From contig NADL03000625.1 in assembly GCA_002205965.3 (NCBI GenBank), forward strand, positions 1 to 64,000: a DNA stretch of 64,000 nt. The letters are read 5' to 3'. The position numbers were made by a program, and so were the translations under genes. Positions 1-64,000 of this stretch are shown here, piece after piece (position 1 is the stretch's first letter; the number at the start of each line of letters is the position of its first letter). Source of the DNA: Kappaphycus alvarezii. Its lineage: Eukaryota; Rhodophyta; Florideophyceae; Gigartinales; Solieriaceae. The notes under the pieces were generated by a model. The model saw nothing but the letters and a program-made list of their open reading frames with translations. It did no database searches and had not been told where the DNA came from.

Positions 1-112
1 TCCCATTACTGTGTCGGTATACCCTTTTTGAGTCGATTGTGTTGTCTGGAAAACTTTAGGATAGATCGAATACAACTTCCAACAGTAAAACACCCAAACC
101 TTTTCCCCTGCT
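1..112 (-). repeat. Short dispersed repeat R1, partial copy
   Basis: This stretch reads, in reverse complement, as the short dispersed repeat called R1 here. It has the block GGGGAAAAGGTTTGGGTG followed by TTTTACTGTTGGAAG and a GATCTATCC-like segment, then CTAAAGTTTTCCAGACAAC, then a segment ending in CACAGTAATGGGA. The same order occurs at 12179-12330 (plus) and 50940-51124 (minus). It is cut by the window edge. No coding potential is seen. The family is defined only from copies in this window. Confidence 0.75.
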
Positions 113-826
113 GATGAAGGAGTTAGATTTTTTTTTGTTTCAAACTAAAATTCAACAGATGACCGAGGGTTTTTAATACAATATTGTCTTCTTTATTGTA
201 GATTTTGTCACTTGCATTCAATTATGGAACCGGAAAGGAGAGCAGCAATTTTTTAAAAATAGATCTATGCAGTATGTTGTAACAGATGAATCCCCATCAA
301 AAATGTTTTAACAAAAATTTATTTTAGGCTGGTCTGGAGAAATAAGCTACTTTCCTTCTCTCTGCTGCTCATTTAATGGAAATGAGGTATGTGTTAACTG
401 CGAGACATCGGTTTTCTTTAAACTGGGCGAGTTTTCGAGGATAAAGTTGTGCTCATGAAGCAAGCAGCTGCTGCAACCTGTAAACCTGTAGTAACGTAGG
501 AATGGTCATATGTGTCGTAATTTAAATGAAAATTGACTTCTGCCTGAAGGGAGCTGCGTTAAAACCACCTTTCTGCGAGTAACTTCAGCCTAAGATATAC
601 CTGGATGGTGCCCCACCTTTTTTTGCCATATAAGCAAATAAAAGTTATATTTGTACGTCTGTTGCAGAATTTAATTAGCAAGCACCTAGGAGAGCAGGTG
701 CTCGAAGTTGACTGTCAGCGGCAATGCTACAATGGCTGGTCTCCAATCATTCCTCTACAGTTATCAAGTTGTTTCACTGAGTTATTATTTCTTAAGCCTA
801 CATTAATTATGCTTAATACTTCAGCA
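113..826. other. No recognisable gene
   Basis: AT-rich sequence with only short, compositionally unremarkable open frames. One plus-strand frame of about 90 codons at 605-877 has no recognisable domain and overlaps a diverged duplication, so I do not call it a gene. Confidence 0.5.
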
Positions 827-1075
827 AACAACTGGCCTTGCTTCGGGAATGATCCTACCCTCCAGATATTAAACTAAAATACTTCTCCGACTTTCGCGAG
901 TAATTCGATTACACATATTTATAGTCGAGGACTCAAACTTTTATCCCATACTCTGGCTGTATTGGTTGATGGAACTGTCCTCAACATGTAGCCCGAACAG
1001 CTGGCCTCACTTTAGGAAACGACCCTTTCTCCAAATATTAAAGAAACCAAAACTTCGTCCTCGAGTAGCTGCAAC
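827..1075 (+). repeat. Diverged direct duplication, two units of about 80 bp
   Basis: Two related segments lie about 160 bases apart, at about 827-905 and 989-1075. They share the order AACTGGCCT, GGAA-GA-CCT, TCCA-ATATTAAA, then a CTTC and CGAGTA tail. Translated in one frame both give an N-x-W-P-x-F pattern followed by LQIL. The level of difference suggests an old duplication or a decayed repetitive gene. Function unknown. Confidence 0.45.
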
Positions 1076-1823
1076 GAATCTTCAAATTCATACGTTCTAC
1101 GAAGTTTAGGGGCCATCGATTACTGTCCAAGTAATACTGTTTAGTACAGTTAAAATGTGAGTAAATCAGTTTACATGCCAATTCACATCAATGTTTACTT
1201 CTGCACCTGAAAATCCAAGATATCTTTGGCCAATCTAACGCATAACTGGAAATATTTTACAGTACTGTATACAATAACCGAAAAATAACTAATTTCGGGT
1301 TTATGCCGTAACCCGTTTAAGCTGATGCCATAAATTTACTCTCAAACCTCAGTCCAATAGGTTACTACGTTTTTACCAATCTCCTCCCCATGCCAGCACG
1401 ATTCAAACACATAACCATCTATACCCGAACTGAAAATCTCGAGTTAACACCCCACTGGCCTTTCGTGGCATGGAGCATCTACCGCCTTCCGAACCTCATA
1501 CTGGCCCGTACAGAATCCGCTTCAGGAAGTACACATTCTAGTTCGGTAAAGTCGGTTGGAGAGTGGACTAAATTCGCAAGCTCCACTTCCATTGACAGCC
1601 CAATCTGGCTAATCAAGAAAATTCCCGCATACACAACCCCTTAAACACCGAGGAATAACTGAGCCCTGTCATTGCTAGAAACAGTATCCCTTCTCATACT
1701 GGAAAAAGGGGGGTATCTTCATTGAGATGTATGGATCGGATAGAACCAATTTAGAGTTGCAAATCTGAAATTCGTATTAAATACATGTACCGATGGTCGA
1801 AGCAATGCACAAATCATTGCTGT

Positions 1824-1942
1824 CGAATGCTAGCACCAGCAACAGTCTACCAGAAAGTCGATGGGATGCCAGCCAGTAGACAAGCAGCGTTAGAAGTTAC
1901 TGCCAACGCCGAGTGTCGTTGTAGAAGAATGCCTCGAATAGC
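1824..1942 (-). mobile_element. 3'-terminal relic of the R2-like non-LTR element
   Basis: This matches, with many substitutions, the 3' end of the non-LTR retrotransposon at 21.3-24.5 kb. Shared landmarks in plus orientation are GTCTACCAGAA, ATGCCAGCCA, GACAAGC then GCGTT, GAAGTTACTG and GTAGAAGAATGC. The comparison segment is 21370-21490. Only the end of the ORF and the 3' untranslated region are represented, as expected for a 5'-truncated retroposed copy. Confidence 0.65.
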
Positions 1943-2160
1943 TTACGCATTAAAATACCAGATAAACTGTAAACAGCATATGATACCTTTCTGAGCCTAT
2001 TGCAATCAAAAACACCATTGGAACTGCAGAAAAAGATAATATATCAACTCGTGACTCTGTTATTAATATCTGTTTGAGTCTTACTCCTTCCTGCCTAACA
2101 GTATGCCCGTCTCTATCCCCTTGAAAATGTAAACAAGAAGCCAATTTCCAGCATGGATCC

Positions 2161-3683
2161 TGTTAGGCGCAGATTTTTTTTGTCGCCGTCATCTACAGGC
2201 CTATAGTTTACTGTACTACCTCTCCTTGTCCAAATTTGCTTATAGTTCCGGTCCTTCCTCGTCCTCCCTGAACCTCGCTTATCATTACCGCGGTCCTCCC
2301 CAAATTTACTTCCATTTTATCTAGATATTTTTATACTGTATCTACCCCTCTGAATCGATCCCGAATCAAGTTCTTTTTCCCTTTTTGCTTACCTCCTCCT
2401 CCAAATTCGTTTTTTTTGAGAAAAAGGGCGCAAATGCACTACTACAAAATCCCTTGCAGATTTATTTTACCTATTCCTAATCGATAGAACCTGCCCCGGG
2501 AGCCTATTTAAACCTTTTTATTCCAAGTTTCAAACGTCCCTGATCATTTTACTCATCACTCCTCTCCCCAACACACCCAAAACACCCTCTATCCTCCGTC
2601 TACAATCATTTACAACCAAAATGAGCAACCTTCGCCCCTCCGCCCCCATCACTAAAAACCGCCCCTCTCGCCCCTTAAACGGCCTTGCGCTCGCAGTATA
2701 TGGCCCGACGGATGCAGACGACTACCTGAGACGGCAGACTAAGAAGAAGATAATAGAATTCGTCCGCAAGCTCTTCGTCGAGGATGAGGCCGAGGAGGTA
2801 CCTGAGGGTCAGGAGTGGGACATCGAGGAGGGAGCTGGGGAGACCTTTGAGGAGTGGGTAGCCCCTGGATTGGTCTATGAGGTTAATAACGAGGAGGACG
2901 GGGAGGATGAGGATGAGGATGAAGGGAGGATGAGGATGAGGATGAGGATGAAGAGGAGGATGAGGATGAGGATGAGGATGAAGAGGAGGATGACGAGGAC
3001 GAGGACGAGTTGGATGAGGGAAATGGGGGCATGGAAAGTGTTGTACTGGTGGGGCCTGGACTGGAGAGTATGGATCAAGTGGTGCCGACGCTGGAACCGG
3101 ATGGAGATATCTTTAGTAGTTTAGATATCTCCCAGGAGGGAATAGAGAGCTGTGAGCCATTCGCAGATATTTGTGGGGACTGCTTGGACAGCATGGATAT
3201 TTTAGAGGAGTTGTTTGGATCTGATTTAGAGAATGGGAAATAAGAGGACCTCATTGATTGTTAGTTTCTTAAGTATCTTTTGTTTAGAGTATATCATCCA
3301 CACAAATTGTTTGTATGCATTTCCTGGTACCTTCTGTAGTTTTGTTCGGACTTTAGGGTAGCCAAAAGTCTATATAAGCTGAGTAAACCGCTTCCTCATG
3401 GAGAGGTCAAGCAAGTTGGCAGACAGCTTCAAGCTCAGTCCCAAATAGTTAGGAAGTTGAGAGTCAACTTCAGACCCAAGAAGCATTTATTTTACCCTAG
3501 TCACTAAGCATAGGTGGTAGACCCTGCCCCTTCCATACTTGCTTGTAGCCCATTCAACTGTCTCCCTATACACTCCTTTTCGTTCGTTCAACTATACCAC
3601 GGTAGCACTTTTGTCGCTTGCAACACCTCCTTCTTGGGGTGGTTGATTCTGAATATCTCTTCTCCGACGATTTACCCCTATCA
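2161..3683 (+). repeat. 5' LTR of gypsy element 1
   Basis: The LTR starts TG and ends CA. It holds two TATA-like boxes: TATTTAAA at 2505-2512, about 110 bases before the LTR-internal ORF, and TATATAAG at 3371-3378, about 310 bases before the LTR end. The second is placed as expected for the promoter of the genomic transcript. The first could drive the internal ORF. A GAGGAT-type microsatellite lies at about 2900-3008. At 1523 bp this is long for a gypsy LTR. Confidence 0.95.
2621..3243 (+). CDS. Acidic ORF carried inside the LTR (5' copy), frameshifted
   Basis: An ATG in good context (ACCAAAATGAGC) opens a frame of 167 codons (2621-3124). The first 90 or so residues are ordinary, with YGPTDADDYLRRQTKKK near residue 28, and become acidic (EEDGEDEDEDE). 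The frame then enters a GAGGATGAG microsatellite and switches to an RM repeat. In another frame the same repeat reads as an Asp/Glu tract and continues as ELDEGNGGMESVV down to a stop at 3241-3243. A native product of about 207 residues, acidic in the middle, with one slip in the microsatellite, is the simplest reading. The identical ORF sits in the 3' LTR. I recognise no family. It lies upstream of the second TATA box and therefore probably in U3. Confidence 0.55.
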
Positions 3684-3685
3684 TT

Positions 3686-3703
3686 TGGTACTCTTGTGGA
3701 GGG
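3686..3703 (+). promoter_or_regulatory. Primer binding site of gypsy element 1
   Basis: Two bases after the end of the 5' LTR the sequence begins TGGTACTCTTGTGGAGG. A TGG start at this distance is the normal signature of a primer site pairing with the CCA end of a tRNA. I cannot assign the tRNA from memory. Confidence 0.6.
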
Positions 3704-3771
3704 GGTTGCACCCGAGGTATTCGAGTTGAGCAGTCTTAGGGAACCATTCGAGGGGATTTTTTTCTGTAATC

Positions 3772-4697
3772 ATGGATCTCAACGCTGCTCGTATAACGTT
3801 CACAGGGGGCAAGAATGAAGACGTTGAGGAGTTTCTCTATACATATGTCAACGTTGTGATGCGTGAGAAGAGCGATGAAGAGAAGGCCGAAAGTATCTTC
3901 GCCTATCTTCATGGTGACGCAAAGCACAAATATAAGGCCAAGTTTATCAACGGGTGGTCTCTTAACGGGAATGGGCGTAACTTCGGTGAGGTATGTGAGT
4001 GGCTTGTGAAAGAATATGCTAAGGAGGTAGAACCAGATGAGATGATTCGTACCGCCATAGAGGCCCGGCTCAACTTCGACGATTTGTTAAGCTCATTGGT
4101 ATACTTGTGTGATCTCTATGAAAAGGCTGGGTTCAACGCCCAAGCCAAGTACGGAATGCTGCGTAAGGCGGCGATGGGGGATAAGCGGCTCTCCGATTTC
4201 CTCTCATCAAGGGCCCTCACACTTTTAATGAACTGAAGGGTACCATAGTAGAATTTGTCAAAAATTCGGAGACGTTTCAGTCACTAAGTGAAATGCCGAC
4301 GGAAACCCGTACATCTATGCCGATCGTACATCCTGAAAAGAATTATCAAAGGCCAGCGACTAGCGCAGCAGCATTGGAATCAGTCAGGAGCGATGTCAAA
4401 AACTTGGAAGAAAGGTTGGAAACCCGATTCGATAATCGACTTGACATGATAACCTCGCAGTTGGAAAGCCTTACTCTTACCATTAAGAAGAACCAGTCTG
4501 GGGCCCCAAGGCCGCAGAAGTCTGTTCCTACTGTCACAAGCCTGGACACTTTGCAAATAGGTGTCCTGATAATCCACATAGAAACACTCGTTGTGGAAAG
4601 TGCGGTCGATATGGGCATCATGAAAGTAACTGCTGGTCTAAAGACAACAGAAAAGCAAATTTATCGGACGCAAGGAGCGAGTCAGGACCAGAGATGA
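3772..4697 (+). pseudogene. gag: gag of gypsy element 1, frameshifted
   Basis: The first ATG after the leader (3772) opens a 154-codon frame that looks like a gypsy capsid: it is helical and charged, with the pattern FTGGKNEDVEEFLYTY near its start. It stops at 4234. A second frame (4293-4697) continues with a coiled-coil-like segment (ESVRSDVKNLEERLETR). Out of frame with both, at 4523-4636, are two zinc knuckles of CX2CX4HX4C form (CSYCHKPGHFANRC and CGKCGRYGHHESNC), the nucleocapsid part. At least two indels therefore separate capsid from nucleocapsid. The protein would coat the RNA in the virus-like particle. A basic spacer follows at 4837-5170 (KKTKKSKKFKN) before the protease. Confidence 0.85.
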
Positions 4698-5174
4698 AAA
4701 TCTTACAAAACAGAAAGGATCACAAGTTGACGGATGCCGGTAACGTATCCATCGCTGAAGAAATCAGTCAAGTCAATGTGACAAAAAGGGATGGGAAGGG
4801 AACATTTTATCGAAGAAACCTAGGCTAGATTATGGAATGCTGGAACATATCCCAGCACCTGTACCTCCTCGAACCAAGAGGTCTGATCAAGTTGTTCCAG
4901 GAGTTGGAGTCACTCCGGCCAAGAAGACGAAAAAGAGTAAGAAATTTAAGAATATCCCAAAGGACGTACTAGAATATGTGAAGAAGTACAATTTGGTGGC
5001 TGAGCTTGCATCAGCCCCAACTGGGATAACGTTTGGTCAACTTTTGAGGGGCGACGCAGAGGACGCGAGGAAAGAACTCAAAAAAATTATCAGGTCTAAT
5101 AAGTCCGCTAAGGGTAAGAAACTGTTTCTTCAATCGGCCTCGACAGCACCAAGACGTCTTAAACTAGTACCAGT

Positions 5175-7307
5175 CAAAGTATTGGGAATGCAAACCCAAG
5201 CTCTTTCGATTCGGGCGCTGTTCCAAACCTTATTTCAGAAACTTTGGTGACAGATCTAGGTCTTGAAATTATTCCAACTACTCGAAGAATAACTGTGGCG
5301 GATGGAACCGTATCAAAATGCATGGGCACTGTTGACAAGGTTTCCGTGTTCTTTGGGGACTCTAAAGTTGATTTAGACTTTCTTGTCATGCCTGATCTCC
5401 CTTTCGATGCAATCATTGGCTGCCCTACCATGGAAAGACTAGGGACCTGCATTGACTTGGGCAACCAAATCGTTTCAGTTAATGTTGACGGCAGAACCGT
5501 GAAGATGCCCCTGGATTTCGACAAAAGCACACATCCGGTAGATTTGAAAGAAACGGACAGTGAAGATTTCACTTCTAGCTATGACAGCGAAGATTTCGAA
5601 CCAACTAACACTTTCGGAAGTGGAGAAGGGTACGCTCGGGGGATACTGAACATGGCATGGGATGATTATGATTCTGGGTTTGAAACAGATGAAGACTGGA
5701 ATTCTAGGGTAGGTGTGACACCTGAATGTGTTTCTTTTTGCGATAATATCGAATCAAAGGACGGAATTCGGAGCATGAAAGAAGATTACAATTGCAAGGA
5801 AAACAGGAATATATCGGATTCCATATCTGAAGATGTGAGCACGCCGGAAAAGGTCCTTCAAAATATTGAGGTTGAGAATCAAGAAGAAAAAGGGCGCCAA
5901 ATGGCAGAAATCCAAGGAAAAGTGCAGCACCTTCCCGCCGCCGCCTCACTGAAAATATCCGACATGTTAGCATCTTCCGAAGTAATTGCATGGAGTGTAT
6001 CAGATTTAAGACAAGCAAGTGTACCGGTCACTCACTCATTTGAACTTACCGATACTCAACCAATTTACCACAGGCCTAGACGTCAACCGCCAAAATATGA
6101 CCAATTTATCTCAGAGAATGTTACAAGTATGCTGGAAAATGATATTATTCGGCCAGTTTCATCCCCATGGTCATTTCCAGTTGTGATAGCACCAAAGAAA
6201 GATGGAAAACTTCGCTTTTGCGTCGATTACCGACAGCTGAACCAGAGAATGATACCCGATCGATTTCCGATTCCAAACATGGAAGAAATCCTCGAGGACT
6301 TGAAGGACGGGAGATACTTCACCTCAATTGATCTTTACACTGGTTATTGGCAGATTCCATTAGATGAAAAATGTAAGGAAATAACAACTTTTACCAGCAA
6401 AGCCGGTACATTCAGGTTCGAAGTGATGCCTTTTGGTCTCATGAATGCCCCAGCTACATTCCAAAGAATGATGAACGAGGTTTTGAAAGGACTTCCATTT
6501 GCAAGAGTTTATATCGATGATGTGGTGATATTCTCAAAAACCTTGGATCAGCACATATCGCATGTCAAGACTGTGGTGGAGAGAATAGATGCGTACAGCC
6601 TGAAAATTAAGTTAAGCAAATGCTTCTTTGCGAAAACGTCTATCCAATTACTCGGTCATATCGTCGATCAAGAGGGAATTAAAGTGGATCCAGAGAAAAC
6701 GAAAAAAATCAAGTTGGCACCCAGGCCCGCTTCAAAGACGGAGGTTCGAAGCTTCTTAGGACTGGCCTCATATTACAGAAGATTTATCAAAGATTTCGCC
6801 AAAACTGCAGCACCGTTACATGCCAGCACTACGAAGAACGGAAAATTTTACTGGAACAAGGAAATGCAGACTGCATTTGAGGAGCTTAAAGATAAGCTAT
6901 GTGTCCCCCCAGTGCTCATGTATCCAGATTTCAAGAGACCATTTGTTGTGGAGACAGATGCCTCAGAACGGTCTTTGGGTGCCATTTTGTCCCAAAAAGA
7001 CGAAAACGGAAGACTACACCCTGTTCAATTCGCAAGTCGCACTCTGAATGATGCGGAAAAGAGATACTCAGTCTGCGAGAAAGAAGCGCTAGCTGTCGTC
7101 TTCGCACTGAAAAAGTTTCGTGTTTACCTTTTATCACTCGAGAAATTTGTCTTGATAACTGATCACCAGGCACTTAAGACAGCATTCCAAAGAAAGATGT
7201 ACATCACCGCTTGGCCCGATGGCTCGACATTTTCGCAGAATATCGGTTTGAAATTGTGTATAGGCCCGGACGCAATAATCAGCCTGCCGATTACCTATCC
7301 CGCTTGA
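5175..7307 (+). CDS. pol: pol of gypsy element 1: protease, reverse transcriptase, RNase H (5' part)
   Basis: The aspartic protease active site FDSGA lies at about 5205-5219 and the flap-distal FDAIIG motif near 5406. Reverse transcriptase follows, with FCVDYRQLN, SIDLYTGYWQIP, FGLMNAPATFQ and the catalytic VYIDDVV near 6510. RNase H follows with VVETDASERSLGA near 6947 and EKEALAVVFAL near 7080. The frame ends out of register at 7307. The correct reading (DVHHRLARWLD) continues in the next frame, so one base is missing near 7195-7202, inside RNase H. Domain order is that of Ty3/gypsy. Copy DNA synthesis would occur in cytoplasmic particles. The ORF has no ATG of its own near the start and would need read-through from gag. 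Confidence 0.93.
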   Translation, partial: QSIGNANPSSFDSGAVPNLISETLVTDLGLEIIPTTRRITVADGTVSKCMGTVDKVSVFFGDSKVDLDFLVMPDLPFDAIIGCPTMERLGTCIDLGNQIVSVNVDGRTVKMPLDFDKSTHPVDLKETDSEDFTSSYDSEDFEPTNTFGSGEGYARGILNMAWDDYDSGFETDEDWNSRVGVTPECVSFCDNIESKDGIRSMKEDYNCKENRNISDSISEDVSTPEKVLQNIEVENQEEKGRQMAEIQGKVQHLPAAASLKISDMLASSEVIAWSVSDLRQASVPVTHSFELTDTQPIYHRPRRQPPKYDQFISENVTSMLENDIIRPVSSPWSFPVVIAPKKDGKLRFCVDYRQLNQRMIPDRFPIPNMEEILEDLKDGRYFTSIDLYTGYWQIPLDEKCKEITTFTSKAGTFRFEVMPFGLMNAPATFQRMMNEVLKGLPFARVYIDDVVIFSKTLDQHISHVKTVVERIDAYSLKIKLSKCFFAKTSIQLLGHIVDQEGIKVDPEKTKKIKLAPRPASKTEVRSFLGLASYYRRFIKDFAKTAAPLHASTTKNGKFYWNKEMQTAFEELKDKLCVPPVLMYPDFKRPFVVETDASERSLGAILSQKDENGRLHPVQFASRTLNDAEKRYSVCEKEALAVVFALKKFRVYLLSLEKFVLITDHQALKTAFQRKMYITAWPDGSTFSQNIGLKLCIGPDAIISLPITYPA

Positions 7308-9697
7308 GGGATCCATTGATTCCAAATGAAAAAGCTTCCGAAGACATCGTCGGAGTTGCCGAAGTTCAAGTGCCGATCGATAACGAGTACGAAGCTTATA
7401 TTCACGGACTTATTAAATTCCTTGATGGACTAGAAATGAGAAAGGTTGATCTCGAACACAGAAATTGGGTACGCAGGAACCAAAAGGCCTTTACATTGTG
7501 GAATGGGAAACTCTTCCGGCACACTAAAGCCGGTCCCCGACTAGTGGCCCCTTTGAAAGAAAGAATGAAGATCTTGAGGACTTTCCATGATGAGCTAGGG
7601 CATTGGGATCTCGAAACAACCAAAAAATTCGTAACTGAGAGATTCTGGTGGCCCAGTATCCATAAGGACGTCTATAATTTCGTGAAAAGCTGTGACAACT
7701 GTCAAAAATTCACTCCGATACGAAAGTATAAGACAACCCTAAGCTTCCCAGTTTCCGCTCTCTTTGAAACCTTCTCAATTGACTTTGCCGGCCCATTCAA
7801 GGAAACCTCTTCCGGAAACAAATACCTCCTTATAGGGGTGGAACATCTTACTGGATGGCCAATAGCAGTTGCAGTTGAGGAGGCCAATGCTGAGGTGGTC
7901 CTGAGATTCATCGAAAAAGAAATAATTAAACCGTTTGGTCTTCCAAAAAGGATCATCTCAGATAACGCCCTTTGTTTTACTGCAACTTCACTGCTTCGTT
8001 TCTTGGAAGAGAAGGGGATTCAGCTGAAGACAGTTCTCGCATACGCTCCTATGTCAAACGGTAAAGCGGAGAGGATGGTTGGAACCATCAAACGAGCAAT
8101 ATCGAAAACTATGTCGAAGAATGAAATCCAGTGGGAAGATGCCTTACCAAAAGTGTTATACGGCTATCGTCGAAGAAGAGGAAGAAGCGGACGGTCACCA
8201 TTCGAGCTAATGTACGGAAGGGCTCCTAGAATGTTACAGAGAGACATGGAAACAAATATTATCGATGAAGAGAGTAGAGAAGTCGAACTACTGGCCACTG
8301 AAGGCTGGAGATCACACCGCGCGCTAACACAGACAAGAAATAAGAATGAAGAGCCTCCAGTCCAAACCTTTTCAGTCGGCTCTAAAGTACTTGTAGTACA
8401 TGGGAAAGCAATGCAGCAGGCTGTGAAGTGGCCGGCCTTCCAAACAAAGTACTCGAATCCTTGCGTCGTCACGGAGGAAAGACACCCGCACTATAAGCTA
8501 TGTTCAAGCTCAGGGAAGAGATCAAGGAGGGCCATCCATGCACGTCGTCTAGTCCCTTACCATCAGAGGCCTGAAGAATTCCTTCTCACACAGGACTATG
8601 CGCAACCACGGGGCATACTCATCTTTAACTATAGAATGATTCCTATGGGAGGAAAAAGGGCCTGGGAATGGATCATCTCGATTACGCGTGACTACTACGA
8701 ACTCCACGTAATCGTCCATTTCTACATTAATATATGCCTATGTTTTCGTACGTTGAACGGACCATTGCTACCTCAAGAAGATTTCCGACTATTGATCAGA
8801 ATTCTATTCTCATTCCAAAACGGAAGGTTCACGGAAGCAGGTCCAGAGTTTGTGGAAGTCATATATCATTACTCTATAGGAAGGTATGGAATGGTAGCTA
8901 TCGGAGACTTGTCGCAAACATATCTGAACATTATCCGTCCGGTTTACGTATTTCTTAAGAACAACCAAGATGTGCGACTGAGAGGTTACAGCTTGCCCCC
9001 TGATATGGAATATCGACTGGTCCCGTATCCTCTATGGGAACCTTACGTTGCTCCGCTCAGAAACACGACCTCAGCCGAAGACCAGGATCCTCCCGAGGCC
9101 GTGATGATGATACGAGCTGGACCATCAAGTGATCGGGGCGGATCATCGAAGAGGGCAAGGCGTCGGGAGCAGCGAGGAAGATCGCCAAGAAGATCGCCTC
9201 AAACACCGCCTAGTCTCCCAGGGGGAAACTATGCATCCTTAATTATTGGACGGCTACCAATTAGACGTTGGCTTCGCGAAATGACAGAGGACCCACGAGA
9301 AGCAGAAGTAATTTCCTTTTTTGCAATTAGTATTTGCATGTGCTTCCAGACCATTCACGGGGCGCACCTTACTCGTGAGGACTCAGTCCTTATGTTGCGA
9401 GTTTTTTTCTCCTTCAGATACCCGTTTCTGGACCCGTTGCCAGAAAAGTTTGCATACTACGTTTATTACCTCACATTTGGAAGGTTTGGAGAAGTGAAAC
9501 GGGAGGAGCTCATTAGAGAACACTATGAAACCATACGCCGAATCTACGAAACTCTTGACCAAGGAGATGAGCCGGTCATCGCACGGTACACACTCTCTCA
9601 TCATATTGGAAATGAGCTACTACCATATCCTTATAGTGAACCCTATACTCTCCCTGATGAATGGATAGAACTCCCACAAGAACAACAAGAGCATTGA
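7202..9697 (+). CDS. pol: pol of gypsy element 1: RNase H end, integrase and duplicated C-terminal domain
   Basis: The frame resumes with RLARWLDIFAEYRFEIVYRPG and NNQPADYLSR, the RNase H/integrase junction. Integrase has the HHCC finger (HDELGHWDLETTKKF then CDNCQKF, about 7590-7710) and the catalytic triad: D in SIDFAGPF near 7780, D in IISDNALCF near 7955, E in SNGKAERM near 8060. After a GPF-like tail the ORF continues about 350 codons beyond usual integrase length (8630-9694). That extension has two related blocks of about 120 residues. The product would insert the copy DNA into the chromosome; what the extension does is unknown. Confidence 0.9.
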   Translation, partial: HHRLARWLDIFAEYRFEIVYRPGRNNQPADYLSRLRDPLIPNEKASEDIVGVAEVQVPIDNEYEAYIHGLIKFLDGLEMRKVDLEHRNWVRRNQKAFTLWNGKLFRHTKAGPRLVAPLKERMKILRTFHDELGHWDLETTKKFVTERFWWPSIHKDVYNFVKSCDNCQKFTPIRKYKTTLSFPVSALFETFSIDFAGPFKETSSGNKYLLIGVEHLTGWPIAVAVEEANAEVVLRFIEKEIIKPFGLPKRIISDNALCFTATSLLRFLEEKGIQLKTVLAYAPMSNGKAERMVGTIKRAISKTMSKNEIQWEDALPKVLYGYRRRRGRSGRSPFELMYGRAPRMLQRDMETNIIDEESREVELLATEGWRSHRALTQTRNKNEEPPVQTFSVGSKVLVVHGKAMQQAVKWPAFQTKYSNPCVVTEERHPHYKLCSSSGKRSRRAIHARRLVPYHQRPEEFLLTQDYAQPRGILIFNYRMIPMGGKRAWEWIISITRDYYELHVIVHFYINICLCFRTLNGPLLPQEDFRLLIRILFSFQNGRFTEAGPEFVEVIYHYSIGRYGMVAIGDLSQTYLNIIRPVYVFLKNNQDVRLRGYSLPPDMEYRLVPYPLWEPYVAPLRNTTSAEDQDPPEAVMMIRAGPSSDRGGSSKRARRREQRGRSPRRSPQTPPSLPGGNYASLIIGRLPIRRWLREMTEDPREAEVISFFAISICMCFQTIHGAHLTREDSVLMLRVFFSFRYPFLDPLPEKFAYYVYYLTFGRFGEVKREELIREHYETIRRIYETLDQGDEPVIARYTLSHHIGNELLPYPYSEPYTLPDEWIELPQEQQEH
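8640..9670 (+). other. Internal duplication of an unrecognised domain at the C-terminus of pol
   Basis: Two blocks align along their length. Block 1 (about 8706-9060) has FYINICLCFRTLNGPLLPQE, then FSFQNGRF, IGRYG and LVPYPLWEPYVAP. Block 2 (about 9309-9660) has FFAISICMCFQTIHGAHLT, then FSFRYPF, FGRFGEV and LLPYPYSEPYTLP. Shared features are a C-x-C-F pair, an SF motif, a Y-(S/T)-x-G-R-(Y/F)-G motif and a final PYP-x-x-EPY. A basic, serine-rich linker (SKRARRREQRGRSPRRSP) joins them. I do not recognise it as a chromodomain or envelope protein, and there is no obvious signal peptide or transmembrane helix. Confidence 0.8.
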
Positions 9698-9733
9698 GAA
9701 CGAGACGGGACGTTCGACCTAAGTCCGGGGGGG

Positions 9734-11259
9734 TGTTAGGCGCAGATTTTTTTTGTCGCCGTCATCTACAGGCCTATAGTTTACTGTACTACCTCTCCTT
9801 GTCCAAATTTGCTTATAGTTCCGGTCCTTCCTCGTCCTCCCTGAACCTCGCTTATCATTACCGCGGTCCTCCCCAAATTTACTTCCATTTTATCTAGATA
9901 TTTTTATACTGTATCTACCCCTCTGAATCGATCCCGAATCAAGTTCTTTTTCCCTTTTTGCTTACCTCCTCCTCCAAATTCGTTTTTTTTGAGAAAAAGG
10001 GCGCAAATGCACTACTACAAAATCCCTTGCAGATTTATTTTACCTATTCCTAATCGATAGAACCTGCCCCGGGAGCCTATTTAAACCTTTTTATTCCAAG
10101 TTTCAAACGTCCCTGATCATTTTACTCATCACTCCTCTCCCCAACACACCCAAAACACCCTCTATCCTCCGTCTACAATCATTTACAACCAAAATGAGCA
10201 ACCTTCGCCCCTCCGCCCCCATCACTAAAAACCGCCCCTCTCGCCCCTTAAACGGCCTTGCGCTCGCAGTATATGGCCCGACGGATGCAGACGACTACCT
10301 GAGACGGCAGACTAAGAAGAAGATAATAGAATTCGTCCGCAAGCTCTTCGTCGAGGATGAGGCCGAGGAGGTACCTGAGGGTCAGGAGTGGGACATCGAG
10401 GAGGGAGCTGGGGAGACCTTTGAGGAGTGGGTAGCCCCTGGATTGGTCTATGAGGTTAATAACGAGGAGGACGGGGAGGATGAGGATGAGGATGAAGGGA
10501 GGATGAGGATGAGGATGAGGATGAAGAGGAGGATGAGGATGAGGATGAGGATGAAGAGGAGGATGACGAGGACGAGGACGAGTTGGATGAGGGAAATGGG
10601 GGCATGGAAAGTGTTGTACTGGTGGGGCCTGGACTGGAGAGTATGGATCAAGTGGTGCCGACGCTGGAACCGGATGGAGATATCTTTAGTAGTTTAGATA
10701 TCTCCCAGGAGGGAATAGAGAGCTGTGAGCCATTCGCAGATATTTGTGGGGACTGCTTGGACAGCATGGATATTTTAGAGGAGTTGTTTGGATCTGATTT
10801 AGAGAATGGGAAATAAGAGGACCTCATTGATTGTTAGTTTCTTAAGTATCTTTTGTTTAGAGTATATCATCCACACAAATTGTTTGTATGCATTTCCTGG
10901 TACCTTCTGTAGTTTTGTTCGGACTTTAGGGTTAGCCAAAAGTCTATATAAGCTGAGTAAACCGCTTCCTCATGGAGAGGTCAAGCAAGTTGGCAGACAG
11001 CTTCAAGCTCAGTCCCAAATAGTTAGGAAGTTGAGAGTCAACTTCAGACCCAAGAAGCATTTATTTTACCCTAGTCACTAAGCATAGGTGGTAGACCCTG
11101 CCCCTTCCATACTTGCTTGTAGCCCATTCAACTGTCATCCCTATACACTCCTTTTCTTTCGTTCAACTATACCACGGTAGCACTTTTGTCGCTTGCAACA
11201 CCTCCTTCTTGGGGTGGTTGATTCTGAATATCTCTTCTCTCGACGATTTACCCCTATCA
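9734..11259 (+). repeat. 3' LTR of gypsy element 1
   Basis: Near-identical to 2161-3683. By eye the differences are small indels or substitutions near the 3' end, for example TTAGGGTTAGCC here against TTAGGGTAGCC in the 5' copy, and CTGTCATCCC against CTGTCTCCC. It ends CCTATCA followed by the GATCC target duplication. Confidence 0.95.
10194..10816 (+). CDS. Acidic ORF carried inside the LTR (3' copy), frameshifted
   Basis: The same ORF as at 2621-3243, with the same ATG context, the same switch of frame in the GAGGATGAG microsatellite and the same stop. Because both LTRs carry the same slip, the shift was present in the parent copy and is not an independent error in each LTR, unless assembly collapsed the two. 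No family recognised. Confidence 0.5.
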
Positions 11260-11485
11260 GATCCCGTATAAATTACTTATCAAATGACCGCTGCGTCCTA
11301 CTCAACAGCAAGTAGTTTTCTGCCATTGCGCAATTCACGAAGTTCTCTAACGAGCAGGTGTCCACAATGCAACAGCAATATCTCCTTTATTCTAGGTGCC
11401 CACTCCAACACAAATATCTATTCTTCATCGAACTGCGCTGGGCCATACGATTGCAAACCTGAAACGGATAACTCCCTTTCAAAGG

Positions 11486-11555
11486 GGAAAACTTTGGGTG
11501 TTTTAATGATTGAAAAATAAGGTCGGCTGTTATCCCGGATAACATTGGTATGCTA
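11486..11555 (+). repeat. Short dispersed repeat R2, diverged copy
   Basis: The run AAAGGGGAAAACTTTGGGTG, then TTTTAATGATTGAAAAATA, then GGTCGGCTGTTATCCCGGATAAC matches the order of the R2 repeat at 13010-13125, with several differences. No coding role seen. Confidence 0.5.
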
Positions 11556-11599
11556 AGGTACGGTCTTGCAATGTCACAACCTGCGCGTAAGTCCAGCAC

Positions 11600-12130
11600 C
11601 TACTGATCCTCGTCCTCAATCGAATCTGGCTCTAATGGGTCGGCGACGTCGCTATTGACGTCGTCGCCTTCCACAGAATTAGAGTCAGACCAATCAATCC
11701 AGCTAACCGGCACCCACAGGCGCTCAGTTCCATACGGACCCTGCAGAGGCAAACCGGTGGTCGTCTCCATGCTCGTAATAGCCTCGCCCTCGCGCCTAGT
11801 GTACGCCTGCCCATAGGCGACTTCGGGGTTGAATGTGATGGGGGCGGCTTCCGAAGAAGATAAGGGCTTCCCATCATCGACAGATGATGGGCGTGAGGGG
11901 TTCGGTAGACATGAGGTGTTGACCGGTGGTTTGTTTGTTGTAGAGGCTGATGGAACAGGGCTCAGTGTCAAAAGGGCCAAGTTGTTCGCCGTTTCCGAGC
12001 TCGTAATAGTCTCACCCGCGCGCCCATTGTACGCCTGCCCATAGGCGACTTCGGGGTTGAATGTGATAAGGGCGGCTTCCTGAGAAGATAGGGGCTACCC
12101 GTTACTTATTTGTGACGGGCGTGAGGGGTT
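11600..12130 (-). pseudogene. Orphan repeated gene with a tandem 77-codon duplication, partial
   Basis: A minus-strand frame ends with GPYGTERLWVPVSWIDWSD followed by an acidic tail. The same C-terminal block (GPYGTEHLWVPARWMDWSD plus acidic tail) ends the ORF at 48261-48818, so this is one gene family. Upstream, a coding unit of 231 bp (77 codons) is repeated in tandem: FNPEVAYGQAY occurs at about 11809-11835 and again at about 12040-12066. In the upstream unit a TAG interrupts the frame before PLSSQEAA. The family is unknown to me. Pro/Ser/Thr-rich linkers and an acidic tail are all that can be said. It may belong to an unidentified mobile element. Confidence 0.5.
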
Positions 12131-12178
12131 CGGTAGACACGGAACGTTGAGAACGTTAATGGACAAGTGAAGAGCAGC

Positions 12179-12330
12179 AAAGGGGAAAAGGTTTGGGTGT
12201 TTTACTTTTGGAAGATATATCCGGTCTATCCCATGGTTTTCAAGACAACCGCAATCAACTCAAAACGGGTATATCGACACAGTAATGGGGAAGGAACTAC
12301 CCTCCCTAAAATGCTACCTTCAGGCCAACA
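12179..12330 (+). repeat. Short dispersed repeat R1, longest plus-strand copy
   Basis: This copy shows the R1 order: GGGGAAAAGGTTTGGGTG, then TTTTACTTTTGGAAGATATATCC, then GGTCTATCCCATGG, CAAGACAACCGCAATC, GGGTATATCGACACAGTAATG, then GGAACTACCCTCC and GCTACCTTCAGGCC. The segment GGAAGATATATCCGG is the uninterrupted version of the site into which the piggyBac-like element at 56587-61318 has inserted. Confidence 0.75.
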
Positions 12331-12366
12331 GCAAAGTGCCGTCTTGCGCGATGTGCCAGTAGTGCG

Positions 12367-12675
12367 ATGCCCGCCAAAAGGGGCGGAAGAAAAAATCCAC
12401 AATCACAACAGTGGCGAGCCATGGGTGTAAGCGCGATACTTACAGAAAGCGACGGCGACGAAGACAAGTGCTCCAGAAGAACGGCCCTGGGTACGACCAG
12501 CAGGACCGTTTGGCTCAGGAACCCTCCCATGCTTGCGGGAGAACCGCCAGGGTTGAGTGCGGCAGGGTGCACTGAGCGTTGCGGTACTTGGTCGAACGTG
12601 AGAGCTTTCCTGGCGCGAGAGAAATCGCCACTTGAGAAGGCCATATCCTTAGCCGATGCAACTAGAGCCCCGTAG
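12367..12675 (+). CDS. Small hypothetical ORF, possibly a first exon
   Basis: A 102-codon frame starts MPAKRGGRKNPQSQQWRAMG and ends TRAP at a TAG. Just beyond the stop is ACGTAAGT, which resembles a splice donor. The last part overlaps a repeated segment also present inverted at 61542-61697. The basic start is reminiscent of DNA-binding N-termini, but there is no recognisable domain. The long opposing frame on the other strand is a shadow or an equally weak alternative. Low confidence that it is expressed. Confidence 0.25.
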   Translation: MPAKRGGRKNPQSQQWRAMGVSAILTESDGDEDKCSRRTALGTTSRTVWLRNPPMLAGEPPGLSAAGCTERCGTWSNVRAFLAREKSPLEKAISLADATRAP

Positions 12676-12800
12676 ACGTAAGTGCGCGATCCGCAAGATG
12701 CGCGAAGACACGAGTGCCCGGCGCCCGCGCCTAATGCGGTGCAGGCGCCGAGCGTGGCAGAATGAAGGTTGGAGAAGGGCAGTCTAGGAGGGAAGGGGAA
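12645..12800 (+). repeat. Dispersed repeat R3, plus copy
   Basis: About 150 bases from GCAACTAGAGCCCCGTAGAC through GCCGAGCGTGGCAGAATGAA to GGAAGGGGAAAGGGTTTA match the reverse complement of 61542-61697 with few differences. It has a GC-rich imperfect palindrome in the middle (GCGCCTAATGCGG-GCAGGCGC). Identity unknown. Confidence 0.7.
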
Positions 12801-13009
12801 AGGGTTTAGGGGAGACTGATAGTGAAGTGTTTTTCAAGGGTGCTTTTATATGTATGTGAAGATGCCTTATAAACTTCGGTCAGCGGAACTTTTGTGAGAG
12901 AAAATTGTGCAGGTTTAAGTCATATTTGTGAGTGGGGAGTCGTTTTCAGATTATCGGCATGAGTTTCCGAAGGAACCGACCCTATTTCAAGGAAGCAATT
13001 GCTGAGAAA

Positions 13010-13125
13010 ATAAAGGGGAAAATGTGCGGTGATTTAATATTTGAAAGATATGGTCGCTTGTGGCCCGGAATATCCTACGAGGTGACCAGTAATACCTCTT
13101 AAATTACTCTCAAAATCCGGCTCAA
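13010..13125 (+). repeat. Short dispersed repeat R2, plus copy
   Basis: From AAATAAAGGGGAAAATGTGC through GATTTAATATTTGAAAGATA, GGTCGCTTGTGGCCCGGAAT and GAGGTGACCAGTAATACC to CCGGCTCAAGGCC, this matches the reverse complement of 29660-29782 along its length. A partial relative is at 48109-48175. At about 120 bp with no coding capacity it looks like a MITE or SINE-like unit; ends not defined. Confidence 0.7.
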
Positions 13126-13167
13126 GGCCACTGTTTTAACGCCGCGAAAATAAAGTAATGTGGAAAG

Positions 13168-13647
13168 TGTCGCGCTATTCGGCGCTCCAGTTGGAAGTGG
13201 CCGAATTGTGGATCCACAAGTCGAGGTGTTTCCAGATTGTTGTTGATTGTTTTTGTTTTACTTGTCCTTGCCCTTTTTTTTCATCCCCACCTTTCTCTGC
13301 AGGGTACTTATAGCCCCTCATCGATCTACAAGCTCTTCCCAAACTAAGTAAAAAACAAACGTTAACTATAGAAAAACATTACACATTACTCAAGGACTCT
13401 AAAACCAGGAAAACAGCGACCCAAGAGAGGACAATCCGGGAACCGATGGCTATGAAATGCGATACGGCGTGTGATACATCAAAGACCAAGTGAGACTGTC
13501 CGAGCACAAGCGATGACCACAGAATCGTGGGTAGCGCAATCCACGGCTTGACTTGAGCATGTAAAAGAGATGTCGGTAAAACTGATATTGTTGTACTGAA
13601 AGGAAATTGATTAAGTTTCACGAGACATGTAATTGCTTCATTCGACA
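13168..13647 (-). mobile_element. Solo LTR, same family as 62546-63063
   Basis: A 480-bp unit begins TGTCGCGC and ends TTCGACA (TG...CA with short inverted ends). It matches the 62546-63063 copy in inverted orientation. The TATA box GGCTATAAGTACC, read on the minus strand here, sets the transcriptional orientation. The five flanking bases differ on the two sides (GAAAG and GGAAT), so a target duplication is not preserved. It lacks the 39-bp internal duplication seen in the other copy. Confidence 0.8.
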
Positions 13648-13797
13648 GGAATGAAGGGGCTACTGCTGTATGATATCTCAGAAACTTGGCAGCTCATACT
13701 CTCATTCCTATTTAACTTTCGCAATGCTCCGACTGTCTGAGAGAAAGTGCTAGATACTGAACCTTTTAGATCCTTACATTGGAATACGTTTCGGTAG

Positions 13798-13940
13798 TAT
13801 AATATTTGGAAAGTGGGAAAAGGTTTGTGTGTTTTACTGTTGGAAGATATATCCGATCTATACTTATTTGGAAAGTGCTGTCGTTTCCTAAAGGGAAAAG
13901 GTTTGCCTGTTTTACTCTTGGAATATATACTCGATCTAAT
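13798..13940 (+). repeat. Two R1 terminal blocks in tandem
   Basis: Two units about 77 bp apart each contain TATTTGGAAAGTG and then GGGAAAAGGTTTG-(T/C)(G/C)TGTTTTACT-TTGGAA followed by ATATAT and CGATCTA. The first retains GGAAGATATATCCGATCTA. This shows that the terminal block of R1 can occur alone and be locally duplicated. Confidence 0.65.
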
Positions 13941-14015
13941 GCGCCAGTTGTTCCCATATGGATTAAGAATAGCAAATGTAAGCTTGTTCACTACTTAATC
14001 AGTAGCAAGCGAATA

Positions 14016-14264
14016 TCACCCTAGAAGACGGGCTGGAGACCAGTCATCAGGCATGTCGCATTGGGCATTGACGTCATTGCGGGGTGCCTTTAAGTGAGGA
14101 TTTCTTAATTTTTCCATATTTTTCCATTGCCTTTCTTGCCACAATGAGTGCGATGTCGACTGGCAGTGTATAAGCGTCCGGATCCAAGTTCCGAGGATTG
14201 AGATTAGGACAGGAACGAGCCTACCGCAGGCAGAATTCGCGATGAAGGAATCGTACCTTCTCAA
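14016..14264 (-). mobile_element. Relic of the R2-like non-LTR element, end of endonuclease region
   Basis: The minus-strand frame contains DSFIANSACGRLVPVLISILG and a continuation matching GFLAELPGRNRLVPVPISTL and what follows in the complete element at 21.4-24.4 kb. The remainder of the frame has drifted out of register. A short 5'-truncated copy. Confidence 0.6.
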
Positions 14265-15064
14265 TTCGCGTTTTTTGCTGCATTGAGGTCAGCGTGTTAA
14301 AGGTTCGCACTCTCCTGGGAGATGATGTCAAGGATTTACAAGGGGTGAGCTTTGGGATAGTTTACAGCGAGCGACATTTTTCACTGCATAGAACACATGA
14401 AATGTGTAAGTGGGCCACTGTTTCCGCATGTGAATCCAGTACTTCCTATATCTCAACAGGTGTTCCATACCTTCGTGTTGTACAAGCCCTGCTCTGGTAA
14501 AAGCTCGTCCAGGAAAAATGGGTGAGGATCTTTGGAGTTGAGGTGGATTTCTCATTAGAATTTGGCAGACCCACCCCTTAGCTTTAGAGTTGCAATATAG
14601 ACCCAATAGACTGCAACTGGCTTGCTAGAGCTTAAAGTATAAAAAAGGAATACCTACTCATAGAGAGGAGATAAATGGGGTTGGTCTACTGCGAGTTGCG
14701 CAAAGGTTTCGAGTCCTTTCGAACATGCATTTAATTTATGATACTGGATCTAAAGTAAGAATAACGAAGCATTTACACCAGTTGAAAAGTTTGAAAAGTG
14801 TCAAATAGCTCCTTTAAAAAGCAGGAGGCGTTGGAGGTGACCATCAACGCGGGTTAAGCTAAAAAAACTACCCAGGTTATCTGCTACAAATTATGCAGTC
14901 AAGTCTCTGTATTGCATGGAGGCACTGGACTTCTCATTAAGTCCTTCCTCGCATCATTAGCGTCCTTTCAATGATATAACTGAGCGCATCGTTCTCTCGA
15001 ATATTCTCATCGAACACTTTTGACAGAACAGCAAAGCTGCCTGCTGAACATCCACGAAGTCTGT
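14265..15064. other. No recognisable gene
   Basis: I see no gene between the non-LTR relic and the second gypsy element. The segment GGGGTTGGTCTACTGCGAG near 14676 recurs in part at about 50691-50712 (GTTTGGGTTGGTTTACTGCGAG), so at least part of it is repeat-derived. Confidence 0.45.
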
Positions 15065-15069
15065 CTTCA

Positions 15070-15438
15070 TGTAACAATCTAGTGTTTACTAGAATGTTAT
15101 GGACGCCTCTTGAGATATGCCAGCAATGCTATTTAGCGTGGCATTTTTATTTTCGGTTTTTATTTTGCGTGCAGAATTTTATTATGCATTGCTGTAATGC
15201 ATCTAGACGTTTCGAATTAGTGTTCTAGAGTATTTTAGAGCACATTAGACGCGTCCAGTTAGTTTATTTGTAATGTGTGTTTTTACACCCATTTAGGGGG
15301 GTACAAAGCACTATATAAGAGGTCGCAGATGCCGAGTAGCGGCAGGAACAACCAACAAACATTTTTCATCATCGATCAAAGTCAACATCTGAGTTTATTT
15401 CAACTGTCTTCCTTTGCCCCAACTATTCTTTCGTTTCA
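15070..15438 (+). repeat. 5' LTR of gypsy element 2
   Basis: Begins TGTAACAATC, contains TATATAAG at 15312-15319 as a probable promoter, and ends CGTTTCA. One base after its end a primer site begins TGGTAGCATCGCCCAGTTGG (15440 on). A leader of about 600 bases precedes gag and contains short direct repeats such as GGGCTGGAGTGCCAG at about 15490 and 15528. Confidence 0.93.
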
Positions 15439-16039
15439 CTGGTAGCATCGCCCAGTTGGCCGAAGGAGATCAGTTAGTACCACGACTGTGGGCTGGAGTG
15501 CCAGTCGTTGGTAAGCACCACCTGTGGGCTGGAGTGCCAGGTGCGTGCAAGTAGTCCAGTTCTGCAGGGAGAACTAGATAGGCTGCTAGGTATCTTCGAT
15601 ATCTTCGCCTACTTTGATTTTGGTTGTTCTGCGCCGAGTCGCCTACGTATTCTCAAATAATCCTATCGACTATTGGCTGTTAGCTAGGTCGACCGACTGG
15701 GACAAGGATTCGAGTAACGCGCTTTAGGTTTGATCAGTAGGAGCAACCTCATTTGGGTAGTACGGAAAGAACTTAGGTTCTGTGATTGAAAAGTATCTTT
15801 TGGTCGGCTCGAGATCTTTTCTTATAGGGTAAGGACACCGAAGGGTCTTTAACAAAAGACTGGTGGGGATATCCCGAACAGATATAGATCACCGTAACTC
15901 CCGGGTGTGGGTTACGAAGAGTTTGTATCACTCTCTTGCGGGAAGAGGACCCGTCGCCAAGGGACGGCTCCCTAAAGTATCAAGTGGATAATAAGTCAAG
16001 AGAGAAAAATTGAATAGAGAAGAAAAAAGGTTGTGAAAA

Positions 16040-16839
16040 ATGTCGTTCTTGAAGCCGAATAAGCCAGAGCAGTTCAAGGGCACTCGGGTAGGCTCGTCGT
16101 GGAAACCTGGTTGTACCAGCTCGAACAGTACCTTACGCTCGTTCAGATGCAAAATACGGATCTAGCACTGAACGATAGAGCTAGGATTATGTATGCTACA
16201 ACCTTGTTTACGGCCACAGCTGCAAGTTGGTGGTTCATGAAAGTTGCCTCCAATGCAGTTCCAGATTCTTTTGATGAGTTTAAGAATTTGGTAAGGGCTG
16301 AGTTTATACCCGCTGATAGTGTTCGACGTGCAAGAGACAAGCTGAGGAGTTTGCATCAGAAGTACTCTGTTGCAGCTTATCTCTCAGAGTTTAGAAACGT
16401 GGCTCTGAGCATCCCTGGTATCTCAATGGATGAAATGCTAGATAAGTTTATCTCCGGACTCAAGCCACAGGTTAGGCTAGAAGTCCTCAAGAGTAATGTT
16501 ACAAACGTGGAAGAAGCTGCCCGAATCGCTCTGAATGTTGACAGTGCTTTACGTGGATCTGGAATGTTCTCTAGGTTTGGTGAACAGTCGAGTTATGTTC
16601 CAAGCCAGGCTCCCGTTCCTATGGAGATCGGTAACGTGGAGAAGAGGTACAACAGTGGTCAAAATCGAATCAGGAATCGTCGATTTGACAAAGATAAAGA
16701 AAGGTTGTACAGAGAGAACCGCTGCTTTGTATGTCACAAAGTAGGTTGCAGGCCATGGAAACATAATGACCATAAGGAAAGTAAGATTGCATCGAATAAT
16801 GCTCAAGTTATTGACAGTGGTCTAGAGTCGGAAAACTAA
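16040..16839 (+). pseudogene. gag: gag of gypsy element 2, one frameshift
   Basis: The ATG at 16040 (AAAAATGTCG) opens MSFLKPNKPEQFKGTR. After an indel near 16090-16098 the frame is ETWLYQLEQYLTLVQ and runs to a stop at 16837-16839. The region has the retrotransposon gag signature (W-x-x-x-LEQYL, then AASWW, then RRARDKLRSLHQKYSVAAYLSEF). A Cys/His element (CFVCHKVGCRPWKH, near 16726) stands at the nucleocapsid position but lacks the classical CX2CX4HX4C spacing. About 260 residues. The capsid would package element RNA. Confidence 0.85.
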
Positions 16840-16880
16840 GAGGTCCGCCGAAAGGAAAAAGCGCTCCGGTTGGACCAAGT

Positions 16881-19030
16881 ATGAGTGACTTTAATCGTCT
16901 TGTTGCAGAGGTAAAGCAACTAAGACAAAGTATACAGAGTCCAGTGTTGAAAGAAGAGATTTGCACTGGTGATAGCTCTGAAGTTGAGAAAAGTCAAAGA
17001 GATCATGCGATAGAAGGTTTGAAGACTAGTTTGGAGTCCAATACTATCGTTAATTGTCATGAAGACGACATCCAGGTCAAAGAGGAAGATATTCCAACCG
17101 AGGAATTAATCTTACTTGACGGGACGCTAAATAATGTGAAAGCGTCTGTCCTCAAAGACGACGGATGTAATACAAACGTAGTATCTAGGGACTTTGCAGT
17201 TCGAAACAAAGAAAAGTTTCGATTTAAGAATGTCAAAGCCACTGTGAATCATTCGAGCAAGAAGTCAAAGGAGAAAACGTCGGAAGTTATCTGGGAGCTA
17301 CATTGAAGATTGGTTCCTATCTGTTCACGTCCAATTGGGTCGTTGCAGATTGTAGATATGATGTGCTTCTAGGAATGCCATGGCATGTTGCCAACAATCC
17401 AGATATTGATTATCAGCGCCGGGTTGTGAAGGTTAACGATGACGTGCTCCCGATAGTAGAAGATATTCCGATGGAAGTAAGAGTAACAAACATTGGAGTT
17501 AAGAAATTCCGGAACATGATTAGGAGAAAGAATCATGGGAGAGATTTCAATGTTTATCAACTGATCAATGCGAATGAGATTAAGTTGAAAAAGCCCTCTG
17601 CAATCAATAGTCAGAAAAATGCTAGTCTGGAAAAGCTGTTGTCTAAGTTTAAGGATGTCTTCAAAGGGAAACTACCAGCTGGACTACCACCAAAGAGAAG
17701 TGTGGATCACAAAATTGAGGTTGAGAAAGGTTCTAAGCCACCTCATCGTCCATTGTTTCAGTTATCCCCAGTGGAATTGAAAGCTGCAAAAGAATATGTG
17801 GAAGATTTGCTGAGAAATAAGAAGATCAGGCCAAGTAAGTCACCGTATGGGTCACCATTATTCTTCGTCCAAGAGAAAGACAAATTGAGAGGTGTGGTCG
17901 ATTATAGAGCACTTAATCGAATCACAAAAAGAAATAATGCGCCCTTGCCTAGGTCAGATGAGATGTTTGACAGACTTGGTGACGCAAGAGTCTTCTCAAA
18001 GTTGGACTTGAAGACCGGTTTCCATCAGATACGGGTGAAGCCTGAGGACATTGAAAAGACTGCGTTCAATACGAAGTACGGACAGTTTGAGTATCTTGTA
18101 ATGCCAATGGGTCTATGCAATGCTCCTGCTACTTTTCAGTCACTGATGAACCGTATCTTCTATGACTGTATTGATGTCTTCATGGTTGTGTACATCGATG
18201 ATCTTCTCATATTCAGCATGGACGAAGAAAGCCATCTCAAGCATCTGGAAATAGTGCTAAGTCGCCTGCAAGAACATGAGCTTATGTTTCTCCAAAGAAA
18301 TGTGTCTTTCTGAAAACGGAGATTGAGTTCTTGGGCTTCATAGTCGGTAAAGATGGTCTTCGTGTTAACCCAGAGAGTTGAGGTTTTGAAGACATGGCCG
18401 AAGCCTAAAACGGTGACAGAGATAAGGAGTTTTATTGGCTTACTCCAGTTCTTCCGCAGGTTTATTCCGAAGTTTTCGGAAATAGCGGCTCCGTTGACAG
18501 ATCTGACGAAGAAAGATATCGGTGTTGGTAAATGGAATGACAAGTGTGATGTTGCATTCCAGAAGTTGAAAGAAGCCATCACCCAAGCCCCTATTCTTGT
18601 TGCCCCGGATTGGAACAAGAGTTTTAGAGGACATGTGGATGCCTCACAATTTGCGGTTGGAGGAACTTTAACGCAACTAGATGGAAACGGAAAGGATCGT
18701 GTTATTGCATACTATTCCAAAAAGTTGTCTCCTACTGAAAGATATTATTCCGCAAATGATAGGGAGCTTCTCGGTTTGATATCTTTTCTTCAAAGGTTCA
18801 GATGTTATTTGGAAGGTTCATCATTTGAGATTATTATTGACAATCAAGTCCTTAAGCATCTATTCACTAAGCCTAAATTGAGTCGAAAAGAGGCAAGGTA
18901 TATCGAAACGCTTGGTAACTTTGGAATATTTCCAATTACCTTGAAGCAAGGAAAGATTCATGTGCTTGGTGATGCTTTATCAAGAGCTCCTCATGTAATT
19001 AGCTCTAAGGATATGGATAACCCTTCCATT
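16881..19030 (+). pseudogene. pol: pol of gypsy element 2: protease, reverse transcriptase, RNase H, frameshifted
   Basis: The frame at 16881-17306 carries the protease start, with ASVLKDDGCNTNVVS in place of the usual D-S/T-G-A motif. The frame at 17303-18313 continues with LLGMPWHV (protease C-terminal motif) and reverse transcriptase: VVDYRALNRIT, KLDLKTGFHQIRV, MGLCNAPATFQ and VVYIDDLLIFS near 18190. A shift near 18290-18350 leads to the third frame (18353 on) with TVTEIRSFIGL, the connection domain and RNase H (GHVDASQFAVGG near 18632, NDRELLGL near 18757, then GDALSRAP). The alanine normally after the protease active-site glycine is replaced by cysteine. Three frames are needed for what should be one ORF. 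Confidence 0.9.
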
Positions 19031-19041
19031 AATGAGGTGAA

Positions 19042-20589
19042 GTGTTATCTATTGATCTTGACGATATCCTTAGTAGTTATGATGATGATCAGTTCTTTGG
19101 ACCTATTGTTAGAGCCTTGGATGGAAATTGGCCTTCTGATGAGACTAAGAAAGTACAGCTTGAAAAGATAATTCATATGTTTAGGCGAGAGGGAAAACGA
19201 CTAATGTATGGTAGGAAGCTTTGTATTCCAAGGAAGAGTGTTTCGGATATATTGCAGTTAGCACACGATTCGAAGATAAGTGGACATTTTGCTTTTGCTA
19301 AGACGTTATCGAGACTCTCAAACTATCACTGGAGACATAAGACACGTGATGTTCGAAACTACGTTCAGGGATGTCTTCGATGTCAGCAAGCAAAAGATTC
19401 GAATCAGAAGAAAATGACAGTTCCCACATCTCTAGAGATGCCTGAGAGAAGATGGGGATCTTTGGCTACTGACTTCATTGTTCACCTTCCAAGGACTAAG
19501 AATGGAAAAGATGCAGTTACGACATGGGTTGATCGTCTTACAAGAAGAGTTCATTTCATTCCTTGTAATGTGAATGAAACAGCAGTGGACGTCGCTAATT
19601 CGTTCTTTAGCAACATCTTCAAGCTCCATGGTTTACCCGATAATATTGTTTCCGACAGGGACCCGAAGTTTACTTCGAAGTTCTGGGAAAATGTTATGAA
19701 GCTTTGCGGAGTTAAGTTGAAGATGTCCACCAGTCGTCACCCACAGACAGATGGTGCGTCTGAGATTATGAATCGTATGGTTGAGAACTACTTACGATGT
19801 TATTGCTCGTATCATCAGAATGATTGGGATGAATTGTTACCTGCTGCTGAGTTTGCATACAACTCTTCTGTGACTGAAGACTTGGGAATGTCGCCGTTCG
19901 AAATGGACTTGGATATAATCCAAAGGCACCTCTTGATATGATTTCAGGAGCAGAGACACCAATTGAAAGCGTTGAAGAATTTAAGGCAGACTGCGAAACT
20001 CCTTGGAAGATGCTAAGTTCTCGTACAGAGTTTCTAAAGCTAGGCAATCTGCAGTCTCTTCTCAACGGTATCAAGCTCCTCAATATCAAGTTGGATCGAA
20101 AGTATGGTTAAATAAGTCTCTGTTTACGGATTTTATTCCAGATCGCAGGCAACGCAGAAGCTGACGGCTAGAAGATATGGTCCATTCATGGTGAAGGAGT
20201 TAATTGGAAAGAACGCTTTGAGGTTGGATCTACCTAATCATCTCAAGATCCATCCTGTTGTTCATGTAATTCACACAACTCCATATAAGGACCAGCCTGC
20301 TGATATTGCGCTGCCTATGCCTGAGCGACCCGATCCAATACCGATGCCTGGAGGAGAAGAACAAGTCGTTGACCGAATATTGAAGCATAGGAAGAGAGGA
20401 AGAGGATATCAATTCCTCACTCTAATGAAAGGAGCGCCAACTCATGAAGCTGAGTGGCAGCGACAAGAGATTTTGTGGACCGAGACGGTACAATTACGGA
20501 AGTTTGGCACAAGTATATCGTGGAAAATGGCATACTTCCAGAATATCATTGACGAGGACGTCAATAGAGAGGAGGTGGGAATAGTGTAA
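19042..20589 (+). pseudogene. pol: pol of gypsy element 2: integrase with chromodomain-like tail, frameshifted
   Basis: The frame 19042-19941 encodes integrase: an HHCC finger (HDSKISGHFAFAKTL then CLRCQQAK, about 19265-19395) and the catalytic residues in ATDFIVHLP, VSDRDPKF and the QTDGASEIMNRMVE block. It breaks near 19910. The tail resumes in another frame (20188-20589) with KIHPVVHVIHTTPY, the GPY/F-associated segment, then VDRILKHRKRGRGYQFL and HEAEWQ, a chromodomain-like motif typical of chromoviruses that target chromatin. The stop codon TAA (20587-20589) is supplied by the first bases of the 3' LTR. A purine-rich stretch (AGAGAGGAGGTGGGAATAG) just upstream is the probable polypurine tract. 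Confidence 0.88.
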
Positions 20590-20952
20590 CAATCTAGTGT
20601 TTACTAGAATGTTATGGACGCCTCTTGAGATATGCCAGCAATGCTATTTAGCGTGGCATTTTTATTTTCGGTTTTTATTTTGCGTGCAGAATTTTATTAT
20701 GCATTGCTGTAATGCATCTAGACGTTTCGAATTAGTGTTCTAGAGTATTTTAGAGCACATTAGACGCGTCCAGTTAGTTTATTTGTAATGTGTGTTTTTA
20801 CACCCATTTAGGGGGTACAAAGCACTATATAAGAGGTCGTAGATGCCGAGTAGCGGCAGGAACAACCAACAAACATTTTTCATCATCGATCAAAGTCAAC
20901 ATCTGAGTTTATTTCAACTGTCTTCCTTTGCCCCAACTATTCTTTCGTTTCA
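20585..20952 (+). repeat. 3' LTR of gypsy element 2
   Basis: Near-identical to 15070-15438. It ends CGTTTCA and is followed by the CTTCA target duplication. Confidence 0.93.
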
Positions 20953-20957
20953 CTTCA

Positions 20958-21265
20958 GATGGCATTCTTAATAACCAAAATAGAAGGGCTTTTTACATTT
21001 TCTGTGGAGACCACTCGGGTATTATTCTCCTTAACAGACTTCTTTTGAATGCTCCAGTTTTTGCCTTTTTGTAATGGATTTCTCAGGACCAAATAAATGT
21101 CAAGGGGGACTGATCTATTGAATCAGTCGCCCTCCACATTTATGTATGTAAAGGATGGCCTGTTGTCAATTGCAACCTTTGCATCAAGCCCACAGAAGAA
21201 AAACATGACACTGGGTAAGAGGAAGTGGTTAAATTTTCAAGAGGCTTCTATGGAAAGTGAAAGAA
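20958..21265. other. No recognisable gene
   Basis: Sequence between gypsy element 2 and the 3' end of the non-LTR element. No domain, RNA gene or repeat is recognised. Confidence 0.4.
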
Positions 21266-24200
21266 ATGGGGAGTTAATTTACTGTGGTAGATATGTGGGT
21301 TGGTACCCAGTAAATTTGTACCGGAGCGTAGATACCGTATATTGGCCAAGCCATTTGCGAAACCGTACAATGCATCGAAAACTGTAGATGGCACTCCAAT
21401 CTACCAGAAGGTGGAAGGGAGGCCAGCCACCTAACAAGCGGCATTGGAGGTTACTGTCAATGCGGAGTGCCGCTGTAAAAGAATGCATCTAATCTTCGAA
21501 AACCGTTCCATTGCGCGAGTGGCAGCAGTTCTCGCGAGTTCCTTGACGACGGAGAACGCCGCCGGATGCCATCCTCCAAGCGTTGAGATGGGAACAGGAA
21601 CCAGCCTGTTTCTCCCAGGCAGTTCAGCAAGGAACCCGTGGTATTTCCGCTGCTTCTCTGCGTGGGCTGCGTTGAGGCTTGTGAGTGGGTTGAAAGCCCT
21701 GGCTCTTGCGTGGGACGGAGCGAGCGGGTTGACAAAGGTTACGTCGAAATAATCCGTGCCACCGACGGCTCCCATCGCCCTGATATCCAGCCTTGTCCTG
21801 TTTTGGAAGTGTAAACGAGTTTCAATGGAAGGAGGTCGGGCGGCTCTTGCGAGATCGTTCCCCAGTAAAGTCACCCGGTTGTTGCGGCGAGTATTCCGCT
21901 CGCAGCCAAAGCGACAATGTAGCAAGTGGTCCCCGTAGATATCCAGCATTTCAGGACACCCTGCTTTTGGGCAAGGGGTACCTGGGGCGAATAAAGGGGT
22001 TTGGCAAAAGTACTGGAACCACACGGAGAAGTCTTTGCTCTTGATGTGCATCCTCAATCCAGGGCAAGGTGCTCAGTAGACCCAGCCTTTGGCTCCGGGG
22101 AGGGACATGCTAGCGCGGAAGGCGCGGGTGTGGATGCTTCCGAGCGGCAAGGCCTCTTGCGCAGCCATATGAATTGCGTCTATTAGCTTCTTCTGCGATG
22201 GTGGGTTGGAGGAGCAGAAATTGCTAAACGGAATTCGTTCTGAGGGTCGACAAGAGGCGCTCCATGTGGCAAAGGCGGCTGTAGCATCCTCGTACTGAGT
22301 CAGGTCTTGAACACAGGACGGCAAAGACTTCTCGAATAACTGCTGCGTCGCGGCGCTAGACGCAAGAAACGAAGCGGCGGCGACGTCTCGCGCAGAGGTG
22401 AGGCCGATTCCCAAGGTCGGCTTCTTCTCCTGTAGTGGCTTCATGGGCAGTTGCAGCTCCTTGAATATAGAGTTGTCTAGCATTCCACTTGCTAAAGTAC
22501 GGCAGCAGTTCTCGATTAAGCTGTCGAAATATTCAGCCCCTTTCCGCGTGCAGGAGGGCGGCACAACTCGCAAGAGGTATCCCACTTTGCAAACCCCAAA
22601 GCAATTACGTAGTAGTTGGAATGAAGCTTGTGCGTCCTCGATTTCCATGACAGCATTAAGTAAAGGCTCAAGGGAGTGTACATGGTCCAAGAAGTATTGT
22701 TCCATGAACGTTTGGGAGCCGACTGGCGCGTTTAAAACCAAAGTCCCAGCACTGTATTCCTGCCGCATATCAGAGGGGTATGCGGACTGAACCGACGCGG
22801 AGGGGGCAGTGGGCCACCATACTTTGCGTTTCGAGACTGCCAGATGGAGGCCACGACGTTTGGCCTCGGCAGAAGTCAGGACCTCGAGTACCTTGAGTAT
22901 TGCCTCGTGTTTGGCTACAATGTAGCCATCGTCGTGATACCAAAACTCCAAAAGCAGTGTGTCAAACCCTTTGTCCTCGTCGGGGAATCCTGACTTTAGC
23001 TCTTTGATCTCCAGGGCGATGGAGTGGAGCACGAGAGCGAAAAGCAACCCGCTAAGCGGGTCTCCTTGTTGGGTGCCCACAACACTCCGTATAATCTCGA
23101 ATCCCGTCCAGAGGAACGTTGGGTCGCTGTTGTAGCAATACAATACCCAAGGAAGCAACTGGGGAAAGAGGTTCCGGACCGCATTGAAAAAGGAAGCACG
23201 GCTGCACAGGTTGAACGCATTCTTCAGATCGACCGACAAGAGCGCATATTCAGAGCGTGTACCAAACTTATTCACGATGCGCCGAACACCGTGAACTACT
23301 GCATCTATTCCTGACCTTGTAGCGATACCGACCTGAAGAGGCTGGAAGTACGTAGCGGCCTTCTCATTAACCCGAGTAGCAAGGCAGCTACTAACTAACC
23401 TTCGAAAAGTCTCTCCCACTGCAATGGGGCGCGGAGTCATGTCCTTCTTCGCAAGTGGTGTGAGTGGGGCTCCAGCAATCCACGGGGCGAGGGCAGTAGG
23501 AGCTTTTCCGGAAGCCAGGACGTTCACCAGTTCTGTTAATGAATCCAAGAATTTCCCCTGCGAGGAAGATGTGGGTGTCCGTAGAAGCTCTTCGACGTGA
23601 GAGGGGCGAAGTCCGGATCCCCCCGGGACTGAACCGGGTTTGAAAGAGCGAACTGCCCGCAAAACCTCATCCTTTGTGATCGCTGAGATGTCGGGGAATG
23701 CGGAAGGCGGTTCAAAGTATTCCTCATCCCCGCAGGCAGATTGAGGATGTTTAGCTCGGAGGGCGTCAGACACAGATTTAGTTGCGGGTAACACCCCTAG
23801 AGATCCTAAAGCCTGTGCAGCTTTCCCATATGCTCCTTCGCGGGCGAGTCTCATAGCACGACGGACATTAGCCTGTTTCTGCTCCCGGGGCATTAAAGTT
23901 CGCTTTGTTCGGGAGGTCGCGTGGTGAAGTGCGTTCTGCCATAAGGTTTGGAACTGTCCAGCATTCCACAGTTCGAGCCGTTCTTTGACTATGTCGCTGG
24001 TCGATTGGACTTGCGTTTCAAGGTTCGAACCGGTAGAACCTGAGGAGGATGAAGTATTCGAAAGCATCACTGAAGGGAAAAGAAAAACTTTAGAGAGCTT
24101 CTCTTCCGCATCATTATGACCGTGTGCACAAGCCCACGCTGCGTCATGCATGGCGACCGACAGGGAGTCACTCAGTGCTGACCGGAATCGTGTAGGGGTA

Positions 24201-24520
24201 TGAGACAACAAAGGAATGTGGTTCGTAAAGATGTCCTCATGGCAGGGCAGGGGTTGCGCTTGGAGCGGAGCGTGCCCTGGTGAGGGTTGCTGATCTGACG
24301 CGCGTCCAGGCGTGTTTGCGGGTCGCGGAAGTTGATCGTCGGCGATCGGGCGTGGGACCGGGACCGAAGACTGGCGGGGTTCATCCGCCTGCAACTGCGA
24401 GTTGTGCAACGGGGCGTACTGCCTTGGCATAATATCTACGGTACACTGAGGGCAGCGGACGTACGAGAACGAGTAAAGTATGGAAAGTGACCCGATAAAT
24501 TACATTACAAATTCCTAGGT
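21266..24520 (-). mobile_element. R2-like non-LTR retrotransposon, nearly complete
   Basis: A single long minus-strand reading frame encodes reverse transcriptase followed by a restriction-like endonuclease. A 3' untranslated segment (about 21270-21430) recurs at 1824-1942 and 50474-50670. No LTRs are present. Five other fragments of the family are found in this window (1.8, 14.0, 31.5, 50.5 and 51.7 kb), so it has been active here repeatedly. The exact 5' end and any target duplication were not found. Confidence 0.85.
21431..24430 (-). pseudogene. Reverse transcriptase / restriction-like endonuclease ORF with one in-frame stop
   Basis: The frame is open from an upstream TAA near 24507. It reads YVRCPQCTVDIMPRQY, so a Cys pair typical of an N-terminal zinc finger lies just before the first ATG (24430). 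Reverse transcriptase motifs are SVDLKNAFNLCSR, VGTQQGDPLSGLLFAL and FWYHDDGYIVAK (catalytic YHDD). A TGA at 22073-22075 follows GAKGWVY, but the same frame continues through APCPGLRMHIKSKDF to 21431. This C-terminal part has the CCHC element (CPKAGCPEMLDIYGDHLLHC), then RLDIRAMGAVGGTDYFDVT, matching the PD...D core of R2-type endonucleases. It would nick the target and prime reverse transcription there. About 1000 residues in total. The single stop is either a disabling mutation or a sequencing error. Confidence 0.88.
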
Positions 24521-26271
24521 AAAATCATGAGCCTTGTCTGTATTGGCATGCCGGTTATCACTGAAGGCCGATGGTCTTGGTTGATGAGCAGCTATAGGAC
24601 AAAATAACGAACTTTTCTGTCCAAAAACTGTGTCATCCTGTTTCTCTCTCAATTCACTTCCTTTATTGTTATCTCACGTGGAAAATTTTCTGCATTTTTA
24701 TTCTCATGTTAATTATTTTTCCATTTTTAATTTGTGTAAGACATAGAGGAATAAATTATTTATGGTCCCGAAAGCATATTTAATTTCATATATTTGTCCC
24801 CTCAAAGAAATATTGCTACCAAACAAGGTAGGAATAAAATATAGTTATCAAATATCTCCCAAAAATACCCCAGGGGTCTCAATTGGTTTCCAAGGAAAAA
24901 ATTTCTTTGACAATACCTGAAGAGGCTACAAAAATTTCCAACGGAATTCCAATGCTTTGACGTGTTCGGATTCCCTATACTTTCCATGTGTACCTGTGAT
25001 AAAGAAATCTGGGGATGATCGAGAAAGATAAAAATAATTCAAATATCAATGAGAATAGTGCATCGGTTCGTATCCATATGTAATATCTCCCATGGACACT
25101 GAATGATACGAAAATAATTGAAAAAACTATTTTCAACTGAAGTCAAGGGGCCAAAGCAGCAACTATTTTCTATTGTAAGGGGAGTTACTCAGTTTCTTAT
25201 TCAAAAGCATAAACGAAAAATAGTCGCAAACAAAGAGTAAATTTTGTCGCTTGCAATAATTCTATTCTTGGTAACCTGTGAATGCTCCTGAGTTATTTCC
25301 GGAATTTTGGAGAGATCATAATTTGATTTCAAAAATAATTCGTAGTTCAAATTTTTGCTAATCTTATAATTATTATACCTACTTTATTCAATTCTTTCAA
25401 AATATTTCAAACTATAATTTATGAGCCACTTTTTCAGAAGTTAGAAAATCATATTTTCTCAAAATTTGTGAAATTTTACCATAACAAAAGTGATTATGAT
25501 TCGGGAAAAGTAAATAGAAAACTACTAGGAGGAAACTATAAACACTCAAAATCAACATCGGTTTATGCTACTTTGAACCACATAATTATAAAATCAATAC
25601 ACCCTTAGAACTTCTTTTTAAACTTTTCACTTCTGAGAAACATTTTAGTTTCATAAAGATCTACTTGCTTCTGAAAACAATACACAGTCGGGTTTCCGAA
25701 AATTGAATTAATTTCATGATAATAAGTTGCAATACATTTTAGTGTTGAAAATCTCGATGAAAAATTATTTCATTTCGGACTAAAATTTTCCTTTCCCATG
25801 AAACCCGTCATAATTCACAAATTTTAATTTTTGAGCATATTGACTGATTTTTTATCTACATGTGAAACGATACTTCGAAAAGTATGGGATTACGAAATTA
25901 TTAAAAACTATTATTTGAAATAGATGCATTAGAAGCATTTCATTGGGTTTTCATATGGGAATTTAATATTCAGTTATTGTATCAAATTGCTTTTTGAAAA
26001 CTGAAGGTTGATTGATAGGTAAATTATGCACTTAACCATTAAAAGAAAGTCTGCAGCTATAATGTAAAAAGTATCCGAATGAAAATACTGATACGGATAG
26101 TAGTAAGCAGTAAGGCAAAAATCTTCGAAACAGTTTATATCGAAATTGAACCGTAATACAAACGATATTTGCCTCAAACTTGTCTTGGTTGGATAAAAAT
26201 GTGTTGTGAGAAGATAAGTTAAAATTTTTATCGAATATGAACATCACTATGGACAATATCTAACTTCCAAC
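24521..26271. other. AT-rich, no recognisable gene
   Basis: Marked AT-rich sequence begins here. Open frames are short and of random appearance. It lies downstream (3') of the LPMO-like gene; no repeat was recognised. Confidence 0.5.
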
Positions 26272-27857
26272 TCATGAGAACTTAGAAATTGCCCATCTTA
26301 ACTTTTCTTCTTCCGTCTCAACTTTCACGTGGTTTAGAGTGCTCATATGTGAGTAAGAGTCCCCTCTCTTCGAGCCAACCGGATTTTCTAGAAACAATTC
26401 TGAATCTATTGGAGAGGAAACATCAATTACTTCAGCGTTTGAACTTCCCTCTCCGCTTATAATTGATTCTTCGGCCTTTTTTGTACCAGAATCATTTTGC
26501 TTATCGATTCCGCCTGGCGACTGTAGTGATAGATCGGGAAGTGTTCCACTAATGTCGTTAATTGTCGACATAAATTGGTCCCATATTTTTCCTTCAGTAC
26601 CAGAGGCACCCTGTGCTGTGGTCTCTTGGAAGCGAAGCTCAATATTACCCCAACAGAAAGACTTATCCCGTCCGACTACTTTTACAGCTATCCGTATCCT
26701 TCGATTGAACATTGGGTGCATCCATGGATAAAAGTCATTTCCAGAGTCCCCTGCAATTGAGAAGGGTACATCGTAATCTCTTCCATTCAGTTTTCCATTA
26801 GTGTACCACTCAACATAGTCCACATCTCCCTCAGTGAGTGTCAAAAGGGAAATTTCATCTTCTCGGTTCAGCAAAACTATTTCATTCAGATCCGCCTCCA
26901 AAATACGGTCTTCGATGGCATCAACAAGTTTAATTCCCAAAAATTTAACTGAGCTAGGCAACTCTGCTGCGACATCTCGAAACCACTCTGAATAAATTGG
27001 CTCGGGAACTCTACCACCTTTAAATGGTTCTGGTACCATTTTTCTTGTTTTCCTCAGAGGAAGGCAAGGTTCTTTCCAGCAAACTCCAAGTTGGTCAACA
27101 GTGGCCTCGCATCCATCTTCATACGGGCTACCACCTCCTGCGATGAAATCCGGTCGGAAAGAGGTTTCTAGTGGCTGACCCCCTCTTATCCTTACGTATG
27201 CACAGTCGTAGTAGTCTCCAAAATGACCTGTACCCTCACCTCCCCCAAACCAGGTGAAACCTAAAACGTAAATTCCATCTGGATATATTGGAGGTATGTA
27301 CAGCATTTTAGAGAACGCTTCATTTTTTCTGTCGTAGTTGCAATCCCTATGAAAATCAAATTCGTTACAATTAAATCTTCCTATGTTCCAGCAAGTGTAA
27401 TGGAAAGCCATTTTAGCGTGCCAGTCTTTGCTGTTCATTTTGTCAATAGGTACAAGCGTCCATCTGGAAAATCCTCCCTCATGGTTGTTTCGAGACCATA
27501 CAACTCTATGATAGCCTCCTCTGTGGAAAGTAGCTGTCGGATTTGAAGGACCCGCATCTGCTGCAATGTTATAATTAGGACAAGGTCCAGGGCAGTCCCC
27601 AATGAAGCCTCCGGAACCGCCAATTCTGCATCCATCTATAGAAGAAATTGGATGGGGACTAGTAAGAAAGCTGTTGAGAAATCAGAGAACAAACCAAGCA
27701 TTAATGAAATAATCGTTAGCAAATAAAATACTTCTTTGAGCCTTTCAACTCAGCTTTACTGGAATTATTGAACTTACCTGTGTGAAAATACTATGGTTGG
27801 ACTCAAAAATATTGCTGACCATAGTAGAGTGATTGTTCTGAAGTTTTGTTGCCACAT
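26272..27857 (-). CDS. Secreted LPMO-like (histidine-brace) protein, two exons
   Basis: Exon 1 (27778-27857) starts at ATG 27857 with MWQQNFRTITLLWSAIFL and a signal peptide ending IVFS. The donor is CAG|GTAAGT and the acceptor TCAACAG|C, giving a 107-bp intron (27671-27777). Exon 2 (26272-27670) joins in frame; total about 492 residues. The predicted mature protein starts with His26, followed by SFLTSPHP and a Cys-rich segment (DGCRIGG, GDCPGPCP). A second conserved His lies in WSRNNHEGGFSRWTLVP (His90). The pattern HFGDYYDCAYVRI (residues 176-188) fits the third conserved block of LPMO-like proteins. A Ser/Thr/acidic low-complexity tail follows residue 390. An N-terminal His plus NNH-GG suggests a copper histidine brace acting on extracellular polysaccharide; substrate unknown. 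The first ATG in exon 2 (27438) would lose the signal peptide, so the spliced model is preferred. Confidence 0.75.
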
Positions 27858-30800
27858 ATAGAGAATGTTAGTGGTTATTAGGGGGATGAGGAAACATTTC
27901 TGAAGATGAAACATCTAGGTTAAAATGGCTATGAATTAAAAGAATAAAATATTGATATCTGTTGCATTAAAAGAGATAAATTGAGTTATTGCAGAAATTT
28001 TTAGTACTTTTTGAATTGAATGCAAAAAATAATAAAACCAGAGGTCTGGCCTCAAGGCCAAGTAATGTACTTCATTATTTTAATAATTCGTTTAATTGTA
28101 ATGTATCCGTTATTGTTGCTATTGGATAAATCCTAACAAATGGTCATGTTTCTTTTATAGTCGCCAGTTTATCTGATATTGGTCTGTCGTTCACTACTTC
28201 AGGTTCAATGTTTGATAGATATATCTTCAGTTTAGATATATTTAAACGAACAATTATGATCTTCTGATAAACTTATAAAAGCGCAAGAACAAGAATTACA
28301 AGTATCAAAAATATGAAGCTAATATTCTCTGCTGAAATTTCGATTCCATCAAACAAAGAAGAACTCAAAACATTCTCAAAATAATTTCACCAAAACATCT
28401 ATGTATATAAGTTAAGACAAGTTTAAGAATCTCGATGTAGTTTTCTGTGCATAGTTGATTCACGTAAAATAATGGTTACTTAGATTTAAAGTGTGACAAA
28501 CGCAAGAGAATAATTCAAAGCTTTTACAGCAAACAAGCGAAGTAATTAGTGCTTCTGTTATGTTTCACCAGTTGTTTAAAATTTCAATCTCATGAAAACT
28601 TTTTATTTTAATTTCAGGAGGTTTGTCTAGCAAAATTCTTTTTTCCAGAAATTGGAAAGCCAAACACAAAAATAGTTGTTTAAAGTACAAATAAATTTAA
28701 TTGAACTTTATTTTGAAAATATTTGCGAAATAATTTTTTTCAAGTATGACTCTTTTAGACTAAATTATTAAAATATTTTAATGAAAAATCAATTGTTTCG
28801 GATGGAACACAAAATATTCAATCTATACTAACTTTAATTTATATTATATGTAGCCACTAAATCCTTCTAATATATCCATGAATAACGAAACTTTATAAAA
28901 AATATATTTTTTTACCTACTTGTGCAAAGCTCAAGCACTTTTTTCCCTTGAAATAATCTGGTCTGAAAATTCAATCCATCTAATTTTTTTATTTTATACT
29001 AACTAGTAATTTTTCCAATACAAGCCAAACCATGACAACTATTATAGGAATTCTCAATCTCTCATTTGTATCAGTTATTGCTGAAATACTCATTTTTACC
29101 TCCTTAAAAAAGAACATAGTCGCTTTCTGTGGATGTAAACATGAAAAGTTGAAATAAATATTTTTTCGAATCAAAAAACACTGGAAAAACTCTACTTAGA
29201 AGAGGGTGAGAATGTGGAGTGATTTAATATTTGGTTTAAAAAATAAATTGAGCGGAAAAATATTTCTTGTAGCCCAATTGCATTCACAAACTTAAAGTCA
29301 GAGAGAAAAAGGACAATAAAAACCTATTAAAGTCCTTAGTTTAGCATCGTATCGAGAAATTATATTACTGTTACCATTAATTTTTTTGCCAAAATTTACG
29401 CAGGTATCGTCAAGGAATGCTGCAAACTATGACGAACATATTTTTCCAAGCCATTTAAAATACCCAGGAAGGAAATAATTTAATGTTTGATGTTCAAAAA
29501 TGAGAACTTTTGATGAAAACAAATGTATTTTTCAAACTAAACTGAAAGTATACAACCAGTTATAATCACAGGAAAGCAATTGAACCGTGTAATATTCTCA
29601 CAGAGAGATTTAAGACTTACAATTATTATCCCTAAATGATATGAAACTAATTACTTAAAGCCTTGAGCCGGCTTTTTAGGGTAATTTCATAGGTATTACT
29701 GGACACCCTGTAGGATATTCCGGGAACAACCGACCATGCCTTTCAAATATTAAGTCACCTCATATTTTCCCCCTTTATTTAATACTTCCTAGATATACTC
29801 TGTAAATACTCTAGTCCTGCCAGTAAGGAAAAGTTACAAAATTCGCGCATAATTTCTTTCAGCTTTTTTTTCAAACTTGATTTGGAGATAGTATTTATAA
29901 ATTGTTTCAACTACATACGATAATAGCAAACTTTCGAAACAATAAGCTTTTAAATGTATTATTAACATTTAATCGAAAAATTTGTTCCATACCATCGTTT
30001 GTTAGTAAAATTGCAAGAACTAGAGAAAATTATTCCATCTTTTAGAAATATTTTCTTCTTTGAATATTCTGAAAATAACATCAAAAAAATAATAGATGGC
30101 CTTCAATATTCAATGATGCCTTTAATTTTGTACAAAGGTTTGGAGTTTAATTGAATTTATCCCAGGTAAGATCTAAAACACAAAAGAAGGGTACTTAAAC
30201 AACGGAAAATATGCGAAATACCATTTACTCTTATCGGTAGATTTTCCCGTTATCACACACAAAAATACTTTATCAGGAAGAAAAAATCATTCTGTATCCA
30301 TCTATTAAAACATTTAAAATATGTAATGAAAATAAATTGGTAGACATCTTTGCCCGCAATTACTATAAATAAAACGGTACTTAACAAAAAAATGTTTTAA
30401 ACTGATGACCTTCGAAAAAGAAAATACTGAAAACAAATCTAGAAATTAAGTTATAAAAAATGGTAAGGGTAACTTCAACACAATGGTCTTAGTATTATTG
30501 CAAACTTCTGGAAAATTTTTCGAAATTTCCACAATAACGTTTTATACATATATTTCATGCAAATATTTTTTCTATATATATCAATTTCTATTGGTATTTC
30601 ACTAGAACCTATTCTGAATAAATTTTTCCTGTTTGCATAAAGGAAGCAAAAAGACTAAATTTTATGAAAGATGAATTATATTGCCAAATTGTAGGTATAT
30701 TTTGATTCCCAGGGAAAACGTAGTTCTCTTTCTCGAAAATCATACAAATATTAAAGTTAAGATATTAATCAGATAAACTCTGAATCAAATTCTAACAGAA

Positions 30801-31519
30801 GTAATGTAAAAAAATTAATTCTCTCTGTCTATTGCTTCAGTTTACATATAGATATTAATATTTATATATGGGAACCAAACGAGGGCCTAACTTCTTATCA
30901 TTGGAACAATATATACAAAGTGTGAAAGCGCACATTTCAATGTTTTAATTTTTCATTTATATAAAAGGAGGACCCATTGACCTCTAAATTGCATGTGTCG
31001 TCTGATCTTTGCATTTAAAGTAGAACTGCAATACCATCAATCTTTCGTAAAGATACTCGCGAAGTATATACATAATTTTTGTACATGGTATTTCAAAAAG
31101 TTTTAGTCGATATTTTTCCCTCCAAAGTTTCAAACATTTTTTAATAATGGAAATTATTTGATTACCTGTAATATAAATATAAATATGTGCTGTGCGAAGT
31201 TTAAAAATCTTTTTTTAAGCTGGTAAGTTTCAGATGAAATTTAAATTGTTCAAAATTATTTCAAAACTTTGCACTGAGTCGAATGCGCCGGAACCATTTT
31301 GATGCACATAAACTTTTATCACCTAAAATGTAGAAACGAGAGAATATTTTCAACATTGTGGGACATCTTAAAATAAGATCCCTCGCAAAAAAGTTAATGA
31401 TTAAAGTCCAGTTGACTGCTCTCATCTCGGCTTCCCGCTACCTTTTAAGGTTATTTGAAGGTAAATTTGCTTTTATCCTACCTTTCATAGATTTAAACCT
31501 CGTTCGCCTATTATATAAC
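27858..31519. other. AT-rich, no recognisable gene; one R2 repeat inside
   Basis: AT-rich sequence upstream of the LPMO-like gene on the minus strand. Apart from the R2 repeat at 29660-29782, no gene, RNA or mobile element is recognised. A promoter for the LPMO-like gene would lie just above 27857, but no convincing element stands out. Confidence 0.5.
29660..29782 (-). repeat. Short dispersed repeat R2, minus copy
   Basis: From CCTTGAGCCGG through AGGTATTACTGGACACCC, TAGGATATTCCGGGA and TTTCAAATATTAAGTCACC to CATATTTTCCCCC and TTTATT, this is the reverse complement of 13010-13125 with scattered differences. It is a locally GC-richer island in the AT-rich block. Confidence 0.7.
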
Positions 31520-32050
31520 TTCTCCTAAAGTTATACGCGACGTCGGTTAGGACTCCATAAGCGTCCGGATGCCAGCCTCCGAGAGTACTGTAGATATAGG
31601 GATAGGCATGAGCTTACTTCTCACGGAGGTTGCAATAAAATATTCATATCCTCTATGCTTCGCAGAGAAGGCCATATTGAGGAAGTTGAGCGGATTAAAC
31701 GTTTGGGCCTTCCTGTCTGGGGGCGCCAGCGGGTTGACGAAGGTCACGTCAAGGAAATCCGTGCCTCCACTGCTTCCCATAGCCCGGATATCTGGCCTCG
31801 TCCGGTGGACCCCGTCCCGCAGTTCTACGACGGGGTGATGGGCCGCTTTCTGCAGGTCTTGCGCAAAGGTGGCCACTTGATGGTCATGCCCTCGAGTTCT
31901 GTGCCTACCATGTCTGCAGTAAAGGAGTTGATCCCTGAACCAGTCAAGGGTTTTGGGACAGTTTCGTCTCGGGCACGGGACGTCCGAAGGTGACAGGAGG
32001 ACTTAGCAGAAGTGTTGAAACCACACCGGGAAATCACGGGGGTCAATACT
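31520..32050 (-). mobile_element. Relic of the R2-like non-LTR element: endonuclease domain
   Basis: Reading the minus strand gives RDFPVWFQHFC, a stop, then CPRRNCPKTLDWFRDQLLYC (CCHC with the His changed to Gln), HDHQVATFAQDLQKAAHHP and TRPDIRAMGSSGGTDFLDVT with VNPLAPPDRKAQTFNPL, ending near LMES. It aligns along its length with the C-terminal part of the element at 21.4-24.4 kb and keeps the canonical RPDI that the longer copy has as RLDI. The reverse transcriptase part is absent: a 5'-truncated insertion in otherwise AT-rich DNA. Confidence 0.8.
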
Positions 32051-35000
32051 GTTCTAGACAAAAATTAATTGCAATTATTTTGAGAGAAAAATACTTTTTA
32101 TGATCGAGATTAACTGGTTTACACAAAATTATTTCGTATCTTATTTAAATCATTCTGTTAACATATATGCTCAAAAGGTAAGGCTAAGTTTTTTGTAATT
32201 CAGAGCTTTTCCGTTTACTAAAGTTTTCCAGTTTTCATTCGACATTTTTGTTCTACTTTGCATAGACTCAAGGCTGGCTAATACTAAGATTCTTTTTCTA
32301 AGCTTTGTCTTATCTATACAGGAAAGCAAAATTGAAAATATACATTTTTGAAAGATGAAATTGTCATATATTTAAAGTAACCACATTTACGTCTGTTCTT
32401 GATAATTTGTAAATGCTGCCTGGGTACTACTTCCATTATACAGTATTGGAACAATTATCTGTAAGAACTGAATCAATTAAATCTGAAAATATGATTTTCT
32501 CTGAAACTGTAATATGAAATTTTCTGTAATAGTTTGTTTTGGTACCAAAATAATACATTATGAGACCGAATAGAAAACTGATATAGAAAAAACAGTAGAC
32601 TTTTCAGCTTCTTCAAGCCCTATTAGACTTATTTTGTACCTTTAAAAAAAAGTGTAGAAGAGTTTATGGAAATATCGTATTACCTTTTAAAGGTTTTAGA
32701 ATTTTAAAATTTTGTATTTCGAGTAATAAATGAGAGAAAATAAATCTAATCTTTCAAGTACTATACAATGAGAATTTGAGGACAAACCATTATTGATTAT
32801 AACAATCTTAATATATACGTAAAGGGTTTCTCCTTTTTGAAGCTTTAACGTCATTCTGCTTATCTTTACGCCAAAACATATGGAGGAAAACTTAAATTGC
32901 AAGAAAAAGAAAAGTTTAAAGAATAAGTTCTTTTTCTTTGTTCAGAAGTCAGGTAACTAACATATTTCTGCTAGGAGTGGATAGAAAAGCACAAGAATCA
33001 ATTATGATAAAATTCTGTATGTTAACCTCCTTCTCTATATTTTCTCATAAGTGAGGACAGTACCGTGTTCTCTCTCAGGAAATTTTAATAAAAGAACTTG
33101 TTTACCGATTCTCACTTTTTGAAGTTTTCACATCAAGTTAACATTACTTGAGTCCTAAACCTAAAAAATATTGTATGGATTTTTAAAGATTTAATACGAC
33201 TGCAAAATAATTTTGAAAGATGAATCCAAAAAAGAATTCCTACAGGAAATATATAAGTGTTTCCACCATTCAGACTTCCCTTATCGCAAAAGATTTAATC
33301 TTTCTAATTTCGGATTATTTCAAGAGTCTCTACTCTGATCATGTTGATAAAGGGTCATGGGGGCCATCACCAAAAAAATGTCCGTGCACGGCTCCCGACC
33401 ATTCAGAATTGTATTTGAATTATGGAGATTTACTGCGGCGCGGATTTCTCAATGTGTCCGTTGCCTAATGAAATTCATAGGCGTCAAGCAAAGAAACGCT
33501 GACTGTCGGTGCGATTACTTTCAATACATTAGAATGCGCACGGGCGATTTGTGGTACATGCTGTAGTTAAATAGGACTACCTATGAAGGAAAAGACCAAA
33601 TCAAGAGGGTAGAACATCAGTCACACTAACCGAAACAGTAAACCACTGCCGACTCAGTTGAGGGTGTGCAACTGGTGATTACGCAGTCTGAACGTTGTTA
33701 AAAGCAAATAACTCATCTTTTCTCCATTTTATTGGTCTCGAATCACTAAACAACATTGCTGATTTCAGTCTGATATCAGTCCGACATCAGATCAGAATAA
33801 CAGGAATTACCAAGATAACTACTTTTGAGTTCTATACTAATTTTTTTTGAAAGTGGCAATCCAAAAACTGCTTTAATGAATGAAATTTTACTTACATGGT
33901 CTTCAATTTAGTATGTTCACAGGTAAAGCCATTGAAAAAGTGTCAACGCCCGGGGAATGGTTTGGGGGAAAGTTTGATTTCTGAAAAATTTCTGGGAATG
34001 AATGACCACAGTACATATTCCGACTGAAATTTTGAACTAAGACAAAGTTAGTTCCGTTCTGTGAAATATTGGATGAGTTTCAGAATTGGGAAGGATAACG
34101 TACTCAATTAAGGGCTCCTTGGAAACTATTTTAAAATACTAATACGCCAATTTCCTTATTTGGAGGACTATTTCTCTATATTTTGCTTCTTAAGATCGTT
34201 TTTTTGCAACTTTATATAATTTTATTCATGTTAATGTATGAAAGTACTGACATATTACTATCATTAAATAATTTTCATTCGGTTTTGCAACAGAGTTTGT
34301 GTCTAGTAATCCTTTCAATTTGCGGGAAAATCCTGAAAATGAGTAATTACACTTGTATTGTTGCTCTGTGTTTCGGACAAATTGACCTTAAACATTTTCG
34401 TACTATACATAGAATAAAACAATTAATGAAAACTTGAGCACTAAAACTTTCGAATATATGAACAGATGCTTTTTACTTCTTTTTATAGCACTTATTTCTG
34501 TAGCACATTGCAAATATTTTAGTTTCTTCGTTAGAACGAACAGCTGCGTCTTCTTTGGGTTCTTATTTACCCAAAAGATTGCAAAAGGTTCGAGAAGAAT
34601 ACAAATCTGCATTTTCATCATCTTACTCATGGCCAACTACACGTATATCATGGTAGAATTGGATTATTCTGGAATATCAATTGGATTGTTTCTAAACCAC
34701 TTCTTTAGAAACTATCAAAACGAATACATGGATACCAATACAATAGAATTAAGTGATTGATTAATTTCAAGGACTCTAAAATGAAGCCCTATACAGTTTC
34801 TGAGCAGCAGTTACTGCAAAATGTATGTGTTTCCCAGATACACTACGTAAGACTCCCTTTCATCCAATTTATGTCACTTAAGTCATCTTAGAAGATCTCA
34901 GAGCATCTTAGGCCCCCTTTTATGCAGCGACAAGTTTATTCAGTGTTTAGAATCGTTTCCGGTACCTTTATTTCCAATAATTAAAAAAACGAATTTATTG

Positions 35001-38000
35001 ATGATCATATTTACTGCTTAAATGGAAGTTCTGAGGCAAACTTCTTCTGTACGATCAACAGAAATATTTTAGAAAAATTTTAGTATCTAACATCTTTGGA
35101 TAAATAAATAAAAAGATTTAAGAGAAAAACTATCGATAAGTTGAAAAAAAGGATGTTGAATTGATTATGAAAAAGCAAATATCAGGAGCAATAAATATAA
35201 CTATACATCACGAAGTGATATATATACTCGGTGATTGCAAGTTTCATTTTTGATTTTTGCGAAACAATGTAAACTTTTCGTGAAAAATATTGAGCTTTAC
35301 GTTCTCTACCAGGTGAAATCAGGATAAGTTGAGTTCGAGGGGCAATTTGATGATACGATTGCGTAAATTTTTGTCAGATTGGATGCTTAAAGAAGTCAAA
35401 ATTAGGAACTTAATTATTTTTATGAATTCTGCTAGTGAAAATTGGAATAAATGGAGCGACATATCATCAATATTAAAACTGAGAAATTATGATTCAGAGC
35501 TAATTTAAAGTTCCACATTTAGAATATCTGACTGAAAAAAATTCCTTTACTAGTATTAACGCTGGACCTTTATCAAATAGCCCAGCATTCTCAAATATCA
35601 GCCCGTTCTAAATCTGCTTGGATACAAGCGAATTTATATTGGTAAATAGTATTATGATTTACGAAATTCTTCTATAATTCTCGCTTCTGGCAAGTCAAGT
35701 CGTGGTTTAATTGAAGCTTCGAGTGCTGCAATTTTTCTTCAATTACCTTCAAAACTCTCTTCAAGATGTTTCTGTAAATTAAATAACAAAATTTAAATGT
35801 CTCTATATACAGGTTTCAAATATGTTTTCGTTTTTGAAATGTCAACTGTGAAGGAGCCAATCTTCAAAAACAGCAGAACTTCAAATTTTCTAAGTTAAAA
35901 TAGATCTCTTTATTTATATTATTATATATAATTTATTTAAATCGCATGAATATTTTCTAACGAGAAAGTACGTTATTTCCCTCTTTCGTGATATCAGCGA
36001 GTAATACTGTTAAAATTTTATTTGAAACTCAAAAGAATACTCCCATTGAAAATCTGCGAGATTTAATACGATAAAAGAATAGAAAATTCCATATTTTGAA
36101 GAAAGAGCAAACAATATGTCGAAGTATTTTGAGCTCGACATAAGGGAGCCAGAGCTCATTCTGGAACAGGAATAAAGGCAACTATAAAACATTGAAACTT
36201 ACAATCATGGAAGGTAAAGTTATTTTTTGGATTCACCTGTACTCTATTTGTTCAAAGCACCCAGTAAGCTGTCTCTGCATTTTATTGTTCCATGTAGATT
36301 AATCGTTTTGATATCAATACCTCGAATGAGCTGTAATAGTTTCATTTAGACTTCCCATTAGATCTATCGCTTTTGGTTCAAAGCAGCATTAGACTATACG
36401 CACCTTCATCATTCATTTTTCTCATAGTTCTGTTCTATACAATTTTCAGCTGTTTCCTTGAAGAAATAACCAAAATTAATTGACACATTTGCGTACCTGA
36501 CGGTTACCGGTGAAATAATACGACTTATAAGTATCAGTGATGAGTAATGCTGAGGAATAATAAGGTAAGGTAATCACTCAGTAAGATCTGTATGTGCAGA
36601 TAAAGATAGAATAGGAGAGCTGTAGGATGTGAACATTTAATACTTTATAAAATCGTCACTAAAGATATTTTCAGAGTAGTTTATGAAAATGCGCCATTTA
36701 TAAACTCACTTTTATTTTTGTTATAATGACACAAAAGGTCAGAAATGAAATGAAATCAGTACTTTATATTTTCAAATTCTAATTGTATTCATTTGTCAAT
36801 AATTGAATTTCCAAATGTAAAAAATATGAATTATTTGAGATGGCTGAAACAGATTTATCAATCTGTGAATTGATAAGCATTTTTTCTTTCACCTTGTAAT
36901 TTAGAGGCGTACCTTCCGACATGTAAACAAGAAAGCAGCGCTTTACAAAAATAGCGCAATTTCTTGACTTTTTTTACTTCAGAGTCGGATAAAAATCCCA
37001 AAATATTCGACAACAACTTTAACAGATAAAGAATACCTAACTAATGGGCAAAGAAGAAAATTGATACAAGCCCCCATTTTATTCAATTTGTTTTCAATAC
37101 TTGAGCATCACATCGTATGATTTACTGTGGATAAAAAACTATTAGGCATAAATTGATCATTGAGACAAAGTCGAGATCCATGGTAATGTAGCTCTAGAAC
37201 GTTATTATGAAATCTTATAAGCTCAGGATAAAATATCCTCTGCTTGACAGTGTGGTTTACTCTACACGGATAAGAATTTTTTTAGTTACTTTATTCCATC
37301 TTTTAGAGTTCCATCGATGTTTCTTTCTGTATCGAGAGTCCGTAATCCTGTAAATGTGCCAAGGAGAAGATGTTGAGGCCAAAAAGGTAGACTAAAAATT
37401 AATTCTGGTCTCAGCCTCCCCAGAAGAAATGATCATGAGCGGTGCGAGCAGTAAAATACCTGCATGGGAGACTTTCTGATCCAAAAGGATAGGAGGAATC
37501 TTACTTCCCAATAGGTGGAACATTTCGAGGTTGATAATTGTCCTTCTGTGCCAGAAATTACTGCTAATTTATCTTGACCCTTTCGAAGGTAAGGCTCGTT
37601 AGAATAAATTTTTTACATAGTATTGCTTCTGTACACGAAGAGCCGTCCAATTTATCACCTTATTGGAATATTTAAGCCCTAGTAGAGAATCTTCTAATGA
37701 TGACATCAGGGTTGCCTTTTCTTTGCGGTTGACGTAATGGGAAAGCACTGAATTGCTTTTCTTGCGAAAAAACTAATTTTTAGCTCCCTACCTGATCTTA
37801 GTGGCATCATTAAGTTCATATCTAAAGCAGCTTCAAACTAGGAAATTAATCCGACCCTTCCCTGAAATCCTTGAATGCGGCGTAGATATCAAATTTTATT
37901 GAGAAAGTAGAATCTAAAATTTGTTTCCCAACCATCAATGACTATATTTGAAATCGTGGATATTTTCCGACAAACATTCTGGTACCGTAGCTTGAAATTA

Positions 38001-40924
38001 CTGTGTGTAACTCTTCCGGTCAGATTCATCGCTCATCATTGCGCTTTTAAGATGAAGTCAAGGACGAGAAACGTTTATTCGAGAGGATGCCGAGTAAATG
38101 CGGGAACGTCATCGGTTAATCACGAAAAATGAAAAACACTTTTACGATGTTAGTATTTTTATAGTTTTTCCATCCAGACGTAATCTATCAATTGTATTTT
38201 CTCTTTCAAATAATTTTCTAATGATACCTAAAGCAATGTGAGTTTAATTCTTTTGACTTTTTGGGATTTATAATCGCAGTAAAGTAGTAATGCTGTACAC
38301 TATCTGTCGTGAAATCTAGTTCATGTGCTGCGAAGCAATGTAAAACTTTCTGCATTACATAAAGCAAGTTTTTAACAAGGTTTTTGATAATTCATCTATG
38401 TTGAACGTGATGTTAAAGATAACTGTTACTTTCCAACCAAAGGAGGGCTCGATTTAAATTGAGGAACATCGTCAGATTACATCTGAATGTGTATCGGCAA
38501 AGATATTACCAGCTATTCGCTTCTGACGAAAATCTACCTCTCAGGGAGAACTTGGACTTGCACTGTTTTAGTTTTCTCATATAAAGTTAGAAGTTTTCTA
38601 TAATGAAGAAAACTTTTGTGACATATATGAGTCATGGAGGGATGCTAAAAATTATTTATCTCAATATTTCGAAGTTGTACTCGGAAATTTAATTGAACCC
38701 TTTAGTTTGCATTTTACTATATCTGTTGATGAAACTGCTCATTTATTTCTCCGAACCTGAGTTTTCTTCGGTGTGAAACCTGGAAAACTTGAGCTGTCTC
38801 CGTAACGGGTCCGTATTTTTCTTTCACGTGTTTTGCGTGAAACATAGATCGCAATTGCTCAAGATGAATATAAGAATTCTATTTTGCTCTTACTATGTGC
38901 AGCGAAAATTTTCCCCGGCAGATTCTTTTTCTTTGTAGTAAAAACTTTAGAAAGAGGCAAAGCCAAAAATCTTCCGCGAACATTTCGAAACTCTTTATTT
39001 ACCGCCTTATCAGCACAAAAAATTAGCCCGGAGAAAAATGATTTATGATTCCAAAAAACCTAAAACTATCATATCAATTTCCTTTTTCATTCTCGACACG
39101 TCGTTCTTCAGATATATGAATTCTATCCTTGTCTATATTAGCCGTAAACGACTTTTGAATATGATTTCTTCGTTGAAACTTTGTCCTAAACTGAGGTTCA
39201 TATATTTCAATTTATATTTAATTGAAAAGTCCTACCAACTACATCTTGTGCGCCAAAATAACGAAGTAAGCAAAGACCTAAGAAATATTTTTAACCAGCT
39301 TAGATAGCTTTTAATATTCACTAATCATTTTTCAGTACCAAAAGTTTGTTGAGGACTTTTCGGGACCAGGTGAAGTGTGTCTTCCAGCTATATCCTTCTT
39401 TCTACCATAATATCTATACATTACGTCATAAATTAATCACGCTATGCTCATTTGTTTGCATTCAGTTTTTTCCAAATATTCCTAACGTTTCTTAGCAATG
39501 ACGTCATCATCCAAATATCTGCTATTGGAAGACCCATTGACGTGTGGCAAGTGTTAAAATTATGAACGCTTTCGTTCCAACAATCGATTTCTATTACAGT
39601 GTTACTGGAACAACCGATTACAGTTCCGCTGGTCTCCGCCTTGGAGAAAAGATTCCAGTGCTATATATTCATAAGTTTCACTAACCATTTCTGACCAAGT
39701 AGACGAGATCGCCTTTACTTCTAAGAACGACATATTGCCCATTCCAGAATACATGCATTTTGGTGCTTTTTATACATCATTTGGCGTATTTCCTTGAAAT
39801 GTAAGTTCCCCATTCAGTATGGCGCTGTATCCTTGGGATGAAGAACCCGTTCCAAAACTGAGGCGATGGCAAAAAATCGTTCACACCCAAATTGTTTGTG
39901 TTCATTTTTTTCCTTCCTTTTTTCAACAACTTGCAGAGCCCTTTTGTACTCAACAAAACTGTAAAATTACGTAAGCCGAAAAAAATACCAAAGCTGCAAA
40001 CAGCTACAAATAGAAGGAGACCGCATTTTAGCCAAACATGACACAACGTGCTGACCAAATACAGCTCAAAGCCATTAATCTGTTGCGAATATGCTTCAAG
40101 CACCAAATTAGCCCACTTGGGGAGCGTCTCACTTAATTGTCCGTGAATTACACATCGCAGTCAAAAATGACTGCAAAGTGACTTGGTATCCGTCCAATAA
40201 AAAAAAAGACCATCGCCCGATTTATCTGTGATGTGTTATATCTGTGATTTATTTGATGTAACCGGATCCCTTATACAAGAAATAATGCCAGTCAACAGAG
40301 AAGTGATACAAATTACGTGTAACGGAGAACAGCCGAATTGATCTTCCCAAAGGTACCAACCCCGTAACCAGAAGAGAAAAAAGAATTGATCAAAATATAT
40401 TTCAGGAGAATGGCTTGGTATTGGATACAACCCGAAGTTCTCAATTTACAATTCATCACGAGACTACCAATGTGTGTTACATGTAGACGATTAAAGCCCC
40501 TTAGAATTATCTTCTTGCTCTGTATTTTCTGCAGCTTTCCGAATATTTATTTATTTTATTCTATGTTTATGGACTCACCAGAGTCTGAAATCATGATATA
40601 ATCTGTCACAATATCCCACAATACAAGTGCCTTACCACATTGACACTCATTTGTTGCATATTCACAGATCCTCTGTTTACAGATTCTTTTTTCTTTTTAG
40701 ATTTCACCAGTATCAATTGCGCGTGCTGGGAGATCCTGCTCGTCGATATATCATCATTGTTGAACAAGAATGTCCAAGACCCTGTTAAAAGAGCCCTCGG
40801 TGGGTAATTTCTCGCAATATCCCCTTTTTGCCTGCACATATATCAAAACCTCTTTTTCGAGCCACTATAACAACGGTGCTAGATCCAAAATATTTTCTGT
40901 CGAAGTGCTGGTCGGTAATTTCTT
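32051..40924. other. AT-rich block, no recognisable gene
   Basis: Almost 9 kb of AT-rich sequence with no frame above about 110 codons and no domain. Frames such as 34434-34760 (+), 39777-40106 (-) and 33220-33468 (+) are rich in Phe, Ile, Lys and Leu as expected for random translation of AT-rich DNA. GC content rises locally near 33340-33560 and 37300-37560, which may be decayed insertions, but nothing is identifiable. Confidence 0.5.
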
Positions 40925-41300
40925 TCCATATCAAATAGCCTCAAATTTCTTATCAATCCGTATTCTAATTAAAATTTCACCATATTCTTGCATTAGCCGA
41001 GAGGTAACCTTTTCCCATTTTAGTCCATCCTGAATAACTTGTAAAGAAGAAATTGTATGCCCAAACGGTGACTGCCTTTTATCTGCAAGTAATGTGAGAA
41101 GCATCCCAAAAAAAAGTTTCTCCTGAATAGGGCTGTTTATGGCTGATAATCTGTTGAATATTTGTTCCCAATCGTCTATGTAGTTCTGCATTGCCTGATC
41201 ATAATACTGTACACGTGAGAGATGAGCAGCTGAATCTTTGTAGCAGCATTCGATACAGCGTATATGTCATTAAATTGGCTCCTAACACGGTAAAAACCAT
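40925..41300 (-). pseudogene. gag: Copia-type gag relic
   Basis: The minus strand reads SQFNDIYAVSNAATKIQLLI, then after a small shift RVQYYDQAMQNYIDDWEQIF, RLSAINSPIQEKLFFGMLLT and VTSRLMQEYGEI. The spacing of YDQ, W-x-x-IF-x-RL, a hydrophobic ML-x-x-L and the final LxQEY is that of gag polyproteins of Copia elements. No zinc knuckle and no pol follow, so only a fragment remains. It sits about 300 bp from the pogo-like element. Confidence 0.6.
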
Positions 41301-41593
41301 CTTTAGCGCGGCATAACAGCGTCAGATGTCTATCTACTAACTCTTACATGATAGTAGGCCGAAAAAAATAGTTATTTCTTCAGTTTTTTGGATGAGGATG
41401 ATAAAACGCAGATTTATTCCCTGCTGGTAAAGATAGTTCCAAGCGTAGTGACATCTTCGGAATTCATCTCGTTTTATAGACAATACTAGGGGTCCAGTAT
41501 ACCTAGAAAACGCAGGCCCTCATCATCAGAATTCCATCTGTATACCATTACGCTAGGATGAAACAAGATGGTTACACAATAAATTGTACCCTA

Positions 41594-44271
41594 CTGGGGC
41601 GGGCATTGTGGTACACCTTTGAGTTCAAATGGAAGATTCTCGATAATTCTGGCTTTAATTTAAAAACAAATCTGGCCCAACAAAAATACCGCTCTTACAA
41701 TCCCCAAGAGTATCACGGTAATTGGAACTATTAGGCAAGAACAACACAAAAATCGCTGACCGTCGGCGACTCACGCCGCCGTTCTAGAAATCCAACTAAT
41801 GTAGTACATTCCTGAACTTGGGAACAAGAATACAACACTTCTAGTTTGGATCTTCCATGCACTCCTGATCCCCAACGGATTCCGCAAACACAACCCTATG
41901 AGTCTTAAGGATGGCTGTATCGACGTTATGCAGCTTTAGCAAAGACACAACCGCCTCATTTTCTTCATCTTTTGCATCTGGAGAAATCATATCCTCACTC
42001 AATATCTTCCTTGCGCAATCGTTCTTCTTAATAATTTCAACCACAATATCAATCTCGTCCTTGAGAAGCTCACCATCTTTGCTTTCACTCCGAGAAATGA
42101 CCAATCAGGGAATGGAAACTTCTACAGCCTTTGTGAAAAATTCCTTATGCGAAACAGCGTTTTCCTTGGTACTGTTCTTGTTCTTTATCTCCTTAATTAT
42201 TGACATTTGAACTTTATTCCCGAAGCTCAGCCTCTTCTTCTCCGATTTCTCCGCAGCTTTCCTCGCGCGCTCACTCGCTATGGTCTCTTTACGAACATGG
42301 GCTTCGGCCTTCTTCTTGGCCTTCTCCTCAGCCCTTACTTTTTTTCTTCAAATCCGACTTGATCCTTTTCTGTTCTCTAGCTGCAACTTCTCCTGCTTTT
42401 CGAAGAGATGCCTCTTCTTTTCTTTTTCTTTGCGTAGTCGCGCATTTTCTTCCACTTCTTCCTACTTCTGTAGTCTCTCTGTTAACTCCCCGTGGGTGAG
42501 GTACACTGTTGGGGCACCGCGATCTAGAGTAGAACCGTCATAGAAATCTGGAGGATTCTTCCAGGCTTTCTTTTTCGTATGGGTGCGCTTCTCGATGATG
42601 AACTTTACACGTTTCATTCCAGACTCCATGAGCATCTGCAATTTGTTCATTCTAAACGTTATATTGCCCTTCTTACTCGTCGCCTGAATAATTTACTTCC
42701 ACTGTCTCTGAAGTTCCAATCGCATAAAACGTCGCCCCGCCTCAGTCTCGACATTCAGAACCCCCGTCGACTTTTCTTCAGCCCACGTCAGAAATCGAAA
42801 GTCCATCCGCTACAGGCCAACCGCGGTGAAGGCCTTTTGAACAACATCGTTTTGTCAGGGATCTAAATCTCGCAGGGCCGAGCTTGAGCTTGGTGCTAAA
42901 GTCTCTGAAGTCCAAGAACGATATCCTTGTCAGAAATTGGTACGTTTCGCGAACACTTTTTTTGAACTGCTTATTGATAAACTGATCGCATGCTTGCATT
43001 TCGTTCCGTCCGGCGAAGATGGAAAATGGAGGTAACACATTACCCTCGGCGGAAGCAATTACGACGGCTGTTAAGTGCTTGCCTTGGTTGTCGCACATCA
43101 TTTTGATTCCGCCGTGGTGTGTGTCCGCCGACAAATACCCCTTTTCGGTTTCTGCGACGTTAATGGATACCTGGGTTTCATCCATGTTCCACAAAGTATT
43201 AGAGTCTTCCACAATATGTGGATTATGTTTTTCGCAGAGTTTGAGAGCCTCCACAAGTGTTCTAACATGCTTTGGATTCTGAGCGGCAATATTGGCTCCC
43301 TCCCTGGATTCCATTTTTCCATAGCTGATGTCGCAGTGGCGAGCACTGAAGCAGCGAATCCATTCATCGCTGTGGTAGCCGTTTGGAAAACCTCGTGGTC
43401 CATCATCCGCAATCTCGGCTGCAATTGCCTTGACTGTTTCATTGGATCCTGCGAATCCATGCTCCGAGATTTCCTTTACTCGAGCAACGATGGCTCTCTA
43501 TTTGAGATTGGAGCGAATAGTAGGCGTTCCTCGTTTCAGGGTGTACTCAGAGTCATCGAATTCCTCTCCGTTTTTTGTTTCGCTATGTCAATAAGTTTCT
43601 TTATTCTACCAAATGTACCAATTGAAAGGCCTGTATCCCTAGCTATCGCGCGATAGGGCGTTTTAATGTTGAGAAGATCTGCTGCTCTGCTTTGCTTGGT
43701 TCGAAGAAGCTTTTCGGCCTCCTCTCGCTGTTTGTGTTTGATCGTTTGGTGGCGCAGAGATTTCGTCACCATGGCGAGTTTGAGGGATTTTGGGGAGAGA
43801 CATGGTGGTATTAGAGGTCTGGAAGGGACAGTTGTGAATGTAAGGGATTGTTGCGTTCCTTTTTGGCGCGATTTAGAGTTTGAATGGTTGTTTCATAGCT
43901 CAATTGGAGTAAAGTATTGTACTGCTTGTTTGAGAGGAATACAGATCAATGTGACGAAGAAGCGCGCGCTTTTTGTTTGAAGAGGTCTGCGCTCATGAGA
44001 GAGACATTCGGGGGAAATTTTGGGTTATTTTAGTGTAAAGGAAATTGTGGTCGGTTCTCTTCATGCCGCTATTGTGTTGCGCGGGATAAGTCGCCACTGA
44101 TAGGTAACAATAAATGGCAATCCTTACAGAGCCGGCTCACCGAGACATTCAGAGATGCGGCTGGTATCAGTGTAGTCACCATTGAGTCTATCTGTGTCTT
44201 GTGGGGCTGGCAACTTATGATGCGGTTCACGTGTACCACTTTACCCCGGTGTACCACATTGCCCGCCCCAG
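41594..44271 (-). mobile_element. pogo-like DNA transposon with terminal inverted repeats, decayed
   Basis: The left end CTGGGGCGGGCATTGTGGTACACC (41594-41617) and the reverse complement of the right end at 44248-44271 (CTGGGGCGGGCAATGTGGTACACC) agree at all but one position. The bases outside are TA on the left and GA on the right, so a TA target duplication is not perfectly kept. The 2.68-kb interior carries a broken pogo-type transposase on the minus strand. Confidence 0.8.
41841..43772 (-). pseudogene. pogo-like transposase, frameshifted and internally deleted
   Basis: The start MVTKSLRHQTIKHKQREEAE (ATG 43772) leads into a helix-turn-helix (TPYRAIARDTGLSIGTFGRI). Later frames give LWNMDETQVSI, the first catalytic Asp of the pogo/Tigger DDE domain, then GKHLTAVVIASAEGNVLPPF and IFAGRN. 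The segment that should hold the second Asp (an LDGHxSH-like motif) is missing: only about 50 residues lie between the GRN motif and DVVQKAFTAVGL. The C-terminal part is Lys/Glu-rich (42200-42500), ending near 41841. Several frameshifts. It would have bound the element ends and cut them, but cannot be active as it stands. Confidence 0.8.
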
Positions 44272-45726
44272 GAAGGTAGAAAGATGATAAAAATACAACC
44301 ATGAGAAATGAAAAGACGACATTCAACATAGAATTCCACAACAAAGCTTACTCTCAACTACACTGACCTCTCTACTTGCTTAGTTCAGCAGGTTTACATC
44401 TTTTATCCTATGATTATCGAGCAGAAACCACCCTTTAGTTTCTTAACCAAGCAATTTTAGCTGCGTCAACATTTCTGTGTTGATATTTGCCAGGTTTAAT
44501 GAGCGCCCCTTCCTGCCCATGATTTTCTATACAATTTTTGAAAAGATTATTTTATGATGTGATTTGTGAAGCGCAATGATTGGACTAAAACCCATACCGT
44601 ATTATTGAAGAAGCCATACCTTCCGATATGTTGGTTTGTATGAGACAGTCGTGATTGGATATGTCAGGAAACATGACAATTTCTTGAAACTGGCATCGAT
44701 AGGGATTCAGCTTGAAATGAAAGAGTTACAACTCAAAGCTCGGACAATACCCTGTTTTGCTAGAGCCGTTGCAGAACAATCTATTGTCTGACGGTTTCAG
44801 AGAGATTAAAATTTCTATGTCTTGTCATACCTTTTGCACAAATTGAAACACCGGTAAGAATTACTGCGTTTGCTGAGATAATTACTGCAAGCGATGCGTC
44901 AGACGAGTAAGAAGTCATCAAAATTGCTACTTTGTTTGATATTTTCCATTTTGATTGATCTCTTAACATAATTCTTCTCTTTTCCCCGACCGACGCTATT
45001 GTTCGAAGCATTAAAGCACCCAAATGTTTCTTTCCTTCGCTGTATTCCGTCGGTTCCTCCCCTCAACAGGAGCTTCGCGACTTGGTTACCCGTTTTGCGT
45101 TTAGTCTCTAAATGATGCAAGCGCGACAGGTTTCCACCCACCGCCTGCATTCGTATTTAATTTCTGAATACCCTCCCCACGCTTCTGCGCCATACTGTAC
45201 AACTAGTAAAGATCTACCACCAAACTTTTCCCCAATTTGATACTGTCTAGTGTATAGTAGTGTACTGTACTGCATGATGTGCACCCTGCAGCGCCAATAC
45301 GTAGCTTTTAAGATATTTACTCATTAGTTACAGTATGTATGACAGGTAATGACTTACAGTGTTTCAATATCAAAGTGGCGGAAAATATGGGTGCTTTTTG
45401 AGCAAGACTACCAGTGTTCTATTTTTGTTAAATTACCTAAATTTTACAAATATTCCAAAATTTGTCATGGCAAATTTTCTATTTTGCGTCTCTAAATCAG
45501 CTGCAAATCTCCTTTTCCATTTCTATCTGTGCGCAGTATAGAAATGGATATAGAGACAGATGTGCATCAATTTATCTGAAATTGTACATAGCGATAGCCA
45601 ATCATCATTTGCTCTCTATATTGCTTTCTGTGGGGGACCCTCTGCTTCCCGCCAAGGCCTTCCATCGAGGACGGAAGGCAGGCTGACCTCATCACGACAG
45701 CTTCTCCCGCGCATCAACCAGCCAAG
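44272..45726. other. No recognisable gene
   Basis: Between the pogo-like element and the Harbinger gene pair. A minus-strand frame at 44899-45150 (GNLSRLHHLETKRKTGNQVA) has no recognisable domain. A GTACTGTACTG motif occurs near 45260. Confidence 0.4.
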
Positions 45727-46723
45727 ATGCAGACGGACACTCCTTCAGAATGGCCTTCCCCACCTAATGCACCGTCATCGATCCCTCGAAACGCTCTTTT
45801 ACTCCAATTTTAGCCTACGCCGATCTCAGAGTCCGACCTCGAGACGCAGACACCATCTCTACCTTCCCTCGCCGCTCCCTTTCATCAACACCAGCCCATA
45901 TCTGCATCTGATATCGAAACACAGCTTCCACTGACAGGTTAAACGCAGTAGCGTGCCCCCCATCGTCTACAGCCTATCGTTGTATCTGATCTTTCCACGG
46001 GTTTGTCCACCAAGGTCAATGAAGGAGGTGAACAATCACTTCAATTTCGCAAAGAAAAATTGGGGAAATTGAGAACCGGCGCGGTCGTGGTAAGGGCTTT
46101 ACCGAAAATGTGCTTGCGTTAGCTAAATCATGGATTGAACAGCCCGGCAAAGGATGTAATCAAAGTGAAAAGTTTATGTGTTCGGGTATCGAAAGTATCT
46201 TTCGAGCAAAGTATAACGTTAAGCGCACAAAATGTCTCTAAGAAGTTCATGGCATCGAACGGGGCGCGAAGTCCAACATTTCATTGCTGCTCCATCGAAA
46301 GTGAGAAGTATGGAATTCTCGGGAGCGAACGATGAGATGATCGCAGTCATTGTCCAGGAACAATATAGAAAGAGGGCAGGCAAATTGAATAAGGACGGTA
46401 CAGTTTCGTATGCACTGCCGTTCAAATGGCTATCCACGGGTGACTTTCTCTCCCAACATGACAAATTTGAGAAAGAGTACGGCAAGCAGAATTCCAGATC
46501 AACACCTTCGAAGAGTACCAGCTGTAGAAATAATACAGCGTTTATTGACCGGAACACTCGAGGCGAACGATGTAATGATGAGCATGAGAGTTTAAATGGT
46601 CACGTCGAAGAAGATAGGAACACTGCAACGGGAGCGTTGGTTTTTTCGGAAGAGGAAGTTAGGGCAGAACGAAAGGAATTAAAAGGAAGAAGACAGAGGG
46701 AAAAAATAGACGGCAAGACTTGA
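45727..46723 (+). pseudogene. PIF/Harbinger accessory (Myb/SANT-like) protein, decayed
   Basis: An ATG at 45727 opens MQTDTPSEWPSPPNAPSSIP. After frameshifts, a recognisable stretch at about 46070-46220 reads GRGKGFTENVLALAKSWIEQ and SGIESIFRAKYNVKRTK. In the next frame come SSWHRTGREVQHFIAAPSKV, MEFSGANDEMIAVIVQEQY and DFLSQHDKFEKEYGK, then a charged C-terminus ending 46723. In Harbinger elements a Myb/SANT-like second protein binds the ends and imports the transposase. Here it lies tail to tail with a Harbinger-type transposase, which supports the assignment. Multiple frameshifts and stops make it non-functional. Confidence 0.6.
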
Positions 46724-47700
46724 GTGTAAACCAAACGCTGCAAAAGATCCAAGAGAGCTTGTCCGAAGGTAATCGGATCCTTGGAAGAGGACCGGGAGAG
46801 GCGAAACAAATGAGCTGACGAGGCGCATGATATTGCTCATAGAAGCGAGACTGTAGAACGCCAAATGCTCGTTCAATGTCTTTTCGTCATGACTCTTGTA
46901 TCTTGGTATGTAACTGCTTCCCTCCATCTGCAGGTTCGTGTATCGGTCGCGCAAAAATTGTCCATCGGGGATATATGCCATCTACCAAAAAGTACCCATT
47001 CTGCGAGCTTGGTCAATACGATGCAGCTTATATTCACTTGTAACGTTGATCTCGTACGTTCCGTTTAGTATCGTCGTGAACAGTAGCGATACCTCCAATA
47101 GTGTCTTGTCGTTGTTGATTCTACACCTCCCAGCAAACCATCGCCATATATATAAGTCCCTGTCGCACCATGCTTCAACTGCAATCGTTGCCAGTTTTCC
47201 TTCTTTCGTGTTATGATACTGTCCTTTTAGAGCAGCCGAACAGTTCTTACCTTTGATCTTACATTCGTCCACACATCCAATGCACCCCTTGAAGCCATGT
47301 TCACCATAGCGATTGAACATTTCATCCGATTCGCTAACTGTAGGTAGGCTGTTGAAGAATCGTTACCCGTAAATGATTTTAATGTGACGACAAAAAAACT
47401 TAAAGTACTTCCAAAGCGTGTCGGGAGCCATTCTGCAGCCGTCATCCATGTCATCAAAAGATCTGGCAGTGCCAAGAACCCAGAGACAAGCTAAAAGCTT
47501 TATCTCCGGCGCGATACCTCTTCGACCTGCTGCATTTCTTCGCACGCCCTAAACAGTAGGAAAAGCCAAAATTAGATCTTTCAAAAGCTTGAGGAACATA
47601 CTTCGTGGTACTCGAAAACGACGCCGGAAGCTGCTTTGTGGATATGTAGGAGACGTCCAAGATAGTCCCTAATCCAAGTGCTTTCCCCTCGATCAATGTA
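46679..47700 (-). pseudogene. PIF/Harbinger-type transposase, decayed
   Basis: The minus strand gives, in separate frames, RRNAAGRRGIAPEIKLLACL with WVLGTARSFDDMDDGCRMAP, then YGEHGFKGCIGCVDECKIKG, GQYHNTKEGKLATIAVEAWC and DLYIWRWFAGRCRINNDKTL, then after a stop MAYIPDGQFLRDRY. These match the order of the DDE_Tnp_4 (plant-type Harbinger) domain: KLLACLRVLG, the first Asp in GSVD/GCVD, the second in the CDRDLYIW region, and DGIYP. The Glu motif (ERAFG) is no longer recognisable. It overlaps the end of the accessory gene in opposite orientation. I could not define the terminal inverted repeats. Confidence 0.8.
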
Positions 47701-47765
47701 GTGGCTTCCCATCGCTCTTCCACGCCGGTTGGTCTTTGGCTTTCTGACAACAGAAACGGCAGCAA

Positions 47766-48108
47766 TAGATGCCGCGACAGCCGCAGATCGATTACGGAGA
47801 AAGATAGCTTCTACGGAATCGGTATCACTCTTGTTTTGCTGCTGTTTTGGAGCAGATTTATGTTGAAGATGCCGTCCTGGATAAGCATCTGATCTGCAAG
47901 CTCGAATGTAAGGGAGATGGCGAGGGTAGCCTGCTTATCATATAAAATTTTAAGGTTTCGAAACGATTGGCTCACAGTGAGTACGACATAGGCTCATACA
48001 ATAACTCGTACTCAATATAGCAACCAACTGCTATGCATGGCAGCGATTTGGAGCGCTATTTAACTGTTCTATTCCTAAACATTCCTGCAAATTTTAGCCG
48101 ACTGGTAG
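47766..48108. other. No recognisable gene
   Basis: Flank of the Harbinger pair. No domain or clear repeat recognised. Confidence 0.4.
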
Positions 48109-48175
48109 TCTGGCTCTTAATTTTTGAAAGACATGGTCGATTGGGGCCCGGGATATCTTAGAGGGTTACCGGTGA
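48109..48175 (+). repeat. Short dispersed repeat R2, partial copy
   Basis: CTTAATTTTTGAAAGACATG, GTCGATTGGGGCCCGGGATA and TCTTAGAGGGTTACCGGTGA correspond to the middle of R2 at 13034-13093. Only about 65 bp are recognisable. Confidence 0.55.
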
Positions 48176-48260
48176 TGGAGAGTCCTATTTGTCAGCAAAG
48201 TTACCTGATAACTTGTATGAAGCAAAGTGCTTTGAGCATACCACGAGATATGCCCGCCCC

Positions 48261-48850
48261 TTACTCATCCTTCTCCCCACCAATTTCTAACCCCTCCAGA
48301 TCGGCAGCGACATCACGGACGTCTTCGCGGTCCGAAGAGTTGAGATCAGACCAGTCCATCCAGCGAGCAGGCACCCACAAATGCTCCGTGCCGTAGGGTC
48401 CCATCACAGGCAGGTTAGTGTCCTTCTCCGTGGCCGTTATAGTCCCACTCTCGCGCCATGACGTCTGCCCATAGACGCCTTTGGGTGTTGTTTGGTAATC
48501 GGCGGTTTCCACCAAGGTGGAAGAGTAGAGCTTCCCGCCACTAGGTAGCGGGCGCGGGGTGTTCGGTACCACAGGGTAGTTCACTATGGGCCTGTTTCTT
48601 TGGGGAACAGACGGAGCCGAGTGAGAATCCGACCTTAAGCCATCAAATATTGCGAACAAAAGGTCCCTCACGGAGCGGTTCATACCACGCTTTGCTGTCT
48701 TGGACGCTTTCACACGAGGTAGCAGATCGCATATGATTGCCGCCACCACGTGACCGATCCCGTAGTCACGCCACACAGTTACACTGTGCAGGCGGGTGAA
48801 CCGTTGGAGTTCAGACACGAGGTGCTTGAGGTGCAGTTGCAGTTAGTCAC
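48261..48850 (-). CDS. Orphan repeated gene, second copy (GPYGTE family)
   Basis: An uninterrupted minus-strand frame of about 195 codons ends at 48261. No ATG lies near its 5' end: it opens after a TAA near 48846 and reads LQLHLKHLVSELQRFTRLHS. Visible parts are a hydrophobic segment (DYGIGHVVAAIICDLLPRV), a basic stretch (KASKTAKRGMNRSVRD), a Pro-rich linker (VPNTPRPLPSGGKLYSS), and the conserved end GVYGQTSWRESGTITATEKD, GPYGTEHLWVPARWMDWSD plus an acidic tail. The last 75 residues are shared with 11600-11880. I recognise no family. Presence in two copies beside mobile elements suggests a transposon-borne gene. Confidence 0.45.
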
Positions 48851-48894
48851 CGACGGTGAAGTCACAAGTGCAAGTCAATACCTGGTCGATAAAG

Positions 48895-49120
48895 TAGATG
48901 GCTACAGTACTGTACTGTACGGGTCCACTGTAAGTACAGTATAGAGTGGAATCATTCAGTTATCTCTGTTCACTTTTGGTAATGTAATGTATTGGAGTTG
49001 GAAGAATATACTGTACACTGTACAGAATTGATAATAATTTTAAAGCATTACTACCAACGGTCTAGTACAGTATACAGTAAAGGTAGAGTACAGTACTGTA
49101 CAGTACTGTAGCAGACTGTG
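48895..49120. repeat. Cluster of TACAGTACTGTA palindromic repeats
   Basis: The stretch has many overlapping GTACAGTAC and TACTGTAC units, for example CTACAGTACTGTACTGTACGG near 48902 and GTACAGTACTGTACAGTACTG near 49090, plus TGTACACTGTACAG near 49011. Low-complexity palindromic DNA that could form cruciforms. Isolated units occur near 1260 and 45260. Confidence 0.7.
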
Positions 49121-50473
49121 GATCGTTTTAGGGTTATGAAGCGATGAATTTTACATTGCTGGTGACTGCCACTCTGCCAGTTCGAGCAAACATCTCCATT
49201 ACAGTGAAGGAACACCTATCTTCCCCACCGTACAGTTGAGTACCATATCATCAGAAAAAATATTAGACCACTAGGCCGTCGATTATAGAGTATAAACTCT
49301 GCGGTAGGTACTGACAGCTTTATTGGCCAGTCGAGAAATATCGACGAGAACCAAATTTTAAAATTATCTGCCTCGGCAAATTTCAGATCAGTTGCCTCGC
49401 AGCACAGGAGAAGAGGGAGAAGGATCTTTACTCATTACTTATCTTGAGTGCATAATTTCATGCCCAATCTAGATTCACATGGAATCCCATCACGCCGTTG
49501 TTCACGTTCAGAAGAGTCCACTCTCTTTCACCATTCAGTCTCAGAGTCGAAAATACGATATTATCCTCCATGAATAAAACACCCAAAACTTCCCCGTCGT
49601 CTCATATCTACTTTGAAACAGTCTAGCTTTACTCAATTAATTCTTCCAATGCACCCTACTCCCGTAACTTTCTCTCATTGAACCTTGACGCCATAACGGT
49701 TTTATTGAATAAAATGTTCGACTACTGCGATCGCCATCGATACCAGTCAAACGACCACTCCCAATTGCATTCCTCTATACCAAACGCTGCTGCGACAGTT
49801 TCGTCCAACGCAGCATCTCATGCGGCTAGCATTGGGCCAGTTTGGAAATGTTGTCCGCTGACTCTATCTCTATAACACGGACCCGCCTTGTCCCGTTTCG
49901 AAAAGGAACCGTTTTACATGCTACAAGGGTCAGACGACAAAGGAAACTACCCAATCATTCCCCCTCTCTTACAGGTCCAACGAGTGACGCACTTAAAAGT
50001 ATTCCCCTATACCAATAAAAACTAGCTAGTTTACCCCGCAATGAGCCGGCCCAAGTAAAGTAGTACTTACCTTTTCTTTATCAATATGCACATATTCCTA
50101 AAAACGTCATTTGTCATTACCGGAGGGGGAAAGCTTTGGTGCTTTATTAATTTAGAGACAGTGGCGGTTATTAACCGAAAGGGGGGTACCTACGCATGAT
50201 TATGGAAATCGAGAAACTATCTCGTCTCTTACTTATGAGAAATGAAATCAATCAAGCAAAAAGCTTCCGTAAACCCAAATTTTGATTTTCACCTGCATTT
50301 TTTGAGTAGACTTTACGAGTCCAAGTATTTCGTGATTATCATACATTCTTTGTATCTATCAAAATGCATCCTATTTTCTTCCAGCAGGGGCAAACGTTTG
50401 GGTTGTTGGTGTTTACTTTATTGGGTTGGTATACTTAATTTTCCTGCTAAGAGCAATCACAGACTAGGACTAC
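49121..50473. other. No recognisable gene; diverged R1-like blocks
   Basis: No gene is supported. Short R1-like end blocks are visible: AATAAAACACCCAAAACTTCCC near 49574 (minus), GGAGGGGGAAAGCTTTGGTG near 50123 and GGGGCAAACGTTTGGGTTG near 50387 (plus). Confidence 0.45.
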
Positions 50474-50670
50474 TGTAAGTAGTAACCTCCAATGCCGCTT
50501 GTTTGCTGGCTTGCCTCCTTTCCACCCTCTGGTAGATTGGAGTGCCATCTACAGTTTTCGATGCATTGTACGGTTTCGCAAATGGCTTGGCCATTATACG
50601 GTATCTACGCTCCGGTACAAATTTACTGGGTACCAACCCACATATCTACCACAGTAAATTAACCCCCGTG
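50474..50670 (+). mobile_element. 3'-terminal relic of the R2-like non-LTR element
   Basis: In plus orientation this matches the reverse complement of 21266-21450 very closely, from TAACCTCCAATGCCGCTTG through CCACCCTCTGGTAGATTGGA, GATGCATTGTACGGTTTCGC and TACGCTCCGGTACAAATTTA to CACATATCTACCACAGTAAA. It contains the end of the ORF and the 3' untranslated region only. Confidence 0.8.
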
Positions 50671-50939
50671 TTAGTAGTAAGTAAGGAAACGTTTGGGTTG
50701 GTTTACTGCGAGTGGAACATAGGGTGAAAATCCTGTTAACCTTTGCAATTGAACACTTTGTCCGTCTCTCCTCCTTCGCGTGAAATAGTGTCACTACACA
50801 CAGAAAAGTGTCGGAATAAGATACTTCTCCAACTGTCCAATACATTTGACCACCTTGCAGGCGAATACACCTAATCCGTCGTTCCTGCCAGGAATGTATT
50901 GACTTCACCGAGAAGTACGGAAAGGTTCGGGGGGTTTAA

Positions 50940-51124
50940 TGCAAAGGCACTCTGCAGCAGCCGTCATGTCCAATGCGGCCTGCTTGATGGCTGGCCTCAA
51001 GGCGGCCTTTTAGGGGGCGTAGTTCCTCCCCATTACACCTTTTCGAGTCGATTGCGGTTGCCTGGAAAACTTTAGGATGAATCGAATATATCTTCCAACA
51101 GTAAAGACACCCAAAACCTTCCCC
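50940..51124 (-). repeat. Short dispersed repeat R1, long minus copy
   Basis: In plus orientation this runs from CTTGATGGCTGGCCTCAAGG through CTTTTAGGGGGCGTAGTTCC, TTTTCGAGTCGATTGCGGTT, GCCTGGAAAACTTTAGGATG and TCGAATATATCTTCCAACAG to ACCCAAAACCTTCCCC. It is the best full-length partner of 12179-12330. Confidence 0.75.
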
Positions 51125-51659
51125 GCAGTTGCAAATACGTGTGCGTCAATTCATTCGTTTGTGGTAAGCAAATCAAAGCCCAAATTTATATTGACGGTAA
51201 TGCTGTGATCTCCATGGCAATTCGACTCATTTTTCATTCTTTATATCCGCTGTTTCAATCAGAGAACGGTCACGAGCTGTGTCGAATAGCTCCATGAGAT
51301 ACAGAGTATTAAGTTTGTCTTTTCGTTGACCATACGAATGAATTAGTATTGGGACTGGAGATCAGCGAAACAGTTTAAATGGTCCCATTGCTTGTATTGA
51401 TGAAATGTTATGTATTCCTATGTGGAAAGAGCCTCCAATATCTTCATACATTTGGGCAGCAGAAGCGCCTATAGAAGATTCAGTTTGATCAAATTCCACG
51501 TACATTTCTTACATTAAACCCCCTAAATCCCCTAATCCCCGTAATGCTAGATTTTTATGAATTACGCGCTACCGGATTATCAGTTGTGTAGATAGCATAC
51601 CATAGCTAGGAGGATATGTCCTACGTACTTCACAGTTTCACACTATTTCAGCTTTACTC
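51125..51659. other. No recognisable gene
   Basis: No coding or repeat signal recognised between the R1 copy and the non-LTR relic. Confidence 0.4.
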
Positions 51660-52040
51660 TACACTACCGGTCGCATGGAGAACACATGATGAAGCCGGAC
51701 ATTAGTGCGACGGGTGCAGGTGGCGGCACCGATTACCACGATGTCACTTTCGTAAACCCACTGGTCCCTTCTAACCTCAGGATGAATATGTTTAACCCAC
51801 TCAGGAGCTTGAACTCGGACCAGGCAGCCAAGCTAAGAAAATACTAGGGTTCATCGCTGTGTTTCATGGCAGAAACAGGCTCTTTCCGGTTCCTATCTCT
51901 ATGCTCGGAGCATGGCATCCCGATGCGTTCACCACCACCAAGGAAGTGGAACCATCGGTAGCCAGCTGAGCCTTGGACCAGTACTCTATGGTGAGGGCCA
52001 TTCTATTTCAACGACAAGCCGCGTTGATGGGCTCTTCCAG
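51660..52040 (+). mobile_element. Relic of the R2-like non-LTR element: endonuclease core
   Basis: The plus strand reads MMKPDISATGAGGGTDYHDV with VTFVNPLVPSNLRMNMFNPL, then a stop, and in the next frame FIAVFHGRNRLFPVPISMLG followed by AWHPDAFTTTKEVEPSVAS. This aligns with the endonuclease region of the element at 21.4-22.0 kb. It keeps the KPD...D core of R2-type enzymes but has stops and a frameshift. Confidence 0.75.
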
Positions 52041-52864
52041 CCGTTAACCTGGCTACCAGCTACATTTTTAACTTTATAGAAATGGAGTTTCGAAGTTATA
52101 CTTATGGAGGCAATTTGACCCAGTTCACTTCTATATCTAGTTTCTCCTGAGCTTCCTTGTTTTTATCCGCCTCTTTCTTTCATATCTTCACTTTTCTCTC
52201 TCAACAACATTTTATTCACTCGCAGTTTTTAATGAAACATGTCTTTTAAAGATTTATATCTTATTTATTTTTCAAACTCTTCAAAAGATTTCCTCTTTTT
52301 CTCGTTTCTTGTTTACATACTTGTTCCTTTCTATACAAGAAATATTCTAATAAAACCGAAGAAGAAATTTTAAGCGGTTTTGTCGAATCAGGACTCAACG
52401 GTTTTCCGATGTTTTAGGTAAGTTGTCTTGTCTTTATAATTTGTCTGCACCCTTATTTCATATGAAACGAGCAACGACCGCTCAAAAAGGTAGTCGAAGT
52501 CGAATAGGGAATCAATCAGAAAGTAACCAAACACAATCAGAAAATGATGCTATCACAACGGCAATGACTATTTGTGAAGGATATAAAATATGCAACAATA
52601 TAAACTGCAATCGCAACATCAATGGCTATTCCTGAAGAATATAAAATATCCAACGAAAATAGGTCAGTATTCTTGTCCCCTTTTTCGAAGGTTATAAGTA
52701 TCTTATTCTAAAAGTGAGCAATTTTCCCCGTTCACAAACCTTTAATTGCGAAAAGAAGGCAGTTGTTATTTAACGTATATGTTTGCGTAAAAAGCACTTG
52801 GCTTCGATCATATTTGTCTTCCAATTGTAAAACACTTAAACCTTTCCCATTTTGTGCTTGTATA
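52041..52864. other. No recognisable gene; R1 end block at 52804-52850
   Basis: AT-rich with no supported gene. An R1 terminal block is present in reverse (TTGTCTTCCAATTGTAAAAC then ACTTAAACCTTTCCCA). Confidence 0.4.
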
Positions 52865-53248
52865 ATGACTACTAGAACCAAATCGGAGAATCTACCCAGT
52901 TGCTCCTCTGCGTTAAAGGGATGCAACCCTAAAGCTGAAAATAAGCAAACCTGTTTCGTTCCGGAGGAAACTGGGTCGAAGGACAATTCTGCGAACCGAA
53001 TTTCATTTCAAGATATCAAGAATGAAAAAATACTCGAACACAAGCGCAGTACTTTAAAGAACGCAACAGAGTCTCTGAAAATAGAGAAGGAAACTATCCG
53101 GGCTGAACTTCAAAACGTTAACCTAGATCTTGGTTGCTCCATGTTCAAGGCTGAAAATGAAAACTTAAAGCAGGAAATAGGGGAGAAAAGTACTGCGAAA
53201 AAAATCGCGCCGGGGTTTGGGCAAAGGATGAAACTCGTCAACGCATAG
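52865..53248 (+). CDS. Small coiled-coil hypothetical protein
   Basis: The frame is open from about 52763. I choose the ATG at 52865 because upstream codons lie in an R1 repeat block. It gives about 127 residues: MTTRTKSENLPSCSSALKGC at the start, then a charged heptad-like region (residues about 58-113: NEKILEHKRSTLKNATES, KIEKETIRAELQNVN, FKAENENLKQEIGE) and a basic end. The periodicity and lack of prolines support a real coiled coil. No family is recognised and no homologue is seen in the window. It could be a fragment of a larger gene or of a mobile element. Confidence 0.4.
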   Translation: MTTRTKSENLPSCSSALKGCNPKAENKQTCFVPEETGSKDNSANRISFQDIKNEKILEHKRSTLKNATESLKIEKETIRAELQNVNLDLGCSMFKAENENLKQEIGEKSTAKKIAPGFGQRMKLVNA

Positions 53249-53924
53249 TTCCCATTAATGGAAAGTGTTCTCTTAAGTAGCAGGATGAACCGATTATTTC
53301 ATTTTTAACCCATATACGTATTTATGAAAATGAGCAGTTAATACAATCTAATTCCATACAACTGGGGCAGCTCAATTCTTTCCTTCTCTCCGAACTCCGT
53401 TTGGATTCTCCCTGTTAGAAATGTCAGACGACGAAGTAAACTATCGTTCCCCCCCGGACAGCTCACTGAAAACCAGTTTCTTTAGAGCAAATATTTAATA
53501 TGTACATATTGGGGGTTTAAATCCAGATTATGCCTTTAGTGCTGAGGGGATGGTAAAGAGAACCGCCAGTGCAATGTTATTTTATGAAGCAGACGTTCAG
53601 ACCCCTTTAATATCACGTAAGTAATCTCTTGGAAACATTTTCTTGAGGGAAAATGGAACCACATTGGTTCGCGAAGGGGAAGAAGTTTTTCATTTGAGGT
53701 AGCGGCCAAGTCTAGGCAGATCTAAAAATAACGCAGAGCTCTCTCACCTTTACGCTGAGAGTTATGGGGACCAGGACAAGTAGAGATACGAGGATTAAAA
53801 ATTAACCATCTTGCCTGAATTGCAGTATCCGGTCTTGTACATCTAAGAAAAGCTTTTTTCCGTTTCCTCCGTCTACTTGAAGCTACTACTGTCCGCACCC
53901 GCTGTTTCCAATCTGGATATAAAC
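53249..53924. other. No recognisable gene
   Basis: No coding or repeat signal recognised downstream (3') of the GCC-repeat gene. Confidence 0.4.
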
Positions 53925-54886
53925 CTATGCATCTTCATTCAATTGGGTGCAAAATGCAGCCCCAAATCCACTTACGAGCCCGCTTCGGCATGGCAAGCAT
54001 TCCTTAAGGGACGTAGCCCCTTTTCGGTCTAAGAAGGTATTTCTTGGACAAGCCAAGCAAATGATCCCTCCCATTCTCGGTTGGTAGAAGCCTTTCTCAC
54101 ATTGCACACAGGTATCCGCGGTAGTTGCCCCAAAAGTGAGCCCTCTAGTTCCTCGTGGACACGTCTTGCATACCGAAGCTGACGTTGCCCCTATTTCACT
54201 ACTCCAAGTCCCAATCCGGCAATCCACACAACGGTCCCCTGCCCGCTCATTATACGTACCTTTCCGGCATTGCTTACAAGTATTGAAAGAGTTTGCCCCA
54301 ATGGTCAGACTCTCCGTTCCTTTTGGACATTTACGACATGATTTCGAGCTTTTCGCCCCTATAGCCCCTCCATACGTTCCTATTGCGCAGGGTACACACT
54401 TGGGGCTCCCAGGTGCACTCTGGTAGAACCCAGGTCGACATGGCTTACAATCTCTTCTAGAAGTCCCGCCGGCGATTCGACGACGCGTTCCAGCCGGACA
54501 TGGAATGCATACAGAGGGAGAAGTGGCACCGATATTGTTGCTATAGGTGCCTCTTGGACAGAGATTACATCGCATGCTTCGAGATTCGTTTTGGAAGGAG
54601 CCCGGCTTGCACAGTTTGCAGTCTTCCAAACTTTTTCGATTGAAGAGTGAAGTTGCGGTTCCAGGGGGCAAGAAAGGCAGGCGTAAGGGGAGTTTGAGCC
54701 CATGGAAGGGTTATAGGTGCCAGCGGGGCATGAAATACATGCGTTTGAGTCGGGAAATGGCTGAAAAAATCCAGGAGGACAAGGAATGCAAGGTTCCAGA
54801 AAGTTGGGACTGAATGTCCCCGGTTGACAAGTGGTTCCAAGAGAAGGAGTAAGAAGGAGTAGTAGGAGAATATGAGAAAAACACAT
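53925..54886 (-). pseudogene. Secreted GCC2/GCC3 (ephrin-receptor-like) cysteine-rich protein, one frameshift
   Basis: ATG 54886 opens MCFSHILLLLLLTPSLG, a clear signal peptide. It is followed by about 16 tandem units of the form C-x2-C-(P/R/K)-x-G-(T/F)-(Y/F)-x(n)-C, the GCC2/GCC3 (ephrin-receptor-like) repeat. Examples are CIPCPPGFFQPFPDSNAC, CNLCPRGTYSNNIGATSPSVC without its last residue, and CKQCRKGTYNERAGDRC. A single missing C in the run at about 54664-54669 shifts the frame after CLSCP; both halves are otherwise intact, giving about 320 residues, stop at 53925. Such repeats occur in extracellular proteins; with a signal peptide and no transmembrane helix this looks secreted. Function in this organism is unknown. 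The lone break in a homopolymer makes a sequencing error as likely as a true pseudogene. Confidence 0.8.
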
Positions 54887-56218
54887 TTTGGTTTTTGGAT
54901 TGATGTTGAAACGACTTAGAAAGGGATTGCAGGCTAGAAGAGAAAGATTTCTTGTACTTGAGGGATTCAGGGGGGAGCGAAAGACTGATGCGAGTAGTCA
55001 CAGGGCCCACAAGTGCTCGGCAGGAAATTTGTTCCCCATTTAAATTGAACGATGAAGGTTTAAATGATGTTCGAGTTTCCGGGGCTGCGGATAGGTAGTA
55101 GTCGAACAATTGTAGTTGTTTCAAAATATGTTCTGCGACTGAATCAGGGCTTTCGATTTACTTATCATGAACAATGTAGTTTGGAATGCCATGAAAGTTG
55201 CAATTCAAAGAAACCAGAACGCCTTTTATCATTATTATTTAGTTTAGAATTGGATTGTCACGATGGTGACGCCCACAGGTACAGCATTGAAAATTTTCTT
55301 ATCAATACAAATAAACGATCTGATGAAGGAATCCAGGGTGTTGCTTGAGATGGTAGTTGGATTGGCAGGACCGTAGGGTACCGGCATATAAAGAGACCGT
55401 GTATTTGTCGAGCGCAGATAACGAACTACACTGCGCCTGCACTTGTCTGCCAATTACGATACAGTGTGTGGACAAGCTGATCATATCATCCCACAGATCT
55501 CTAGCTTTATGTGTGATATTTCCCTCCTGACTCGAGAAAGTCCCTTGATACTATACGAATTCTAGCCGTATACTGCTCTCCAATGAAGCAACCGCATATT
55601 CTCTTCTGGGCGGAGACTCCGGTTTGAAGTGGCTATGGATCGTCAGCTCTCAAGATTTATTAAAAGCATTGCAAAGGGATTAATTCACCCATTTTCTTCT
55701 TTTTCACTGTTTGCATCATGAATTCGGTTGTGGTGCAGTAAAAATATATTCTGTTCTTGATAAAAAGCCGACGAAAGGACTACGTCAGGGTAGGGGAGGA
55801 TCACGAGGGTTTCATTTACTGCAGCAAATATGCCGGCTGATACCAAGTCAACTTCTCTGAACTTCTCTAGAAACACCATGATTAATTTCATTTTCCACTG
55901 CAGATCCTGAAAAATGGTTGAACGCAAGTTCATTCGACTCTCAACTTTTACACCGCCCAAAGTAAACGAATCCCACTTACCATTTGGGCCTTCTCTCCGT
56001 TATCTCTCGCGCAACCCTAAGTACCATTCATCCTTCACAATGAGAAACCCATTTTACCCCACTTGCCTCCCATTTTTGTTCAAAATTTACCCGGATCTTT
56101 CCAGTTAGACTTTCGCCACTTTTTGCTGATTAGTTTGGCGCCCATCGTACTACCCGCTTTTTCCGTCAGGGAGAAGCCTTTGGCGTTCTGTCATCGGGAA
56201 AGTGAGGCCTTTTGCCAT
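54887..56218. other. No recognisable gene; possible promoter-like element
   Basis: Upstream (5') of the GCC-repeat gene on the minus strand. Frames up to 137 codons (for example 54711-55124 minus) overlap it and lack domains. GGCATATAAAGAGACCGTG near 55382 is a good TATA-like box on the plus strand without an attached gene. Confidence 0.4.
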
Positions 56219-56274
56219 GTGCCTACTCATCTGTATAAATGTGAATCTTCACATTTTTACAGATGAGTAGGCAC
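56219..56274. repeat. Near-perfect hairpin, 27-bp arms with 2-base loop
   Basis: The left arm 56219-56245 starts GTGCCTACTCATCTGTA and ends ATGTGAA. The right arm 56248-56274 is its reverse complement with one mismatch. The loop is TC. The foldback could be the relic of a palindromic insertion or the stem of a small RNA precursor. Nothing else of the family was seen in the window. Confidence 0.85.
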
Positions 56275-56547
56275 ACATATTTACCGGAGCTAGGGAGCGA
56301 ATTATTGTGCTATGACTACTAGACAAACAGGTCCAGTATATGGTAAAGGAGTGCACAACTGTAGAGCATTTTGGCCCGGCAAAAACTTTTTGCAAAGTCT
56401 GGTCCCAAAACGGCAACACCGTAGACGTGGAGCACTTTGTTTTGTCTTAGCCATGTATGAGGTTATGGAAGCAGGAGGGTCCGTGATCAGAAAAGCTGCT
56501 TTGGCATATTTGCTTCGCTTTGTCTCACTTTCTGGACTCTGTACTCA

Positions 56548-56586
56548 TAGGGAAAAAGGTTTAGGTGGTTTACTCTTGGAAGATAT
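56548..56586 (+). repeat. R1 end block interrupted by the piggyBac-like element
   Basis: GGGAAAAAGGTTTAGGTGG, TTTACTCTTGGAAGATAT is the R1 terminal block up to the insertion point. Its continuation ATATCCGGTCT is found at 61321-61331 on the other side of the element. Confidence 0.8.
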
Positions 56587-57028
56587 CCCTAATGCCAGAA
56601 TTTTATGATCGATATATATCTCAGAGTTTTTGACCGTTCACAAGTTCGGTGGAAGTGACCAGATCCCGGATCCAATTAGATGGTTGTCAAGCTGAAGACA
56701 TCAGCTTCCATCGTGCCAAGTTTGACAACTTGTACTCAAAAATTGTGGACACAGTAAAGAGTAGCATACGGGGTCCTGAGGGCGATTGAATATGGCCAAA
56801 AAAATGCACTTGATCTATATATCGATCATTGGCAGTGCCCTTTTTACCGTAACAAAGCGTGCTACAGCTAGCTCTATCTACCACTTCTCCTCCGTTTACG
56901 GCAAGCTCCTTGGACAGCAGATTCCGCGGTCCTCTTCTTCGATGGTAGAGCAGTAGACCCTTGTGAATTTGTTGTTTCAAGAGGTTGTGCAGGCGTTAAT
57001 GTGTTATTACGTACGGACCTGGAACGCG

Positions 57029-60000
57029 TCATAGCGTATCTCTGCTGTGCGCCCTCACGTTGCTGTCTTTGATCCCCGTCGATTTCATCTTTATCCCTTC
57101 TTCTTGTCCCTCCGTATCTGCTTGCCTTCCAACTTCGGCAGATCTCACAGAGCCGTTTTGACCGCCCTGAGTCTCTTCATTTCCACCAGCGGGCTCAGCA
57201 GCATCTCCGGTGATTGCTACCGTGTGACCGCGAGAGTATTCCACATTTCGTGCTTGACTTCGCGAAGCACGACTGCTACTTCCAGTTCTTGAGTTTTCAC
57301 CACTTCTACGGGATGACGAAGCGTTCTCGGGTGTAGCTCTGGTAGCAAGTTCCCTTTGGTTGTGCCAAATACTCCAGCATGTCTTTCTTAGTCCCGCGTG
57401 TACTCTTATACATAAATTGACCCCACATAGGCTACATGAATAAGACGATCTGTGACCTTGACTCGCACCAGATTTTTGACCGCACAGGCCGCAGTAAAGA
57501 GACTTTCCCGATCTCGGCTCATGGCCTTGAACATCTAATCTTAGAAGTTGACCATCTGAGCTGCTAAAGAATGGCAAGCGCTTGTTCTCTCTATTATGAG
57601 CAAGGCGTATCAAGCGTTTGGTATCCTCCCTCGATACGTTCTTGCTATGTGCTTCAACCTCCTGTCCTTCATCCACTGCATTATGCCTACCGCCCAGGGA
57701 ATGTACAAGTGCACCGGCATGGCCAAGTAGCTCTTGTTCAACGTCAACATAAACTCTGATGTAGGCTGGACCTTATTCAACAAGTTCCTGTAGCTATCAA
57801 GGGATCTAAATGTCTCCGGGGACTCCAGTATATCGCGACGCTCATACATTCTCCATCCAATAAATGCATTGACAGCCACTGCTTTGATCGTCTGTGACAC
57901 TATCTTCTGTTCCCACTTCAAATGAGAATTCGGTGACCTCAGTATTGCTCGCTGCTGTGTGGCGCCATCTACCCCTGCCTTTGTCTTGGAGTAGAAGCTC
58001 TGTGCAGCGTGTTTGAACAACTTCAGCGGGGGGAAAGGACCTTTGTCTCCAACATAATCATCCACAATTCTCCAAAACCCAATCCTCGATTCTGCTGTTG
58101 TCTTTTCTTCATCACTTGCACATGAAGGGATTGTACCGTCTCTCTGATGCGCCCAAGTTACTACGGGTGACACAATATTTGTGAGTGTTTCACGGCAAAT
58201 TAATTGTTGTTTGTGGGCATCTGATTAGAACAACATAGACAATTCCTGTCTCAGCTGCACAGACGTACAAAACGAACTGAAACCGGAGGACAATAAGCTG
58301 ATGCAAAAGCTGAGCCATGTGCTCCCTTGGAATGTACTTTCGAAAGGTTTATCCCCGACATCGCAGCGAATCAAATGTGGTGCTGCTAGGTTTGCATAAG
58401 CACCAAGACTTGTTGCAGCCACACGCGTCTTAATCTCAACAGTTGCCATTATGATTTGAGATTGATCATTGCCCAAAATCAGTCCTGGTTCTCCGTCCCA
58501 GTCCGAGAAATGATCTCCTTTCAGTATGGCAATTCCATCCGGCGAGCAAGCGAGATAGCGCTGATCCTTAATAGCAAGCATTCCCACCTCGAACACTTCC
58601 CTGATGAAAGGCTTGGATCTCAGAGCGTTAATGACCGCCTCCTCGTTTATCGAGCCCCTCACTATAGCCTCCGTTGAGACCTTTGAGCTAAACCAACCAT
58701 TGCAGAACAGTTCAAACCATTTATCAGGAGTTCTTCCCCAATATCCGCACGCGTCCCCAGCCCAAGAAACTCTCGCACTTGTTGATTGCTCATCAAAGCA
58801 ATACCGGCATTTGTACCAGTCACCCGGAACTGCCGGAGGATAAACCAATCCGCGCATCGCTGTCCCACTTTGAGGGCTTCGCAGTTCGTCCGAATCACTC
58901 CTTCAGCAAATTGCTTCATTTCCCTAACACCTTCCGGTACACCACGGCCCTGGTGGAACAAAGTCATTTTCAAATTCACGCCGGTCTTTACAACTGCCAC
59001 CCATGTGTTGAGAGAACTCTGAACGCTCGCTGGGACAGAATACATGAACCGTAGCACTTTCGCAAAATGTTCAGTCCCATGTTCTCTGACGGCGACAGCA
59101 GCGATTCTCGTCTGGCCAACTCGACGAACGCCTGAAACGTATTTCGTTGCGAAGTAAGCGGCGGGACCGAGAGATGGACTGTCATCGATAACAAACTCCT
59201 TCCGGCGGTCATACTTCGGGCCTTTCCTTCCTCCTCTACGAGTCGCCACCGCATTTCCTTGCGTCTGTTGAATGGAATTATCTCCTGAAACACCTGCATC
59301 TCTGCTCGTCCCACTTGTTTGGTTTCCACCACCTGCCCCATCACCAACCTCACCACCGCCCCCCGCATCAACTCAATCATCAGCAACATTTGCACTGCCA
59401 TTATCACCACGATCACCTATACCATCACCCCCATCGTCAAGAGCCCCATCACCTTCAAATCATCCTGAGCATCGTTCTGTCCTCCCGTCTGCGAATCGCC
59501 CTGTGCGTTTTGCTGAGCACTTTGCTGGCCACTTCCCTCAGCAGCTTGCGTATGCTGTCCATTCGATGCGGATGCAACATTGTTTGTAGCTTCTCCTTCT
59601 CTGCGCTTGTCACCGCTGTCCTCCTCGTTCACTACATCTGCCCTGCTCGGATTCAAGTACGAGAGTGCGACAAAGGGGTGGACGCGCAACAACTTATCAG
59701 CCATAATGAATACAGACGCAATGCCAAACTCCGAAACCAACCGCAGGAAATTCTCCTTTCCATAACCTCTATCTGCAGTTAAAATGCAACTATTCAATGC
59801 CTCCTCCCCTCGGCCATCCAGGAGCAGAGACAACAGCTTTCGAACAGACTCTATGTGTTGCTCGCCACGTCTTCTAAATCTTAGCGCAAAGATAACTCGA
59901 AACAGCGCGTCGGCAACGGCATCTGCGCTTTGTCCTTCTCTGTCAGCTTTGCGATTATTGACGGACTTGACCTGATTATCTGAGGCTCTGGTTCCAAATA

Positions 60001-61050
60001 TATCGTCATCAAGCGTGGCCAATAATTGAAACGTCGTGAAGAATACTTTTCGCGTTTCGCGAAAAGCCAGGCTTTCAAACTCTGTTAGCTGACGGGTTTG
60101 ATCCCGTTGCGAAATCCATGTGTTACAGCCGTCATCTCCTCTGCCAGTTGGTGAAAAGGCCTTGATATTCTCGGAAATGAATCGAATCATTTCCAGAGAT
60201 GGAGGAATATGACCAAACTGGCGAAGTAGGTCAATCGTCCGCTCGAAGCTGAAGCCCGTTGTATGCGAAAAAAGAAGTACTGCTACGTAGCAATACATGC
60301 CCGGAAGAGTCACAAAGTTTTCTGAACGCTTCTTGTGTCTAATAAACTCGTTCAACCACTGCATTAGTTGCTGCAAGAACCCGTCCATCAGCAATATTAT
60401 TGCACCAGCTCTTGTTGGGGCGATTCCGCGAACGTTACATTGTAACTCAAGGTTGCGGACAGCATTTGTGCAGAAGATTCTAGCACGATCCTCGACCATG
60501 TCACTTGTCAGTTCGGATTCAAGTTCGATGCTCTTGCAACCGTCTGCGTTTATAACCCATCCCTTACTTGGATCATCCTCCTTCTTCTTCGGCCGACCGC
60601 GGGGCCCACTCCTTCCACCCCCCTAGAAGATCCAGTACCAACATTCGTGCCGCCCCCGGAAGCATTTTCACCTGCATTCGGCCCAGCTCTTGAAGTCGTT
60701 CCACCCCGGCCAACCCTTACTGAGCCTCCACCACGGGCACCCCTTGATGTTCCGCCACCCCGGCCACGCCTTGACGATCCACCCCTTCTCCCACCTCTTG
60801 AAGAACCAGCAGCCGCTGAAGATGATCCTCTTCCCTGGGCCTACCTCTGCCCGTTGAAGACCCCCTTGAAGCGCCAGTTCCCCTTGGCCGTCCTGGGCGT
60901 CGCCGAGGCGGTGGCGGGCTGTCAGTAACTCGTGCGCCTGATGCTGGCACTAGAGCCGGTGTTGGTTGAGCATCGGAGGGACTTGGGGGGGGTAGGCTCG
61001 AATTGGCACGGTAACGGGAGGTTTTCGACGTCTTGGTGTGGGGGTGTCAT
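57029..61050 (-). pseudogene. piggyBac-like transposase with an inserted YqaJ/lambda-exonuclease-like domain, frameshifted
   Basis: A probable start ATG (61050, CCCACCATGAC) is followed by a Pro/Arg/Gly-rich N-terminus with AT-hooks (RRRPGRPRG, GRGRPRE, GPRGRPKKK; 60590-60930). The first catalytic block is ATLDDDIFGTR (about 60000-60012) and the second CILTADRGYGKENFL (about 59771). After a Gln/Ala/Gly linker come YDRRKEFVIDDSPSLGPAAY and then a nuclease domain (about 58200-58900). The third block SFYSKTKAGVDGATQQR, with KWEQ and VAVNAFIGW, lies near 57910-57995 and matches the piggyBac GVD motif. The C-terminal finger CGLCGQKSG, CSLCGVNLC and CWSIWH is at 57362-57493, as in piggyBac. At least five single-base shifts and one TGA (near 59373) break it, many in homopolymers. 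Confidence 0.72.
58200..58900 (-). other. YqaJ/lambda-exonuclease-like PD-(D/E)XK nuclease domain within the transposase
   Basis: Minus-strand order: DWFILRQFRVTGTNAGIALM (N-terminal R-x-TGT/S motif of the family), a one-base shift near 58720, DKWFELFCNGWF, RGSINEEAVINAL (the G-x-x-x-E motif), YLACSPDGIAIL (catalytic Asp at about 58537-58539), MATVEIKTRVA (catalytic E-x-K at about 58431-58437), another shift near 58340, then YIPREHMAQLLHQLIVLRFQ and FVLYVCAAETGIVYVVLIRC, the late Gln/His-rich helix and strands. All core catalytic positions survive. The family includes phage lambda exonuclease and YqaJ recombinase nucleases, which resect DNA ends. Its place between transposase Asp 2 and Asp 3 is what makes it unusual. 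Confidence 0.75.
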
Positions 61051-61429
61051 GGTGGGAAGAAGTGATAGGCAGAACAGGGGCTAACTTTGGTTCTGCTCGC
61101 CCAATTTTGAATGTTGAACTTCCAGATTGTTCCAGATGACCCCTTCTTTACAGCTGTAAAGTGTAATTATTGATCTAATCCATTGTATGGACCCCAGAGA
61201 TCCGCTCAGGAGATAGTCTAAACGGCTCTGATGATCGATATATAGATCAATGGGGCCTTTCGGCCAAAACGCCAAAAATTGCAAATGATCGAAATATCGA
61301 TCATGTCCGGCAGTAGGGATATATCCGGTCTCATATGCATGTAATATTTTTTTCAAGAAAATGTAATGCCCGCTTCAGCTGAATGTCGACTGGGTAACTG
61401 CAAGAGCAGTAAAGATTGTCCTTAACACA

Positions 61430-61510
61430 TGCAATCTAGGCTTGATGGCTGGCCTGAAGGTAGCTTTCTAGGGGGCGTAGTTCCTCCCCCATTACTGTGT
61501 CGGCATAGAT
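61430..61510 (-). repeat. Short dispersed repeat R1, partial minus copy
   Basis: ATGCAATCTAGGCTTGATGG, CTGGCCTGAAGGTAGCTTTC, TAGGGGGCGTAGTTCCTCCC and CCATTACTGTGTCGGCATA match the distal half of R1. It directly continues the type of sequence with which the window begins. Confidence 0.65.
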
Positions 61511-61541
61511 CTGACCTTCCTTGACACATCTCTCTTAAACC

Positions 61542-61697
61542 CTTTCCCCTTCCCTCCTAGACTGCCCTTCTCCAACCTTCATTCTGCCACGCTCGGCGCC
61601 TGCGCCGCATTAGGCGCAGGTCCCGAACACTTGTGTCCTCTTGCGTCTTGCGGATCGTGCACTTACGTCTACGGGGCTCTAGTTGCACCGGCTAGGT
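61542..61697 (-). repeat. Dispersed repeat R3, minus copy
   Basis: Reverse complement of 12645-12800 with few changes, from AAACCCTTTCCCCTTCCCTC through TTCATTCTGCCACGCTCGGC to CTACGGGGCTCTAGTTGC. Identity unknown. Confidence 0.7.
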
Positions 61698-61912
61698 ATA
61701 TGTAAAAAACAGTAAGTGTTGCACTGAGATGCCTGTCGATCTGGTCGAGGTTGAGTTCCGATGTATAGACCGTTCTACACAGTCGATGCGATGTCCTAGT
61801 CTTATCGCTGCATTTTCAGAACGAGAAGTACTCATCCTTATAACTACAAACGATACATTTATAAGAGGGCGTAACAATTCAAGTAGCGATCGTTAATCAA
61901 AGTGCATCAATA

Positions 61913-62012
61913 ACAGACACAGCGAGAATACAAATTCAAATACACAAGGAGCGGACGCCAGAACAGACACAGCGAGAGTAAAAACTCAAATACACAAGGA
62001 GCGGATGCCAGC
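61913..62012. repeat. Tandem repeat, 2 x 50 bp
   Basis: ACAGACACAGCGAGA, then CTCAAATACACAAGGAGCGG-like sequence and a GCCAG end occur twice in succession, at 61913-61962 and 61963-62012, with a handful of differences. It abuts the end of the Copia pol relic and may be part of that element's 3' region. Confidence 0.8.
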
Positions 62013-64000
62013 TTGTGAGTAGGAAGGTGTCATATTCATATTGATCCACATGAAGGCGAAGTTTTTCTCAGATAGCTTTATCTCAGAAATGTTCTCAAAG
62101 TCGAAGCAAAGTCGGCCAGTAAACAGCGTGAGCTGAAGAGTATCTGTCAAGCTGCTATCCTTTTTTGTAACAGGATGAGCCAAACTGGATTGCCCGGGAG
62201 TCCAAGATATTTTGTCAAAAGCGCCGGTCTGAAATTCATATCGAGCGCAGCTAGCATCTCCACGAATCGACTTGTCGATGGAGTTCTTTTGAGTAGACAA
62301 CGAAGTGAATAAATCCTTCGAGTCAACTGCAAGTCTCAGCTTGATTTCCATATTTAACAGTTCAGAGTACGCTTTAGCAATCGTTCTGCCTTCATCAATT
62401 CCTTCGGAGGCAGTAAATATTTAAGCAGCCGGTATGCTCTAGACGGGTCTTTTTGTTTTGTGTGACAACCATGAAGTAGCATGATAGATTGAGTTTTTCT
62501 TCATGTCACCAATCAGCAAGCCAGTTAGAATCCCAAGTTGGCCACTGTCGAATGAAGCAATTACATGTCTCGTGAAACTTAATCAATTTCCTTTCAGTAC
62601 AACAATATCAGTTTTACCGACATCTCCTTTACATGCTCAAGTCAAGCCGTAGATTGCGCTACCCACGATTCTGTGGTCATCGCTTGTGCTCGGACAGTTA
62701 CCCACGATTCTATGGTCATCGCTTGTGCTCGGACAGTCTCAATTGGACTTTGATGTATCACATGCTGTATCGCATTTCATAGCCATCGGTTCCCGGACTA
62801 TCCTCTCTTTGGTCGCCGTTTTCCTGGGTTTAGAGTCCTTGAGTAATGTGTAATGTTTTTCTATAGTTGGCGTTTGTTTTTCACTTAGTTTGGGAAGAGC
62901 TTGTAGGTCGATGAGGGGCTATAAGTACCCTGCAGAGAAAGTTGAGGATGGAAAAAAAGGGCAAGACAAGTAAAACAAAACCATCAACAACAACCCCGGA
63001 TATACCTCGACTTGTGGATCCACAATTCGGCCACTTCCAACTGGAGCGCCGAATAGCGCGACAGCCACAATCATTGGTGCGGGATGGATCAGTAAATACT
63101 AGAACGCTAAGTACATATGCCTGTTTGTCTGTGGATCTGGGATAAGCAATCGTCGTTCCAAGTTTCTTAAGTTTCCTGAAAACATTAATCTGTTACACAA
63201 GGTTGCAAACTTTTAGGTCTGGTGCCTTTTGTTGCAAATAACTAGCACAAAATGAGCAAAACGGGGAAGAAGCAGTCCCAATCCAACCAAGTTTGCTGTT
63301 CGTAGATGCGAATACAGATCTTTCGATTTCATTTAGCGCTTATTCATACTGCTTGCGACGTTGTCGTAAGAAAAGATACTCCGTTACTGCACCCATCTTA
63401 TTTTCAGCGTCCGTTTCAATTTTGAAATCACATTTTGCACAGTTTTGATACCAAAGAAGCGAAGCTTTCCTGGACCGTGCTTAACATCACCAAACTTGAA
63501 TGTCCTGTCAAATTTTTCCATAAATTCCTTTCAAGGTTACCTTTTCCGGCAGCTTTCAGATCATCAGCAATCTTTGCAACCATCACTATCAACTTCTCAT
63601 TTTCCATCTTCTAGAATAACTGCGGCACATTTGATGACTGTTTGAGTCCAATTTCAAGCATCAACTTGTCAGACTGGTGATTCTATTTGGCGTTTGCGTT
63701 GAGCAATGTAGTCCATACGATGCTGTGAGTAAAAGCCACAAATGCGTGGCTTTTATTCTACTCTCACGGGTGGACGTAGATAAACATCTCTCTGTGCCAT
63801 TCCGGTTTGCGATAATGCAGATTTCACATCGGCCCTCTATATTGTCCAGCCAGAAAGAGAAGCAATCGATTCTAGGATACGGAGTTAAGTTGGTGGAAAG
63901 GTTGTGCATTCTGTGCTTAAGACATCCTTCAAGTTGTCTTCGTAGCCATGAGGCGCAATCCGTGCTTTTAGCTTAAGGGTGCCATCATTAGTTTTCTTCA
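61986..64000 (-). pseudogene. pol: Copia-type pol relic (reverse transcriptase to RNase H), partial and split by a solo LTR
   Basis: From the window edge inward on the minus strand: KTNDGTLKLKARIAPHGYED, LWLLLTASYGL, KLIVMVAKIADDLKAAGK, EKFDRTFKFGDVKHGPGKLR, SVFASTNSKLGWIG, YLQQKAPDLKVCNLV and LGTTIAYPRSTDKQAYVLSV with VFTDPSRTNDCGQLGILTGL. After a 518-bp solo LTR the frame continues GDMKKNSIYHATSWLSHKTK, IDEGRTIAKAYSELLNMEIK, DSKDLFTSLSTQKNSID and SLTDTLQLTLFTGRL. This is the order of a Copia reverse transcriptase and RNase H. Stops and frameshifts are frequent. The element extends beyond 64000, so integrase and gag are not visible. Confidence 0.85.
62541..63068 (+). mobile_element. Solo LTR inserted in the Copia pol relic
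   Basis: The unit 62546-63063 begins TGTCGAATG and ends GCGCGACA, flanked by the duplication GCCAC (62541-62545, 63064-63068). Removing it with one GCCAC joins the Copia frame as TNDCGQLGILTG, which confirms the limits. It contains TATAAG at 62920 and a short ORF downstream (ATG 62948, MEKKGKTSKTKPSTTTPDIP) that is frameshifted in the other copy at 13168-13647. A 39-bp segment is tandemly duplicated at 62660-62737. The internal region and second LTR are gone, the usual result of LTR-LTR recombination. Confidence 0.9.

Follow-up and report, generated by a model that had tools for sequence, protein, structure and literature searches.

A piggyBac-related transposase with a nested YqaJ/lambda-exonuclease-like nuclease in a decayed transposon of Kappaphycus alvarezii

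Cut-and-paste transposons depend on host repair of the break that they cause, and the gain of copies from this repair is an old question. The locus described here, from the red alga Kappaphycus alvarezii, lies in contig NADL03000625.1 (the window, that is, the whole stretch of DNA analysed, comprises 64,000 nucleotides). The original prediction was a piggyBac-like transposase carrying a YqaJ/lambda-exonuclease-like nuclease between its second and third catalytic Asp, with two adjacent genes that look fused because of frameshifts as the alternative. Whether both parts belong to one protein, and what such a nuclease would do for a transposon, are the questions addressed here.

The locus is a cut-and-paste DNA transposon in a decayed state, full-length and read on the minus strand of positions 56587-61318 (Table 1). 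These limits, already those of the original prediction, run from tip to tip: each end carries a 13-bp inverted repeat, CCCTANTGCCRGA, with the tip CCCTA..., and ATAT stands just outside each. A sub-terminal palindrome has four matches in the window, all inside the element, against 0.07 expected. On the minus strand the motifs follow one another as LDDDIF, TADRGYG, F-R-V-T-G-T-N, G-S-I-N-E, C-S-P-D-G, V-E-I-K-T, Q-L-L-H-Q, K-A-G-V-D-G and a Cys/His finger, so that every motif first quoted is present and in the order proposed. The reading frame of this copy is broken by five frame changes and one TGA within the transposase; comparison with the majority of 12 sister copies, the check suggested for the frameshifts, places six frame-shifting deletions in 57030-60640.

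Table 1. Features of the element and its immediate flanks, in window coordinates
Feature	Position	Strand	Evidence or remark
Target-site duplication ATAT, left	56583..56586	.	both-sided ATAT in 16/21 loci; empty sites of two sister copies
Left terminal inverted repeat CCCTAATGCCAGA	56587..56599	+	
Sub-terminal palindromic repeat, imperfect	56606..56623	.	2 mismatches
Sub-terminal palindromic repeat	56811..56828	.	
C-terminal Cys/His finger, CxxC...CxxC....C...CW...WH	57362..57505	-	weak Pfam C1_2 E 1.1e-4, zf-Tnp_2 E 0.064
DDD catalytic domain, C-terminal half, and following helices	57612..58198	-	relatives' profile aligns to piggyBac 6x67 residues 438-503
Third Asp, in GVDG	codon 57969-57967	-	
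Nested YqaJ/lambda-exonuclease domain	58199..58889	-	PF09588, PHROG 434 RecE-like exonuclease, PDB 3syy; frame breaks in window copy
Conserved block between linker and YqaJ	58983..59204	-	alignment of relatives
Acidic/low-complexity linker, variable among relatives	59205..59632	-	one frame change and TGA in window copy
Transposase N-terminal half: basic AT-hook-like start, helices, first and second Asp	59633..60622	-	PF01609 E 0.0059
First Asp, in LDDDIF	60010-60002	-	
Second Asp, in TADRGYG	codon 59773-59771	-	
Sub-terminal palindromic repeat	61232..61249	.	
Sub-terminal palindromic repeat	61286..61303	.	1 mismatch
Right terminal inverted repeat CCCTACTGCCGGA (minus strand)	61306..61318	-	
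Target-site duplication ATAT, right	61319..61322	.	

The reading of the locus as two adjacent genes, or as a misassembly, draws on the frame breaks that flank the YqaJ part of the window copy on both sides. Searched against proteins, the window read-through retrieved 21 relatives, of which the best (E 9.8e-294) shows 54% identity across 76% of the query, and with E-values down to 1e-293 a chance occurrence of the motifs was discarded. In all, 58 complete or partial relatives were found (P0001-P0059, the N-terminal fragment P0046 being excluded from the count), their sources including diatoms, red algae (as partial gene models) and short contigs. The same domain order, which was to be sought in related sequences, recurs: 35 of the 58, and the window read-through as well, retain 70% or more of every block (N-terminal, YqaJ and C-terminal), and in these 35 all three blocks stand in one predicted protein rather than in two separate genes. 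Among species-named proteins only that of Skeletonema (P0051) has every part, and from Gracilariopsis, Chondrus and Nitzschia there are partial gene models; one relative, P0016, is without one stretch of the nuclease. Two scans of viral contigs and one of genome contigs, with a few peptide patterns each, found no relatives.

The source genome has 13 near-identical full-length copies, the window copy included, besides families related to them and numerous ordinary piggyBac genes. Of 112 genomic transposase matches, 65 have a listed nuclease match downstream on the same strand, and no other order occurs among the matches listed; seven of eight loci sampled from the remaining 47 also have the nuclease, two of them as a short piece only, and it is missing at the eighth. 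Since the frames are fused in relatives, and the order is kept in the listed genomic pairs, a joining of two genes by frameshift was rejected and the artefact retains practically no credence; that the nuclease is nested in the transposase within one protein can hardly be doubted.

The two parts, moreover, share a history and are co-inherited. Distances among the nuclease blocks are correlated with those among the transposase blocks (Mantel r 0.85 and 0.82, with none of 999 permutations as high), their trees share 17 of 33 splits where 200 shuffles gave no more than 2, and splits with support of at least 0.9 show no conflict. In 39 rows the second and third Asp stand 438-605 apart (median 502); one ordinary piggyBac from the source genome has a spacing of 131.

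As regards the transposase, the profile DDE_Tnp_1_7 (PF13843) exceeds its curated cut-off in P0029, P0046, P0048, P0049, P0053 and P0059 and falls below it in P0045 and P0047; just 3 of the 45 sequences in alignment A2 match it at E <= 0.01, and the window copy does not match it. In P0048, P0049, P0053 and P0059 the profile up to 228-258 precedes YqaJ, and in P0029 residues 976-1026, after YqaJ, correspond to profile 298-349 (E 8.2e-7), which bears out the placing of the nuclease between the second and third Asp of a piggyBac-like transposase. The nuclease may stand at the very place of the piggyBac insertion domain, and the conserved block ahead of YqaJ is possibly the counterpart of the strands of that domain. 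A profile of the relatives finds piggyBac among PDB structures by a weak match (6x67, E 0.002), their third Asp, in GVD, being equivalent to D447 of piggyBac; profile comparison of alignment A3 with one ordinary piggyBac gave the GVD stretch only (probability 0.6%, E 0.088). Over 59 alignment rows, the catalytic Asp are kept in 54/54, 55/56 and 45/45 of those with a residue. The C-terminal finger, likewise foreseen, has conserved Cys/His spacing with weak profile matches, six Cys being kept in 39-41 of 41 rows with a residue.

The ends bring the element close to the piggyBac superfamily (Trichoplusia ni piggyBac, PDB 6x67/6x68; PF13843), in which inverted repeats measure 12-19 bp and have CC[C/T]T tips (PMC2872659). 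The element has in common with this superfamily the order of the DDD triad, whose third Asp lies in GVD, short inverted repeats that begin with CCCT, sub-terminal palindromic repeats and a 4-bp palindromic AT target duplicated upon insertion; its Cys-rich C-terminal finger may correspond to the cross-brace cysteine-rich DNA-binding domain of piggyBac. The element differs in its roughly 370 extra residues, including the nuclease, between the second and third Asp, in an acidic linker ahead of the nuclease, and in a target that is ATAT and not TTAA, a point on which the original prediction was silent. ATAT flanks both ends in 16 of 21 loci examined, and empty sites of two sister copies confirm it as a 4-bp target duplication; these two results rejected TTAA as the target. 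A reading in which ATAT belongs to the inverted repeats and nothing is duplicated was rejected because the empty sites are not 4 bp shorter. A search for the empty site of the window copy matched only that copy; the flank of locus L019 resembles its flank over some 50 bases and is compatible with an empty site. An ordinary piggyBac pair of the same genome (L047/L048) has the ends TATCCCC...GGGGAT and flanks ambiguous as to target. As the element lacks the defining TTAA duplication, it is here called a piggyBac-related lineage and not a canonical member.

The nuclease part belongs with the lambda exonuclease/YqaJ/RecE-type alkaline exonucleases (PF09588, PHROG 434, PDB 3syy), whose order T-G ... 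G-x-x-x-E ... SPDG ... E-x-K ... Q-x-x-x-Q it repeats; those enzymes, in contrast, are free proteins, often encoded beside an annealing protein. In the decayed window copy the joined YqaJ stretch matches PF09588 at E 0.001 (19.8 bits, curated cut-off 22), and the Pfam cut-off is exceeded in P0053 (E 6.5e-10), P0033 (1.1e-7) and P0019 (2e-7), so that both predicted families are recognised above cut-off in relatives; E <= 0.01 is reached in 24 of the 45 members of A2. The domain of P0053 also matches exonuclease 3syy (E 1.7e-5), and the nuclease domain matches the RecE-like exonuclease PHROG 434. The PD-(D/E)xK metal-binding residues characteristic of the family are present, with Glu in 48/48, Asp in 48/49, Glu in 47/48 and Lys in 46/48 of those of the 59 rows with a residue. 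In intact members the nested nuclease is probably active.

A remnant that folds but is inactive, retained for structural reasons, would agree with the many genomic copies that have stops or broken frames, and with L023, the sole long genomic frame translated whole, in which two catalytic residues are gone (TAE in place of TAD and, in the nuclease Asp motif, SLN in place of SPD). The metal-binding and E-x-K residues, however, persist in 46-48 of 48-49 rows despite average pairwise identities of 36-41% in the three blocks (minima 13-21%), and a remnant is thought very improbable. When, as a test of selection, shared variants of the sister copies were compared with single ones, Fisher p was 0.185-1 per region.

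The best explanation overall, given about an even chance, is a piggyBac-like DDD transposase with an inserted YqaJ nuclease of PD-(D/E)xK type that would resect the donor break. By analogy with known families, the DDD site would excise the element and join it to ATAT in the way known from piggyBac and TTAA, and the finger at the C terminus would bind the sub-terminal palindromes like the piggyBac cysteine-rich domain. The nested nuclease, active and tethered to the transpososome, would resect the 5' strands at the donor break; resection would bias repair from seamless end-joining towards copying of the sister or homologue, and template-copied repair would restore the donor copy and raise copy number. 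One protein may in this way both move the element and steer the repair of broken DNA. Donor-break resection as the main role of the nuclease is a tentative proposal, somewhat short of an even chance, and the full combination of excision and end resection by one polypeptide, refilling of the break by homologous recombination, net copy gain and a switch from TTAA to ATAT is rather doubtful. Counted against the best explanation are the trimeric state of lambda exonuclease (PMC3118119) beside the dimeric piggyBac complex (PMC7351741), the broken window copy, the losses in L023, the sampled locus missing the nuclease, the few full proteins with a species name, the weak 6x67 match and the scarcity of PF13843 matches in A2.

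Alternatively, the nested domain could serve transposition itself, with no role in donor repair, by replacing or extending the insertion domain and contacting target or flanking DNA (helping to set ATAT), or by trimming or opening end intermediates. The piggyBac insertion domain interrupts the RNase H fold behind its fifth strand, forms a lining of the target channel and makes contact with TTAA (PMC7351741); the nuclease occupies the corresponding PF13843 interval in an element whose target is ATAT. The near-invariant nuclease residues, on the other hand, suggest catalysis over a scaffold, and the ATAT target may be unrelated to the nuclease; such a role is rather unlikely. Degradation of other DNA, be it viral, extrachromosomal or that of competing elements, by a cargo fused for co-inheritance would suit the fact that prokaryotes, and the mobile elements in them, commonly have lambda-Exo/YqaJ genes (PMC3118119), but insertion within the catalytic fold and not at an end suggests coupling to transposition, and cargo is considered improbable.

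Among known transposons, ISL2EU of the PHIS superfamily also carries a YqaJ exonuclease, as a separate second ORF beside a PIF/Harbinger-type transposase with HTH/THAP (PMC4482050, PMC9179366); its duplication is AT and its tips GG, as against one protein, ATAT and CCC tips here, and identity with ISL2EU was rejected on these grounds. Some piggyBac-type transposons are reported to carry, fused or separately, a nuclease of a fold different from YqaJ. Among the matches listed in a literature search of titles and abstract openings, YqaJ inside a transposase was not found, nor an earlier account of this nuclease-transposase fusion or of its ATAT target.

A transposase with a built-in resection-type nuclease makes the link between repair and the gain of copies directly testable, one active site per mutation. 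Furthermore, as a naturally occurring relative of piggyBac whose strict target is a different one, ATAT, the element is useful for learning what sets TTAA specificity. Finally, extra ORFs such as the YqaJ of ISL2EU are stated to be of unknown function (PMC4482050), and the fusion may bear on why those transposons carry a separate YqaJ gene.

The transposon has the layout given below. On the minus strand it reads as a decayed transposase gene whose pieces are spread over three frames, with the motif blocks, the YqaJ-like domain and the Cys/His finger in the order originally predicted. ATAT adjoins each tip on the outer side, and an 18-bp palindromic motif, TGATCKATATATMGATCA, has four matches in the window at up to 3 mismatches (0.07 expected), two near each end of the element and none elsewhere.

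Features of the element and its surroundings in the window
Feature	Position	Strand	Remarks
Whole element	56587-61318		13-bp inverted repeats CCCTANTGCCRGA at both ends
Decayed transposase gene	60622-57032	minus	LDDDIF, TADRGYG, acidic linker, conserved block, YqaJ-like domain, KAGVDGATQQR, Cys/His finger
Gypsy-type LTR retrotransposon-like open frames	5244-9697, 16099-19941	+	family named from sequence alone
Long frames resembling non-LTR reverse transcriptase gene	21431-24430	minus	read from sequence alone
AT-rich stretch	28000-40000		GC 0.29-0.35; adjoining regions about 0.40-0.45
28-bp inverted repeat, 2-base loop	56218-56275		some 300 bases beyond the element's left end

Three protein searches returned 21, 44 and 14 relatives, partly the same ones, together P0001-P0059. 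Their sources include the red algae Gracilariopsis chorda and Chondrus crispus and the diatoms Nitzschia inconspicua, Skeletonema dohrnii and Cyclotella (the protein of the latter, P0046, is a fragment that lacks the nuclease part). Most of the remaining relatives come from contigs a few thousand bases long and are probably metagenomic. Skeletonema P0051 is the sole species-assigned protein with all parts, the other species-assigned ones being partial gene models. The predicted domain order recurs in the relatives, many of which, of about 1000-1300 residues, hold all motifs within one predicted protein, and, judged by sequence, the YqaJ and piggyBac-type domains are both real. Two distant fusions, P0045 and P0047 (1375 and 1383 residues), carry an extra C-terminal stretch, which in P0045 has a weak match to Peptidase_C65/otubain (E 0.0092, short of the cut-off); an OTU-type protease may be present in some members as well. 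P0027 and P0028 carry a zinc finger of SCAND3-like type at the C-terminus; their PF23663 matches (E 4.7e-6 and 0.006) do not reach the cut-off.

The YqaJ/lambda-exonuclease identity proposed for the nested domain has been upheld: in profile searches the YqaJ piece of the window read-through (the translation joined across frame breaks) matches PF09588 with E 0.001, several relatives give a YqaJ match above the Pfam cut-off, and PHROG 434 (RecE-like exonuclease) matches all four relatives tried. The strongest YqaJ domain belongs to P0053; the one solved chain set that it matches is exonuclease 3syy (E 1.7e-5), which we take to be the lambda-Exo-like LHK-Exo. The piggyBac kinship of the transposase is likewise borne out by PF13843, over cut-off in six relatives (P0029, P0046, P0048, P0049, P0053 and P0059), and by the best, though weak, PDB match of the family profile, T. 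ni piggyBac 6x67 (E 0.002), whose alignment covers the GVD Asp; the remaining 13 PDB matches are ribosomal proteins, matched via the finger region.

The nuclease does lie between the second and third catalytic Asp, PF13843 being split around YqaJ (profile positions up to 228-258 before it, 298-349 after it) and the two Asp being separated by 438-605 residues (median 502 over 39 rows), versus 131 in the single ordinary piggyBac examined from this genome. Across a 59-row alignment, made of 58 relatives and the read-through of the window, transposase and nuclease catalytic residues alike are nearly invariant in the rows that reach them. Distances in the transposase and nuclease parts are correlated (r 0.85 and 0.82, matched by 0 of 999 permutations, 36 rows with all blocks), and of 33 splits 17 are common to both trees, against at most 2 in 200 shuffles; no splits with support of 0.9 or more conflict, and the clade with the Skeletonema protein is set apart in both. 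A single nuclease insertion in the common ancestor of the known members would be the simplest reading.

In the genome (336 Mb, 884 contigs) the nuclease part has at least 153 matches, with 150 of 697 candidates scored, and the N-terminal part of the transposase at least 114, with 113 of 1402 scored. A listed nuclease match follows downstream on the same strand in 65 of 112 transposase matches, at a median distance of 623 bp, and among the matches listed none lies in another order or strand within 4 kb. In the first eight of the other 47, reading 2.5 kb downstream revealed a nuclease match in seven, two holding merely a short piece, and none in the eighth (L039). At least 119 matches to PF13843 exceed the cut-off (116 of 951 candidates scored), and many of them fit the full profile into about 1.15 kb; those piggyBac genes thus have no nuclease-size insert. 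The family of the window element comprises 13 full-length copies, the window included, 95.5-98.9% alike in the pairs listed; the window copy is 96.3-98.6% identical to its 12 sisters. Two of these copies, L014 and L020, are parts of one duplicated segment, and L023, outside this family, keeps a single 958-residue frame with two catalytic residues lost. The internally deleted L017, whose deletion junction lacks clear microhomology, is a possible non-autonomous derivative.

Ends were read at 21 loci (20 fetched plus the window), 16 of which have ATAT at both tips; among the 16 are four copies from more distant families (L022, L023, L026 and L027; ends near-identical among the first three). In these distant families too, each end keeps within its first 60 bp the CCCTA tip and a near-palindrome of the TGAT type. 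L014 lacks one base of its right tip, L017 has ATAG at the left flank, L024 and L028 yielded no tip pair, and the sole pattern pair of L025 lacks ATAT and looks spurious. The joined flanks of L013 are spanned at 11 places, eight of them readable; their best rows show no 4-bp difference at the junction, seven being gapless and L030 having two single-base gaps, and five (L029, L031, L032, L034 and L036) carry exact ATAT. Weaker second rows show occasional single-base gaps, and two stop short of the junction. L015 has two unoccupied relatives, each with one ATAT and a gapless alignment across the junction. These comparisons show that ATAT is duplicated on insertion. Since its target is not TTAA, the element is best placed in a piggyBac-related lineage rather than among canonical piggyBacs. 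L047 and L048, which are 99% alike and have frames of 653 residues, form an ordinary piggyBac-like pair; their ends, TATCCCC...GGGGAT, show no TTAA, and targets other than TTAA may therefore be more widespread among the piggyBacs of the genome.

Excerpts of earlier reports describe YqaJ exonuclease as a separate ORF of role unknown in ISL2EU transposons (PMC4482050, PMC9179366) and mention a DEDDh nuclease in piggyBac (PMC3627910). Neither a YqaJ domain inside a transposase nor a piggyBac with an ATAT target was found in titles and abstract starts of the open-licence papers listed, and the database names of relatives, some incomplete, give PiggyBac or YqaJ, never both.

In T. ni piggyBac, as excerpted from PMC7351741, the active site is D268, D346 and D447, an insertion domain (residues 372-433), which also lines the target channel, breaks up the RNase H-like fold, a palindromic internal repeat is the binding site of the cysteine-rich domain, and TTAA forms hairpins in excision and is the integration site. 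The parts of the window element have counterparts there, the exceptions being its nested nuclease and its target, ATAT. The main rival to the resection proposal below is that the nuclease acts within the transposition reaction or in target choice. Resection of donor ends is proposed from the nuclease family and its conserved residues, the related SXT-Exo degrading dsDNA processively from ends (PMC3118119, excerpt); by such resection, the nested nuclease would favour templated repair.
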